Assembly (NCBI GenBank): GCA_014871385.1
Contig: CM026431.1
Coordinates: 3,078,604 to 3,142,603 of the forward strand
DNA from: Ceratodon purpureus
Lineage: Eukaryota; Streptophyta; Bryopsida; Pseudoditrichales; Ditrichaceae
Length of the DNA: 64,000 bases
Direction of reading: 5' to 3'
Positions within the stretch are counted from its first letter, which is position 1. Every line of letters begins with the position of its first letter. Shown here piece after piece: positions 1 through 64,000 of this stretch. The notes under the pieces were generated by a model. It saw only the letters and a list, made by a program, of their open reading frames with translations, was not told the DNA's origin and ran no database searches. The position numbers and the translations under genes are program-made.

Positions 1-3000
1 TTTTATCAGTTTTTTATTAACATCAATGTAACGCATGTTCAATGGTAACAAATAATCCATGCATCCTAATCATTTCTTACAACAATATTTACAAGGTGAC
101 AATTTATAAATATTAACATGTTAATTAATGAATACGAAATTTACTAAACACGTTAAATCCTTTTCAAACATGTCATCCATATTCATTGTTGTTTTAATTC
201 GCTTGAAAATCTAATAGTAGGAAAGTTTCAAGGATAATAGCCCTAATTATCAATAAAGAAATAATAATTAAACTTAAATTCGGTGTTATCAAACTCAGAG
301 AAGGCAGCAAGGCTTTTAGCCTAACTTCATTCGCAAGGCACTATTGTTCGTCCTTTTTGCAATTGCTTTTTTCACCATTTTTCAAAAAAAAAAAAAAGTA
401 ACAAAAAGAAAAAAACAACTCGTAGATCTAAGATGCATTGGAAATTAATTATGCATTAATTTTTCTAAGATACTAATCACTTAACTGGTGGGGGAGCGCG
501 ATTTGGTGTGTGCCCCTCGAAATGTCAGTAAGGTGCCACCTAGAGGTTCTAATTTAGAATATCACCCACAGTTGACTGTCAAGTTTGATGGAAACATACA
601 TTCATGCAATCTAAACGAAATATACAATGTTTCATCATGTGTGTTACTGCTTCTGTTTTATACAAAAAAGAGGAGAGCGAATTAAAAAAATTAAAAAAAT
701 AATTAGGAAGGAGAAGTTGAAATACGAATAAGGATTTATAGAATTAGGAAGATAATTACATTATGAAACCCTTCAAACCCATTAAGCGAAGCGAGAAGGA
801 TTGAATAGGGGCGACGATTGCAGTAAGACTTTTTTCTCATTAAGTATTTTCTAGGTTCATCCAATACAACGATAGCAAGGATTGATCTCATTTAATTCTT
901 AATTCTATAGCGCCTATTTATCAATCAAATCTTGTTGAAATAAAACAAAACTCAAAATTATCAAATTCAAAGCATTATAATGCAAAAAACCATTTATGCA
1001 AAATCATTTTATACTAAATAATCACTTTATCCAATCAATCAATTTAATTCTTCATTTTCACAAAATCCCAATTGTAATAGTTAAATTTATTAACGTTGAT
1101 TTCTAAATAATTTCATTATAAAGTAAAGCATTAAATTACCTATTTAAGATATTCAGTCTGTAAAGCAAAAGGAAAAAATATAAATAAATAAAAAATCAAT
1201 GATTATTGAAGTACGTGCGTGAGAGTGGCACTTTAAATGTAATTTTCATTACAAACTTTGTTTCAGTTGGAATTTGGACCCATATTACTCCACTCATTTG
1301 GACCGCAATGAAGCTAAATAAGTCTATGAAATCCCTCGCCCATCTTGCATGACGTACTTCGAGAAGATTTTTACTTTTAAATTTCTAACAAATGCTCAGA
1401 ATTATCCTTGCAATTTAAAACTTGGTTGCACTAGTGCACTAATGTATTAATTTTTTTTTAAATTTTGATGAAAATATTTATCTTATTCAAAAAGCAAAGA
1501 GAAAAGTAAACAAAGCGGTATCGCACAACCACGAGGTCCAATGACCCACGACAATTTCAAGTATTTGATAATTACGACATCTATTTGACATATTAAATTA
1601 AATGAAATTTTACCATTTTCTTAATTTAAAACATTTAATTGATCTAAAACAAAATGACACATACGAATATCGGAAATCATAAAACATATTTATTTATTTC
1701 GTCGTACGATATGTTAAAATTCAGTCATACGATATATACAAAATCAGAAAGATGGTTGGAATATAATAATGTTAAAACAAATTAAAGTTTTTGAATTAAC
1801 AGTACTATTAAAATGCTAACATTGTATGAATTCAAAAGTTTAATCACTCTTCTAAAATAATTTATAATTAACGATATAAATTATGATTAAGTACTTTAAA
1901 ACGTATATTAAAACTAATTTATTTTCTTTCACGTATCTTTGTTTTTAGGCTTTGAATGCTAAATGCATGTCTCATCCGAAAATTTGTGATGACAAATTAA
2001 TTTATGTTTTCTGATGTTCATTCATTTCGATTATGTGTTTTTTTGTTTAAATATTATTAGGATCAGTACCAGCTTATCGTAGGTGCATTTAATGTATTTG
2101 AGAACCTCTATATGGTTATGATCAAATTACATATATTTTCATCTACTTTAGCTATGATACCAAGACCGTAAACGGTATACAGTATGTGTAGGTCCAAATA
2201 AAGGATTTGACATTGAAATGAAACGATGAAACAACATCGTAATGAATTACCAAACGATTATATAATATAGACATCTAAACAACTAAAATATGTCATAATA
2301 ATTTCATTTTATTCTAAACTTTAATGATAATTATGATTAATACACATACTTCAATGCAATGATGTTTGATCTCTATTATTGATACAAGCATGTTGAATCC
2401 CTTACAAGCTTTATAACAAATTAAGGTAAATGACCTATTAATCATTCTATCTATCACAAATGGACTATGAATGAACACAAACCATGAATTAACACAAATT
2501 AACATCGTAATGAATTAACGAACAACAAAATTGGTCAAATAAGTAATTATATAGATAGACCACATCAACTTTAAATATGAGGATAAAAAACATAATTTAT
2601 CTTGTAGAATTAAGTGACGAATTCAATAATATCATGAAATTAAAAGCCATTTCTCTAAGAAATATTTGAAGTATATATATCCTTCAAAAATATGAAAGAC
2701 ATAAACACTTGTAAAGTATAATGAGTAACTATTATTTTTATATATATTTTTAGTAAGTTTTGGCTCAAATTTTTTATAGTAATTATCTTACAATTAGTGA
2801 TTACAATCTTTATTATTTAATAAAAATAATTTAAATCTTTTATTAATTTATACTAAATGTTATTTATTAAAAAAAATTATTTTTTAATTTTGTAATATAG
2901 TATACATTATGTATCATTTCTTCATTTCTAAGCATTATTTTTTCGTCTTTATTATCGTAATTTCTTTTGAACACATTTACATTTATGCACGATTTTTACC

Positions 3001-5390
3001 GTTCTAATATTCACTTAACTACGATGAATGGTTTTCATTTTGTGAGTGATGCTAATGGTGAAAGCAGATTGAAGGTAATTTAAAGTTCAATCAAGCCGTA
3101 GTTAAAGTCCAAGGAATTCACTACGAGTTTTCTGTACGTTTAGCGACAATTATTTTGGGTGATAGATAATCGGAAGAGAATATATCTTCTGGTTGAAAAG
3201 AATAATTTTATGAGGGAGTATAATCACAAAAGAAAATGACTTTGCTTCATAGTCACTGTTGATTCGTTCTTCGATCTTTGTTAGAGATTGGGCAAATAGT
3301 GTTATATGACAACTTTTCGAACTACATGAAGACATTAAAAATTCACCTTACGCAGTATTTATGCATTAACATTAAGATTACAGGTAAAAACAAATAATTT
3401 TTTCCGGTTCATATATAAAGTCTTTTGTATTATTATATTAAATATGTTGAAGAGATCATTTTTTTAGATCAAATAAGTAATGTCTATTTATTGAATTATG
3501 TCTTTGTAGTTAAGATGTTAAGTGTTTTATTTATTTATAGTATAAGTTTAATGAAAACTACTTGCTAATTATGTGCGGGTATAAATTATAATGAAAGTCA
3601 TTAGTTACATAATAAGCACGCAATATAAAATGTTAATCAACCATCTTAACGTCATTTACAAATATGAATACTTGGATGGCATGAACATACAAGGATGACG
3701 AGGATGACCGTTATATCAAGCCAATAAATTGTTCTGAGGAATAATATTGTCTGCATGTTGATTCAAATGATCATTTTTTTATGCTGAATTTTATGATTTG
3801 CTGGTTTTTAATTAGCTAAACAACATAAAATGAGAATTTCGCTAAACATCAATAAAGAAACTTCAACTATTTTGAAATTCAATTAAAATTTTGTTATTTG
3901 TTATGTTTATACATATTAACATATGTAAATTAATTATAAAAGACAAGTATATAGAAGAGTCTTGTTCATTCGTGAAAAAAACTTAATCAGTTTAATATGA
4001 TATAAATAAAAGTCTTTTTATGTAGAGCAAATTAATATCATTTAATTTGCGTACTCCAATAATATATAAAAATCTGATAATTTTAGGCCAAACGAATTAA
4101 AGTTCTTAAAAACATTTATTTTCTATATACTAATCAATTTTAAAATATATTTTTAATGAATTGAATGTTTTTTAAAGCATTTAAATTGTTTTCATATTCA
4201 GTCTTATGACTCCATAAGCCTTGATCTTATAGCCAAAGTTGGAAATTTAATTAATATAATACACGTGTAATACTGAAGTAAGTTTATACAATAAAGAAAT
4301 TTAATATCAAAAATAAAGTTTTATGTTTAAATAACGATGTAATGCATTTACATTACGTTTAAAGATATCATTTACGAATAATACTAATTAACTCAAAAAT
4401 TAAGTCTTTTATTAACAATCAAGTATAACATTTTTTTCACAATACGCTCACAAAAACCATAGAAGCTCTATAAGCGTATAAATATGTTTCATGTTTTAAA
4501 ACAAATTTATGAGTAAACAATCAAATTTATATTGATCATCTATACAAGTTAAAGGCGGCAGATGTATAATAATCATCGCAAAACAATGGTGAGTTACAGC
4601 GAAAGAGATAAGCATGGATATTTGTGTGAGGTTTTCATTATGCTCATAGAATAACTTTCACATCGATACTTGAGACTTTCTATGATGTTATACCAGGTGG
4701 TGATGACTAACGAAGTCGGCTCAAACTCTTTCGGAGGATTATTAATGAGCATCGTTTATATTTTAAAATTATATTCATTGAAATAATTGCTTAATTTAAA
4801 AATTATCAATACATAATAATTAATGCATATTGTACTAATAGTCCTTTCATGAATTTATTAGAGAAGACTGTTTAATATTTTTATCTAATTAACTTTTTGG
4901 ATTAAAGCACTTATACAATTGTCAAAATAAACTTACTTCAAATTTAAGTTTTATTGACGAATAACTTTTACAAATAATATACAATTTTTTTGCATATCTG
5001 AGATATTGAATTAAATTGCGGCATGTTAAACAACCACATGAATAATTTGTTTTGAATCTTAAAATTTCACAATTTAAATTTTTCATATAATTTAGAACAA
5101 ATGCATATTGTACTGAGATTGCACAAGAATGATAAACAAAAGATCATTGACACATGTAACATCAACGGACTAAAATGAAGTACAGCATAGGTCAATAAGA
5201 TCAGCTGGTATGCTGCCATTACCACTTCTCTATCTGTGGAGAGGAACATTGGCTTAAATACTTTTTTTGAGCTGTAATAAACCAGCGTAAGTATTCAAAA
5301 GTTGACATAGTCCTCTTTCTCCTACTTATGCTAAATCCATTAATTATGCAGATGAATATTTTTCATTGAATATCCTTAACTAAATGTCTT

Positions 5391-5820
5391 ACATTTAATA
5401 AATTCATCAACTCAGTGTCTTAGATTAGAAAACACCTCCTCAACTGGATGTCTTACATTTAATAAACGAAGCATTTCAAACCATTATGTAATTTATGCGT
5501 ATTTTCACAAACAAGTACGTTTTTTAGCAATTAACTATGCATACTTATTAGAAACTATTAAAAATGTAAACTTGCTAAAGATGAACTATTTTTTTGAAAA
5601 CAATTACATTTAATAAGTTCATCACCTCAGTGTCTTAGATTGAAAAACACCTCCTCAACTGGATGTCTTACATTTAATAAACGAAGCATTTGAAACCATT
5701 ATCTAATTTATGCGTATTTTCATTAACAAGTAGGTTTTTGAGCAATTAATAGTGCATACTTATTAGAAACTATTAAAAATGTAAACTTGCTAAAGATGAT
5801 CTATTTTTTTGAAAACAATT
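5391..5820. repeat. 215-bp tandem duplication
   Basis: Two adjacent units, 5,391-5,605 and 5,606-5,820, match over their whole length with only scattered differences. Both begin with ACATTTAATAA and end with GAAAACAATT. Within each unit the phrase CTTACATTTAATAAACGAAG also echoes the unit start. The short divergence suggests a fairly recent duplication in otherwise old sequence. Confidence 0.9.
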
Positions 5821-6381
5821 GCACTTATATTTTTTATTAATTGCAACTTAGTTTTAATCTTTACAATTTGTTTTATGTAAGCATATATATCTCAAAAACT
5901 AATGTATTAAAAGTTGTCATTATATGAATTGAAAGGTTTTAACATTGCATTCATAAAACACATATGTCCATTCATTTTTACCGAGCCGAATTTTTTTTTA
6001 ATTCTTTAAACGAAAAAAACTTTTTAAACAAATAATAAACCTTTCAAATTAGTAACAGTGAGTTATAAACCTTATTTCTTGATAATTTTGTAAAAGTTTT
6101 AAAAACCAATAACCTTCGTTAGAATCAAATTAAGTTTAACGATTGTTTTAATTTTATATAAATCTGTTACAAAGATAACCAGAACTTAATTGTGTAAAAA
6201 CGCAATTATTAAGACAGTACATTCAAACATTAAACTGTACTTATAAAAAATTCAATTGAATTAATTAAATTATTGCAATTAGAATTTAAATGTATAAATT
6301 GTATTGAACAACATAATTATTTTAATATTACAGTTCACCACGTATTCCGAAGGCTTTAGATTTGAATTGTAGCTTTAACAA

Positions 6382-6462
6382 TGCAACAAAATAGCTGAGG
6401 ATTTGGACCACCTCTCTAACAAAATAGCTAAGGATTTGCAACAAAATAGCTGAGGATTTGGA
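6382..6462 (+). repeat. Imperfect 21-bp tandem repeat
   Basis: Three copies of AACAAAATAGCTGAGGATTTG-like sequence lie within about 80 bp, the middle one with a small change (CTAAGG for CTGAGG). No coding context is visible. Confidence 0.75.
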
Positions 6463-9129
6463 TACCTACAGGATGGGTTTCTTCTATTCACATGCAAAAT
6501 CAAACAATTGGAAAATATCTTCCGCTAAATTAAAATTAATAAAACTTACCAAATATGTAAAAAGTGATATAATTGCATACAACAAGATGATTTTCACTGT
6601 GATTTATGAAAGTTTTTGCTTCGAATATATATAATACTTATTTTTTTGAATTTTGAATGATTTGGAATGAAATGCAGTTTTTATATTATTTTTATTTTTT
6701 ATTATACATTTCAACCTTCAAATGTAGTAACTCATAATACTAATCCTAATTTTATTGGTGCACTATAATAATGTAATAATTAATGTTAAAATAAAGTACG
6801 TTTTGTTAATTGTAGATTGTAATTATTAATATGATATACAAAATACATAAATCGACGAAAAATCATCCGAATTTCACTTTGTTAGCAAGTACTTACGCTA
6901 CAACCATTATTTTTAGTTTGTTTTTTTAAAATGAGAAGATGTAGGCATAAACAATTTGATATGTTATTAATAGTATTAAAAATCATAGTTTTTATGCAAA
7001 GTTTTCAAATGAAATATTTTATAAATCAAATTTATATAATGTCAATAATAACTGAGTCATAAATAACGAAATTTGAAGTTAAGTTCATTGCAAAAACGAC
7101 TTTTATTAACTTTTATTACAAAAGATAATTCAAGACTTGCACATAAAAAGGTTTTCACGTGTTTTTATCAACATCTAAACGCAAGTTGTCATTGCAAACA
7201 TAACCTTAGTTTATTCTTTTTGTAAAAATTAATATTGTTATTCTTTGATTTATCAGAAATACGACTTATTCAATGGTAGAATCTATCGCCAAATTCATTT
7301 TATCTTTTAAATTTACAATTGATTTTACTTAAATTCATATTATTAAAATGAATTGATTGTAGTGGCTTTTAATTACATTATAACATAAACTTAAGACTTG
7401 TTAAGTCATAGTCTTGTGGTTTTGGTAGCGCTTAATATTATGAGTTATAATTTAAAACTCAATATGACAACTGTAATTAAATATTATTGATAGTTTTGTA
7501 AATAAATAATATGTGTATGAAATTGTTTTTGATATATATACTTCCAAATAAATATGCTAATGTTAAATGTAATAAGCTTTTAACATAAGATTGTTTACGT
7601 AAACATTTTATGCAACGATGTTTAATCATTGAACTTCAGCACCGAAGATGTATAAGCTCTATGAATAATTTAAAGATTGAATTACTGTAGCATATACTAT
7701 TTAAAAAATAATCATTTACTTCAAAAAATCAGTAAAATAAAAGCGATTTTTTTTTTAATGCTTTATAAAATTTAAATTATTATTGAAATACATAATAATA
7801 TCAAAGCAACAGATTATTTGAATTTGCTTTACATAGATAGAACATAGTTTGAAGAGAAAATAATTAGTCAAGTCGAAAAAATTTATTTATTTTTGTTTAA
7901 TATATTCACTGAACGCATATATAGGTAGAAATAAAACAGTCATCGTTTTTCAAATTAATATTCAAATTATTATAGTTGCATTAAATAATTGTTAATTCTA
8001 AATACAGGATTTCGTCTAAGTTTGGTCACTGTAAATAGCAGCATTGTGCAATTGAACAACTTTGCATATTCCATTGACAACATTCCAATTCGATTAAGTT
8101 TGGGTCATTTTGGATGACGGTACAGCCGAGTTCGACGGCCAGTTATGTCTCGGTAACTCGATTTCACTACAAAGCAAACCCGAACCGGTTCTTTAGTCAA
8201 TAGACATTTACTGTGAGTCGATCCGAGGTATTTAAACTTACATTAGGTTAATTATCTCAACATTAAGGCAGAAATTTGTTCGCTATTAGTCGGCTTTGAA
8301 TAAAAATTCGAGTATAAATTTATAAATCCTATTCGTGAGCGATCCGGTAATAATATAGACTTGTGTAGAAGGTGACGATATCCAACCATATTTACTTTAA
8401 TCACAGTGATAAAATGACCAGTCTGGTAATTCTAAAATGGTTTAGTTATTTTTCCAGCAGGAGTAGGAACAAGTAGCTATGTAATAGAGTGTTTCTGTTC
8501 TACTAAAATTCAAATGCCCCATGTTCGAAGGACTGACCATTTGTGTAACTCAATTTAGAAAAAAAATGTTCAACCCTCAATATTTTAACAGGATTGACTG
8601 CGAAACAAGGGGATGGAACAAGGGCTCGTAAACCGATGACTTTTGTTTTACGGTATTTTGATAAATCACGTGCCTTCATAGAAACTAAAATAAAATTATG
8701 ACCAACCCGAAATTAGCCGATCGTTACAACAAGTGAACGAACATATACATTTTCATGTTAAGAAGTGTCAACTTGAGGTTCCTGCACTTCTTTGCAAGAA
8801 GTCAAAATCAGTCAATTCCGTATCTTACATACTTAAAAATCACTTGGTTGTGAAGTATTAAAATAAATAGATTGACTAAAAGCTGATGCAAGCAAATGCC
8901 AAAAGTAATAGCGCTGTTTGATAGAATGCATTCGAGATAGAATGAATGACTCCGCTCAGTGTCGAATATTACACACACGTCTGTGGACGTCTTCATCAGT
9001 GCCAATCACAAAAAAAACTCAATGTTTGATAAGCGAGCAGGAGGACTAGATCCCAAAGCAAAATGTTTTAAGTTGAAGGATACTTGTAGAGGGTGCTTTG
9101 TGCTGCTATTGGGCTGAAACAATGAAGGT

Positions 9130-9254
9130 GATTGGGTGAACTTTGTTTATTTTTTTAAGAAACAAATGAAGCTTTATTTTACAGTAAGAGAAACCGAACG
9201 CCGAGCAAGACTGAGCTCGCAGTGACAGCCAGCTGGTAGAACTGATTGGGTGAA
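9130..9254 (-). mobile_element. Short retroposed insert with target-site duplication
   Basis: The 14-bp sequence TGATTGGGTGAACT occurs at 9,130-9,143 and again at 9,241-9,254. Between them, read on the minus strand, is about 97 bp that ends AATAAAGCTTCATTTG...TTAAAAAAATAAAC. This is a polyadenylation-type signal followed by an A-rich tail. Direct repeats plus a 3' A tail are the signature of target-primed reverse transcription, as done by LINE machinery. The same 3' end pattern (AATAAAG, then a CATTTG-like box, then poly A) recurs near 17.9 kb and 25.7 kb, so this is probably a 5'-truncated LINE end or a SINE. Confidence 0.75.
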
Positions 9255-9590
9255 CTGCACAAGTTACAGAACGCCGTGTTTATCTAGAATAACATATCAT
9301 ATTGCCGATGACACTTGTCTAATTTGGATCGAACGTGTTGAATTTTATCTAGTCCAACATATTATGTGACTGTCGACGACTCAAGGATTCTAGATTTCGG
9401 TTTAACAAAAAGAATCCTTAATATCACGGGATTTTTATATTTTCATACGGGAAAGTTGGACTCTCCGCTGGCTCCTATATACAAGGTGGCTCCTGGATTC
9501 AAGGTGATTTAGCATCTAAAACGTTGTATCTAATATCCACTTCAAAATTGAATTGGTCACATAAGTTCTAGACTTGTAAATTTGGGAGAG

Positions 9591-9604
9591 TGGCGCAGGC
9601 GCCA
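9591..9604. repeat. GGCGCC palindrome, copy 1
   Basis: TGGCGC-AG-GCGCCA. It lies upstream (left) of the 10.5-kb gene. The sequence to its right (CCGGCCTGC, then CATTTCAGTGGGTGGC) resembles the right flank of copy 6, so these two copies share a longer ancestral unit. Confidence 0.95.
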
Positions 9605-10536
9605 ACCGGCCTGCACGTCATTTCAGTGGGTGGCGTCTGTGCAAACGGGTACACTAAGACGATTTGTCTTACTTAAAAACAATTTTGCAGAGATACTTTA
9701 TAACATAAGCACCTACTGAAAATGAGAATATAAGCATTTACTAACCAAGAATCAAGGTATGATCAAATACATGCAACACATGTTTTCAGAAATTCAGTTA
9801 AGTTGAATTCAACAGCGACTGATGTTCAGGGACACACAATAGATCATGCTGTCTTGAATAAGATTAGTTCAATGCGAGATCGCGAAGTTTCCAAAAACTG
9901 AGATGGGCCCATGTGGTCAATCCATGATGCCTTCTATGTTTTGAAACTCGCTCTGCGTGAAAGCCTCCATTTGCATTGAGAATACGTAAAATCGTCATAC
10001 ATTCCTGAAAGTAAAGTTCTCAAAGCCCCGTTCATATTATTCTAGTTCGTGCTCTCTCTAATCCGTCTGATTTAGTGAAAAGGAGGTCATGAGGGTATTC
10101 TCTCAAAAACTCATCCCAAGCTGTACAACTCATCCCAAGTTCTTGTGCTCGTATACAGATTTCCTTTTCCGCTTATAATTAAGTCCCCCAATGTCGGAAT
10201 TCAGGTGTCCCTTCCGTGCATTTGGGTTAACTTCGTCGGCAGTAGTGGGGGCTTTGAACGGCTCTGCGCAGTGACATTTAATATTAGGATTGACAACATA
10301 TCACATAGGAACTTACGACATTTAAAATACTTGATAACAGTGATCAAATACTTACCCGATATATCATTTACGCCGAAGCTTCTTTACCACACAGTCGGGA
10401 ATTCCTTCTTACAATCGTTGTTGGCGCACGAATCCTGGATCCAATTTTGCATAACGACACACCAAGGATGATACTGACACCGACATGGTGCGATGACGAT
10501 ATCCCAGTTTGGGAAACCTGTCTTGCACATCGCACA

Positions 10537-11517
10537 CTATGAAATGGATATGGATACCACATTCGAAGGCTCGTTAGGCTTCGCATCTTGAATCTCTAGC
10601 GCTGATCCAGGAGCTCGAAAAAGAGGGAATATTGATCGATCCAATATCTTCTGTTTGACGACCATGAGGTGCTGGAAAGTCGATAGTCGTTTCGTCTTCA
10701 TTCGATTGAACCGTTCCCCCTCGTCCATGGCCAAGGACATGCCATTCCCCGATGCCTTTAGGTGCTCCTCCAAGAGTCGAATTCGAGATGAGTAGCCAAG
10801 AATCTCGTCTGATTCTGCCTTCACCTCGGCCTTGAACTTTGCTATAAGAGCTTCATCCCCAGATCTAAGGTAAAAGAGCCTCATTCCTTGAATTTTCTCT
10901 AACATCCGTTTCGACTTGTTTAAGAGTTGATTAAGACAGTGAACTTCGAATTCTAGCTTCTCCTTCTCTACCTGTGTATGGGCAGACGGTAGCGAAGATT
11001 GACTTCTAACCTTCCTCAACACCTCAAGGTGAGCAATAGAAAGTTGTTCATATTCAGTGCGTTCAGCCTCGATATCTTTTTCCAGCCTATTTACTACAAC
11101 ATCCAAGAATTGCATATGCGGAGACTTACAGCCGTAGGTTACCACGGGTCCATATGAATCTTCAAACTTCTTGCCTCTCCAACGGTCCGCAGCATAGGCT
11201 GCCCAGTTCATCGGATGAAGATGGCACACTTCAGATATAAGAGCTCGCGCAAAACTCTCCGGAATAAAATTTCCCTCAGGAAGTGAATGACATTGCCAAA
11301 TCGCAGGATATAATTCTACGACCCTCTCTCTCAAACGCTGACTCTTGGTAGCAGTGTAGAGATACCCCTTGTTCTTCTCCTTTCCGACGAACATGAAGTG
11401 TAACTTTTCGTTTGACACATGGTTACAATCTTTACTGGGATCTAAGCCACTATTCGGAAGGCGAGCTTCAGATGCAAACCATGTCTCCTTACCACGCTCT
11501 GACGGTCTTCTACTCAT
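10537..11517 (-). CDS. Unrecognised coiled-coil protein A of the palindrome island
   Basis: An uninterrupted 326-codon frame opens at the ATG at 11,517. I do not recognise a named family. Residues about 37-112 carry the pattern FMFVGKEKNKGYLY, VELYPAIWQ, FARALISE and MNWAAYA. The same ordered pattern is found in the gene at 15,555 (MFCGPKTRTGYYF, RDLFPRVMQ, FAQGVVAE, VNWAEFA), so the two are diverged paralogues. Residues about 130-290 are rich in E, K, L and R in heptad-like spacing, predicting a long coiled coil. No signal peptide or membrane segment is visible. The gene is flanked by palindromes on both sides and none falls inside it. Whether an upstream exon exists could not be decided. 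A nuclear or structural role is only a guess. Confidence 0.65.
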   Translation of the reverse strand: MSRRPSERGKETWFASEARLPNSGLDPSKDCNHVSNEKLHFMFVGKEKNKGYLYTATKSQRLRERVVELYPAIWQCHSLPEGNFIPESFARALISEVCHLHPMNWAAYAADRWRGKKFEDSYGPVVTYGCKSPHMQFLDVVVNRLEKDIEAERTEYEQLSIAHLEVLRKVRSQSSLPSAHTQVEKEKLEFEVHCLNQLLNKSKRMLEKIQGMRLFYLRSGDEALIAKFKAEVKAESDEILGYSSRIRLLEEHLKASGNGMSLAMDEGERFNRMKTKRLSTFQHLMVVKQKILDRSIFPLFRAPGSALEIQDAKPNEPSNVVSISIS

Positions 11518-11894
11518 CTTGCTTGATCTATTTTACTGGTGGACACAGTTTACAAAACAACGATCACTGCGTTACTGTCTATTGCATACATATCTCTGAA
11601 TATGCAATAGAGGTAGAGGTTGCTATTTAGACATGGACATAGAATTGTATGAGCGAGTAAACATGCACTGAGTGATTAAGTGTACTCTTGCTCTGTAAAA
11701 CATCATGTCTTGCTCGTAATATTCCCATACACATTTCTTGCAATGTTTTGATCAGGCCAATCTGTTTATTGATCCTGATGACTATGTCTTAGTATTAAGG
11801 AGTTGTTTTAATCGTCGGTGGGATGATTTGAACCAAACAGTCACCATAAATGTGATTTGTTGCATTGAGCTTTGCTTCGACAGTTTAGTCCACA

Positions 11895-11908
11895 TGGCGC
11901 CGGCGCCA
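11895..11908. repeat. GGCGCC palindrome, copy 2
   Basis: TGGCGC-CG-GCGCCA, the fully symmetrical form. It lies about 380 bp 5' of the start of protein A and only 122 bp from copy 3. Confidence 0.95.
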
Positions 11909-12016
11909 CTCTCAAGCAACTAATACACAGTTTCCTTTCAATCAGCTCGCGATATGGTACAATGGAAATGAATGTCTTGGTAGTCATGGAGAATTCTATC
12001 AGTTGTTCAGCAATCA

Positions 12017-12030
12017 TGGCGCCGGCGCCA
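12017..12030. repeat. GGCGCC palindrome, copy 3
   Basis: TGGCGC-CG-GCGCCA followed by TTC, as in several other copies. It forms a close pair with copy 2 upstream of protein A. Confidence 0.95.
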
Positions 12031-12841
12031 TTCTTGAACACCCAATAATCATTCTAAAAATTTGATTCATGTTTCACGTTTGTTTATGGTTAAGATCTGC
12101 TAGTTTCCATCAATCCGTTACAATGTCGTTGCTAGTCTGGGGTTCTACAATAGCATAGTGGATTATCCTGATGTGATTCTTGAAAATGAACAACTACAAA
12201 GTTTTTATGACTTAGTTTTTAGCAGTGAATGTTGTTAATTTGAAATGTGTCACTTAGATTCTTATAGTTGTGTGTTATATTTAATTTATATTTGGGGAAG
12301 TTAACCTAATGTATTCGCAATTTAATATTGAAGGATTTGACTTTGGGTGAAATGTTGACCTTTATAGGGTTGAAGTGTTCCCTTAAAATCCTTAGCTTTT
12401 TTGTTGTAATATAGGTTCATGAAGAAGAGTTTAAATGGTATGACTCCAACGATGATGTGTAAATTGAATTAGCATTTTTGTACATTGGTTTAGAATCAAC
12501 CATTTTTCCATCCCTCGATTCATTGTTTTCTGTTTATTATAGTTTACTGAGACATTTAGTAAACTTCCATTTCCATATAAGGAGTAACAACAATGCAATT
12601 CCAGGCCCGAAATTAGTATTCAGATTATATCCATGTCGTGTTCTGAAGAGTAGATATTATCTGAATTACTTTTCCTTTAACGGCAGTGAATTATAAGGAC
12701 ACTTCTGTATAATTCGTGATCACTGATCAAGTCGACTTAATTATTTCAGGAATCAAAATTCTAGATACTGTAGACTATGTGTCCAGAAACAACGTACGGG
12801 AACAATGTCCGGGATCACAGGATCAGATTCCCATGTTAACT

Positions 12842-12855
12842 TGGCGCTGGCGCCA
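12842..12855. repeat. GGCGCC palindrome, copy 4
   Basis: TGGCGC-TG-GCGCCA followed by TTCTAATCACCTAAG. This right flank resembles that of copy 7 (TTCACAATCACCTTAG). Confidence 0.95.
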
Positions 12856-13456
12856 TTCTAATCACCTAAGTGAATCACAATGACTACTTGCTTCGGACTG
12901 GGGATCAAAAAATCCAGTCAGTATATAATTATTACTCGACAGCTACTGTTTTAGTCTCCGACATATTACAGTGTATGCACTGTTACTCAGTGTCTCATTG
13001 CTTTTACTTAATTTGTTTTTTTTTTGTTACAATATATCCTTTTTGTCCCATTTTGATTCGGGAAATTTGTGGTCATCTTTTCGACTCATTCCACGATAGT
13101 TTTGGATCTTGTTCTAAACGTGGGGAATTTTTCTTAATGTATGGATGTGAGGCACTGGCGCATTTCCTTCGTAGTTTTAAATTAGCGTCCATTCACCAAT
13201 TATTTAAGGGATTTTAGAAATAAATCATGTAAGGATGATGTGGCACAATAATTCACATGTGCGATGATAAGGTATTAGTTTATTCACTATCAGCAAGATT
13301 TTTCGCTCATTAGTTAAAATCTCAACGAATGTTAAGAAGGCAGACGGTGCGTTTTTATTTTGGAGGATTTTGATCCAAAAATCTTTGGTTTGATTTAGTT
13401 GATGTTTGAAGATGTTGCGTTGTAATTCATTATGTATTAAGAGGCCTAAGAGAGCA

Positions 13457-13470
13457 TGGCGCCAGCGCCA
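13457..13470. repeat. GGCGCC palindrome, copy 5
   Basis: TGGCGC-CA-GCGCCA preceded by CA and followed by TTCC, in non-coding sequence. Confidence 0.95.
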
Positions 13471-14092
13471 TTCCTTATCATCACAGTGAAATTGAACACT
13501 TGTTTTTAGTGAGATATACTTTCTACGAAATAATCCACTGTCATTTCCATCTATTCAATCTCCGCCAATATTCAGGGATAAGAAAGGGAGCATTAGGCCT
13601 CAATTACTGCAAAAGCAGGTCCCGATGTCATATCAAATGTCCAAGATGTGTACACCCTGCGATTCTACTGAATCGATAAAGACGATAAATTGAACTATAA
13701 TCTGTACATCTCAGAAACTGCCTTCTCTTCCAGTATCACAGGAAGTACTCTTCAAGTTAATGATCTTTACTCATTTCGTACCAACGTATCAATATTACAC
13801 TGTGCTTGTTAAGAACGTAGGGATTTTATAATGACGTTATGTGTTTTTAATTCAGACAAATCGCACCATTAAACCTAATGGAACTTTCTTGAATTACTGT
13901 AATTCTTTAATTACTGTAGTTCAAGTAACTTGTGCTCAAAGTTTTTCGTTGGCTTTTGTCTTCATGGTGATTCAGCATAGACGACATTTGAAGTCGACTG
14001 CAGCCATTATAGAATTGCGGACATGAGTCATTGGCTTCGAGAGTCTGTCGAGTTGCCCCTGCGCCAACTTGTGTACTCTGAATATCGTCTGA

Positions 14093-14106
14093 TGGCGCAG
14101 GCGCCA
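14093..14106. repeat. GGCGCC palindrome, copy 6
   Basis: TGGCGC-AG-GCGCCA. The right flank CGGCCTGC matches copy 1, which also has the AG centre. A degenerate copy (TTGCCCCTGCGCCA) lies just upstream at 14,053-14,066. Confidence 0.95.
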
Positions 14107-14852
14107 TTCGGCCTGCTGATAATTTCGGTGGCTTACATTTCTGATCACTGATAAAGTCGAATTTCATTATTCTTAGTATCAATAAATTTAGATATTGAAG
14201 ATTTGGCTTAAGCCCATAATCAATCTTTCTGTAGCTCTGTATAATAGAAATGAGATTCCAGGAGCAACATGGATCTTCTGAGAATTCTACCAATGAATCT
14301 GAATCCTTACTTAGAAGAGCGTCTTCTCACCAGAATTTGAAGAATCCACCATGCGGATTCAAAGACTGTAAATTCAGATCAAGAGCATTGATCAGAGTTT
14401 TTTGCGTTTATTTTTGTGAAATGGGATATTCAAATGGTAATACAATTATACCCCGATCTCGGATGGGGCTGACATTTTAAGGAGATATGAGGACTACAGC
14501 TAGGATTATGTGGGTAATTTTATCATATCATTCCATAATTTAAAGTAATTTTGGCGAAAGTGGGGGCACAAGTATGTCAAGAAGTTGGGGTCGCATTCCC
14601 CGGCAACAACCGGCCAGCAAGGTGCTGGATATGGCTCGTGTCAGTGATCAATGAGCAGCTATTCAGGGCAAAATGCAGACCAGCTGCCATGTATCACCTC
14701 TTGCTGGTGATATTTTCGAAAACAACAGTAACTGCGATGTCCCATATTTCCATCTCGGGCGATCCAGTGTAGTTTCTTCATCCCACTTCAAAGGTCTTTG
14801 TCGGATAATATTACCGAATTGATCAACTCACAATTCCTGATAGAGTGTGATA

Positions 14853-14956
14853 TGCCTTCAGATTGTTTTTTTTTTTTTTTTTTTTTTAAGACACGTAACA
14901 CGTTAATATTACTGCAAAGAAGGTAACAAAACAACTGCCAGCCTTCAGATTGTTTT
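14853..14956 (-). mobile_element. Short retroposed insert with poly(A) and 16-bp direct repeats
   Basis: GCCTTCAGATTGTTTT occurs at 14,853-14,868 and at 14,941-14,956. Between them is a run of more than 20 T followed by about 54 bp. Read on the minus strand this is a short unique sequence ending TGTCTTAAAA and a long A tail. Target-site duplications plus a 3' poly(A) mark LINE-mediated retroposition. The short body (TTGTTACC, TTTGCAGTAATAT) resembles the 3' end of the insert at 25.7 kb. Confidence 0.8.
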
Positions 14957-15554
14957 GACCTAGTCGGGCAAACTTTTTCACACTTTTTTCATTCTAAGGA
15001 CCGTCTTTTTCGCCCCTTGGGCATAGAGGGGTTAAGTTGCACATTCGTTACATGAATTGAAGTTAACAGGGCGTTAGCGTTATTTTGGCTAGCCTACGCA
15101 TTTGTAGAAACTTGTGATTAAGTTATATGGAATTTGTGTGCTCATTTTAATGTGCGACACTATTTCATTCATTCTGGACTTAGTTGTTTTAACCTCCCTA
15201 ATAATGCGACGTGACTTCTCCAGTTCCTACTACTTTGATTGAGGTGAAGGGACAGTTTGTGTCTCAATGATGGAGGGTGGCTGAGTTGAGGTTCAGGGCT
15301 AGTAGAAGCTGCTCATGACGTGACAACCAGAGTCTCTTTGAGGTCCTGATAATAAAGTGATTTGAAAAAGGTGAACTGATATGGTTCACGCTACTCTAGC
15401 TCCTTTTCTATATGTCTGGAATATGGGAGCAGAATTCAACTCATTCCTTCAGTTTTGTTTCATTTGCGTTGGTTTTTTGCGCTTGCTAAGAGTTGTTTCC
15501 CGATCCTTCTGCATAACAACTTCTTGCCCTCTTCTCACGTCTGTGCAGCCTGCT

Positions 15555-17230
15555 ATGGCGGCATTTACGGTTCGGTTTGTTGATTCCTCAAAATATCCGT
15601 GCTCAATTTTCTGGTTTCGGAGCTACATGCGGCTCAATGGCGAGGGCATTATCCCCTCAGTTTCTCCAGACGAGCTCATGCCTCCCCCTGAAGCACTGGC
15701 GATGTTCTGTGGCCCTAAGACCAGGACCGGATATTATTTTGACAACCATGGAAACTCTGCTTACGATGAGTACGTACGCGATTTATTTCCTCGCGTAATG
15801 CAGATGGAATGGCCTGTGAATTCCGTGCTTCCCTTTCGCTTCGCCCAAGGGGTTGTTGCTGAGGCGATGGACATTGAAGTAAACTGGGCGGAGTTCGCCT
15901 TCGTGGAGACTCACCCGCATCATCGCCTCTCGGGTGAGCCGCGAATTTTGGACGAGTACGAAGGTTTGACGGAACCACTGGGGCCGCTTAACAAAGTAAA
16001 CCCGTTCCCTAACTTCAAGGTAAGATTGCGGTCCCATATCTCCCTGTTTTTTTGATTGCCATGTGTCCCGTGCATTTGATTTTGAAATAGAAACATAAGT
16101 TGGTCGTCAATATCGTTGTTGAGGAATAAGATGGGGATGACGAAATTACTTTAGTCCGTGAATCCCGCCTTCAAATGCTGTCTCCATTTCTAGTCCCACT
16201 TATTTTAGTTTCGTGCTTATGAGCTTCGAAGGTCGCTGTCTCTGTTCTTACAGTTTGAATGTATTGATTTGCTAAATGTGAATGATCTCAATGTAAGTTT
16301 GAAGTTTCGTCAACTCCAATGTGTACTTCTGACTCGGGTGAACTGCTCATTATCGGCAAGTAATTTCATTAGTGGAAATTATAGTGTTAAGAATGTAATC
16401 TATTCTATCTTGCTCGACTCGGGTCGGAAATGATTCCTAACAAGAGTAACCCTCCCCGTAATCATTCTGTAATTTTGTACTATTCTGTGTAGGATCAAGT
16501 GCGGGCTTTAGAAGCAGCTGATTCAACACATGCCCAGGTAGTCGGCAAGTTCACTCATACGGAGGACCCTTATAAACCTTCGTCGTCGACGCCCATGGAG
16601 GAGGTCGAGGAGCCTCAGTTCGAATTACCGCCGGCTGCTTTCCCTCGCTTGGGTGATTCCAGCAACGATCCCGACGGCATACGCATGTGTCGCCTCGTGA
16701 AGAATGGGCTTGCTGTTCTACGGCCCGATATTATGAAATTGATTGACGGCAAAGGCGTGGAACTTCGAACTGCAAGGCACTTCTCGTCTGGGCCCGTGAC
16801 CACTATCTCTCTACGGCTTAAAGGAGAAGAAGACCGTCTGAAACATGTGAATCGGATATTGGCGGAGAAGAAGAGTAGTCGTGACCGTGCTGTCGAGGAG
16901 TATGAAAAGTCACGGGCGATGCTAACTACTGCTCGGGATGTCGCTCGAGATGTTGAGCTGATAAAGTCCTTTACTCTGGAGCAGAATGAGGCAGCGAAGT
17001 CCTTGGTCAGCTTCTGCGAGTCAGTTGTGAATTCTTCGCACGCGAATGAAGATGTAGCTCATAAAGCAGTGGCAGAGTGGGAATTAAAATCTCATAGGCT
17101 TTCAGTGTTGGTGGTGAAGGTTAGCGAGGAACTCGCTGCAGCGGAGGCGAAGAATCATTCGGAGTGCTGTGAAATTGACAAAGAGATGGACAAGATAGTC
17201 GCTGTGTCTCGCTTTCTCAAGCGGATCTAG
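15555..17230 (+). CDS. Unrecognised coiled-coil protein B of the palindrome island (two coding exons)
   Basis: Exon 1 runs 15,555-16,019 and ends at a good donor (AAG|GTAAGA). Exon 2 runs 16,493-17,230 after the acceptor TTCTGTGTAG. Both are in phase 0, giving a 400-residue protein. A pyrimidine-rich stretch ending CTGTGCAG at 15,548, six bases before the ATG, suggests a further intron in the 5' leader. I chose this ATG because the longer upstream frame runs through that acceptor. Residues about 46-118 share the ordered motifs of protein A (GxKxxxGYYF, DLFPRVMQ, FAQGVVAE, VNWAEFA). Residues about 265-395 are charged and heptad-like, with RALEAADS and EEDRLKHVNRILAEKK-type segments, predicting a coiled coil. 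The function is unknown. This and protein A define a small local family. Confidence 0.7.
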
Positions 17231-17914
17231 AGAACCTCACGAACTGGATTGGTGATTGATCGTCGACAATGAATGGTGTCCTGTTGTCGTAGTGTCAAAT
17301 CCATATGGTCGTTTCTCTGAATCTCCAGGCATGGGTGTTATGTACCCTTGATACTGTTTTGCTTACGAACTATTCCGTCTATTTTCCCCGTGAATTTCGG
17401 CTCAAGTCCATTGTTTTGCGCTTATAGTATACAGTGCGAGAAACCTCTAGTGGAAGACATCTCCTAAACATTCTGTAAATCTTATAAATGTTGTAACCTC
17501 TGTCGCCAGTTAATAGTTGTCAGCTGCATGCTCGTGCGTTTGAACGTCTTCCGGCCATGACACATAGAAGCTGCTTTGAAATTAATATTTGACAAAGTCG
17601 GTGAAAGCCTCGGACATCTTTTTCTGAAGGGTTTATCGTTGCAAAATTGAATCCACTCCCCACGGTCAAATCGATTTCCAGAACAATCATGACAAAGTTA
17701 AAGATGAAGTCATAAAAGAAAGATGGATTGAACTTAAATGATGGCTAGATAGTGCTGACTCTCGATAGGACTTTGAAGGGATGATTAGAGATATTAAACA
17801 ACAAAACAAGAACAAAAAAACGAACGCATTCAGTAGTAGAGCATGTTTGGCAAAGAGAGAGGTTGATTTTGTACCTCGCGAAGGGTAATTGCATGGAATA
17901 AAGTGGTGGTTTAA

Positions 17915-17975
17915 ATATATATATATTTTTTTTTTGGAAGCAAATGGTATCTTTATTCCGGTTGTTCTAATTTTT
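17915..17975 (-). mobile_element. Retroposon 3' end (poly A, conserved tail)
   Basis: On the minus strand this reads CCGGAATAAAGATACCATTTGCTTCC followed by about ten A and a (TA)n run. The AATAAAG - ACCATTTGCTTC - A(n) order matches the inserts at 9.1 kb and 25.7 kb, implying a common LINE or SINE family. The 5' boundary and target-site duplication were not resolved, so the limits are approximate. Confidence 0.55.
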
Positions 17976-18433
17976 ATACTAATAGTTTCTCGAGCATGGG
18001 AGTTCTAGATTTCCTGTCGGCGCATAGAGAGTGGTATATATTACATAGGTGTGAGGTATTGCTTTATGCATTTCCAGCGTTGTTTATGGTTAGCGTGCAA
18101 TTGATCGATAACTTCAGGAAAGTCACTAGAAGTTATGGTAGCTTTAGCAGGGGCTTTTCTATGTGGAATTAGCCCCCCTTTACAAAGGATTCCTGAAGTC
18201 ACAATTTTTCTTGAACACTTGTTTTAGCGCCCAAAATTGCACATCTTGGCCAAGCTAATTTATCCTGGCTAGAATGAATAATAAGGAGGCAAAAGGTAAG
18301 GTGTACTCATTGAGGATTCTAACCCCAAATGACCAGGTAAGTTTCAGGTTTGGTTTAACTGAAATAGGATGATCTCGTATGGTAATCTGAAATTTGTCAT
18401 GGTTGGGAACTTGTTTATTGACCTAGGCGAAAA

Positions 18434-18447
18434 TGGCGCCAGCGCCA
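18434..18447. repeat. GGCGCC palindrome, copy 7
   Basis: TGGCGC-CA-GCGCCA followed by TTCACAATCACCTTAG, similar to the flank of copy 4. It lies between proteins B and C. Confidence 0.95.
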
Positions 18448-19122
18448 TTCACAATCACCTTAGTTTCATTTAGCATTCCGCTTTATTGAGCAGCCTTCTT
18501 ACGATTTCGTTGGTTGGCAATTGTAGACCGTTGTTATGGATTGCTGGTTAACGACTGCGAATGGTCGTGTATCTTGGATATAAGCAGAAATCCCTACTTA
18601 TTGTGCGTGGATTTATACTGATATTCTGTTGACTAGTTTTGTTTCTGGATTTTGATATTCGTTTGTAAGGAAATCCAGAGTTCAAAATTATGTCTGCCTA
18701 ACTCGGAATTCTAGTTTGTTCCCGAAGTGTATCAATATTTCTGAGAAAGCAAAAACTTAATCGGTTTAATTATCCGTAACGTCTTTTATAATTGTTGCAT
18801 TGTATTTTCTACTCTGTATCACCGCACTAGCGATTTTCATCCAGCTGTTATCCATTTTATTATGGTTTCTAAGGTTACAGCAATTTATTTATCACAACAA
18901 CTTATCACATAGTCTCGGTAATTAATAAGCATTGAGCAGACCTATTTTAGGATTCTTTTGGTAGACACATATCCGAATACATACATTCTCGAATGGATTC
19001 ATTTCAAAAGTTCTGTATGAACTGTTGGCCTATTATGTTAGTTAGTTTTAATATCGCATATTGCAATACTGCCCAACGAAACCATAGATGATTACGTATA
19101 ACTGAATGCATGGTTGTGTGGT

Positions 19123-19136
19123 TGGCGCCGGCGCCA
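19123..19136. repeat. GGCGCC palindrome, copy 8
   Basis: TGGCGC-CG-GCGCCA, preceded by GGT, about 1.2 kb upstream of protein C. Confidence 0.95.
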
Positions 19137-20332
19137 GACGATCTTTGTAAAATGTGGACAGTCTTCATTGAATGGGTTGTGATGCCCCCATTGTGACTCA
19201 TAGATTTCCGAGTGATTGTGTTAGAATATGTTGAGTTCATACATTGCTTGTTAAGAAAATTAAATTTTGCTTGCAAACAAAGCAAGAACTCGGATGTGAA
19301 TGTCTTTAGTAATCGAATGTTATCGTCATTTCGGTCTTCTGGTTCGGTTTATTATCTTATACGTGACATCTTGTTTTTTTTTATGCCTAACTAGCATATT
19401 GTGTTGCTGTATATTTATTTGTTGAATGAGAAGCAATTAAAAAATTAAAAATTAAAAATAAAAATAATGAAAAAAGAAAGAAGAAGAAGCAGTAAACTTT
19501 CACTTGAGGTGCGTGGGTTTATGAATTCACTATTGACATTTTTGATTGTTTCTTTTTATTTTGAAGCAAATGGTGACTTACCATTGAAATTTCAATAAAT
19601 AATTTGGCTTCGAATTATTGTAAACAGTTTATTAATGTATAGACGAGTAGGTTTTACAGAGCGTTCCTTCATACGCTGGGACTTTGTAGTGGAGTTCTAC
19701 ATGGGAATTTGACTAGAGATAATCCTTGGAATTTCACCAAAGATAACAATTTGGAGTTTATATTTGAATTTTAGTCTATGTTTATGTTCTTGCGTCATGA
19801 TTAGCTTAGATTCGCGCTTTATTTACACTTGTAATTTAAACCTGTTATTAGCATAATGAGTCACTTGTACATTTCGAATTATGCATGTTGCCCAAGTCCA
19901 GTTTATCTTTATTGATTTCTGTTGTGTCATATTCCTCACTGTTCAGCTCTGATGAGTTTAGTTTACATCTATACCTGGTTTTTGGTTCAGAACGTTCCGT
20001 TGGTTACAGAGATTGAGTCATTCGAAATCTCGCATTAACGACCTGGTTTTTGGTGGTGGTTCAGCTTTCGTCTTTGACGTTGTGGCCATGAGGATGTGGC
20101 TGAGATTTTAGCCCGGGCATCAGATTCCGGCTGACTTTATTGCTGCTTGAATTTGAATTTAGGTTATACCTTGTATAAGACAAGAACGATGAGGTCATGG
20201 AGCCCAACCCCGCTTCTTCTCTAGTACTAGTATCCTCCGGAGGCTGCAAAGGTCTCAAATTTTGCAAGTGCTGCTCTCCATCCCTAGTGTAGTTCAGAGT
20301 GTAATTAGCTTTTCGTGGAATCTCGTTGAACC

Positions 20333-21365
20333 ATGGGGGAGGATGCTGTGAGGAGGGTAGCTAAGAGAAAATCCTGCGAGGTTTGGTGTGACCTCGGTTG
20401 TGTGAATTTAATTGACTGGGAAGAGCCGCATTTGCCGATTTGGGATAGCGCATCATCTCGACGTCTTGGTGAGTTTCAGCATCTTTGTGATGCTCCTAGA
20501 TCGTTGCCGGAGTTGATGCAGTGGCTGCGGAGCGTGTCCGAGTTTGAGGAAGTCTCGGCTATGGAGTGTCCCAGCATCAAATCCGTTTTCGATCTGGCTG
20601 GACCTTCGTGGGATGGAGTTTGGACACCTCAGGCGATCCTATCTTTTCAAGCTGCGGCAAACGCCTCCGGCATTATGCATCCCTCCATGGAGGTTCGCAA
20701 AGCGCTGAAGAGTGCTGCTCCTTCGAGGAATTTATCCCCTGCTCGAATTTCCTGGCGCACCTCATCAAATTCCCGGTCAGACTTTGTAGTTCGAACTAAC
20801 TGTGAGGCTGTCAAGAGAGCTCATACGATTCCGACCCCATCGTCTGCAATGTTCGTGGTTCCAAATTTGATTCCTCTAGTGATTTTGTCGGATTCAGATT
20901 CTGCTTCTGTCGATGAGGGTGGAGATGATGAGTTTGACTGCCAGGCGTTGTCCAATCCGGTCAACGATGATGCTTCCAGCCCTTTTTCAGCAGGTTTGGG
21001 ATTTCTACAACTCTCATGCCGTCCATTCCATTTGTTTCATTGAAATTCCGTTCTACGATGGTTTACATAGATGACTGAGTCTGCTTAGGATTTGCTAATA
21101 GTAGTGTATGAGATATCGATATTCGTTTCTATCTTCAATCCGAAGTTATTCAGAATTAGTGGTTTACGCGTTTTTTATATTTTTCTGCTTTGCAGGATGT
21201 GCGGAAGTTGCTTCTCGCTCCACACTCGTACCTCCGGAGCTATCTCCAGAGCTTCGTGAAAAGTATTTTCCTGCTATGTCAGGATGTGCGGAAGTTGCAG
21301 TTCGCTATACGCTCGATACTCCCGTGCTTTCTCCAGAGCTTCGTCAAAAGTTTTTTCCTGAATGA
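20333..21365 (+). CDS. Unrecognised protein C with SIM-like motif and duplicated tail (two exons)
   Basis: Exon 1 is 20,333-20,993 (donor CAG|GTTTGG) and exon 2 is 21,196-21,365 (acceptor TTTGCAG). The phase 1 junction fits exactly, giving 276 residues. I recognise no domain family. Residues about 179-200 read PLVILSDSDSASVDEGGDDE, a hydrophobic core followed by serines and acids. That is the layout of a SUMO-interacting motif (inference). The second exon is two 29-residue repeats, GCAEVASRSTL...LSPELREKYFP and GCAEVAVRYTL...LSPELRQKFFP, encoded by a tandem duplication of 87 bases. A basic N-terminal patch (RRVAKRKS) could aid nuclear entry. It shares no clear domain with proteins A and B but lies in the same palindrome island. 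Confidence 0.6.
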
Positions 21366-21483
21366 TCGCAATCATACTTGGATTCTAGGATCGGCAAGAT
21401 GATTTGTATGGAGTGTGATCCTTTTTCGGTTCGTCGTAAGAAATGCTGTTCAATTTTGTTTGTTCCTGGGTTAGGTGCATGCT

Positions 21484-21497
21484 TGGCGCTGGCGCCA
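21484..21497. repeat. GGCGCC palindrome, copy 9
   Basis: TGGCGC-TG-GCGCCA, about 120 bp downstream of the protein C stop codon. Confidence 0.95.
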
Positions 21498-22013
21498 TCG
21501 TCAATTCTTTGCTCTAGCGATCTCGGATTTGTATAATTCTGATGTTTCTTTTATTACAAGAACTCCCCACAACGATATACTCAGTATTTCCGATCGGGTG
21601 TGCTTTTGTGATATGTCTATATTCTCTAATGTGGGATCAAGTTTTCCTTCGAACCTGTTTTCCTATTCTTTTCAGAGATTGACTGATGATTGGTTTATAA
21701 GTCCAACTTGGCTTTTTGTTTTGTTTCTGTACGAACGTTAATAGTTGTTTGGTTTTGAGCTCAGATGATTTGCTCGACGTTATTGAATTTCAAGCTAGTA
21801 CATGTCTGCATTTGTTTGCTGTGCACTCAGAGGGGCCCGTATCGGATTGTACAGTCGCACTCTCTGCTCTTGAGACCCTGCACACATCCTTGGAATCGGA
21901 CCGTTGCTCTTGGACGGATTTCAGTTGTTCTGTCTATCATTTATGTATCAGCTTCCTGACAAACTTCTTTTTCATGTTGTTCTGGTTTTAGATATAAAAT
22001 TCGTCTAATGGGT

Positions 22014-22027
22014 TGGCGCCGGCGCCA
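22014..22027. repeat. GGCGCC palindrome, copy 10
   Basis: TGGCGC-CG-GCGCCA preceded by GGT, as in copy 8. This is the last copy I can find in the window. Confidence 0.95.
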
Positions 22028-22900
22028 TGTGCATTTTTCAGTTGTCAATATTGTGCCGTATTTCATTTGAGTTCTAATTGTTATATACTTATGAGATTCT
22101 CATTTATCCAGACATTGCGCGTGCATTGCTGCGATTGGGTTCTCTTGTAAATTTTATACGCTCGATTTCTGTTTTGTATCAGATTATGTATGTATGATGT
22201 ATTATACTTTGGATGAGGTATGAATTGTTTCATCGTTCGTATTACATCGTATGTATTTTGTGTACAGAGGTACTGAATGCGTTTTTGTTCCGTCGATTGT
22301 CCTTGTGGATGATTACGCTTGTCGTGATCCGCTTTTCGTTTCTGACAACGTTTTCGTCGTCTGCTCATATCTTACACAGTCATACAGCCTGGCCTACGGT
22401 TCTACCGGAACTGCCTAGATTAGAACCTGTCAACCCTAAGTGACACACTCCGAAACTACTACCTCGGACAAGATGACGACAAAAAGTTGAAAGCTGAAAT
22501 CATCGAATGAAGTTATCCTGTCAAAGCTCTAAGGACCCGGATATAAATTTTCCGGATGAATTTTGTGCAAACGCTACATAACATAAGGTAAGTTTATTGC
22601 ATCATGCATTGAACTTTTCATAGCAGTTGTACTGTTCAAAATTGAACCCAAGTTGCACTGTATAGAATTGCACTGAAGATGAACAAAGTCAAGATATTGG
22701 CCTTGATTTCTGCACAACATGTGGACTGCTCTATAACATGACACATTTGCATTCCCTACACCGTTCAGACATTCAGACCAGAAAATCCAACACTGGGACC
22801 ACACCATGGCTGCATTCATCATTTGTATCATGCAAGATATTAATAGCTATGAAGGGCCTGTGTCAACAGAATAATGTTACACCAAACATCAACGTCACAG

Positions 22901-22950
22901 CGTGAAACAAAGGGTGAAACAAAGGGCGAAACAAAGTGTGAAACACGTAT
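22901..22950. repeat. 12-bp tandem repeat GTGAAACAAAGG
   Basis: Four consecutive copies with small changes (GTGAAACAAAGG, GTGAAACAAAGG, GCGAAACAAAGT, GTGAAACACG). It lies in non-coding DNA. Confidence 0.8.
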
Positions 22951-23196
22951 CAGAAGTATCAGATGTTGATCAGTACCTGTACCTTAGGTGCAGCTTTGGC
23001 AAACAAATAATCTAAATATAAATTTCGGATTAAAAAAAGAATCATGTTGTCTATTTGTTGTAAAACCATGAAATAAGATTTGATAATTGATGAAATATCT
23101 TGAAAAAAACACATGAGCTTAAAATCAAATCAATAAAACATGTTCAAAGTGATCATATGAAGTCTACTAAAATAACAAACATCCAATGAAACTTCA

Positions 23197-23530
23197 TTAA
23201 CCCCTAATTGGCCATGACCATTTCTCACCAAAAACACTCTAGAAACTATCATTTCAAAACTATCATTTCAGAAGCAAGAGTGAACAAATCAAAAATAAAA
23301 TTGCTTTTGCATCTCTAACCATAGGATCTGACTTAGGACTTCTAGAAGATCATGCACAAAAAATTTCAATAAATTTAACTGCGTGGATTAGAAGATTATA
23401 GGGTTTGAATTGAGAAACATTTTCATCCTTTCAAAACATGATCAATTGACTTTGACTTCTCTTTGAGTACATTTTTTTCACTATACATGTTGGAGGTTTT
23501 GTACTAAAATGATGTACATGTAACATGATG
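23197..23530. mobile_element. Partial left end of a piggyBac-type element
   Basis: It begins TTAACCCCTAATTGGCC, close to the start of the MITE that follows (TTAACCCCTAAAGCATTTGGCC). Like that MITE and the autonomous element, it then carries a CCATAGGATCT/CCGTAGGATCT subterminal box and a GATTATAGGGTTTGAATTGAG-like stretch. No matching right end of its own was seen, so it looks like a truncated relative into or beside which the MITE inserted. Confidence 0.45.
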
Positions 23531-24624
23531 TTAACCCCTAAAGCATTTGGCCTTAAAATCCCAAATTCTGCCTCAATTCAGCCCTGTTTTAGTTCAAGGT
23601 AGAATTATGCAAACTTGAACGTATATAGGAGAATCTAACCGTAGGATCTAGTACCTAACTTGTACATGTATGTGTGCACAAAATTTTAGACCGTAATTCT
23701 TCACCGTTTGGAAGATCGTAAGGTTTGAACTTGAGTGGAAAGGTTTTTTTGGTCCTGCCCGGCAGGGACAGCCACACTTCAGAGAGTAAAACAGTCCATT
23801 TTTGAAGATCGCATGGGTGGAGGCTCTTCAGTTTTCGATTCTAAAGTGAGTTGGGAGTATGCTCAAAAAATTTGAAGGCAATACAACATACAGAAGCATT
23901 GGAAAACCACATTTCCAGCGACAAGAGTCAAATGAAATGCATATAGATTGGCTCTTTTTCCACACTACAGATGCCTAAGAAGATCATCAATTTTTGGGAA
24001 TCCGAACGGTGTATACATGCATTTGTATGGAAAAGAAATTGTAGAGGAAAGAAATCTAAAAAATAAATAAATCCAAAATAGATATGAATTTTACAGCATA
24101 TACTGTGGTTTAGGAGGAGAAAATGGTGAAGGAAAAATGGGTGATGAAGGTGACCCGATCACTGTTGATCTGTCTTGACAGTTTTTATAAAACTTGAAAC
24201 TTTGACTGAGTATATCTCAAGATCCGTACAGTCAAAGTTTACAAAACTTGGTACGTAGACTAATTGGATGGCTCTGAACAAGATCCTACGGTTGGATTTT
24301 TCAAAATCAAGTTTTAAAAAAAATTGTAAAACGATTTCAGAAAGGATCATTTGGAAGTCACTGTAGACTTTCACAGATTTGGTACACCACTCCCATCGAC
24401 CACAAACCTGCCCGAGCTGCCCTGAATTGAATTTTGATCTTTAAACACCAATTATTTCTTAACTACGGGCCCGATGGAAGTAAAATTTGGTCTTGCTAGA
24501 AAGATATGACAATTTCCCATGCTGTGCCAAAGTTACAGCCACATCCGATAAAATTCGACTCATAGGAAGCCTGACCGGACCCTAAATCATACCAAAAGTG
24601 TTGAGTTGATGCTTTAGGGGTTAA
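23531..24624. mobile_element. Non-autonomous piggyBac-type MITE
   Basis: A 1,086-bp interval (23,535-24,620) is bounded by TTAA on both sides, the piggyBac target duplication. It has perfect 12-bp terminal inverted repeats, CCCCTAAAGCAT and ATGCTTTAGGGG. The first five bases (CCCCT) match the ends of the 5.9-kb piggyBac at 42.9-48.8 kb. The left subterminal sequences of the two also align (CCGTAGGATCT, then AAATTTT..ACCGT, then GGTTTTTTTGGT..TGCCCG). It has no transposase frame and would depend on a piggyBac transposase in trans, plausibly from that family. Confidence 0.8.
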
Positions 24625-25682
24625 TTACTTATGCACCAAATTTTAGATTTAACAGAAAGGCGTAGTATTGTGAAAACATTGTATAAGGAACACATATTCA
24701 TATTATTGTTGATGCTTTAATTTTTTTTATTTTTTTTCTCATAAACCAGTTTTTTTTAGAACAAAAATCCTTGCGGTCAAAACAAAGGTATATGTCTATT
24801 CTTGAAGTGGAAAAGAAGAAGAGAGAAAAAAAAACAAAATCTCTATCATTTATGTGATTGAGAAAAACTTTTTTTTATGCTTGACCGAGAAAAAAAATGA
24901 TAAAACTTTGGCTCCTTATAGAATGAAAATCTCCCACAACATAAGATTTTTTTTTGATAATCTCAAAACCAATCATGATAGTTACTTGCACTAAAAATCC
25001 CAAAGGTAGTTGAAGGGTGTATCAAAATTTTGGAGTTGCCCAAGACGTAGGAAAAACCGCTTTGGGCACCATAATTTATTTTTTTAATGTCTAGTGCAAA
25101 AAAAAAATTATACTCCCACGAAGCTCTTGCAATTCCCTACCTCTAAAAAAAATTTACAAAATTACATCCAAAATTGACATCGTAGGAACCTGCCTAAAAT
25201 TTCAAAAAGCCCATTCTAGGACTAGTTAATATTGGATGGAAATTGAACTTAAAATTATTGATTTCCTGAAAAGCCAAATTCAAAAAACTTATCATTTCTT
25301 TTACTGCTAGACACAAAATTTTGAAATTAATTAATTATTCAACGGGAGGCTGATGAAACTGCCCCTTGTAGTACGGAATGCAATAAGTTATGCCTTCCTT
25401 AGGGCAATGCCCAACTGACAGAGTTGGAGAGTGAGTGCCCGGTAAGTTATGAACAATTCCAAGCACATAAGCATAGGATATTGTTATGCTCATCAGATTC
25501 CGCCATTTGCAGGCTACGACTACACTGTCTCCAAGAGTGATGCACAAGCATAGGATACTGGTATGCTCATCATATACCATCATTTGCCGGTTACAACTGC
25601 ACTGTATCCAGGAGTGATGCACATCCCTATAACTTATATTGTGCAAGTTAAAAAGTTTTTGATTTTTTAAATTTTTTTAAAT
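24625..25682. other. AT-rich spacer
   Basis: Non-coding, with many homopolymer A/T runs. A small internal duplication at about 25,450-25,625 repeats a motif (AAGCATAGGATA-TG-TATGCTCATCA, then CAGGCTACGACTACACTGT or a variant, then GAGTGATGCACA). No gene was seen. Confidence 0.5.
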
Positions 25683-25779
25683 TAAATTAAATTAAATTTT
25701 TTACACAAGTAAAGGGAACCTTTATTGCAAGGAAAGAGAGTTACAAATACACACCAACCCCGCCCGATACGGCGAGACC
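25683..25779 (-). mobile_element. LINE-like retroposon 3' end interrupted by the CACTA element
   Basis: On the minus strand the sequence runs TTTGTAACTCTCTTTCCTTGC, AATAAAGGTTCCCTTTAC, then TTGTGTAAAAAATTTAATT. This matches the tail pattern of the inserts at 9.1 and 17.9 kb. Upstream on the minus strand it is cut by the CACTA element, and related-looking sequence may resume beyond it after 27,816. This suggests the CACTA landed in an older retroposon. The boundaries are approximate. Confidence 0.5.
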
Positions 25780-26100
25780 AAACACTAGTAGAAAGAGGCC
25801 TCAACTACACCAAGTATTACACCGAAATGGTGGATAATTTAGGCTTTTCAAAATGGTGTACTCAAAAGTCTCTTTGGTGTAATTCGGCACCTGACATGAC
25901 CAAAATTAAAGGTGAATAGTGTCACTGTGGTCCCAATGAACATTGTATATTTTTGGCCCGCGTCACATGGGTTTTGTTGGTTTCCATTAAATGTAAATCT
26001 GGAATATTTTATAGCATTGTAAATTTTTTGTACTGCTGCCCTAGTGGATGGAGATTGATTCTGTTCGTTTGATGTTGTTTTTCAAAAGATTGGATTACAA

Positions 26101-26475
26101 TTAGATCGTGTCAGCTGTCAAACTGGGCGTCTCTGTAATCTTGTGCACATCAATGCAGCGTTGCAAATTGATGCTTGTCTTCACGCTCGCCTCCAGAAAC
26201 AGACACCCATGTTGCCTCGCAAACGCAATCCCTTCTTTCTTCGTCACCACCCGTTCACTCTCTTCCAAATCCACCAATGAAGCAATGAAGCTTGACAAAA
26301 CCCAAACACCATATCAAACAAACCTTCACCCACTTCCCAATCATGAAAACAAACTCAAAAGCATAACTATCACAGATCAGACTCCGACACTGTCCTTCGT
26401 AACTTGGGTTTTGTCATTGCTTGAGCTTCATCCGCAGAAGCAGACTCCTCTTCCCAATCCCGGAGTCCTATCAAA
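26101..26475 (-). pseudogene. Captured fragments of a RABC/Rab18 small GTPase
   Basis: On the minus strand, 26,101-26,298 encodes VDLEESERVVTKKEGIAFAR, then GCLFLEASVKTSINLQRCID and ITETPSL. This follows plant RABC1/Rab18 through the G4/G5 region (family knowledge: NKVDKESER-V-KKEGI-FAREYGCLFLECSAKT). At about 26,420-26,475 a second piece reads DSGIGKRSLLLR, the P-loop exon. It is preceded in another frame by VLLIG, so about two bases have been lost there. Switch regions, the complete G4 motif and the C-terminal prenylation site are absent. Rab GTPases control vesicle traffic; this copy is not functional. It sits inside the CACTA element, which is typical of gene capture by that superfamily. 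Confidence 0.75.
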
Positions 26476-26893
26476 AGCACTTACAAGAGCAGAGAGGAAG
26501 AGAGTCAGAGAGTGACCTTGGAGGGAGCGAGCCAGTGAGCGAGAGAAGTTTGAGCGAGAGAAACTCTGTCGACGCACCCCAGGACAACATCATTGACGCA
26601 CACACACTGAACTGCGCTCCAAACACACACTCCAAACTGAGTCGACGAAAATACTTTATTGTCTGCGTTGACAAATAAAGTAGTCCAACTGTCCAACTGC
26701 TCTCCATGGCCGTGCCCTCGCTGCCTCCTCTACTTCCTGACTTGCGGAGGATGAGGGTTCCTGACTTCAAGAGGGTGAGGCTGAGGGCCTCTTTATACTT
26801 GGAGGTCCAAGCCAAAGGCCGAATGCCCAAAAGCCCGTAAGTCGAATGCCCAAAAGCCAAAGGCCGAATGCCCAATAACTTTTTCCAGCTATT

Positions 26894-26948
26894 TCGAGAA
26901 GGCTTCTCGAGTTTCCCGTTAGACCCACCTCAAGGAGGTGGGTCTAAC
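26894..26948. repeat. Two adjacent hairpins inside the CACTA element
   Basis: A near-perfect palindrome around TCGAGAAGGCTTCTCGA is followed by a 31-bp inverted repeat at 26,918-26,948. The latter has 14-base arms (GTTAGACCCACCTC and its complement) and a 3-base loop. They could fold as tandem stem-loops in RNA or extrude as cruciforms. Confidence 0.8.
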
Positions 26949-27816
26949 ACAAATTCCGGGGGACACTAAAGCGGTGTACTTTTGGTGCTATGTAGGAAAA
27001 AAGTGTTTGATACCTCACTTTCTTCTTCTATGTCCCTTGGATTGAATTTTCTTAGTATAAAGCCAAAATACAACGTCTTCTCAATTCTAGCCAATCACAA
27101 CCTTCAAAAAAAAATTATCATACAGCCTTTGGCCTTTCGATTGTAAGTATAAGGAGGCCCTGAGTCTGACTCGCGGATAAGGTTCGAGAGAGAGGGTGAT
27201 TGGAATGAGAGGGCCTTACAAAGGGAGTGAGCAATGGTGAACAGTAACCACCGAATGCGTCTGGTCAGCATTAACGAGCTACAGGTTGGTGTACAGCACA
27301 CACCTGCATTAACCAACTTGCAAATATGGGATCTCACTAAAAAACCCCGGAGGCCAGGTTCGAGAGGGAGTGGGAGGGTAGGGGCAAATCTTTGCCCCTA
27401 TTATTTGCCTTGAGAGGGCCCTCACTAATCTCCGGGGGCCTTCTTCGGGTGAATATAGGCCTACGGCCCCATTTTTGTAAAAAAAAAAACCAAAAAAAGA
27501 CCCCAAGGGCCCAAAACGGGGTGGGGCAGAAAATTGGCCCCCACTGAGCTTGGCTACCGAGCCATGCTCGTATGGGGGAAATAAAAAGACCCGCAAATAT
27601 GGAATGCGTCCGCATTGGAAGGGAGCAGCCATTGGTCAATATTCTTAGGTAGGACTCGACCCCACAACTATGCGATACAATTTCAACTTACCTACCTTTG
27701 TGAACACCAAAATGGAATGTGCACCAATGAAATAGCACTACCTAGAATACATGAACACCAAAGGATTTTTTGGTGTAATAGCTCGGTGTAGTTGGAGGCT
27801 GTTTCTACTAGTGAGA

Positions 27817-30700
27817 AGACAATTACACATGGTTAATATGGCTAATTCTAAGACCAGTAAGTGTCTAGCATGGCGCGGTATCATCCCACTTGGCCTAGAA
27901 TTGTTTCCTGAATCAAGTCACTAAGTTAAAAAGAGTTTCAGTGTTGGTGTTACCTATGGTAGGAGCACATGAAATCACCAACTTAAGCAATCTTTCCTAT
28001 ATTTAGCAATTCAAAAATCCTTTAAAAAATATTCTAATCTTCAAAATAGGCTTTCATAAGGAATGCAAAAATTTGCATCATAGAATTCGCAATTCTCAAT
28101 TTTATAGAAAATCTCAAAGTGCAAAGTAATCTATGACCCATTTCTAACTTAGAATTTCCTATGAGCAATAAGGTAGAGATACCTAAAACCACCAACTTAA
28201 GGATTTTGAGCCTTTTTTCAGGGTTATTTTTGGTGTGTAATTTTCTTGTGTTGAAGAATAGGTTTCTCATAGAATGGAATTTTTTTCAAAATTTTCTTAC
28301 CAATATTGAAATAAATACAAATTTTTAAACACAAAAGTACTTCGTGATCCAAAACTGATCTGTAGACTTTTCCATTGTCACACCTAACTCGTACAAATTT
28401 CTACTTATGATCCAACCCAAAACCACCAACTTTTTGAGTGTTTTGATTGGTCAATTTGAATTGAGAAGTCTGACAATGCTAGTTCAGCCAAGTTGCGGTT
28501 TTGAGAAGATCTACAGGTTGGTTTTGGGGTGCTGGTGGTTTTAAGTGTGTCTACCTTAATAGTGGTCCTCAACTTTGCTCACTATTGAAGCCAAAACAAT
28601 ATTCTTTGATTGTGAGAGTATTCTTTGATTCTAAGCAAGGTGACCACTAGCAAGGTGACCAATAAGCAAATTAGTCCTTCAAATGAGGACTAACAATTTG
28701 CTTTTAGAGATTTTGGAGGGTGGTGGGATCGTACTGGGTGTGGTGATTTTGAGGGCTAAGGTGATTTTAGGCACGGGGAGAGCACAATAAAGTGGACCAC
28801 AAAGTGCAATATGTGATCACTAAGAAGTGAATATGTTTTTTAAAGCTCAAAGCTGATTTTGAGCATTTTGGTGTAGTTTTTGAGCATTTTAGTCACTTTC
28901 TAGGGTGTTGTAAAGTATCTTACAGTACACGCATCTTCATAAAAAAGAACATATTCAATTGAAACTTAATTTGACCACGAGTCATAAATCATGAAAATGA
29001 ACTTTTCAAAAGTCTTAATTTCTTAATTTGGTGCCCTCTATTATCTTTAGAGGATGTTTTTTTCAATTTTAAAAACAATGTCTGGTGAAAAAAAACCCCC
29101 AAAAAGTTTTGCGGAAAGCTGGATCTCAAAAATGTCCTTGCGGTATTTCTTGTCCGCCCAAACTTTCATTTGAAGTGGTGATTGTCATTTCTACAACCGC
29201 AATTCACAAACGGAAGGCAGCGTGGAATCAAAAGTGATTTCCGACAACATTTGACAGATGTTCTTATCACTTTTTCAAATTACTGCATTCACTTTGTCGG
29301 ACTTTAAGGTTCTCGTATGGCATTGTACAAGACGCGATTTTGTATCATATTCTCCGACACTTTAGATAATCAAGTCTGTTTTCTATACCCAAACTTCTTC
29401 CCATCATACCAACAACCGAGATGCCACTTTTTTAAGTCTTTGCGATAGGGGCTGAAATTGGCAATGAGCTAAGCACTTTTGTGGTACATTTTATTGTGCT
29501 TCCCCCCAACAATAATTGAGTCATTAAAACTATTCCAAGATGCAACATATTTTTATTAACTCTATTTAGCCTTTTGAAAGCTTCATTTATCACAAACAAT
29601 TTTGATGGAATAGTGTCCCCTTGAGCTGATTGGTAGAGTCAAATTAAACCCTAAATCCTAAATCCTAAATGTAGAACGAAATACCCTGAACAAACCAACA
29701 TACAAATGAGAGACTAGCGCATGCCATGGAATTTGGATGACTCCACCAAAAATTGGAGATGGTTTGAACCATTTTACTTACGAAATTTTCTATGAAAACC
29801 CTCTCTTAGAGTATCGACACATTCCACTTCACTTTAGAAAAGATCCAAATGTGGCATACACATGCTTCAATTCCCTATAATTTCCACACAAGATAGGGGG
29901 ATTAAATCTCTACTTCCATACCTTTGTCCTATGGACATTGGATTGGGGTGGATCAAACAGACACTTAATTCACGTCGATCTCCTCCGCAGACCGAAGTTT
30001 CCCTTCTTCTTCCACACAACATCAATTGAGATGCCACACCACTGTAGCTCCTAGATTAATGCAGAGAATTATTTTTCACCGGCATTCCTTCATCAGAGCT
30101 CAGAAACTGGGATCGCCCAACTCTATCTCTTGCATTAATTCACAAATCTCATCGACAAAGTCAATCTCAAACTAAATTTCCTTCAAGTGTTTATTTGTTC
30201 GGAAAATTAATTTCATATTCACCAGTTCGCAGTCTCAAACGCAGTCACAATTGAAATTTTTCATCTGGTCACGGTTTTAATCTGAGCTGCTACTCATATC
30301 CAAGAGTTGAAAATAATGCCTGCAGATCTTGTTCATGAATTGCTCCAGATGTGTTTTCCTCGGCGGTTGTTCGTCATGCCAAAAGTATGTTTTAAGACAA
30401 TGGCAACTGCATGCTCGAGATCTCTGCTCAGCTCGTGCATCGCCATACATTACCAACTTCTAATTTGATTGATCATGAATTAAACCACTCTGTGTTTTTG
30501 CCCCGAAATGTTTGATTGTTGTAATTGAGATGAGGTTCCTGTCACACGGGATTTTGGATTGTGGCTAGGTGCCCTTCTTTTGCAGCCATGTGGACGAGAA
30601 TGTAGTGTCAATGAAGCTGGAATTTCTACTGGCTTTGGTTTCTTGCTCTTCGTCTTAATTGCAAGTGATAGAGTTGAGAGATGGGTGATAGCTTCTGAGA
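27817..30700. other. Gene-free spacer
   Basis: Mostly non-coding. The phrase AAACCACCAACTT recurs at about 27,976, 28,187 and 28,429, and its complement near 28,535 (GGTGGTTTTAAGTG). This hints at an old small repeat, but clear boundaries were not found. The rest, including 28.6-30.5 kb, shows nothing that I can name. Confidence 0.45.
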
Positions 30701-30714
30701 GGGAAGTAGGAGAT

Positions 30715-31075
30715 GCTGGAGAGTCAGTTGATTGCTGTGCAGATGGAAGTGATGAGTCTTCGGAATATAATTCTCGGAAGCGGAAAGGGAAAGCTGTGGA
30801 GGTCGCAGATGGAAAGAAGCTGAAGGTTGCATGGAAGGTTAGGTTTAATTCATGGTTGCTGATGGGATGGTTTTTGCTTTTAAAGAACAGGGCTGCGAGT
30901 TCATTACCAGGAACTGGTTCGAATTCGACGTTGGACTGCTTAGCAACCTTCGGAAAACCGCAGATAATCTCTTGGAAGTCTAACTCAGGACTTCAATCGG
31001 ACAGTCAGAGTGTGCTCAGGGTTATGGTTGGCCTTCGTTTCTACTGTTATGGAAATTAGACAGAAGCAGCAGGGC
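30715..31075 (+). pseudogene. Broken partial copy of CTC1
   Basis: The frame here reads SRKRKGKAVE, then FLLLKNRAASSLPGTGSNS, LDCLA, then SGLQSDSQSVLRVMVGLRFYCYG. It matches the CTC1 gene at 50.5 kb in two places. These are exon 1 (DSRKRKGKAVE, LLLWNRDVSSHPGSGSNS, LDCLA) and, with everything between removed, the middle of exon 3 (SGPRVQSDSQSMLGFLVDLRSCCHG). The frame ends at 31,059. Only about 120 codons of more than 1,500 remain, joined by an internal deletion, so it is a truncated pseudogene. The N-terminal region of the frame before 30,715 has no clear match to CTC1. Confidence 0.75.
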
Positions 31076-31579
31076 GAGATAACTTTGTGAAAAACCTGTG
31101 AAGGTTATGAAGGAGCAAGGCGAAGCAGCGCACTGCTGAGCTTATTGAACAAGTTCTTTTTCTCATCAAGAAGTGTAAACAAAAAGGATTTATACGGATT
31201 AATTATGAATATCACTTCGCAAATAGTGTGTATAATTAAAGTTAAGGCTGCTCATGAAAACTTGATTCTCTACATTTCGTGACATGTAAATTTCAGGTCA
31301 ATGCATTGTATGGATACTATCATCACAACCATGGACTGTCAAGACACAATTTGAAACACGATAAGAGGGACTCCACCAGATGTACTTTGACGTTTAAGCC
31401 ATTTACATATTTCGAAGTGCACCGTATTTAATCTCTGCCCCGAAAACATGAAGTCATATCATTCTACCCGAGCATTTTCTGATGACGCTCTGATGCGCTA
31501 GTTCATTAGTATATGCTTCTACAAACACCAACAGTTCCATTCTTGGAACTAGTTCGACACAGAAATTGACAAACAACGT
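31076..31579. other. Short spacer between CTC1 relic and HsbA-like gene
   Basis: About 500 bp with no gene or repeat that I recognise. It should contain the 3' untranslated region of the minus-strand HsbA-like gene. Confidence 0.5.
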
Positions 31580-33193
31580 CTACTTCGATGATGACAGCTG
31601 AATGAATGGCGTCTCGTAGGTGTTAATGGCCAACTGGACTGTGACTCCCAGCGAATCGAATTGCTTCGTCGCAGCCGGCTTCTGAGTAGGGATCATGGCA
31701 ATCAGCTTGTATGCGAAGGTGTCCACCACAGCTTCCAGGGACACAAGAGAGATACGGATTGGCTCGAAGAAGGGGACGAGAGTGAGCAGCCCGTGCTTGC
31801 CGATCACCACATTCAGGAGTGCCTGGTGGACCTGCACGAATGTCGTGAGGGATTCCACAACAAGCTTCGCGTCGGCATCATCAAAGGGTGACGGGTTGGA
31901 GGACGGGTCTGGAATGTGGGCAGTGTACTCCGCAATCTTGGTGATGATGCCGGTGAAACCTTGTGCAATTACGAAGCCCTGCTGGCCAGCATTGAAGATG
32001 TTGATCTTCAGGGTAGCCATGCGAAGGTTGTCGGACAGAGTGGTGATCTCCTTGAATGCTTGCTGCACTCTCTCTCTTGGGGAGGGATCCGCCGACAGTA
32101 TGGCACCGGAGTTGAATGGAGTTTTGTAAGTGTCAATGGCCTTCGAAACAGTTTCGGACAATTTGCCAAACTGGTTATCGGCCGCCGGCTTCTGGGTCGG
32201 GATCATGGCAATCAACTTGAACGCGAAGGTGTCCACCACAGCCTCCAGGGACACGAGGGCAATTCTTATCGGCTCAAAAAAGGGGGCGAGGGTGAGCAGC
32301 CCGTGCTTGCCGATCACAACATTCAGGAGTGCCTGGTGGACCTGCACGAATGTCGTCAGAGACTCCACAACGAGCTTCGCATCGGCATCATCAAAGGGCG
32401 AGGGGTTAGAAGACGGGTCCGGAATGTGGGCAGTGTACTCCGCAATCTTGGTGATGATGCCGGTGAAACCTTGTGCAATTACGAAGCCCTGCTGGCCAGC
32501 ATTGAAGATGTTGATCTTCAGGGTAGCAATGCGAAGGTTGTCGGACAGAGTGGTGATCTCCTTGAATGCTTGCTGCACTCTCTCCCTTGGGGTAGGATCG
32601 GCCGAGAGTGTGGCACCGGAGCTAAATGGAGTTTTGTAAGTGTCAATGGCCTTCGAAACAGTTACGGACAATTTGCCGAACTGGTCATCGGCCGCCGGCT
32701 TCTGGGTCGGGATCATGGCAATCAGCTTGAACGCGAATGTGTCCACCACAGCCTCCAGGGACACGAGAGAGATTCGAATTGGCTCGAAGAAAGGGGCGAG
32801 AGTGAGCAGCCCGTGCTTGCCGATGACAACATTCAGGAGTGCCTGATGGACCTGCACGAATGTCGTGAGGGATTCCACAACGAGCTTCGCGTCGGCATCT
32901 TCGAAGGGTGACGGGTTGGAGGACGGGTCTGGAATGTGGGCAGTGTACTCCGCAATCTTAGTGATGATGCCGGTGAAACCTTGTGCAATTACGAAGCCCT
33001 GCTGGGCAGCATTGAAAATGGTGATCTTCAGGGTAGCAATGCGAAGGTTGTCGGACAGAGTGGTGATCTCCTTGAACGCTTGCTGCACTCTCTCCCTTGG
33101 GGTAGGGTCCGCCGACAGCGGGCGAGCTGTGGCGACCTGGCAGACAACCAGGGTGAAGAGAATTAGGCCCAAGGCCCTGGAAGTGGGGGCCAT
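31580..33193 (-). CDS. Secreted triple-repeat HsbA-like protein
   Basis: A 537-residue frame from the ATG at 33,193. I prefer this start because residues 1-24 (MAPTSRALGLILFTLVVCQV, then ATA-R) form a clean signal peptide. The longer upstream frame crosses a probable acceptor (GGTTGTTTTGCAG) of a leader intron. Three 170-residue repeats follow (about 27-196, 197-366, 367-536), nearly identical and exactly 510 bp apart in the DNA. Each carries LSDNLRIATLKI, FVIAQGFTGIITKIAEYTAH, TTFVQVHQALLNVVIGKHGL and VDTFAFKLIAMIPTQK. This amphipathic helical pattern resembles the HsbA / cell-wall mannoprotein family (PF12296 type), best known from ascomycete fungi, where Aspergillus HsbA binds hydrophobic surfaces and recruits cutinase. 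A wall or cuticle role in moss, and a fungal origin, are inference. The gene is clearly more GC-rich than its surroundings. Confidence 0.7.
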   Translation of the reverse strand: MAPTSRALGLILFTLVVCQVATARPLSADPTPRERVQQAFKEITTLSDNLRIATLKITIFNAAQQGFVIAQGFTGIITKIAEYTAHIPDPSSNPSPFEDADAKLVVESLTTFVQVHQALLNVVIGKHGLLTLAPFFEPIRISLVSLEAVVDTFAFKLIAMIPTQKPAADDQFGKLSVTVSKAIDTYKTPFSSGATLSADPTPRERVQQAFKEITTLSDNLRIATLKINIFNAGQQGFVIAQGFTGIITKIAEYTAHIPDPSSNPSPFDDADAKLVVESLTTFVQVHQALLNVVIGKHGLLTLAPFFEPIRIALVSLEAVVDTFAFKLIAMIPTQKPAADNQFGKLSETVSKAIDTYKTPFNSGAILSADPSPRERVQQAFKEITTLSDNLRMATLKINIFNAGQQGFVIAQGFTGIITKIAEYTAHIPDPSSNPSPFDDADAKLVVESLTTFVQVHQALLNVVIGKHGLLTLVPFFEPIRISLVSLEAVVDTFAYKLIAMIPTQKPAATKQFDSLGVTVQLAINTYETPFIQLSSSK

Positions 33194-33529
33194 CGCACAA
33201 GGAGCAGATGACACTGCCTGCAAAACAACCATTGACACCAAAGACGCAATTAGATCAAAACTGAAAACATCGAGTCCGAATTCCAAATTCAATCGCTGTG
33301 CATCGCCAAGCGGCCCCTATTGAATGCACAGCATAGACTTTCGAAACTTCAAGCATGGTGGAAATCAATGCATGGTAGAGAAAGAAAGATATCAATCTGA
33401 CGCCAACATCAAAGAAAAAATAGGAACGCCAATACAATACCTCTTAGATTATCCTCAGGACTATGGTGAGTTACTCCCAAATCCAGGCAAGCCGTGGCAG
33501 ATAACTCTGGCACCCTTCCAATTAGTGCT

Positions 33530-33548
33530 GAAGGTTTATATAGTTGCC
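33530..33548 (-). promoter_or_regulatory. Possible TATA box of the HsbA-like gene
   Basis: On the minus strand the sequence GGCAACTATATAAACCTTC lies about 340 bp upstream of the chosen ATG. This leaves room for a leader that includes the predicted 5' intron. It is supported only by sequence form and position. Confidence 0.45.
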
Positions 33549-35600
33549 AATCTTGAGTACTCAATGGATATCCTACGCGGCAGTTCTCAGCGTCGCATGC
33601 AAGTCGAGCTTTAGCGATTGAAGCCGTGGCAATGGCGATGCAGTCGATTCCTTATCTCCACGGAGGTACTCGACTCACTCGATTCCGCTACAGTCATGAA
33701 CTTCTGTCTGGGTTATGATTATAAGTTGACGCGATGCGTACAAAGCAGCTTTATCCTGACATTTATCAGATTGCCTGAACCGGACCATGAGATCCTCGTT
33801 GGATGGGTTTCGTCCTAGACCTTATGCTCAGCTTGAATCCTAATCCTATCAAACCTCACGAGAAGCAAACACGTTGTGGTCCGTGCATTGTCCCTTTGAA
33901 AGCCGATCATAAAAGAATTCCCATGAGAAGCTTGTTGACAATGAAATTTAACAGACCACTTGTTTACCTGGTTGCTGTGGATAACTTTGGATATGATTGA
34001 TATTACAGTACAAATTTTGATGCTTTCTATTCGTTTACAGATGTAAGGAGGTATCATGTTTCAGTATATATCATCGACCAACTCTAAATTTGAACATCTT
34101 CAACATGAACCAAACCCGGATGTGTCACTGTAGGGGGAAAATTTTCTTTCAAGTGAATGAAATTATAAACTTAATCTTTTTTGGAATGCTACAGCATGTT
34201 TAGAGCTGTTGCAGAGTATGTAGGTGAAAAACTTGGTGGATATCGTTTCAGTTCATTGGTCCATAAACACAATTCCTGCCTGAATTTTTTTCCTGTTTGG
34301 AACTGAAAATCACGCGAAGCTTCACATATTTTTCACTCTTGAATTCCAAGGTTTCTGTGGGCATCTTTAAGCTCAGACCACTGCACTCGTGCAATCCGTT
34401 TCGTCGTCTCATTAACTATGCCCGTACAGCACTCGATTTCCAAACTTAATTTAGCCATAACTTTCCTGTTTCAGGATAAAAAGATGGTTCGGAGCAGAAC
34501 CTCACAAGCATCTTTCCACACGGAAAAGATACCAATGCTAACTCTGTATTTTTGTTAATTATTTTTGGGATCTCACGTATGAATACTAGATAGCTAGAGG
34601 AGCTTCGCAGTGATGCAACAGCTCACGACTGGATTACGAGCTTCACAAGTTAATCACCACCTTTTGCAACGTAATCCCCAAACCTGAATCCAATCAAGTC
34701 CTGTACTTTGATTTTGAAGCTGGTCATGTCTCAGGGGCTTCGAAGTTAATTAACTTTTTCAGCTAATGGAGTAGGCTTGGATGAGTAGTTGGCATCTATG
34801 ACAATCAGAAGTTGGCATCTCAACACATCTTTGTAAATTGTGATGATCCCTTTGAGAGAATTTCAATTGGTGGAGATCACTTTCGACTCAGAAGGATTAC
34901 TCTGGACTTGCGGTGTTGCACACAAATCTAATGAAGATGATAAGATTGAACGAAGAGTAATCCAGTGGCAGGCTCTGCAGCTTTCTCTCTGGAAACTGAA
35001 GGCTAGCTTGTTGCAGAGCAGGCATCAATCATCATCTGGAATAGCTTTGAGCAGGAGCAGGCATGCAAGGTGACGACAACTCAAAGGAACACACATAATT
35101 TAGAAGCAATCATCGTGATGATTCATGAACGACTTGTCAAGAGTACAAGATGCACTACAAGCAGACTTGTCGTTCCTCACTCATAATGTGTTGCCCTTCA
35201 CTTACAGAGAATGTGGAAAAGGGCACTTTTTCATGTTTTTTGTGACCCAACTGACTCACCAACTTCGAAATTGCTTCATATAGTAAGTAAGGAACGACAG
35301 GGTTGCTAGTAGTGATGCAAAGATTGTCATTTCAATAAAAAATCACATAACTAGAGTTTTTGAAAGTCTTTTCTTATATCTTGACTAATTTGGATTACAT
35401 TTTGTACTTTTGACCATTCAAGGTTTATTTATATAATTTTGCAATGTACATGATTAACTATCATGATCCCTACACAAACTCAATGTCAAAGATCTAAATT
35501 TTGCATGATACAGTAAGGTGAATTTTGAAGAGAATTTATTTTTCATGCAATGCTGATTTTTAACACAATTCGTTATGTGGATTCCAATAAAAATGTATTT
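33549..35600. other. Spacer upstream of HsbA-like gene
   Basis: Non-coding as far as I can tell. A short inverted repeat (GTCGTTCCT-ACT type arms at about 35,171-35,183 and 35,284-35,296) could mark a small hairpin element. A 77-codon frame at 34,840-35,073 has no recognisable domain. Confidence 0.4.
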
Positions 35601-35899
35601 TTTTGTGGTAAACATAATATCTCAATCTAAATTATAAGGTGATATAACTTTAGGGCATGCGTTACTGAGCCAAATTCAAAAATTCTACTTTTTAAAACAT
35701 CAGACAAGTTTTATTATACCATAAACATTTCTTGAATCAATTTTTTATTTTTTATTTTTTTTATGGAAAATTGCCATAAAATTCATTGGCTTGCCTAACA
35801 TTCTTTGAAATTTATTAAGCCCTAAATGTTCAAGCATTTTTTGCACTTCCAATACCAAAACTATGATTTTTGACCACCTTCTAAAAATTGATATATGGT

Positions 35900-36700
35900 T
35901 AGTTCTTTTATTATCCTTTAATAGATTTAACAATGAGATCTTAAATGTTTCTATTATTACTACTACCATTTAAAATTTCAATTATTGGATTTTTAGCATT
36001 TTCGAAATTATAACGATGTTTGTTGATGCAAAACTATTATTTTGATCTTTTCCTCTCATTTTCCTTTAAATCATTGAAATTAAACTTATAAAATTATTTA
36101 GAGACATAAAAAAAAGTTTTCAATCTGAAAAGTTTTTAGTCTTATATAGTAAATTAAAGCAGAAAATGTGAATTTTACCTCATTAATTTTATTATTTTGA
36201 TATTTCAATATTGGAATTTACAAAATATTTTGATAACAAATTATACAATTATTTCAAAAAACAACTATCAAAATAAAAGGTTTTTTTATATCAAATGTAC
36301 TTTACCATTTTAAAATAAAAATACTGAAATCCTTTAATTTCATCTTTATTTTTATTTTTCTTAACTGATTGTCTATTAGTAAAAATGTAAAAAGTTATAG
36401 TAGTCTTCATCATTGAAATTTGTACTGACTGTTTAAAGAATTATCTCCCTAAGGTCTTTCTCAAAAATTATTTATATTGTGACAATAATTATTTATCTTT
36501 TTTTCGTTGACATAAAATTGGAGTATTGGAAGGGTTTAATTCCACTCTATTTGTGGCGCTACAAGTGAGAGGCTTGTGGACAGATTAAAAATCAAAGAAC
36601 TTTATTATATCATTTTATTTTTCTTAAAGTTAAATTATATTTGTTTTGATATTCCAATTTTAATTTGTATTTAAAACTTTGTGTATATCAATCAAAATTT
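35900..36700 (-). repeat. Inverted partial copy of the 39-kb AT-rich repeat
   Basis: Read on the minus strand, this stretch follows the repeat at 39.6-40.0 kb. ATCAAATGTACTTT here pairs with the complement at 40,020; TTTAATTTCATCTTT pairs with 39,965; GGTTTAATTCCACTC and GGCGCTACAAGTGAGAGGCTTGTG pair with 39,720-39,775. Similarity is clear for about 36,290-36,660 and fades on both sides. The true limits are unknown. Confidence 0.6.
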
Positions 36701-37950
36701 CAAAAATAAAACTTTATATCTTCAGTAAAAATAAATTATAGTAAAAAAAATCAAACTCAAGAAGTTTAAAAATATATTAATAATATATAAATATGTTTAA
36801 TATATTTCAGATTGCATACAAATAATAATTGTATTAAACATTTCTTAAAATTCAAGATTTAGATTTTCTAAGGAATTTAATATGTGGATTTAGTATAATA
36901 CTTGAAGGAGGGTAATGATATGTGTGGATTGTTCTTTATAAAATTAAAATGTCAATCCATTTGACAAATAAAGATTGTATTGGAATATTATACTACCAAA
37001 ACTTTAATGATATTAATCTTTTTTATATCCTTATTATTAGAGATTTATTTAAAATTACATTTTTAAAAATCTCTGAAAAAATATCTTAAATCCTATAAAC
37101 TTACAATCTTGACCTTTAAATGTAATTAAAAAATAAGAATTCAAAAATCCAAAATTTTATAACATTCACAAGTTTTAACATGAGCATTTCAAAATTCACC
37201 AATCATCATTTTTTGGCTAGTTAAGAAGATGCATACTGTAATCACGTTATGGAGTGATTTGTTTATTAATTTTGGATGGCACAATAAAATCTCATGTCCG
37301 AAATTTGCCATTCCTAATCCAAAAGACCCGTGATTTGTTGAAGATCCTCAAAATTATCCAAACATATTTACACTTTTCACATTGCATGGCCGGGAATGCC
37401 ACTTTCGTAATGATAACCGCCTCCATAGTACGAGACGTTATGAATGAATTGGAGTGAATCCCACATCATTTTCATAAACTGCTGGTGGTATCCCGTAGGT
37501 CTCAAGAGTGTCGGCGGCAACGCTAATAGGATCTCAAAATGTTAACAACGCTCGCACTAGTATTACATAGAGGTATGGATCCCAATGGCATGCTTTGACT
37601 ATGAATGTTGTGCACGTTGAATTACGATGTAAATATGTAAAACCAAAAAGCACAACATTAAAGTTGGCCTTGGCATACGAGATAAATCAAAACACATGCA
37701 ATTATTCACAAAACAAGACAAGACATAAAATTGACTCAACGACCAAATACATCCAGTATTTTTTTTTAACTTTTCTTGTGTGCACAAGTGCACAATTCTA
37801 TTACATAAATCTATACTCGGAACAACTCCAAGGTTACTCCAACAGGAATAATCATTTCAAACATAGCTTTCGCAATCAGCGGTTGTTGAGTACAAAGAAG
37901 AAGGATCTTCTACCCAAATCAACAACCTCCAAATGTCGCAGCCACTGATA

Positions 37951-38472
37951 TGCAATAATTTCAGTATTCACAACCACCACCTCAAGCAGCTCAAGGTAGT
38001 CACAGAGTATAAAGAGCGTGGATCTCACCTCCAAATTCGATCAACCATGATCCACAACCACGTGTAGGATCTCCTAACCAACACCAACTCTCAAGCTGTA
38101 ACACAATCACAAGAATAAAAAAACCACACAACGGTCACAGCTAAGGGTCCTTACGGTCGATACAGACAGCAACGTTTTCTCTCACATACACTTGGCCACA
38201 AGCAACTACGGCTTTCTTCTAACCTAACTCTCACTCACTTACTAACCGTTGCTAACTCTCCTCCTACTAAGACTAACCTATCCCTTTACCTACATTTCTT
38301 TGCTCTATCTAGCAGCCTACTAAACTACCACTATACTATGGCTATGACATCTATTCACATTCCATGCACATGCGCATGTTTTCAAAATCATATCTTCCCA
38401 ACTAACCTATCCTAAACTCCAAAACTAAGTTGATACTTTAGTAATTTCATTTGTCCACTATCAATAATTACA
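37951..38472 (-). mobile_element. Copia-type LTR, relic
   Basis: A 522-bp block, read on the minus strand, begins TGTAATTATT and ends AATTATTGCA, the TG...CA ends of an LTR with matching short inverted repeats. Immediately before it on that strand lies a purine-rich tract (GTAATGGGGGAA). Immediately after it lies TATCAGTGGC, which resembles the methionine-tRNA primer site used by many copia elements. The element around it is broken and no coding core was recognised nearby. I cannot give its age beyond old. Having both signals around one LTR suggests past rearrangement between element copies. Confidence 0.6.
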
Positions 38473-39119
38473 AATTCCCCCATTACTTGTCCCACGACTT
38501 TTCTAGTTAAAAAACTAGGATCCTCATCGCTTTAATTTCCAGTTTTCTAATATTAATTTTCTCGCTACCAACAATAACTCCTCTTTAATTGCGCGCTCGT
38601 TTGCAAATTGTGGCGACTACATAAATGCAGCCTCTTGAATTCTTCAACTTTTGAGAAACTCAAAATGAATAAAAATTAAAAATCTAACATAAAAAATGGA
38701 GTAATGAAAAAATAAGAGTAAAAAAGGGAAGTAAAGGAAAAACGGAAATTAGATTTTAAGGAAAATTAGAAATTAGGTAAAAATCAAAATTAAGAGAAGA
38801 ATTAAAATTTAGGGGAGGAAGAGAAATAAAAAATAAAAAATAAAAAATATCAATTAGAGCAGTCAAGCCTAGGTATTTTAGAGGAAATTAGTAAAAATAG
38901 AATAATTAGTATTTAAGAGTCTAACCACTTTAGGTTTAGTTATTTTAATCCAAAAAATGCATAATCCTATTAAACTAAGGGATTTCGGAATAAAAAGAGA
39001 AAACTGAGCAATTTAGGTGCTCGCAAAGTAGGTTGGCCAACTTCAAATATTCTAGCATGGTTTAATTTGGAGGCTTGGACATTCCTTTCTATTTATTGGA
39101 CCTTATGACTTTAGATCAA

Positions 39120-40043
39120 TTGTGCAGCTGTAAAGCGTCGAGAGTTGGTTTGTGTACTTGTAAATTTAGTTAATTACTATTTGTGCCCAAATTACTTTCT
39201 AATGAGATTTTAATTTATCTTTTATAATTAAAAACCTTAAGCATCCAAAACTTACAGCGTTCAAAATTTTATCATAACTTTTAGATACTTACGAATTTGA
39301 AAATATACCTTATGAAAATAGAATCTTCACAAAATGCTATCTAAAATACTTGTATTGCACTTCCAAAAATTCTAAAATTCATCTGTTATATCAACATAAT
39401 TTTTAATCAGAGTCAAAACCTTAGGCGGATTAGTTTTTTGCTCCCAACTTTGACTAAAATTCAACCTTTAAAATAAAGAATGGTTCATTGGAAGCGTCTT
39501 TTGAAAGTTCTAAAAATGAACTACTTATTTAAAAAAATCAAGTATAATTTGACAATTAAAGAACATATTTGAAGCATTCTCACGCATTCACCATAGCATC
39601 AATTTTTACTTGAACTTTTTTATTTACCAATTATAGTAAGACGTATGACATTACGAAGCAAATATAATGAAACTTTATTAAAAATAAAGTGAAATAAAAA
39701 ATCCTTTAACTCCATCTAGCACAAGCCTTTCACTTGTAGTACCACAAGATGAGTGGAATAAGAACCCTCCTATGCTCGAATTTTATAAAGATGAATAGGT
39801 AAATAATTTTTACCAAGATATAAGTAATCATGTTCAAAGACACCAAAGGCATAATTCTCCAAATAGTGAATAGGATTTTAGTGATAAAAACCTTAAAAAT
39901 AATGACCACGGTGATTTTTTAAACTTCTAATTTGTGAAGAATGTGTGAGGAAAAATTAAAATAAAAGATGAAATTCAAGAACTATTTTATTTTTGGGAAA
40001 GAATTGCGAAGTACATTTGATAAAAAAAATCTTTTATCATAAG

Positions 40044-40087
<44 letters not shown>

Positions 40088-40590
40088 CTTTTATGTCGTA
40101 ATATTGTGTAATCTTTACTTTAAATGTTTTGTGAAAATGTTGATCCTTACATCTTTTTATTTTAAAGAATAAATTGGGTAAGTGTATTGATGATAAATCA
40201 ATTTTGAGTTGAAAATTTTTGAAATGTTCTCTGGAAATATATAAAAATTCAATTGACTTTTTTTAATAACTTCGACTAGCATTGTTATTTCAATTTTAAT
40301 CAATAATCATATTTTCTATATTGCTAATGGCATTATTTAAAAAAAGTATTAGCGAAGTTTTCACAAACTTACATAGTATTGTTTTTTGTAAATTGAAATT
40401 GAAGTTCTGTTATCAAACTAATGAAGAATGTGTAAAAAAGTTTTAGCTAAATACGCATTATTATGATAAAGTTATGACTGTTTAAAGTTCAGCTTATTTT
40501 TAGACCAACATTACTGTAATGCCAATGATTGTCAAAAGATTCATCAATGAAGCATGAAAATGTTTGTTGAGAATAACCAACTTTTAATAA
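39120..40590 (+). repeat. AT-rich repeat, left direct copy (with empty piggyBac site)
   Basis: This copy aligns with 41,985-49,325 once the piggyBac element there is removed. Shared landmarks in order are TTAATTACTATTTGTG, ATCTAAAATA-TTGTATTGCACTTCC, GGAAGCGTCTTTTG, CATCTAGCACAAGCCTTTC, CATAATTCTCCAAATAGTG and AATGCCAATGATTGTCAAAAG. The TTAA at 39,893-39,896, within AAACCTTAAAAATAATGACCAC, is the unoccupied counterpart of the piggyBac insertion site. A run of about 40 T lies near 40,045-40,087. I do not recognise the element family. Confidence 0.75.
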
Positions 40591-40619
40591 GATTTGTTGA
40601 ATACGATCAATCTTTTGTT

Positions 40620-41890
40620 TTTATGAACGTGTGTCTCATTGGCAATTAGAATTTCATGCGCGCTTTAACGAAGCACATAAAGAGAGGAAGGTGGGGCTAC
40701 GGGCTTTTGAGATGCTCAAGCCACTCTACGTGAGGAAAATAAAAAATATGCATACTTGCGCATGATGATAGCATTATGTGATTGCAGAGCTGAGGATCGG
40801 ATGGAATAACACGAGACTTATAACAAAGAGGATACATTGGCAACACTGTAGGTGCCTTTATGAGTTGTGCCAAAGAACGGTAAGTGTCAATTGCTCTCCA
40901 GTGGACTCGTCGATCATATGTCATGCGAACTTGACCCACTTTACGGGGTTGACATACCTCTGACATAGTGTATTGTGTCCGGGAGAGAGAGATGGATAGC
41001 ACAATCAAAAGTTCATCAAAAGTTTATGCAAACTACGTGGGGTGGACAAGCTCCTGCAATGTCCCAGGGAAGAGGACTACAACATCTCTTTGATGGTTCA
41101 TTGGCATAATTTTGAGATGATCGTTCATCGGCTGGAAAGAAGTACAAGGTTCTTCGCGTGATGTACAAGACTACTAGGGCGAAAGTTTTTGTCAATTACT
41201 AAAGACAAAAATTGTGGCTTTTTATTGTACATAATTACATTGCAAAGTGGCAAGTGGAACAATTCAAAATTTTGATTGATACCTTTTCGCATGACTCAAT
41301 TCTGTCTACTATGGATTTCGTAGAGAATTGCATGTTTTAACCGTATTAAGAATTGTAGTTCATGCATTGACTTCAACACTAGATAACTATATTGGTGCAC
41401 ATTTACTACCGTTGGAACCCTGTTTTTTTTGCCGACCTAGAATCAGGTGCACCGAAGTTACTTTCGGAAAATCATTACTACATTAGTGATGGACCTGAGT
41501 ATGACACTCTTTTTGGTTCAGCGTTGTTTTGCAGTACATTAAAAACACATTACGGACAAAGGGATCAAACGTAAAATGCACATAATCTGGTCCGATGGAT
41601 ATGCGGCACAATTCAAATCGAGAAGATGCTAGTATCACATATCCGGATCTGGCTAGTCTACTTTTCAATCTTTTTATATGCAATTTTTTTTAAGTGTTTG
41701 AATGTACAAATGTAAATGTCTGACTTGTCTTTTTATAAAATATATAGCACATTCAGGTATTAGTCACAAACTGTCATGCTTGAGTTACTAAAAGGCTGTG
41801 AGATGGTGTGGTTCTATTTAGGAAGTGGCCACCGCAAACGGCTCCATAAAGAAGCAATGGCTATGCTTAAATGTGCAAATTATTTTAAGA
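40620..41890 (+). pseudogene. Decayed transposase-like gene
   Basis: Scattered blocks on the plus strand keep protein-like sequence across stops and frame changes. They are HWQLEFHARFNEAHKERK and FEMLKPLYVRKIKNMHTC (about 40,640-40,760), PKLLSENHYYISDGPEYDTL (about 41,450-41,510), IIWSDGYAAQFKS (about 41,583-41,622) and GCEMVWFYLGSGH (about 41,793-41,832). The order of a YYISD box, a WSDG-AAQFK box and a W-YLGSGH box recalls an uncharacterised DDE-transposase-like family of plants and animals, as I remember it. The superfamily is unresolved. The pseudogene lies between the two direct copies of the AT-rich repeat, so that repeat may belong to its element. Confidence 0.5.
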
Positions 41891-44297
41891 AAATATAAAT
41901 TTCAACTCACGTACAAAACTCCAAAATGCAGCTGATGTAGTAAGCTTCTGTAACCCCAAGGAAAATGAGGAGCTTCGTGCGTACAAGTCATAAATGTCGT
42001 AACTTTGTTTGTGTGTTTGTACGTTTAATTAATTACTATTTGTATCCAAATTGTTTTCAAATGAGATTGTAGTTTATTTTTTACAATTAAAGACCTTAAG
42101 TTTATTATAGCAATGACCTCTTATTATTATAAGTAAATTCAATTAACTTGTTTGCTATTTTCTGAATTTAATATATCATTTATACTTATAATTTAAAAGT
42201 GAACAATATTAATTTCTTTGATATTCATATTAATGAAACTTTAAGAGCAAATCTAATTTTTTGTAACAATTTATGTAAAAACACCCTAAATCTTCTAAAA
42301 TTTACAATAATGACTTTTAAAAATCAAAAAGAACAAAAAATTTAAATTTCTAAATTTTTTAGCTTCAAAAATTTACAACGTTTGATTTTTTATCATAAGT
42401 TTTAGATATTTACAAACTAGGAAACATACCTTATAAAAATAGAATCTTTACGAAATGCTATCTAAAATATATGTATTGCACTTCCAAAAATCCAAAAATC
42501 CACTTGTTAAACCAACACAGCCCTCAACTAGTGTCAGAACCTCAGGTAGATTAGTTTTTCCTTATAACTTTGACAAATCTTAAACTTTTGAAATAAAGAA
42601 TAGTTTGTTGAAAGCGTCTTTTCAAAGCCCTCAAAATTAATTACTCACTTAAAGAAATCAAGTAAGATTTGACAATTAAAAAACATATTTGAAGCATTCT
42701 CACCCGTTAATCACAATATCATTTTTTTGCTAAAACATTTTTATTTACAAATTTTAGTAAGACGTATGATATAACGAACAAATTATAATTAGACTTTAAC
42801 AAAAATAAGAGTAAAATGAAAAATCCTTTAACTCCATCTAGCACAAGCCTTTCACTTGTAGTACCACAAGATGAGTAATTATGTGCAAAGAGACCAAAGA
42901 CATAATTCTCCAAATAGTGAATAGGAATTTTTATGATAAAGACCTTAACCCCTAAAAATCCAGCCGTTTTTGGAAGCTCCAAGTTCCAAAACTGTCATTT
43001 TTGACCGCTTTGTGGGAATGACGGTTTGGACCAGTTTTTTTTCCTATTTCTAGACATCCAACCGTAGGATCTTGTAATTCACCCTCATTAGAAGAACTGC
43101 TGAAATTTTCAACCGTTGGATGTTTACCATTTGTGAGATTATAATGTTCAAAGTTGCAGCAAAAGTTTTTTTTGGTGTTGCCCGAACGGCATAGGGTAAA
43201 TGGTAAAAATGAGGACTTGATGTTCTATATTCCAAAATTTTTGCTCATATTTTTTTCCATGTAGGAAACTAGGTTAAGCACATCCATGCAAAATTTTGAC
43301 TTCATCCCATGCTTTTAGGTCCTTCAAAAAAATTCTTTAGCTAGTTTGGGTCTAAAAGTTCACAAATTTCTCCATTTCACATATTTCTACATAGCACTCA
43401 ATTCATGAACTTTCCGTGGGATCCCAACGGTGGAGTTGTTGTGTGACTCAAATGTGTTTTTTGAGAAAAAAAAAAATTCAAAAATACTAAAATCTCAATT
43501 AGATCTGAATTTATAGGGGTAAAATGAATAAAATGGCTTCCAAAATGAGCCGGGCAAGGAGGAAATCATGGGGACCTTGAAACCCAGTGAACCCATGATT
43601 TGGAAGTGGTCAGGTGCATTGAAGGAGCTGACACAACATGAATACACATGCCCCGAGTATAGGTGGTCAATTCCATGTTCATAGGAACAACCAAGCTAAA
43701 CTTTGCACATGGCAAGCTACAGTTTGGAATAAGCCAGGCTATAAATCGGGAATAAGCCAAGCTGAAATTAGTCCTGTGAGCCGTTGCAGATCAGCTGAGA
43801 TCTAGATCAATGGAATGGTTCTACAGTTTGGTGATACCCATGCCAGGGTGACTTGGCATTAGACTCCGCCCAACCATGCAAATTTGGATGGGGTGCAGTC
43901 ATCACCCATGCCATCCATGCGAATCAATTAGACTCCTCCCTTCACTGAGAGCTTGGGCCCGCCTATGGCCGCCCCCTGAACCCGTCCCCCCCTTCCCTCC
44001 CCCAACCAGAATCACCTTTACAGTCCACAAGAACTGGGAGGTAAGCACAAAGAGTGTTTTTTTTCTTTTTTTCTTAGTTTCTTTCCATACATTTGTATAC
44101 TAGTGTATGTGTTTCTAAGAATCACATACTTGAACGGGAAAAATGTTTAGGAGAGGTAGAAATGGTAATAAGTAGGAAAAACGGGAATGTGTAAGAAAAA
44201 CGGGAATATGTAGAGAGAAATAAAAATGGTATTTGTAAGCACTACTTACCAAAAACTAACAATTTCGTGCCCGTTGTTGAGCAATCGCCGTATGCCA

Positions 44298-47043
44298 TCA
44301 CTCATAGCACCCATTATCAAGGCACATCCACTTGTCTCCGCATTTATGGCAATAATAATGAATGAAACGAACTTTGCAAACCACACATTTTCGGCGTAAC
44401 TTATTATAAGATGGGGTGCAAATAATAGGTCGCCGGGGTTGTGGTGGAATGTCAGTAGGCTCGGTGGTTCTCATAGGCCACTCTCGTAACATTGACTCAC
44501 ACAAACCTTTTTTGAATTGGAGGTGAGTCATGGGAGGGATTGGTATCCTACGATGGAGGTTGTGATGGGCAACACAGTCCAAGTAAATGACATACATGTT
44601 GACCACAGAAACATCCAAAAGGAAAAAGAATATCCTGTGCCACCATTTGTGTGATCGTACCTGACAACTATATGAGGCTCGTAGCTGGTCTGCCACGTCA
44701 ACGCCCCGCATGTGAATAGTGTACTCCAACAAAACCGGTGAAGTCTGCACTTGCTCACGGACAGCGCCATTGCGGCGAGGAACTGTGACAACTCTCTCAC
44801 AGGGCGCCTGGATAGGGTTGCTATGTGTGGAAATGAGCAGGACAGGTTTCTTGTCCTTCCACATGACACAAGAAATTGTCCTGCTCACATGCATCTTCCA
44901 CACAATTGTGCCCTGAATCACATTCTTGAATCCTGCAAGGTTCTTCGAAAATCCTGAAAGACCCACACGGTTTGCCCGAACAGTGCCAGTGGCATAGACA
45001 CCTCTAGAAAGAAGAGAGGTGAATAAACTTATGCTAGAAAAAAAGTTATCCATAGTCACAACATGCCACCTGTTCCAAAGCCCATCAAGTAGTCTAATCA
45101 CAACATTGTTACCAAGCCTAGCATCTGCATCTGGATGGAGAGGTGGAAGAACAACAACATCTTCCTTTCCACAATAAATCTCAAAACTCCAAACATATTT
45201 GGAAACAGAACATGCAAGGCACCAGACTTTCAAGCCCCACTTCTGTGGTTTCTTGGGCATGTACTGTCGGATAGGGGAGTAGGTACCCTTGTACCTTATC
45301 ATCATCTCATCCACTGTTACATGCTTACCAAGATACCATGCAAGCTTGCAACGATCTTGAATAGCATTGACTAGCCACCGCGTTTGGCCTATCTTGTCAT
45401 ATCCCACATCACCTCTAGAAATACCATCCACATTGGTGAGGTGAAGACACCTCCTCAGTTCCTGGAATCTCTGCCTTGTACAGATTCTGGAAATAATAGG
45501 ACAGTGGAACAATTTGTCTTCCATCCAATATGTGTAATAATTAGGCTGTGGCTTCAAGCCCATGTAGAGAGCTAAAGCCATAAAGGCCTGAAGCTCAAGA
45601 ATGGTCACATTAGTCCAGAACCGACCACCTCTAATGTTTCCATTCTCACCAACTCCACAATTGGCATAGCGGTTTGTCTCATCAACAATTCTCTGTAGTA
45701 TCTCCACGGTCCAGAAAAGAGAGAAGAAATACTGGAAAGTAGGCAAAGAGCGGGAATGCCTTGTAGGACCTCTTGTAGGTCCACTAAATGGATTAGGCTG
45801 TGGGTTGTAATCAAAGTTTGTGGTTCCCCGAGTCTCATCCCTAAACTCCCATTTTAGGCCATTTTGCTCTTGGATTGGCCCCACATGCTCATTGTCTCCA
45901 TCACTCTCAACTTCACTCTCCATTTCAGAGAATGCCACACTGTCATTTTCGCTTTCTCCACTCTCAGAATCCGGTAAAATTTGAGTCCCATCATCATTAT
46001 CTTCCCCACCATGAAAATCAGTATCAGGCATTTGCAAAGCACCCCAAGCAGCAGAGGTAGCAGCAAACATACCTGGAGCAGCAAAATGAGCTGGAGCAGC
46101 AAAATGGCCTGGAGCAGCAAACATATCCTGAGTATCAGGCTCCTCCCCACCCATGCGGCGTTCCTCCCTGGCTCCATCTCCATAACCAGCTGCCCCATCC
46201 CCATAACCCCCGTCCCCATCTCCATTACCCCCATCCCCATAACCCCCTGCCCCATCACCATAACCCCCGTCCCCATCTCCATTACCCCCATCCCCATTAC
46301 CCCCGGCCCCATCCCCATTACCCTCGGCCCCATCCCCACTATCCACTCCCCCGGCCCCATCCCCATTACCCTCGGCCCCATCCCCACTATCCACTCCCCC
46401 GCCCACATCCCCGTTATCCACTCCCCCGCCCACCGCCCATGGTCTCAGCCCTGCCCACGTGGTCCCCGCCCTGCCCAACATACCTTGCCCCGCTGGCTGC
46501 CACCCCGCCGAGCCTGAACAGGCTGTTGCAAGCAGCCTGCGCCGCATGCGACTCCAACCCACCTTCCTCCGACGCCGCAACGTTGTCCCCTCCCCCGCCT
46601 TCTGTCGACGGCCCAGCTCCCCGACGCCGCTCCCCCATCTCTTTCTCTCGGCGATCATCCCTTCCCTGCCTGTAATGCATTTTGCTTCCATAACTTTGTG
46701 CTCGCAGTAGGAGCTCCGGTGGCCACAAGAGTGCCTCAAGCCCTCCTCCTTCATGACGGTCAGAATCCAAATCCTCACTTTCTATGGCAAACCCATCACT
46801 TGAATTGTGTGCTTGCAGATTTTCTTGAGACTCTAGGTAATCAGGGTTGAATTCGCACTCAGTGTCTGTCAATGGAATGGTTGGTATTCCCGGACCTAGA
46901 TCTGGAAACTCATCCCAGTGGATCTGTGGTTGTTGTGTTTCTTCAGGTGGTGTAGAATCTATTGAGTTGGGGGGTGGAGAACTTGGTGAAGGTTCTCGGA
47001 TTAGTCTATTGCTCCTTCTAATAGGAATCCCATCCCATTCCAT
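44298..47043 (-). CDS. piggyBac transposase (DDE_Tnp_1_7 type)
   Basis: The main frame covers 46,778-44,298 (826 codons from its first ATG). The core from about residue 330 is a full piggyBac catalytic domain. The aspartates are D490 in TVDEMMIRYKG, D577 in VVTMDNFFSS and D694 in RGVDVADQLR. The tail is cysteine-rich with C798, C801, C810, C813, C819 and C824, as in the family's end-binding domain. Residues about 115-205 are GDG/GYG low complexity, and 218-242 repeat FAAPGHFAAPAHFAAP. The true N-terminus is probably MEWDGIPIRRSNRLIREPSP at 47,043, in a different frame that overlaps the main one (46,414-46,778). So an intron or a frame shift lies in that overlap. Piggy-type transposases cut and paste DNA precisely at TTAA in the nucleus. 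Confidence 0.85.
46150..46440 (-). repeat. GDG-coding minisatellite in piggyBac transposase
   Basis: On the plus strand it is runs of CCATCCCCATTACCC, CCGTCCCCATCT and CCATCCCCATAACC units. On the minus strand it encodes the glycine-aspartate repeats of the transposase N-terminal region. All frames stay open because the units contain no stop. Confidence 0.8.
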
Positions 47044-47127
47044 CTGCATAGATAAAACAAGTAGGCATGAGTTTGTTTGCAAAATTTCTCATGTGTCATG
47101 AGTTTTCATTATCATTGATAAAATTTA

Positions 47128-47706
47128 TCACATTTGTCTACCTCTTTTGCTCGTTTTGATGATCTGCGTTTCCCCATCTTGCTTGTCTGGCCACACTGAT
47201 CTAACAATGTCAGTGAACTCTTCTTCAAAAGCTTTCTGTTCTACCCAATCTAGGGGATGTGCAACTTGTCTATAGAAGTGGTGCCTGTAATTATTTGCTA
47301 CAGGTGATCTGGGCCATGCTCTACTTTTATGACGCACAGGAAGGCTACGCAAGTGAACCGGATCCAACAAGCGGTCTAGATCTTGGACTTGATGTGGCTG
47401 CAAGCTTTGCGTGGCTGCCCAAGCATGCAGCCGCTCCACTGGACCCCCGACAGTGCTCTGCTCCCGACCCCGCTTCACTGCCGTAGGAGAAGTGCCGCAG
47501 GTGCTTGCATCTGCAGGTGCCCCGGTCGAGATGCTGCTGCAGGTGCCCCCGACGCTGTAGGTGGCGGCCGCTGCAGGTGCCTTCGTCGAAACGCAGAGCC
47601 TGCAGGTGCCGTCGTCGTTGGTGGATGGTGCCGCTGCAGGTGCCTTCGCCGAAACGCAGGTGCAGGTGCCCCCGGCACTTCGACGGTGCCGCTCCCGAGG
47701 CTGCAC
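47128..47706 (-). CDS. Possible 5' exon or second frame of the piggyBac element
   Basis: A 192-codon open frame inside the element, upstream of the transposase. Its first half is four imperfect repeats of GTC-CVSAKAPAAA type, from a GC-rich minisatellite. Its second half (HPLDWVEQKAFEEEFTDIVR, then IIKTSKRGR) looks like real protein. It ends near a potential donor (AAAGAG|GTAGAC). A good acceptor (TATCTATGCAG) directly precedes the ATG at 47,043, but the phases I tried do not join cleanly. It may be a leader exon, an accessory protein or an open frame by chance. Confidence 0.35.
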   Translation of the reverse strand: MQPRERHRRSAGGTCTCVSAKAPAAAPSTNDDGTCRLCVSTKAPAAAATYSVGGTCSSISTGAPADASTCGTSPTAVKRGREQSTVGGPVERLHAWAATQSLQPHQVQDLDRLLDPVHLRSLPVRHKSRAWPRSPVANNYRHHFYRQVAHPLDWVEQKAFEEEFTDIVRSVWPDKQDGETQIIKTSKRGRQM

Positions 47707-49325
47707 ATCCCACTCATCGTCAATATTGTCTAGCTCTGCAGGTACACCAACAACTCAACAACTAGCTCTCTGCAACTAGCTCTCAGCCACTCAGTTGCAG
47801 CAAGTTTTCTCCCACTACTTCTTCACTTGTAAGTCACAGCGGCATATTCACTTCTAGGTCGCTCAGTCAATCAGTCCCGAACAACTCAGTCAATCAGCTT
47901 ACGGTGGATCTCACGTTGATTCTGTGCAGATTGTTGTTTTTACCCTAAACCTGCTCAGCTGCTATAAATCTCTCATGGCTATGTCGAAATTAGTCACTGT
48001 CATGACTATAATCCTCACCGTTTAGACTCTGACCCTTTAGACTCCGACCTTCGACCTTTGAATTCTCATGAACTCCTAGCTCTTGGTTTTCTGCGTTCTG
48101 CACAGAACTGAAGTAAACAGAGTCACTCACATACTGAGCCGTTGCAATCAGCTGCATGCAATGGCCTCGCCTCTCCAAGCTGAAATTAGTCACTCACAAA
48201 CTGATCAATTTCACTCAGCTGCATGCAATGGCCTCGCCCCTCTAAGCTCTCCCGTTCAGAAACTCAAAAATCCCTCACTCATGCCGTTGCCCTCCCTGTT
48301 GCTCATTCTAATGACTACTACAGACTCTGATTGATTTTGCAAAGGGAGTGCATGCTTTCCATCTCTGTAGAACTACTTTCACAACTTGACTGTTTGAAAT
48401 TTCGAACCATGAATGTGTAGCACCCTTGAATTTTAGAACGTTTGATTACTGTGTAATTAGAGTAACGGAATTTGTAATTAGGAGGTAGTTGGCCTACTAC
48501 TGTCATGGGATTGTCAAGAATCATGGGTTAGTGCTAAACCCCTCCCTAAACCCCCTGCCCCTCCTCAATCTCCCCACATGACCGCCCACGCTGCCCACTG
48601 TTGGGCCTCTTCCTCTCATTGGTTTACAGCATAGCCCGTTCTGCCCGTTTTGGATCCAAAATCAAAAAAAATTCTACAGACTACAGAAAATGGAATTTAG
48701 GGTTGAAATTTTTACCACACCTAGTTCATCCAATTGCCCACTCTCACTAAAAATTTTGACTTCAAATTCGCATTTTTACCCACTAAACGAAGATGCCCAA
48801 AACAGCAAAAACCCATTTTGGCTTTCCTGGATTTTTAGGGGTTAAGAAAATGACCACAGTGATTTTTTTTTCCACTTATAATTAATAAAGAAATATGAAG
48901 AAAAATAAAAATAAAAGATGGAATTCAAGATTTATTTTATTCTTATGAAAGAATCGCAAAGTAAATTTGATAAAATAAATAAATTATCTTTAATGTTGTT
49001 TTTTGTTTTTAGGTGGTAATGTATATTCTTTAGTTTAAATGTTCTGTGTAAAATGTTAGTTCTTACATCTTTTTATTTTAAAAAATAAACTGGATAAGTA
49101 TATTGAGGATAAATAAATTTTGAGCTGAAAAAATTTTGAATTGTTGTATGGAGATTACATGGATTAACATTAGTGTAATTGTATATATAATGACATTATA
49201 TATCCACACAATTGAAAAAAATTTGAATTGTTGTATGGAGTAACATTAGTGTAATGTCAATGATTGTCAAAAGGTTTATTAATGAAGCATGATAAGGTTG
49301 TGGAACGTAACCAACTTTTAATAGC

Positions 49326-50153
49326 CAATGAACATTATCTTCTTGTGCATATTTTAATGAAAAAAAATTTGGCCTTTTTATAAAATTTTGACTTGATCAT
49401 TTTGCTTGACCCAAAATTTGCTCCAAAAGCCAAACTCTTGGCGCCATAATTTTCGTAAAATGTTGCCACGCGTGTTTTTTTGGAAGCAACATTTTTTAGA
49501 CTTGAGCCTCTATTGTTAAGGTTGACAAAAGGATCTTTGTGCACATCTGTAATTTCATTAGAGTTATTTGTAAAAGGCATATTGTCTTTTGTCCTTCTCT
49601 TTGAATGAACCAAAGTTGATACCATTCTTTCTCGGAATTTTGGTCTCACCCCTCTACTCAATTCTTCTCCCTCCATCCAAACTTTTATAAATAAAAATTT
49701 CAATTTATCTAGTATTCTATTGTGAGTCTAGAGCGAGATCATGCCCATCCTATTCTTTCCAAATTACAAGTCAAAACTGAGGTTTAGAAAGACTTTACAA
49801 CCAAGGTAAAAAGGAGCATTTCCGTGGGTAATCAATATCCGTGCCCTATGATTACTCCAAAAAACAACATACCGCCACCCAAATTCCATCATTAAATTTT
49901 GACTTTTTGATTTTTTCGAGGAGAATCTTGCACACTTATAATGTCTTCATTGAATTTTACTAAAGGCAGAATAGGAATACTCTCCTCATCCTTACAGTGG
50001 TCTACAAGTCCTACTTTCAAAATTACCTAAAAAATTCAGTTTTTTCTCAAAAAAATATTTGAAAACTATATTTTAGAAGAGGACCCAATGATTTCAAAGC
50101 GACATTTTTTTCTCAACAGATTCTACCTTGGAAAACATGCATGCCCAGATGCT
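49326..50153. other. Spacer upstream of CTC1
   Basis: Contains a 122-codon minus-strand frame (49,335-49,703) rich in K, S and F, with no recognised domain. It borders the end of the AT-rich repeat and may be part of it. Nothing else stands out. Confidence 0.4.
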
Positions 50154-50286
50154 TATACTCACGGAAATACACCATACTCACGGGAATACCCTATACTCAC
50201 GGAAATACACTATACTCACAGAAATACACTATACTCACGGAAATACACTATACTCACGGAAATACACTATACACACGGAGATACCC
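50154..50286. repeat. 19-bp minisatellite, seven units
   Basis: Seven head-to-tail copies of TATACTCACGGAAATACAC with few changes fill exactly 133 bp. All three forward frames stay open through it, which explains several spurious peptides. It lies about 270 bp upstream of the CTC1 start, so in its promoter or leader. Confidence 0.9.
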
Positions 50287-50517
50287 CACTCTACCTTCGT
50301 ACCCGTGCAAAAGGAACAGCAAGTCGAAGAAGACATGAATCTTCGTCACGAAGCTACAAGTTCCAAATGGCGTCGAAATTCTGAAACCTTGACTGCCCCC
50401 CAAATGCACAACCGAGCTCAATCTCGCACAATGCAGCGCCATGGCTAGGGTTTCGATTGCGCCATTTGCAGGGCTTCAACGCCCGGGATGCGTGATGGCG
50501 GACAACACTTGACACCA

Positions 50518-50640
50518 ATGCTGCTGCTGCTGCTGCTGGATCGGGGGGGACTCACTCATGGTGTCGTTGCGGGAGCTTCTGCGGGCCGGGGTTGGCTGCT
50601 CCTCGTCGTCGTGGGGGGGTTCTCGGGGTGGTACGACTAG
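50518..50640 (+). promoter_or_regulatory. Upstream reading frame overlapping the CTC1 start
   Basis: An ATG at 50,518 followed by six CTG codons opens a 40-codon frame. It is out of phase with CTC1 and ends at TAG 50,638-50,640, past the CTC1 ATG at 50,558. If the transcript begins upstream of 50,518, scanning ribosomes would meet this start first, so it could lower CTC1 translation. This is inference from position only. Confidence 0.4.
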
Positions 50641-53600
50641 GAGCATCGAGACGGGCGATGAGGCGCAGGAGGATTCGCGCAAGCGGAAGGGGAAGGCGGT
50701 GGAGGGGGGTGGTGGCGAGGGGAAGAAGCGCAAGGGGGAGTTGGCGGTGTTGGTGGGGCGGCTCTTGCTTTGGAACCGGGATGTGAGTTCGCATCCGGGG
50801 AGCGGGTCTAATTCGTTGGACTGCCTGGCGTTCTGCGATGGATCGGGCGCTGTTTGCTGCTCCGTGAAGGGGCTTGATGTTGGATTGATCGGGCAGGATG
50901 TTCAGGTTTGGCTCGATTCCAGCTCTGTGCTTGTTGGTTGAAATTCTTGCTCATTAAAAATTCTGTGAGCAAGCATTACTTATTTCACTGGTTATCGGAT
51001 TAGCGCAAGGTAGCTGGAGGGCTTGTTTAGGTATGGGTGAAGTTTTAGTACTAAAATGTAATAATATGATATTCTAATAAGTTTTGTTTTCCAAGCTTAT
51101 TTCATTTTTTCCCCGCGCCAAGTATGGCTATGAATGCAAGGCTTCAAAATTAATTCTTATATTGGATTCATATTTCTTCTCAAAGTGCACTATTCCAGCA
51201 AAGTGGTGCCAAAACGGGTATCCAAAGTTTCAACGTCGATGATCTTTGTGATGAGACATTAAATGCAGTTTGCTTCTAGGAATCATCCGTGAATTTGCAA
51301 GGAAGGAGCAATGTTTGAAACTCAGTGATAGCGCATTAGATAGTTGCACACAAGTAATCACACGTTGTGTTGTTGGTTGTCTGATGCCTGAGATTTTGAT
51401 TGGAATGGTTCAGGTTAATTCATGGACATTCGTACCAGGGGCTAAGCATTGGGACAAAGTCTGTAATGCGGAAGATTCGGATACAGTTCGTCGGTTTAAG
51501 AGGACAGAATGTAAGAGAAATGGCAAGTTGCAAGAGATTCCCGGGAATGAGCCTCAGGGTTCGGAGTGCGGTGGCTGCCTTGAAATCCATAGCCTGAAGG
51601 TGCTGGAGAAGCGTTCTGTACCGGCTGCCCAGGTTCGTCTCAATTTTTTGGGGTTCAGCTTAGATTGAAGTTTTGTGCTTGTAAACGATTCCAGGGTTTT
51701 GGCATTTACATTTTAATACTCTGTTGTGCAGGTGCCGGATTTTCCTTCTTTGTGTCTCAGTCCTGCCGCTGCTAATGCTCGCGGCGTGTTAGAGAGTCCG
51801 TTGGAGAAGATCGCTAAAAGTAAGCCCCGTCTGAGGGTTTGGGGTTGCCTGCATTGTATGAGCCCACCCTTCGTAATACCTGCCAAAACCTCCTTACAAC
51901 ATGCACCAGATGCTGCAGATGGGAGTACCTTATCTGGGCAAGGTGCTCAGAAAACTCTCTTTAAAGACAAGAGTGGCCCCAGAGTTCAGTCGGACAGCCA
52001 GAGTATGCTGGGATTTTTGGTAGACCTTCGTTCCTGCTGTCACGGCACTTTGTCTTGTTGTCAATTTTCTGAGCAGAAGGCCGTTGATGTAGGTGAGGAT
52101 GGTACTGCTGCTATTTACTTCTCAGGCGCTGTAGCTTCTTGGCGTCCTCTATTGGGGGAGATGCTTGGAGACTGTATTGTTATCAGTGGATTGCGTAGAA
52201 AAATGATCCGGCTAGGTCCTGAGAAGAAAGAGTTCTGTATCTACGTTGCAACTCGGACAAGCCTAGTGTTGCGTATCGGTCCTCCAGTGGTAGAACCTAA
52301 CCCAAAGACGGAGGGAGCAGTTGAATTCTGCAAGAATGTCAGCAGTAGTGTACTTCAAAACCAACCCAGGGATCAATCTCGACATTTAAAAGACCTTGAT
52401 GGTTTATATGATGCGTCAAGCTCAAACGATCTCAGGATTCAAATGCAACCAAGAATAGTACCTAATGGCGAGGCGTTGAAGAAAGCTGGACAAGGTAGTG
52501 AGCTTTAGGCGTGAGCTTTCAAATGGTGCAGAGCTATCAGTCGTCGAGTGCATAGTCCTTTCTGAGAAATTGAACCACATATGTCTACTATTTAGCAAGT
52601 TTGCTACTGTTCCGTGACATCAATGCCGGAGTGTAAATAATGACCAAGAATATAGCCAACGCTGGTTCTTCTCTTGTATCACTTGAAACATGGCGTATCA
52701 AGTAAGTACCATATAGCTGTCTGGTTATCATTTCACTGTCCTTTGTAAAGTCTTTGCCTGAGAGGAAATAATATGCTTGTGTAGGCCTTCGATCATACGT
52801 GGGAAAAGTAACAAGCATCTTAATGGAGGATCAACTTTTGGAGCTCGATGACAAAGTGTTGCTCCTCCTAACGCATTATAAACATACTCTAGTTCACGGG
52901 CTTCGAGTGGGGGCTCTGGTAAGTTTGTGAAACAGTTCTTGCTCTTCAATTTCACATTTTTCTGGATTCTGAGTCCTATGTGACAAACATACTCACTATC
53001 TGCAAGAATATTCAGGTTGCAATAAGGCATGCCCACATTATGACTCTGAAAACTATCTCCGAGAAAGTTCTGGTCCTGGGAGCTTGCGTAAGGTCCCATG
53101 TGTGGGTTGTCCTTCATTCCGTTTGGAATGCAGGGTAAGCTATAACTTCTTTCCGAAATTTTTATTTGTTTTGATTGATCTTAATCTAGCCTTTTCAAGA
53201 ACAACGATGTAGATCTTGCAGAAATCCCTTCGGGAAATTAGTGGTCATATCACAATCACTACGACTTCCTCAACATGTATTTTTTTATAAAAAGTTGGTT
53301 AGATTATGTGCAAATAAAGACAAACGATGTCAGAATTTATCCAAGCATGTGGTCTGCTTTATTCATACACCATCAGGGAGTATTCAGATTATGGTATCTG
53401 TTCTTGAAACGTAATATGAACTATGCTATTGTAAAATAGGTTAATTGTTTTCGGATTGCTACTGCTGCTATTTTTCAGGTCACGAATTACACAAGCCTCC
53501 CAGAGCCGATTGTATAAATATATCGGGAGCCTCCCATTCGCTTGGGCCTTCTGGTAATACGGATTTTCATCTAAATTTTTACGAAGTTCATTTGCCATGT

Positions 53601-56600
53601 AGCAGACTAATTCTTTTCTTGACCATAAAGTAACGACAATTGTTTGCATCTTTCCTGCAGGGTCATACATGTGATCACCAGCTTAGGGTGCAAATTCAAA
53701 GGAGTGTACTCCGACAAGGAACTACTAGGTTCTCTGAAGGTATGGCACAACGAGTCTTCCTGTCCTCACTTGAAATTTGTGTTTCAGCACCTAGATAGAG
53801 ACAGTTTGGATTCATTAATCTTTGTCGTATCGATACTTTGCCCGTATTTCTTTGTACCTGAATGTTGTGATTGCTTTACATTCGTGTGAATTGTTATGTC
53901 AATGCTTTTTGACTTTGAGATTAAGAGTATGCAAATTCTGAAGTTTCTTATGCATATGTGCAAGATAATAGCATGCCGGTCTCATACGGAAAGTTTTACC
54001 ATCAATGATGGGCACACCTGCCACTCTTCATCGAGTAAGTATATTGCTCTTCGACGATTAATTGTTCCTGATAAGGTTCAATCTTGAGAATCTTGAAAAT
54101 GTATGGATACACAATGGTAGGCGACAATTGACAATCGATTATAGATTATGTTTTAGAGTTATAATCAAATAAGAATATGTATTTTGGTCTAAGTCTCTCA
54201 CCTTGGTCAGGGCACAGGATGCATTCAAGGAGTTTCTATTGCACGAACAGTTTTGTCTATTAGGAGACACTTCGGCATCAGAATTCTTGACTAAGGTACG
54301 CTTCAGTCACTAGCCGGTATTAGAGGTGGTATTTACAATTTACAGCGATGTACTTTGAAATTGAGTTTCAATTTATTTTATCACGGAGTGTGATCAAGGA
54401 GAAGGTGAAGAGCTCAAATGTCGGGTAGGAGTATTGCTGTCCATTCCTCGCAGACAGATTGCTGAACTCTGAATGGAACAGGAGTTGTTTACCCAGAATG
54501 GTAGTCGCCTATTACCAACCTTCACCTGGGGGGAAGGCTGATCCATATCATTAACGTATTAACAATTGTACAATTGTAGTTGCATGAAGCGCTATTTTGA
54601 CAGAATTTCCATCATTGTCGTGCAGGTTCCACCTATATCAAACTTTTGTAATCATGTCGAGGTGTTATGGGTCGATCCTTCCTCATCAATTTGGCATGAA
54701 GGATTTATAAAAGCTGACAACTGGGAGCCAGGAACTAGGTTCTGCAAGCCCTTCGATTCACAGACCTCGCGCTTCGTTCGCAATATAATATCTGGTGCAA
54801 AACTGGGTGTTTTGCTTTTAGGCTCTTTGAAGGTAAGCCTCCGGAATCAATAAGGACTTTTAACCCAATAGTATGGTCATTCAAGATCTCGACTGTTAGG
54901 CGAGGGTGTGTTTCGTGGTAGCAAAGAAAGGGCAAATATCAAATACCAAACAGTGTGAGGGTCTTTGGATGACCTTGTTATAGCAGTATTTATTTCACTG
55001 ACGTTTATTTTCGTCCGCAATTGCTTTCTTCTCCTGTTCAGGTATGTCAATCCACAGGAAAGCTCCAGCTGGTTGATGCTACGGGAGCATTTGATGTAGT
55101 TGTCCCAGACCTCCGCTCTCTTTCAAATCTACATGCCGTTTATCAGGTTCCTATCACAACTGCCAATTTCACGTCGTGTTACTAGCTCCACAATCTGTTC
55201 ATGTTGTCTTTGAGTGGCATAAGATCGTTGGAATTGTCGAGTATAGTCTCTGTGCACCTTTTTCTCAATTTGCCGAGTTTATGCTCTTCGGCCCTGTCTT
55301 CGTCTCTTCTGTTTGTGTAATCATCATCATCATCATCTCCGAGGTCGTCTCTTGTTGCAGAATCTGTCACTTGAAGATTGCCTTTCTGACGTTGTTTAAT
55401 GGTATAATTTTCTTGCATCAGATTGCTAAGTATAAGCTGGTGATGGAAGGAGAATACAAAGCTCAAGATGTATCTGCGGCTGGGAAGAACAATAATTTAC
55501 CTTCATCACTTTCATGGTCCAACATACTGAAAGGATCGATACTTGAGAACAGAAAACCTGGCTCGCTTTCCTACTATGTGAAATTTTATCTTCGACATGC
55601 AAAGCGACTAGAAGGCTTAACTTGGCCTTCACAACTTCAAAGCTACGAATCTGAAGCAGCCATCGGTTTTCTTAGCACAAGTGATATGAAGAATGATCCA
55701 GCAGATGCCTGGAAGGGAAAAGAGTTCAATATTGCACTCATCACACATAGATATCCAGCCAGACTTAAGGTATTTATTTTTGTCTTTTTTTCTGAATCCT
55801 TGATGCATATACTTCGGGTTTGTTAAAGGGAAAAGATTTGCTGATAACCTGTGTTTTTGTACATTGTGTCTGCAGTACTCTCTAGATAAGGAAAAGCAAT
55901 GGGCATTTGATGTTGAAGTTGTACTCCTTCCCTACAACCTTTTAATTCATCAAGATAATGACGTACGCAGCACCACTCTTATCCCTCCTCTGCAAGACTT
56001 CGACTTCAGTTCGAGGAGAGTGGAAGCAGCGATGGATAGTCCAGACGTTTTCGCAACACATCAGCCACACAGACTTGAGCAACTGGGAAGCATCAATACA
56101 CATGCATCCGGTTCAAATTTCGCTAATTCTGGGTGTCTTATAGGCTGCTCCGTGTGTTGTCTGGTTAAACAGCGGTGCGGGCTCAAGAAAGTTTCTGTTC
56201 AGTCCTGCTGCACGTTGTCCGCGTCACTGGTGACGAGAGGTTGCTCTGTTAGAGCACCCATCTCAGGCTCATACTGTGCCACTAAGGAAGAGCATTGGGC
56301 TAGGCTGTCAGATTCTGAATTGCAGAAAATTGTACTAGCATTCAACTGGAGATCCATCGAATTCAGTCAGGTATTAATGTTCACAAGTAAAACCCTACTG
56401 TTGGAACAATGTTGTGCATTGTGATGTGCGCTGATTGGTGTGCTATTATTTATTCGTATACTCCTGTTGTTCTTACAGGTGTGCAATACAGGGGATTGGT
56501 GTTTGCTGCCTAGTTTGGGAGACAAAGTTTTACCATTCAACTCTTCAGAATTGAGTTTTTCACTTGAAAGGGTGGAGATTGACGCCAAACAACCCCTCAT

Positions 56601-58910
56601 CAGCCTTGAGTGGAAATATGCTGTCGATTTTCCAGTGTCTCAAGCAGACAAGAAAACCCTGGAGCAGGTGGCTTCGTCGCGCAGGGCAACGAACTCACCC
56701 TATATTTCACTTGATTTGTCCGAGTCAAACATGGAATTGGCAGAATATGCTTCTGAAAGTGAAGAAGATACACGCAAGCTCAATTTGAGAAGATGTTCTA
56801 CTGGTGACACCGACGAGATGAATGAAAGGACTCTGAGTTCTAAGCCACAACTTGTGGATGTTGTATTAACTCTCCCTAACGCCGTGGGGGATGAATTCCG
56901 GGATTGGTTATCTTCCTTGAAAAGAAGACTGATTCCCGAAACGCTAAGCGTCAGTGAGGTCCTTCGACTCACTACTCATCCCGCCACGATTTCATCCTTG
57001 CAAGGAGAGGTAGTGTCCATCCTGGGCAAACTTGAAGCAGTAGAGTGTACTAATGATTCTATTTCAACTGGCGATGACGGCGTGAAAGAGCCAACGTGTC
57101 CGAGATTCTCAGCCCGTGCACAGCGACAGACAACACTCTTTCAGCTTCGGGACCTGTGTACAAAACAACTGGTAAGCACAAGCTCTTGCATCAACTCAAC
57201 CCATTTCGGAATTAAGCTGATATATTTCTGTTACTTTCTGGTAAATGACTGGTTTCATTAACTTTCGACTTTGAAAATCGCAGATCCGAATTCAATTCAA
57301 CTTTGATAGGTATGTACGACCATTCGGATTTGGGCCTGGCGCTGTGGCATGCTTCCGAAGAATCCTCTTACGAAGGTTAGCAGTTACTTCTGCACTTCTT
57401 TGGAAACAAGATTGAAACTCAAATCTGGTTTTTAAAAATTCGTGTTCTCTACATTTTCTTAATGCAAACATTTCGGAATATCGTGGCTTGTACAGGGACG
57501 TGAATCTACTTGTCGGTGTTCCTACTACAGACGTGCTTATTGAAAGTGTAGAGGAAAGACTTCACGTCTTATCGCACAAAAACGACCTGCTGAGTTTAGA
57601 TAACTTGCCACCTCAGAACCAAGAGGACTGCGCAGAGAATGCTAATGTTGTAGATCTTCTGAATGATTTGATTTGCGAATTGGAGCCGAGAAAGAAGTGC
57701 CTCAAGGTTCACTGCAGGGTAAGCGTCTACTAATCTATGCAGTATGCATTCACCGAGTAATCATTCGCTTCGATTCCAAGGCTGTACTTCTGTTGACGAT
57801 TGCTCAAGTCTCTAATCTCCATCTCACTAATTCCAGGCACTCATTTTTGTTCTCACTAATTCCAGGCACTCATTTTTGTTGGCATATTTCAGGTTGTATC
57901 GGTGCAAGAACTAGAGTTGGAGTGGCGGATTTCTGGGCCTCTTTCACAGGGAAACGTTTCTGCAGATACACTATCTGTGCGGGACGATAAAGTTCGGGAT
58001 ATTGCAGTTAAATGGGGCTGCTTTATAATAGGTCAGAGATTTTTCAAAGAGATGTATCTGCTCAAATGAGTCTTGAGCTTTGGAAGTGCACTTCGTGTCG
58101 TTAATCGTAGTCCTCAATTAGATTTCCAAGTCGTTTTGTTTAGCACTGCAAGGTACAAAATTCGACATATAGACCACTAGCATGCAAATATGTAGGTAAA
58201 AAATCTCTGAATCCCACTTCTTGTTGTTTTTGTAGATGATGGATCTGCAGTAGCTGAGTGCTGGGCAAATGGTGATATGGCAGCCAAGTTGCTCGGACTT
58301 TACGGATCAGCAGGAGATGTGTCGACTTTTTGTCCATCAATGATCGCATTAGCTCAGCTTTCTTCTGACCCCAGTGAGAACCAAGCTGGTTTAGGAGAAT
58401 CGTTGCTTCAAGTTCTTAGATCTGTGGTGCGTAGACACAAACGAGTATGCGTGCATGGAGAACTGCCACAAGGAGACACGGGGACCACTTCTTGGGTGAT
58501 AAAGGGTGTTGACGGTGACCTTGAAGAAAGCGAGGCCATGATTTTGAGATTCGTCCTGGAACAAGCATGTCAACGGGGTCCTAAAGTGAGTAATTGCTGG
58601 GGCTCACGTTCTTGTTACGGCTATGCTGTCAAGTGTTGAAGCTGGAGTGGCATACACTGAATGGCTGACACTGTGTGCTTTGTTCGATGTGCAGGTCGTG
58701 CACTGTACTAATATTTCTGAGGAAGATTCCATTTCAAAATTCGGTGAAGAGTACCACCGAGGGCAAACATTGCCTTCAGCTTCAACAACTGGTAACAGTA
58801 AAACCTGGCAAAATCTGACCTGGAATAGGACGCAACTCTTTGCTACCAAAGTGGAAGTATTAAACACCTGGGCTGGGCTCCAACAGTTGGCCAGTAGTTT
58901 TGGTTTATGA
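50558..58910 (+). CDS. CTC1: CTC1, telomere-capping CST complex subunit (18 coding exons)
   Basis: CST (CTC1-STN1-TEN1) binds single-stranded telomeric DNA in the nucleus and helps finish the lagging strand. Exons fitted by eye, all GT-AG: 50,558-50,905; 51,414-51,632; 51,732-52,494; 52,785-52,918; 53,016-53,134; 53,479-53,553; 53,661-53,739; 54,218-54,295; 54,626-54,832; 55,042-55,146; 55,422-55,769; 55,876-56,370; 56,479-57,171; 57,284-57,375; 57,496-57,718; 57,893-58,031; 58,236-58,585; 58,695-58,910. Phases agree throughout, giving about 1,560 residues, against roughly 1,270 in Arabidopsis from memory. Family marks are LDCLAFCDGSGAVCCSV near the start, FKGVYSDKELLGSLK, STGKLQLVDATGAFDVVVPD and, near the end, DDGSAVAECWANGD, all OB-fold-type segments. 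An N-terminal basic patch (RKRKGKAVE, GKKRKG) may be a nuclear signal. An extra small exon between 53,739 and 54,218 cannot be excluded. Confidence 0.85.
57822..57879 (+). repeat. 29-bp tandem duplication in a CTC1 intron
   Basis: Two exact copies of a 29-base unit (TCTCACTAATTCCAGGCACT, then CATTTTTGT) lie just before exon 16. Each contains CTAAT, a good branch-point form, and CCAG, a possible acceptor. The real acceptor TTTCAG at 57,892 follows 13 bp after the second copy. Confidence 0.9.
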
Positions 58911-61390
58911 TACTGGGTATGTATATAAGCTAGATTCTCAGTAAATGATTACCATCTCCAGGACTTCCACATGGATATCACATACCTCTTTTCTGTTGTC
59001 AGAGATAGTCTCAATACACTTTGCCCGACTGGCATGATTGATTTCCCTTCTGCACTGGTACAATGTTGATGTTCACCATCATACGGCGAGAAATAAGTAT
59101 TTCGATCTCATGGAGCAAGGCATCGTGCAATGGAGAGATTCAACCGAGTTACGGTAACTTACGTGGGTGTGATATGTACAGCCTTGAAGTTGCAATCATG
59201 AAAGTAATTGAAGCAAACCCGGTAGACAGAATTGTGTTCAACAGTCCCATGGAGAGCCAATATCTACCTGCTCTCCATCAGAATCTCAGGTCCAACCAAA
59301 AAACACAAGAATCCTAGAGTCCAAATTTGGAGTGCAGCCTCAAAATCCTACCACCTCCAAAAACTGCCATTCGTGAATAGTCTTTGAAAAACAGGGTGAA
59401 GTACCAAATACCATATGTGCCTGATTATGATCCGAAGGATCTTTCTGGCACCATTCCTTGGGAATAATTGAAAACACTTCGAACTGTTCCTCCAACTTAC
59501 ATGAGAACTTATTCATCACTGTACTCATCCGACGTGTCACTAGAAGTTATGCAGAATCTATCAATCCCAGATATTGATGGCTTGAGGAAGAGCTTTGTCC
59601 CATTGGGAGAAAGTTCTGAGAATGCTAGTCTGAGTTTTTGATTGTGCAGAATAATTGGAACGCATGATGATGGTGATGAAGGTGGACTTGCGAAGCTGCA
59701 CTGCGGTAAGTTAACTTAGCTGCCTGCTTGTTTCAAATTGAGCAATATTGGGAAATACTTTTGAGAAAAATGGATATCCATATCCACCAGGCTTTTCTTT
59801 TCTGTCTGTCAAGTTGGGCCATGAGTGTGTGTGAGGGCGTTGTTTACTAATTTGGCTCAGTGTCTGCTTTTATATAAAAAAAACATGCTTATTTCTTTCC
59901 ACCCTGTATAAAGAATGCACAGCTCATGAAAGCAAAAAATAGGTGGGTACATTGATTATCTTCTTCTACGCTGGGAGTACGTTACAGTTGTACACTAGTG
60001 ATGATCAAGATATGAATTGGGTCAGGTCAGAAAACTGGTTTTTATTATTTATATCCTAGTTATTGTGAAGCAAAGGGGAAAAGGGCTCCATTCAATTGCC
60101 AAAGACTGTGGCTCTAGTACTATGGTACAGTCTGGAAGACAGAGATTCAAAGGCGTGCGTTCAAAGATCATCATTTATAACTTTTGAAAGGTCCAGAGAG
60201 GGGTCAAGAAAGATTGACAAAGCGCTCCTTTATGTTGTAATACAGAGCCAACATTTTTATGAATTATTAATTTTCGGATTTATTTAGTGTGGAAATTATA
60301 TTTCAATGATAGGTATCCAAACCTAGTTTTGCATCATAGGAAGAAACATTTAACATATGAAAGTTAATGTGGAAGCACAAATTGGACTTGGGATAGAACA
60401 CAGTATTGATAATTTGCTTTTTTAATAGAACAAAATTTTGAAATTTGAATTCAATTGAATATTTAAAAGAAGTAAGATAGTACTTAATATATCATTAACC
60501 AAATCAAATAAAGCTGACAAGGTCGACTTTTAAGCCTTATGGGGCTGTGAAGCATTTTGTATCACTTGCCCTGTTCTTAATATATTGTGATAATTTATTT
60601 TTAGTGATCAATATTATAATTACAATATGCACGTTCAAAAATACTCCAATTTGATTCACAAGCACCGCACTAGTAATTATCAAGGTTTATACACTTTATA
60701 AAGTTGCAAAAAACAGTTATAAGTAAATAGTTATTGTCTTTAGTAGTCTTTGAACAAGTTTGGTATCTAAATATGAAACTTTAAAGTGAAGAGGAGTGCC
60801 CTTGTTTTTTTTTTAAATGATAGAAACTATTTTCATTTGTTTTAAAATACCATTTTAAATGTTAATTAATACATAATTGAGTTAAAACATATTGGAATTT
60901 TTTAAAGAGTTTTCTTTGTGTTGAAAATGGTCCATCCAATCTGTACCAAGCATCATTCAGCAAGGACAACCTTGATTCAAGAAACAAAACGTTGTTTTAA
61001 CAATGTCTCCTTGAAGTAATCAATACAATGAAATCATCATCCAACACAAACCTTATTAGAGAGCAAAGCTACTATATTTTTATTTTCATCAAAACTCAAG
61101 CCAAATGCTCAAACTGACAAACCATGTCAAAATATTTTTACCACATGATTTCAAAATTTAAATTCATAACCACTACTACCGACCTTTTTTTTTACAAGGC
61201 AATGAACCATGATACATTCAAATTGTAGAAGATTGAGCAGAAATGAGGAAGACAAATATTTCCAACCTCACAGCTAAAATTCCAATTTTCCTCGAGCAAC
61301 CAATTCGACTGCATCTTGATGAATTCCAGTTAATTTATGCATAGAAAAGCACACATACTATTTGGAGTCATCCGCTTTGCAATAAGTTAA
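58911..61390. other. Spacer downstream of CTC1, with a possible gene remnant
   Basis: At about 59,060-59,660 the plus strand keeps protein-like stretches broken by stops. Examples are NKYFDLMEQGIVQWRDSTEL, then further on IPYVPDYDPKDLSGTIPWE and RTVPPTYMRTYSSLYSSDVS, SIPDIDGLRKSFVPLGESSE. I could not name the parent gene, and the region may equally be exons of an unmodelled gene. From 59.7 to 61.4 kb the sequence is AT-rich and appears empty. Confidence 0.4.
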
Positions 61391-62480
61391 GCAAGAGCGG
61401 GGCAGATGACATTCTCCCCCACAAGTTCGAACAGCGTGTTGGCAGGGGGCTCAATGCTCATAAATGAGCGTCATTCAAAATGAGGCGGTTTCCATGCACG
61501 AGGAATAAATTCCGAAATGCTCTGGTGGAAAGGGAGTGCCAGACCATGAGCATGCAACTTCGAATAACGATTTGTCCAACATGAGAAACCCGTCTCGGTT
61601 CCCCCGCCAACAACTTCACCATCGCCAACAACACCATCGCCAACAACACCATCGCCAACAACACCGTCGCCCAACTTCTCGACTCCGGCGAAACCATCCA
61701 TTGACATGAACAGATGCTCAGCATGAACAAGCTCAACTTCATGCCCACCCAAACCCGTCACCGAACCAATACCGATATCATCTACAGAACGAGAACATGT
61801 GCAGTTTTCTTAAATCTAGGAAAGGAATCGGTATAGTGACGGGTTTGTGGACGATTGTAACGCTGAGGTGGCGATGGAATTTTCTGTAAGGTAGAGATGG
61901 GTATTTCCGTCAGTTGAAGTCATTCAGCATATTTGGGATTGAGGAAATTATCGGGATAAAATTTATACAAATAGATGTTAGGTCGTAAATCACAAATTTG
62001 ATTCAAATATTTTTTTTTCCAGAAATTTATCAAATTTTCATGAATATTTGAAGTGCAAGAGCGTAGACCACTATTTCCGTCAGTAGGCATGTGCAATACA
62101 ATGATTCTTGCATCGAGAACATGATAGATCGTTATGAAATCTGCTAAGTGCGGTAGTCAGGTGATGTTTGCTCGGAAATTGGTGCTCTGATAGGGCACGG
62201 AATTAGAACCCTGACGGGAATATCCATCCCTACCTCACTGTACTGTGGAGCATGCTTATGCTGCCAACAACCAGCACAAGTGGAACATTTCATGTTCGCT
62301 CTTGGAATGTATATGAATCGTAGATATTGATTTTTGTGGGGACTTATAGTGTGAACACTGGGATTGCGATGGAATGTTACTACTGTGGAGCGTGTCCTTG
62401 AAAACCTCATTGTAACAGAACATCCACCGAAACGCCTATACTTAACTCTACGAGATCATGAATTTTCGTAGATATGGTCG
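61391..62480 (-). mobile_element. Possible LTR-element relic
   Basis: On the minus strand, TTGTGGGGGAGAA directly precedes TGTCATCTGCCCC. This is the usual layout of a polypurine tract next to the start of a 3' LTR in plant gypsy elements. Upstream on that strand lie fragments with no confident domain assignment. Only the junction is suggestive; the far end of the LTR and any partner were not found, and whatever it is looks broken. Confidence 0.3.
61617..61671. repeat. 15-bp tandem repeat CACCATCGCCAACAA
   Basis: Three exact units and a partial fourth with one change. On the minus strand they encode a GDGVV repeat. Confidence 0.9.
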
Positions 62481-62756
62481 AAAGGATCTGCTTTTTATAT
62501 ACACGTGGAAACTCACTGCGGCTGTGAAAATAGAATACAATGTGCCACGTTAATTAACTTATTACTATCCCACGGAGCCGCACCCGAAATCTACCACCCA
62601 CATCAACATCTACCTCAGCAATGGATTACAATCAGAGTGACAATCTCCGTAAACCGCAACATCATCTACGAAAACGCGAACACTCAACTGAGTTAGCTGA
62701 AATGGTTGACACCGTCGCCCGGGTCGTTGGTGTCTCATTCGTGTGCAAAGCCAAAC

Positions 62757-63120
62757 CCCCGGACAGTAAACCACAGTAACTTAACTACAGTAACTTAACC
62801 ACAGTTACCACAGTAACCATAGTAAGGACAGTAAAGAGAGAGAGGTGTGGGTTATTACTGTAGAGCGTGTAGAAGATTGCAAAGTTAGGCTTAAACCCCT
62901 TTCCTGGTTTTAATGCCCATCCGCAGTTGACTCTCTCTCTCTCTCTCTCTCCCAAGTTCCTCCCCACTTGAAGCATAACTTAGAAGTGCTGCATCAGCAT
63001 CCTCGTAAGCCCAAACCCAAACACTCCGAGAGCATCCCAGATGGACTCACTTCCCTCGCATTTAGTCCTTTGCATCTAACCTCAGGTTCCATAACTCCAC
63101 CTAGGTCAGGTCAGGTCAGG
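62757..63120. repeat. Simple repeats in the myosin VIII upstream region
   Basis: An ACAGTAACTTAA/ACAGTAACC-rich cluster (62,760-62,830) is followed by a (CT)n run of about 22 bp (62,931-62,952) and four copies of AGGTC (63,102-63,120). CT runs are common in plant 5' leaders and promoters. Their role here is unknown. Confidence 0.7.
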
Positions 63121-63661
63121 TGATGTGAGTTCGTAAACTCTCCCTCACTGGGAAGCAAGCAAGTGAAGCTCAAGGTCAAGATCTAGGGCCAAGGAGCAGC
63201 ATCCGAGGAGAAGGAGCAGCATCCGAGGAGGACGAGGATTTCCACTGCATTCTTGTGTCTGTGAGTTTCGCAGTTTGGAATTCATGTGAGGCTGGATCGT
63301 TGAGTTAGGGGTTAGGGATGTGGAGTGGAAGCTCGGGACTTTGTTGAGTGGGGACTTAGGTTTGGTGTGATGTGGGGAGGATTGTGAGGGATCTTGGGGA
63401 GGGGGAGGGGGAGGGGGAGGGCAGTATGCATGAGAGTTTCGGGAGGGATAGAGGAGGGAGCTCCGGACCCTCGGGGGGCGGTGGGAGGGATGGGGAATGT
63501 GGAGAGTGTGAGGGAGCAGCGGGGTTGTCTCCGGCGTGGGGGCATTGCCAGACGCCGCTGCAATGCGTAATTGCGGGGAGCGGGGAGCTGTAGCGGGGAG
63601 TTTTTTTCGTGGTGAGGAGGGATCAGCTGTGGAGTAGCTAGGTTTCGGTGGATTTGGGAAG

Positions 63662-64000
63662 ATGTTTCCGATGAAGAGTTCCGGGCCGCGGAGCACTTTG
63701 GAGGAGATGCTGGATTTGTTTCGGACGAGTGATGCGCAGCAGGAGAAGGGAGCGGGGGAGGAGAGAGGGGAGGAGAGCAGACCGCCGCCGTTGCCTGTGA
63801 GGCCGACGTCGCGGGCGCGCTTGCCGTCGTCTGTGCGAGCTAAGAAGCAGCAGAATGGGGGCGTGGTGAAGGTTGTTCCTGGGAGTGAAGGTTTGAGGAA
63901 TGGTGTTAAGGAGGAGAGTGCAGTTGATCGCCCTGTTGGTAGCGTTAAGGCGGCCGGTGATCGTGAGGGCGTTGGGAGAGATGATGATCAGGGTTTACGG
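63662..64000 (+). CDS. Class VIII myosin, N-terminal part (runs off the window)
   Basis: From the ATG at 63,662 the frame is open for 113 codons to the window edge. Residues 9-20 read PRSTLEEMLDLF and residues 46-64 contain RPPPLPVRPTSRARLPSSVR. Land-plant class VIII myosins share this N-terminal signature (family knowledge: SSLEEMLE.L followed by PP-LP-RP-SRARLPS--R). Class VIII myosins are actin motors found at the cell cortex, phragmoplast and plasmodesmata. The motor head, IQ motifs and tail would lie to the right, outside the window. The start is supported by homology beginning within ten residues and by the GC-rich leader before it. A second in-frame ATG lies at residue 4. Confidence 0.85.
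   Translation, partial: MFPMKSSGPRSTLEEMLDLFRTSDAQQEKGAGEERGEESRPPPLPVRPTSRARLPSSVRAKKQQNGGVVKVVPGSEGLRNGVKEESAVDRPVGSVKAAGDREGVGRDDDQGLR

Follow-up and report, generated by a model that had tools for sequence, protein, structure and literature searches.

The region studied occupies positions 9591-22027 of the window, the whole 64,000-base stretch of DNA that was analysed; its features, including three gene models, are collected in Table 1. Genes A and B, which show 29% identity over 99 aa, are diverged paralogues as judged by their sequences. No relative of gene C was found; its second exon contains two copies of an 87-bp unit. The comparison of A, B and C with Pfam gave no family above the cut-off, and no DNA-binding domain was recognised in A or B. 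The predicted structures of A (made with a two-row alignment with the N-terminal exon of B) and of exon 2 of B alone consist of long helices, with mean pLDDT values of 48.6 and 59.6, respectively, and both models were judged too poor for a fold search. In the PDB, the sole match of A was a coiled-coil chain (E 0.72). A search of viral contigs, by a method that finds close relatives only, revealed no relatives of A, the N-terminal exon of B or exon 1 of C, and A had none among the phages or prokaryote genomes searched. A viral, phage or prokaryotic origin was rejected, as the proteins tried (only A for phages and prokaryotes) had no such relatives. The window also holds an ORF of the CTC1_2 family (PF15491), which is mainly a plant family; this ORF and the GT-AG introns fit a plant nuclear genome. 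No RNA families at gathering scores and no tRNAs were detected in the window.

Table 1. Genes, palindromes and noncoding blocks of the region (window coordinates)
Feature	Position	Strand	Remarks
Gene A	10537-11517	-	single-exon ORF, 326 aa; N-terminal domain common to B, then long predicted helices (low-confidence model)
Gene B	15555-17230	+	exons 15555-16019 and 16493-17230, 400 aa, GT-AG intron; open after splicing
Gene C	20333-21365	+	exons 20333-20993 and 21196-21365, 276 aa, GT-AG intron
Palindrome 1	9591-9604	.	spacer AG; exact match
Palindrome 2	11895-11908	.	spacer CG; exact match
Palindrome 3	12017-12030	.	spacer CG; exact match; 122 bp after palindrome 2
Palindrome 4	12842-12855	.	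spacer TG; exact match
Palindrome 5	13457-13470	.	spacer CA; exact match; aligned copy of palindrome 7
Palindrome 6	14093-14106	.	spacer AG; exact match; resembles palindrome 1
Palindrome 7	18434-18447	.	spacer CA; exact match; aligned copy of palindrome 5
Palindrome 8	19123-19136	.	spacer CG; exact match
Palindrome 9	21484-21497	.	spacer TG; exact match
Palindrome 10	22014-22027	.	spacer CG; exact match
Degenerate palindrome copy TTGCCCCTGCGCCA	14053-14066	.	2 mismatches; 40 bp before palindrome 6
Block R1	13118-13528	+	old duplicate of R2; nhmmer with palindromes masked, E 8.8e-8 in one direction, 0.011 in reverse
Block R2	18022-18504	+	noncoding, old duplicate of R1; nhmmer and alignment, palindromes masked
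Block L1	9483-9672	+	noncoding, probably an old duplicate of L2; E 0.019 in nhmmer with masked palindromes
Block L2	13946-14176	+	noncoding, probable duplicate of L1; nhmmer with palindromes masked
Short noncoding segment	12712-12780	+	similar to 14137-14207; E 0.018 and 0.001, two directions

The noncoding DNA of this island (38% GC) carries an array of the palindrome TGGCGC-NN-GCGCCA. An exact-match scan found exactly 10 copies in the window, all within 9591-22027, and none in the remaining 51.6 kb. The ten coordinates listed in the earlier note all proved exact, and its statements that the site is absent from the rest of the window and recurs far beyond chance were borne out. The chance expectation is 0, as is the largest count in 100 dinucleotide shuffles. 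When up to two mismatches were allowed, 12 matches were found against 0.53 expected: ten perfect, none with one mismatch and two with two, at 14053 and 21490, the latter overlapping a perfect site. No other palindrome of the 6+2+6 type recurs in the window more than twice, and in 60 order-2 simulations of 9001-22500 palindrome recurrence never exceeded one. The shuffles and simulations rule out a chance origin of the array. It was also claimed that all sites lie outside coding regions, and none of the ten falls in a gene model, though the chance probability of this is about 0.06 (calculated with preliminary gene models, a few bases off the final set), because coding DNA makes up just 24% of the island span. 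Literature searches with spelled-out forms of the site returned no paper with such a motif; among the papers listed for TGGCGCC together with Physcomitrella, no title concerned one, and none of the papers listed in further searches named this site.

The noncoding DNA of the island contains at least one old duplicate pair, R1 and R2. Support independent of the masked nhmmer search comes from a z-score of 6.0 for 13324-13528, which none of 200 shuffles reached, and from a separate comparison (E 1e-5). The alignment of this pair is gappy but is the only clean one among the duplicate pairs. The masked palindromes 5 and 7 align exactly opposite one another. In the flanks, 256 of the 392 ungapped columns are identical (65%), while the palindrome is identical at 14 of 14 positions, for which P is 2.6e-3 had it diverged like the flanks. 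The longest stretch of exact identity covers the palindrome and measures 18 bp; the second longest has 8. The masked alignment and the intact palindrome indicate that at least one pair was duplicated and that the site then stayed fixed.

The L pair is ambiguous. Its upstream part has a z-score of 5.2, with nhmmer E 0.015 in the reverse direction; E-values of 0.015-0.019 are modest, because the same nhmmer runs gave 0.26 and 0.48 for pairs that are unrelated. Palindromes 1 and 6 are identical at 14/14 positions with flanks at 49/75, in an alignment the bounds of which were set with the palindromes unmasked; the masked upstream alignment sets palindrome 1 opposite the degenerate copy at 14053, not opposite palindrome 6. 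The tandem pair 11895/12017, once masked, was not significant (z 2.5, below the best shuffle). Palindromes 12017 and 12842 are identical at 13 of 14 positions (P 0.09), and the T profile, being built from the segments it retrieves, proves nothing. Besides the source copies, profile searches found nothing for block R and only matches with E 4.9 or worse for block L, so the C side, at 18.6-22.5 kb, is not established as a third unit.

The array might also be attributed to a very short mobile GC-rich palindrome that inserts into AT-rich intergenic DNA without being selected for any function. Fungal mitochondria offer a precedent in their GC clusters, and the palindromes, themselves GC-rich, indeed sit in AT-rich noncoding DNA with mostly unrelated flanks. 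However, the R-pair site was duplicated along with some 400 bp of adjacent DNA rather than inserted alone. There is no series of decaying copies, as not a single one-mismatch copy occurs, and the alignments made showed no empty site. Besides, spacers vary from site to site, yet both members of each of the three presumed duplicate pairs have the same one; the chance of this is about 0.2 for each pair, and one pair is not established. This origin is very unlikely.

Over the 20 arms of the ten palindromes, the seventh base is C in 14 cases, T in four, A in two and never G. The trinucleotide GA(A/G) precedes 7 of the 20 arms, at most one per site (P 5e-6, the pattern having been picked post hoc). 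The bases outside the palindromes are usually A/T. The flanks had a similarity score of 280, a value that none of 150 nulls (mean 227, sd 14) attained; it is not independent evidence, because the duplicate pairs were included and the orientation was optimised. Isolated half-sites are not clearly enriched: four TGGCGC arms occur in 9001-22500 against 2.4 expected, four of the eight initially tallied arising inside palindromes with TG/CA spacers. No fixed distance separates sites from genes, and the gaps between sites range from 122 to 4341 bp. Seven periods from 10 to 200 bp were tried for helical or nucleosomal phasing, and none was convincing (lowest p 0.09).

Palindromes kept while their flanks drifted point to sites for a paired DNA-binding protein, and the ten palindromes probably represent a cluster of putative sites for one sequence-specific protein binding as a symmetric dimer. 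The earlier note had suggested a dimeric protein; what stands of this is a site that is genuine, exact and confined to the island, and that was retained through a duplication, as fits a two-fold protein site. The half-site read by each subunit would be TGGCGC followed by any base except G (C, T or A); A/T usually flanks the site, and GA(A/G) frequently precedes one of the arms. Binding of the dimer, we infer, would keep the locus in active, unsilenced chromatin or drive the genes from many dispersed sites. The array provides a testable handle, comprising ten identical probes, a conservation test based on duplicates and two adjoining paralogous candidate binders. It is doubtful, though conceivable, that the binder is a product of the locus itself; of proteins A-C, which the earlier note put forward as possible partners, A and B are candidates. 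Improbable as a whole is a self-contained plant locus in which fast-evolving coiled-coil A/B proteins would bind, as dimers, palindromes dispersed over all of its noncoding DNA and keep the locus active. Such a locus would be an anti-silencing or self-marking system unrelated in sequence to VANC and without a transposase. If an A/B protein does bind, this would be another plant locus marking its own noncoding DNA by a private code; if a host factor binds, the array would be the target site of a plant regulator not yet identified.

It is also possible, with a rather low likelihood, that the island consists of one or more transposable elements, the palindromes being noncoding targets of an element-encoded protein, as in the case of VANC in the VANDAL elements of Arabidopsis. 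VANDAL transposons carry a MULE transposase gene, whereas neither a transposase nor any other mobile-element family was found among A, B and C. Compatible with a transposon are the restriction of the motif to noncoding DNA of one multi-gene island, the duplicated noncoding blocks, the lack of known families for the three genes and the low identity of A and B (just 29%) while the noncoding R blocks keep 65%. Among the 25 best short matches between 5000-10500 and 21365-28000, no convincing terminal inverted or direct repeat was found, the best (E 0.11) being an AT run and the group that follows it (E 0.45) including the palindromes. A 22-bp inverted repeat (9660-9681/13842-13863, 91% complementary) was rejected as a transposon end, as it does not rise above chance (28.3 bits, E 0.61; shuffles reached 29.7). 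Nor is CpG depleted: its observed/expected ratio is 0.90 in 8-22 kb (0.89 without the palindromes) vs 0.65 in 22-64 kb. The ratio in 8-22 kb indirectly fits a long unmethylated locus, in line with the dimer-site reading; against that reading, the high ratio starts at the left end of the window, not at the island. The VANC21 and VANC6 motifs, absent from all ten palindromes, occur in 9001-22500 zero times and once, and in the window four and five times, respectively.

VANC targets in VANDAL transposons are nevertheless the closest precedent. In the available parts of the sources, these too are short exact motifs, repeated many times across the noncoding parts of a single multi-gene segment (PMC5735166, PMC10398659), and copies multiply when the surrounding noncoding DNA duplicates; the VANC21 motif in VANDAL21 is described as lying in noncoding regions and accumulating by tandem repeat formation (PMC5735166). 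Unlike the island palindromes, VANC motifs are given there as 8-9 bp long, non-palindromic and often in tandem repeats (PMC5735166), whereas the sites found here are dispersed, no transposase was found and one locus has been seen.

It seems quite improbable that the binder is one of the known transcription factors of the host that recognise GGCGC-type sites, such as E2F or moss LEAFY. The arms resemble the E2F core, GGCGC, but the consensus TTTSSCGC or WTTSSCSS is found in none of the ten sites. According to the accessible portions of two articles, LEAFY dimers bind a site that is semi-palindromic (PMC4844672), and Bryopsida mosses possess LEAFY of type II, which forms a class of distinct specificity (PMC6588583); both points favour this factor. 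On the other hand, the Arabidopsis element described there is odd in length (19 bp) and has its dyad axis on a base, while the dyad here lies between bases; moss type II may differ. In addition, a common factor is expected to have sites elsewhere in the 64 kb, where no exact one exists. As the transposon and host-factor readings overlap with the dimer-site explanation, the likelihoods given here are not exclusive shares of one whole. Other consensus sites were rejected. The NFI dyad TTGGC-N5-GCCAA is absent from the window and needs a spacing of five, not six as here; the bare half TTGGC coincides with five palindrome arms. VOZ, CGCG-box and GCC-box sites do not coincide with the palindromes.

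The structural signal proposed in the earlier note gained little support from RNA folding, and it is extremely unlikely that the palindromes function at the RNA level or by forming DNA hairpins. They are perfect inverted repeats, and when 40-nt segments of the + strand were folded with RNA energies, 8 of 10 had negative z-scores, with 12004-12043 at -2.5 and 18421-18460 at -2.1. The other eight values lie between -1.6 and +0.3, though, and at only six of the ten sites does the predicted fold join the two arms in a stem. Six-base arms with a two-base loop are also too short for a stable cruciform.

Arrays resembling these putative dimer sites are known from other systems. The sites of papillomavirus E2 and of EBNA1 are palindromic arrays for element-encoded dimers, and the En/Spm TNPA sites are repeated as well. 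All of them, like the palindromes, are repeated sites in noncoding DNA, there near the gene of the binding protein. Their sequences are different, however, and the island looks plant nuclear, with no viral relatives of the proteins compared. In homotypic enhancer clusters, too, one transcription-factor site recurs many times in noncoding DNA close to genes, but such clusters generally allow mismatches and extend over hundreds of bases, whereas every site of this array is perfect and the array spans 12.4 kb, on both sides of three genes.

Searching the 64,000 bases for TGGCGCNNGCGCCA gave ten exact matches, at all ten coordinates of the earlier note, and 0 matches across 100 shuffles, which bears out the view that this recurrence is far beyond chance. 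The mismatch-tolerant pattern search revealed no one-mismatch copy in the window; allowing up to two mismatches added matches at 14053 and 21490, the latter overlapping a perfect site. TGGCGC-NN-GCGCCA is the only 6+2+6 palindrome recurring more than twice in the window, and no recurring palindrome of this form appeared in 60 order-2 simulations of 9001-22500. Assuming even placement, the rough probability that 10/10 sites fall inside the 12.4-kb island (9591-22027) is 4e-6. That all the sites avoid coding sequence, as also claimed, is correct but weak (P ~0.06). One site is located left of gene A, five in the A-B gap, two in the B-C gap and two right of C, and their distance to the genes varies, with no fixed value for any gene. 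In the main texts of a largely open-access literature collection, the site was not found spelled out in the forms used.

The spacers are CG in four palindromes, CA or TG in four and AG in two. The seventh base outward, counted over 20 arms (TGGCGC halves), is C in 14, T in four, A in two and never G. The triplet GA(A/G) precedes 7/20 arms (GAA in five) versus a background of 0.038, with P 5e-6 for a pattern picked post hoc. It never occurs on both arms of the same palindrome, so one side of the perfect dyad is preferred. Beyond the palindrome tally, region 9001-22500 contains 8 TGGCGC arms versus 2.4 expected; four of these sit inside palindromes with TG/CA spacers, so isolated arms are few (four). 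Ten 40-nt segments folded as RNA had z-scores from -2.5 to +0.3, two being below -2.

Sensitive self-comparison of 8400-22500 revealed similar noncoding blocks (see the table), the best scoring 44 bits (E 1e-5) against a maximum of 29.7 in six shuffles.

Palindromes, self-similar pairs (sensitive self-comparison) and genes of the locus
Feature	Coordinates	Partner	Length	Structure
Palindromes 1-10	9591, 11895, 12017, 12842, 13457, 14093, 18434, 19123, 21484, 22014			
Self-similar pair	13324-13528	18273-18504		
Self-similar pair	9487-9606	13950-14068		
Self-similar pair	9591-9683	14093-14183		
Self-similar pair	12712-12774	14137-14201		
Gene A	10537-11517 (-)		326 aa	single-exon ORF
Gene B	15555-17230 (+)		400 aa	two exons, GT-AG intron, open once spliced
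Gene C	20333-21365 (+)		276 aa	two exons, GT-AG intron, open once spliced

With the palindromes masked, the first two pairs (z 6.0 and 5.2) each exceed all 200 shuffles; the neighbouring sites 11895 and 12017, compared as duplicates, reach z 2.5 after masking, under the best shuffle. Single-sequence nhmmer queries against the masked window matched 13118-13528 to 18022-18504 (the R pair, with palindromes 5 and 7) at E 8.8e-8, and at 0.011 in reverse (query 17231-18500). Block 13946-14176 matched 9483-9672 (the L pair, with palindromes 1 and 6) at E 0.019, and at 0.015 in the other direction in its upstream part; 14137-14204 matched 12712-12777 at E 0.001 and 0.018. The best unrelated pairs in those runs gave E 0.26 and 0.48. 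The L and R pairs are collinear, with copies ~4.5 and 4.9 kb apart, and it looks as if one unit with A and another with B were old tandem copies. A and B are in fact paralogues; as they lie on opposite strands, either an inversion or another history would be required.

The first exon of B shares 29% identity with A across 99 aa; E is 4e-8 to 6e-8 when five sequences are compared and 1e-6 to 3e-6 in tblastn searches of the window. None of the three proteins matched a Pfam family above cut-off. No relative of A, the N-terminal exon of B or exon 1 of C was found in viral contigs, nor any relative of A in phages or prokaryotic genomes. The predicted structures of A and of exon 2 of B, both low-confidence models, show long helices in the C-terminal part. 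An 87-bp unit, present ~2x at 21178-21360 in and just before exon 2 of C, encodes a repeated LSPELR-type peptide.

Within the R pair, 256/392 ungapped flank columns are identical versus 14/14 in the palindrome, over which the longest exact run (18 bp; next longest 8) extends. Palindromes 1 and 6 also agree at 14/14, with flanks at 49/75; at the flank rate, such a match has a probability of ~2.6e-3 in each case. The masked upstream alignment places palindrome 1 opposite the degenerate copy at 14053, so palindrome 6 is possibly a neighbouring duplicate, in which case 14053 may exemplify an unprotected copy. Ten perfect copies and zero one-mismatch copies speak for maintenance over ageing insertions.

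The simplest account would be that one dimeric DNA-binding protein reads the ten dispersed dyads. Given their scattered placement and lack of a fixed gene distance, the sites would look less like a core promoter element than like a means of marking chromatin or of countering silencing. The nearest studied precedent is VANC21, a protein of Arabidopsis VANDAL transposons; according to PMC5735166 and PMC10398659, it binds short motifs in noncoding VANDAL21 regions, which accumulated with tandem repeats. Unlike that system, this locus has no recognised transposase and its sites lack VANC motifs, and it is therefore not classed with VANDAL/VANC. As for other binders, the sites do not match the E2F and NFI consensus sequences. 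LEAFY is unlikely because of a symmetry mismatch, judged by the length of the Arabidopsis-type site (PMC4844672).

The CpG observed/expected ratio is 0.90 at 8-22 kb versus 0.65 at 22-64 kb (1-kb windows, P 8e-6), and 0.89 at 8-22 kb with the palindromes removed. It is also high in the AT-rich first 8 kb (median 1.00). The level at 8-22 kb is consistent with long escape from CpG methylation, without singling out the island. The drop from ~0.9 to 0.65 falls at ~22000, the island's right edge.

Positions 1-8000 are very AT-rich (22.5-28% GC), contain no ORFs of 110 aa and include a 215-bp tandem duplication (5389-5827). An ORF at 31580-33316 (-), 578 aa from stop to stop, is built from three units whose DNA is 92-93% identical and matches C166 (PF17615, E 1.3e-36) and HsbA (PF12296, E 7e-13), both fungal surface-protein families; horizontal transfer into a plant-like genome is possible. 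The ORF at 44298-46781 (-), of 827 aa, has a repetitive N-terminal part and a DDE_Tnp_1_7 transposase domain (E 4e-74), of piggyBac type. A dispersed repeat family spans 36255-49323 (for example, 39237-39754 and 42358-42876 are 82% identical), and a 19-bp tandem repeat of ~7 copies occupies 50154-50284. The ORF at 51726-52508 (+) matches PF15491 at E 3e-24, the family of CTC1, a subunit of the telomeric CST complex.
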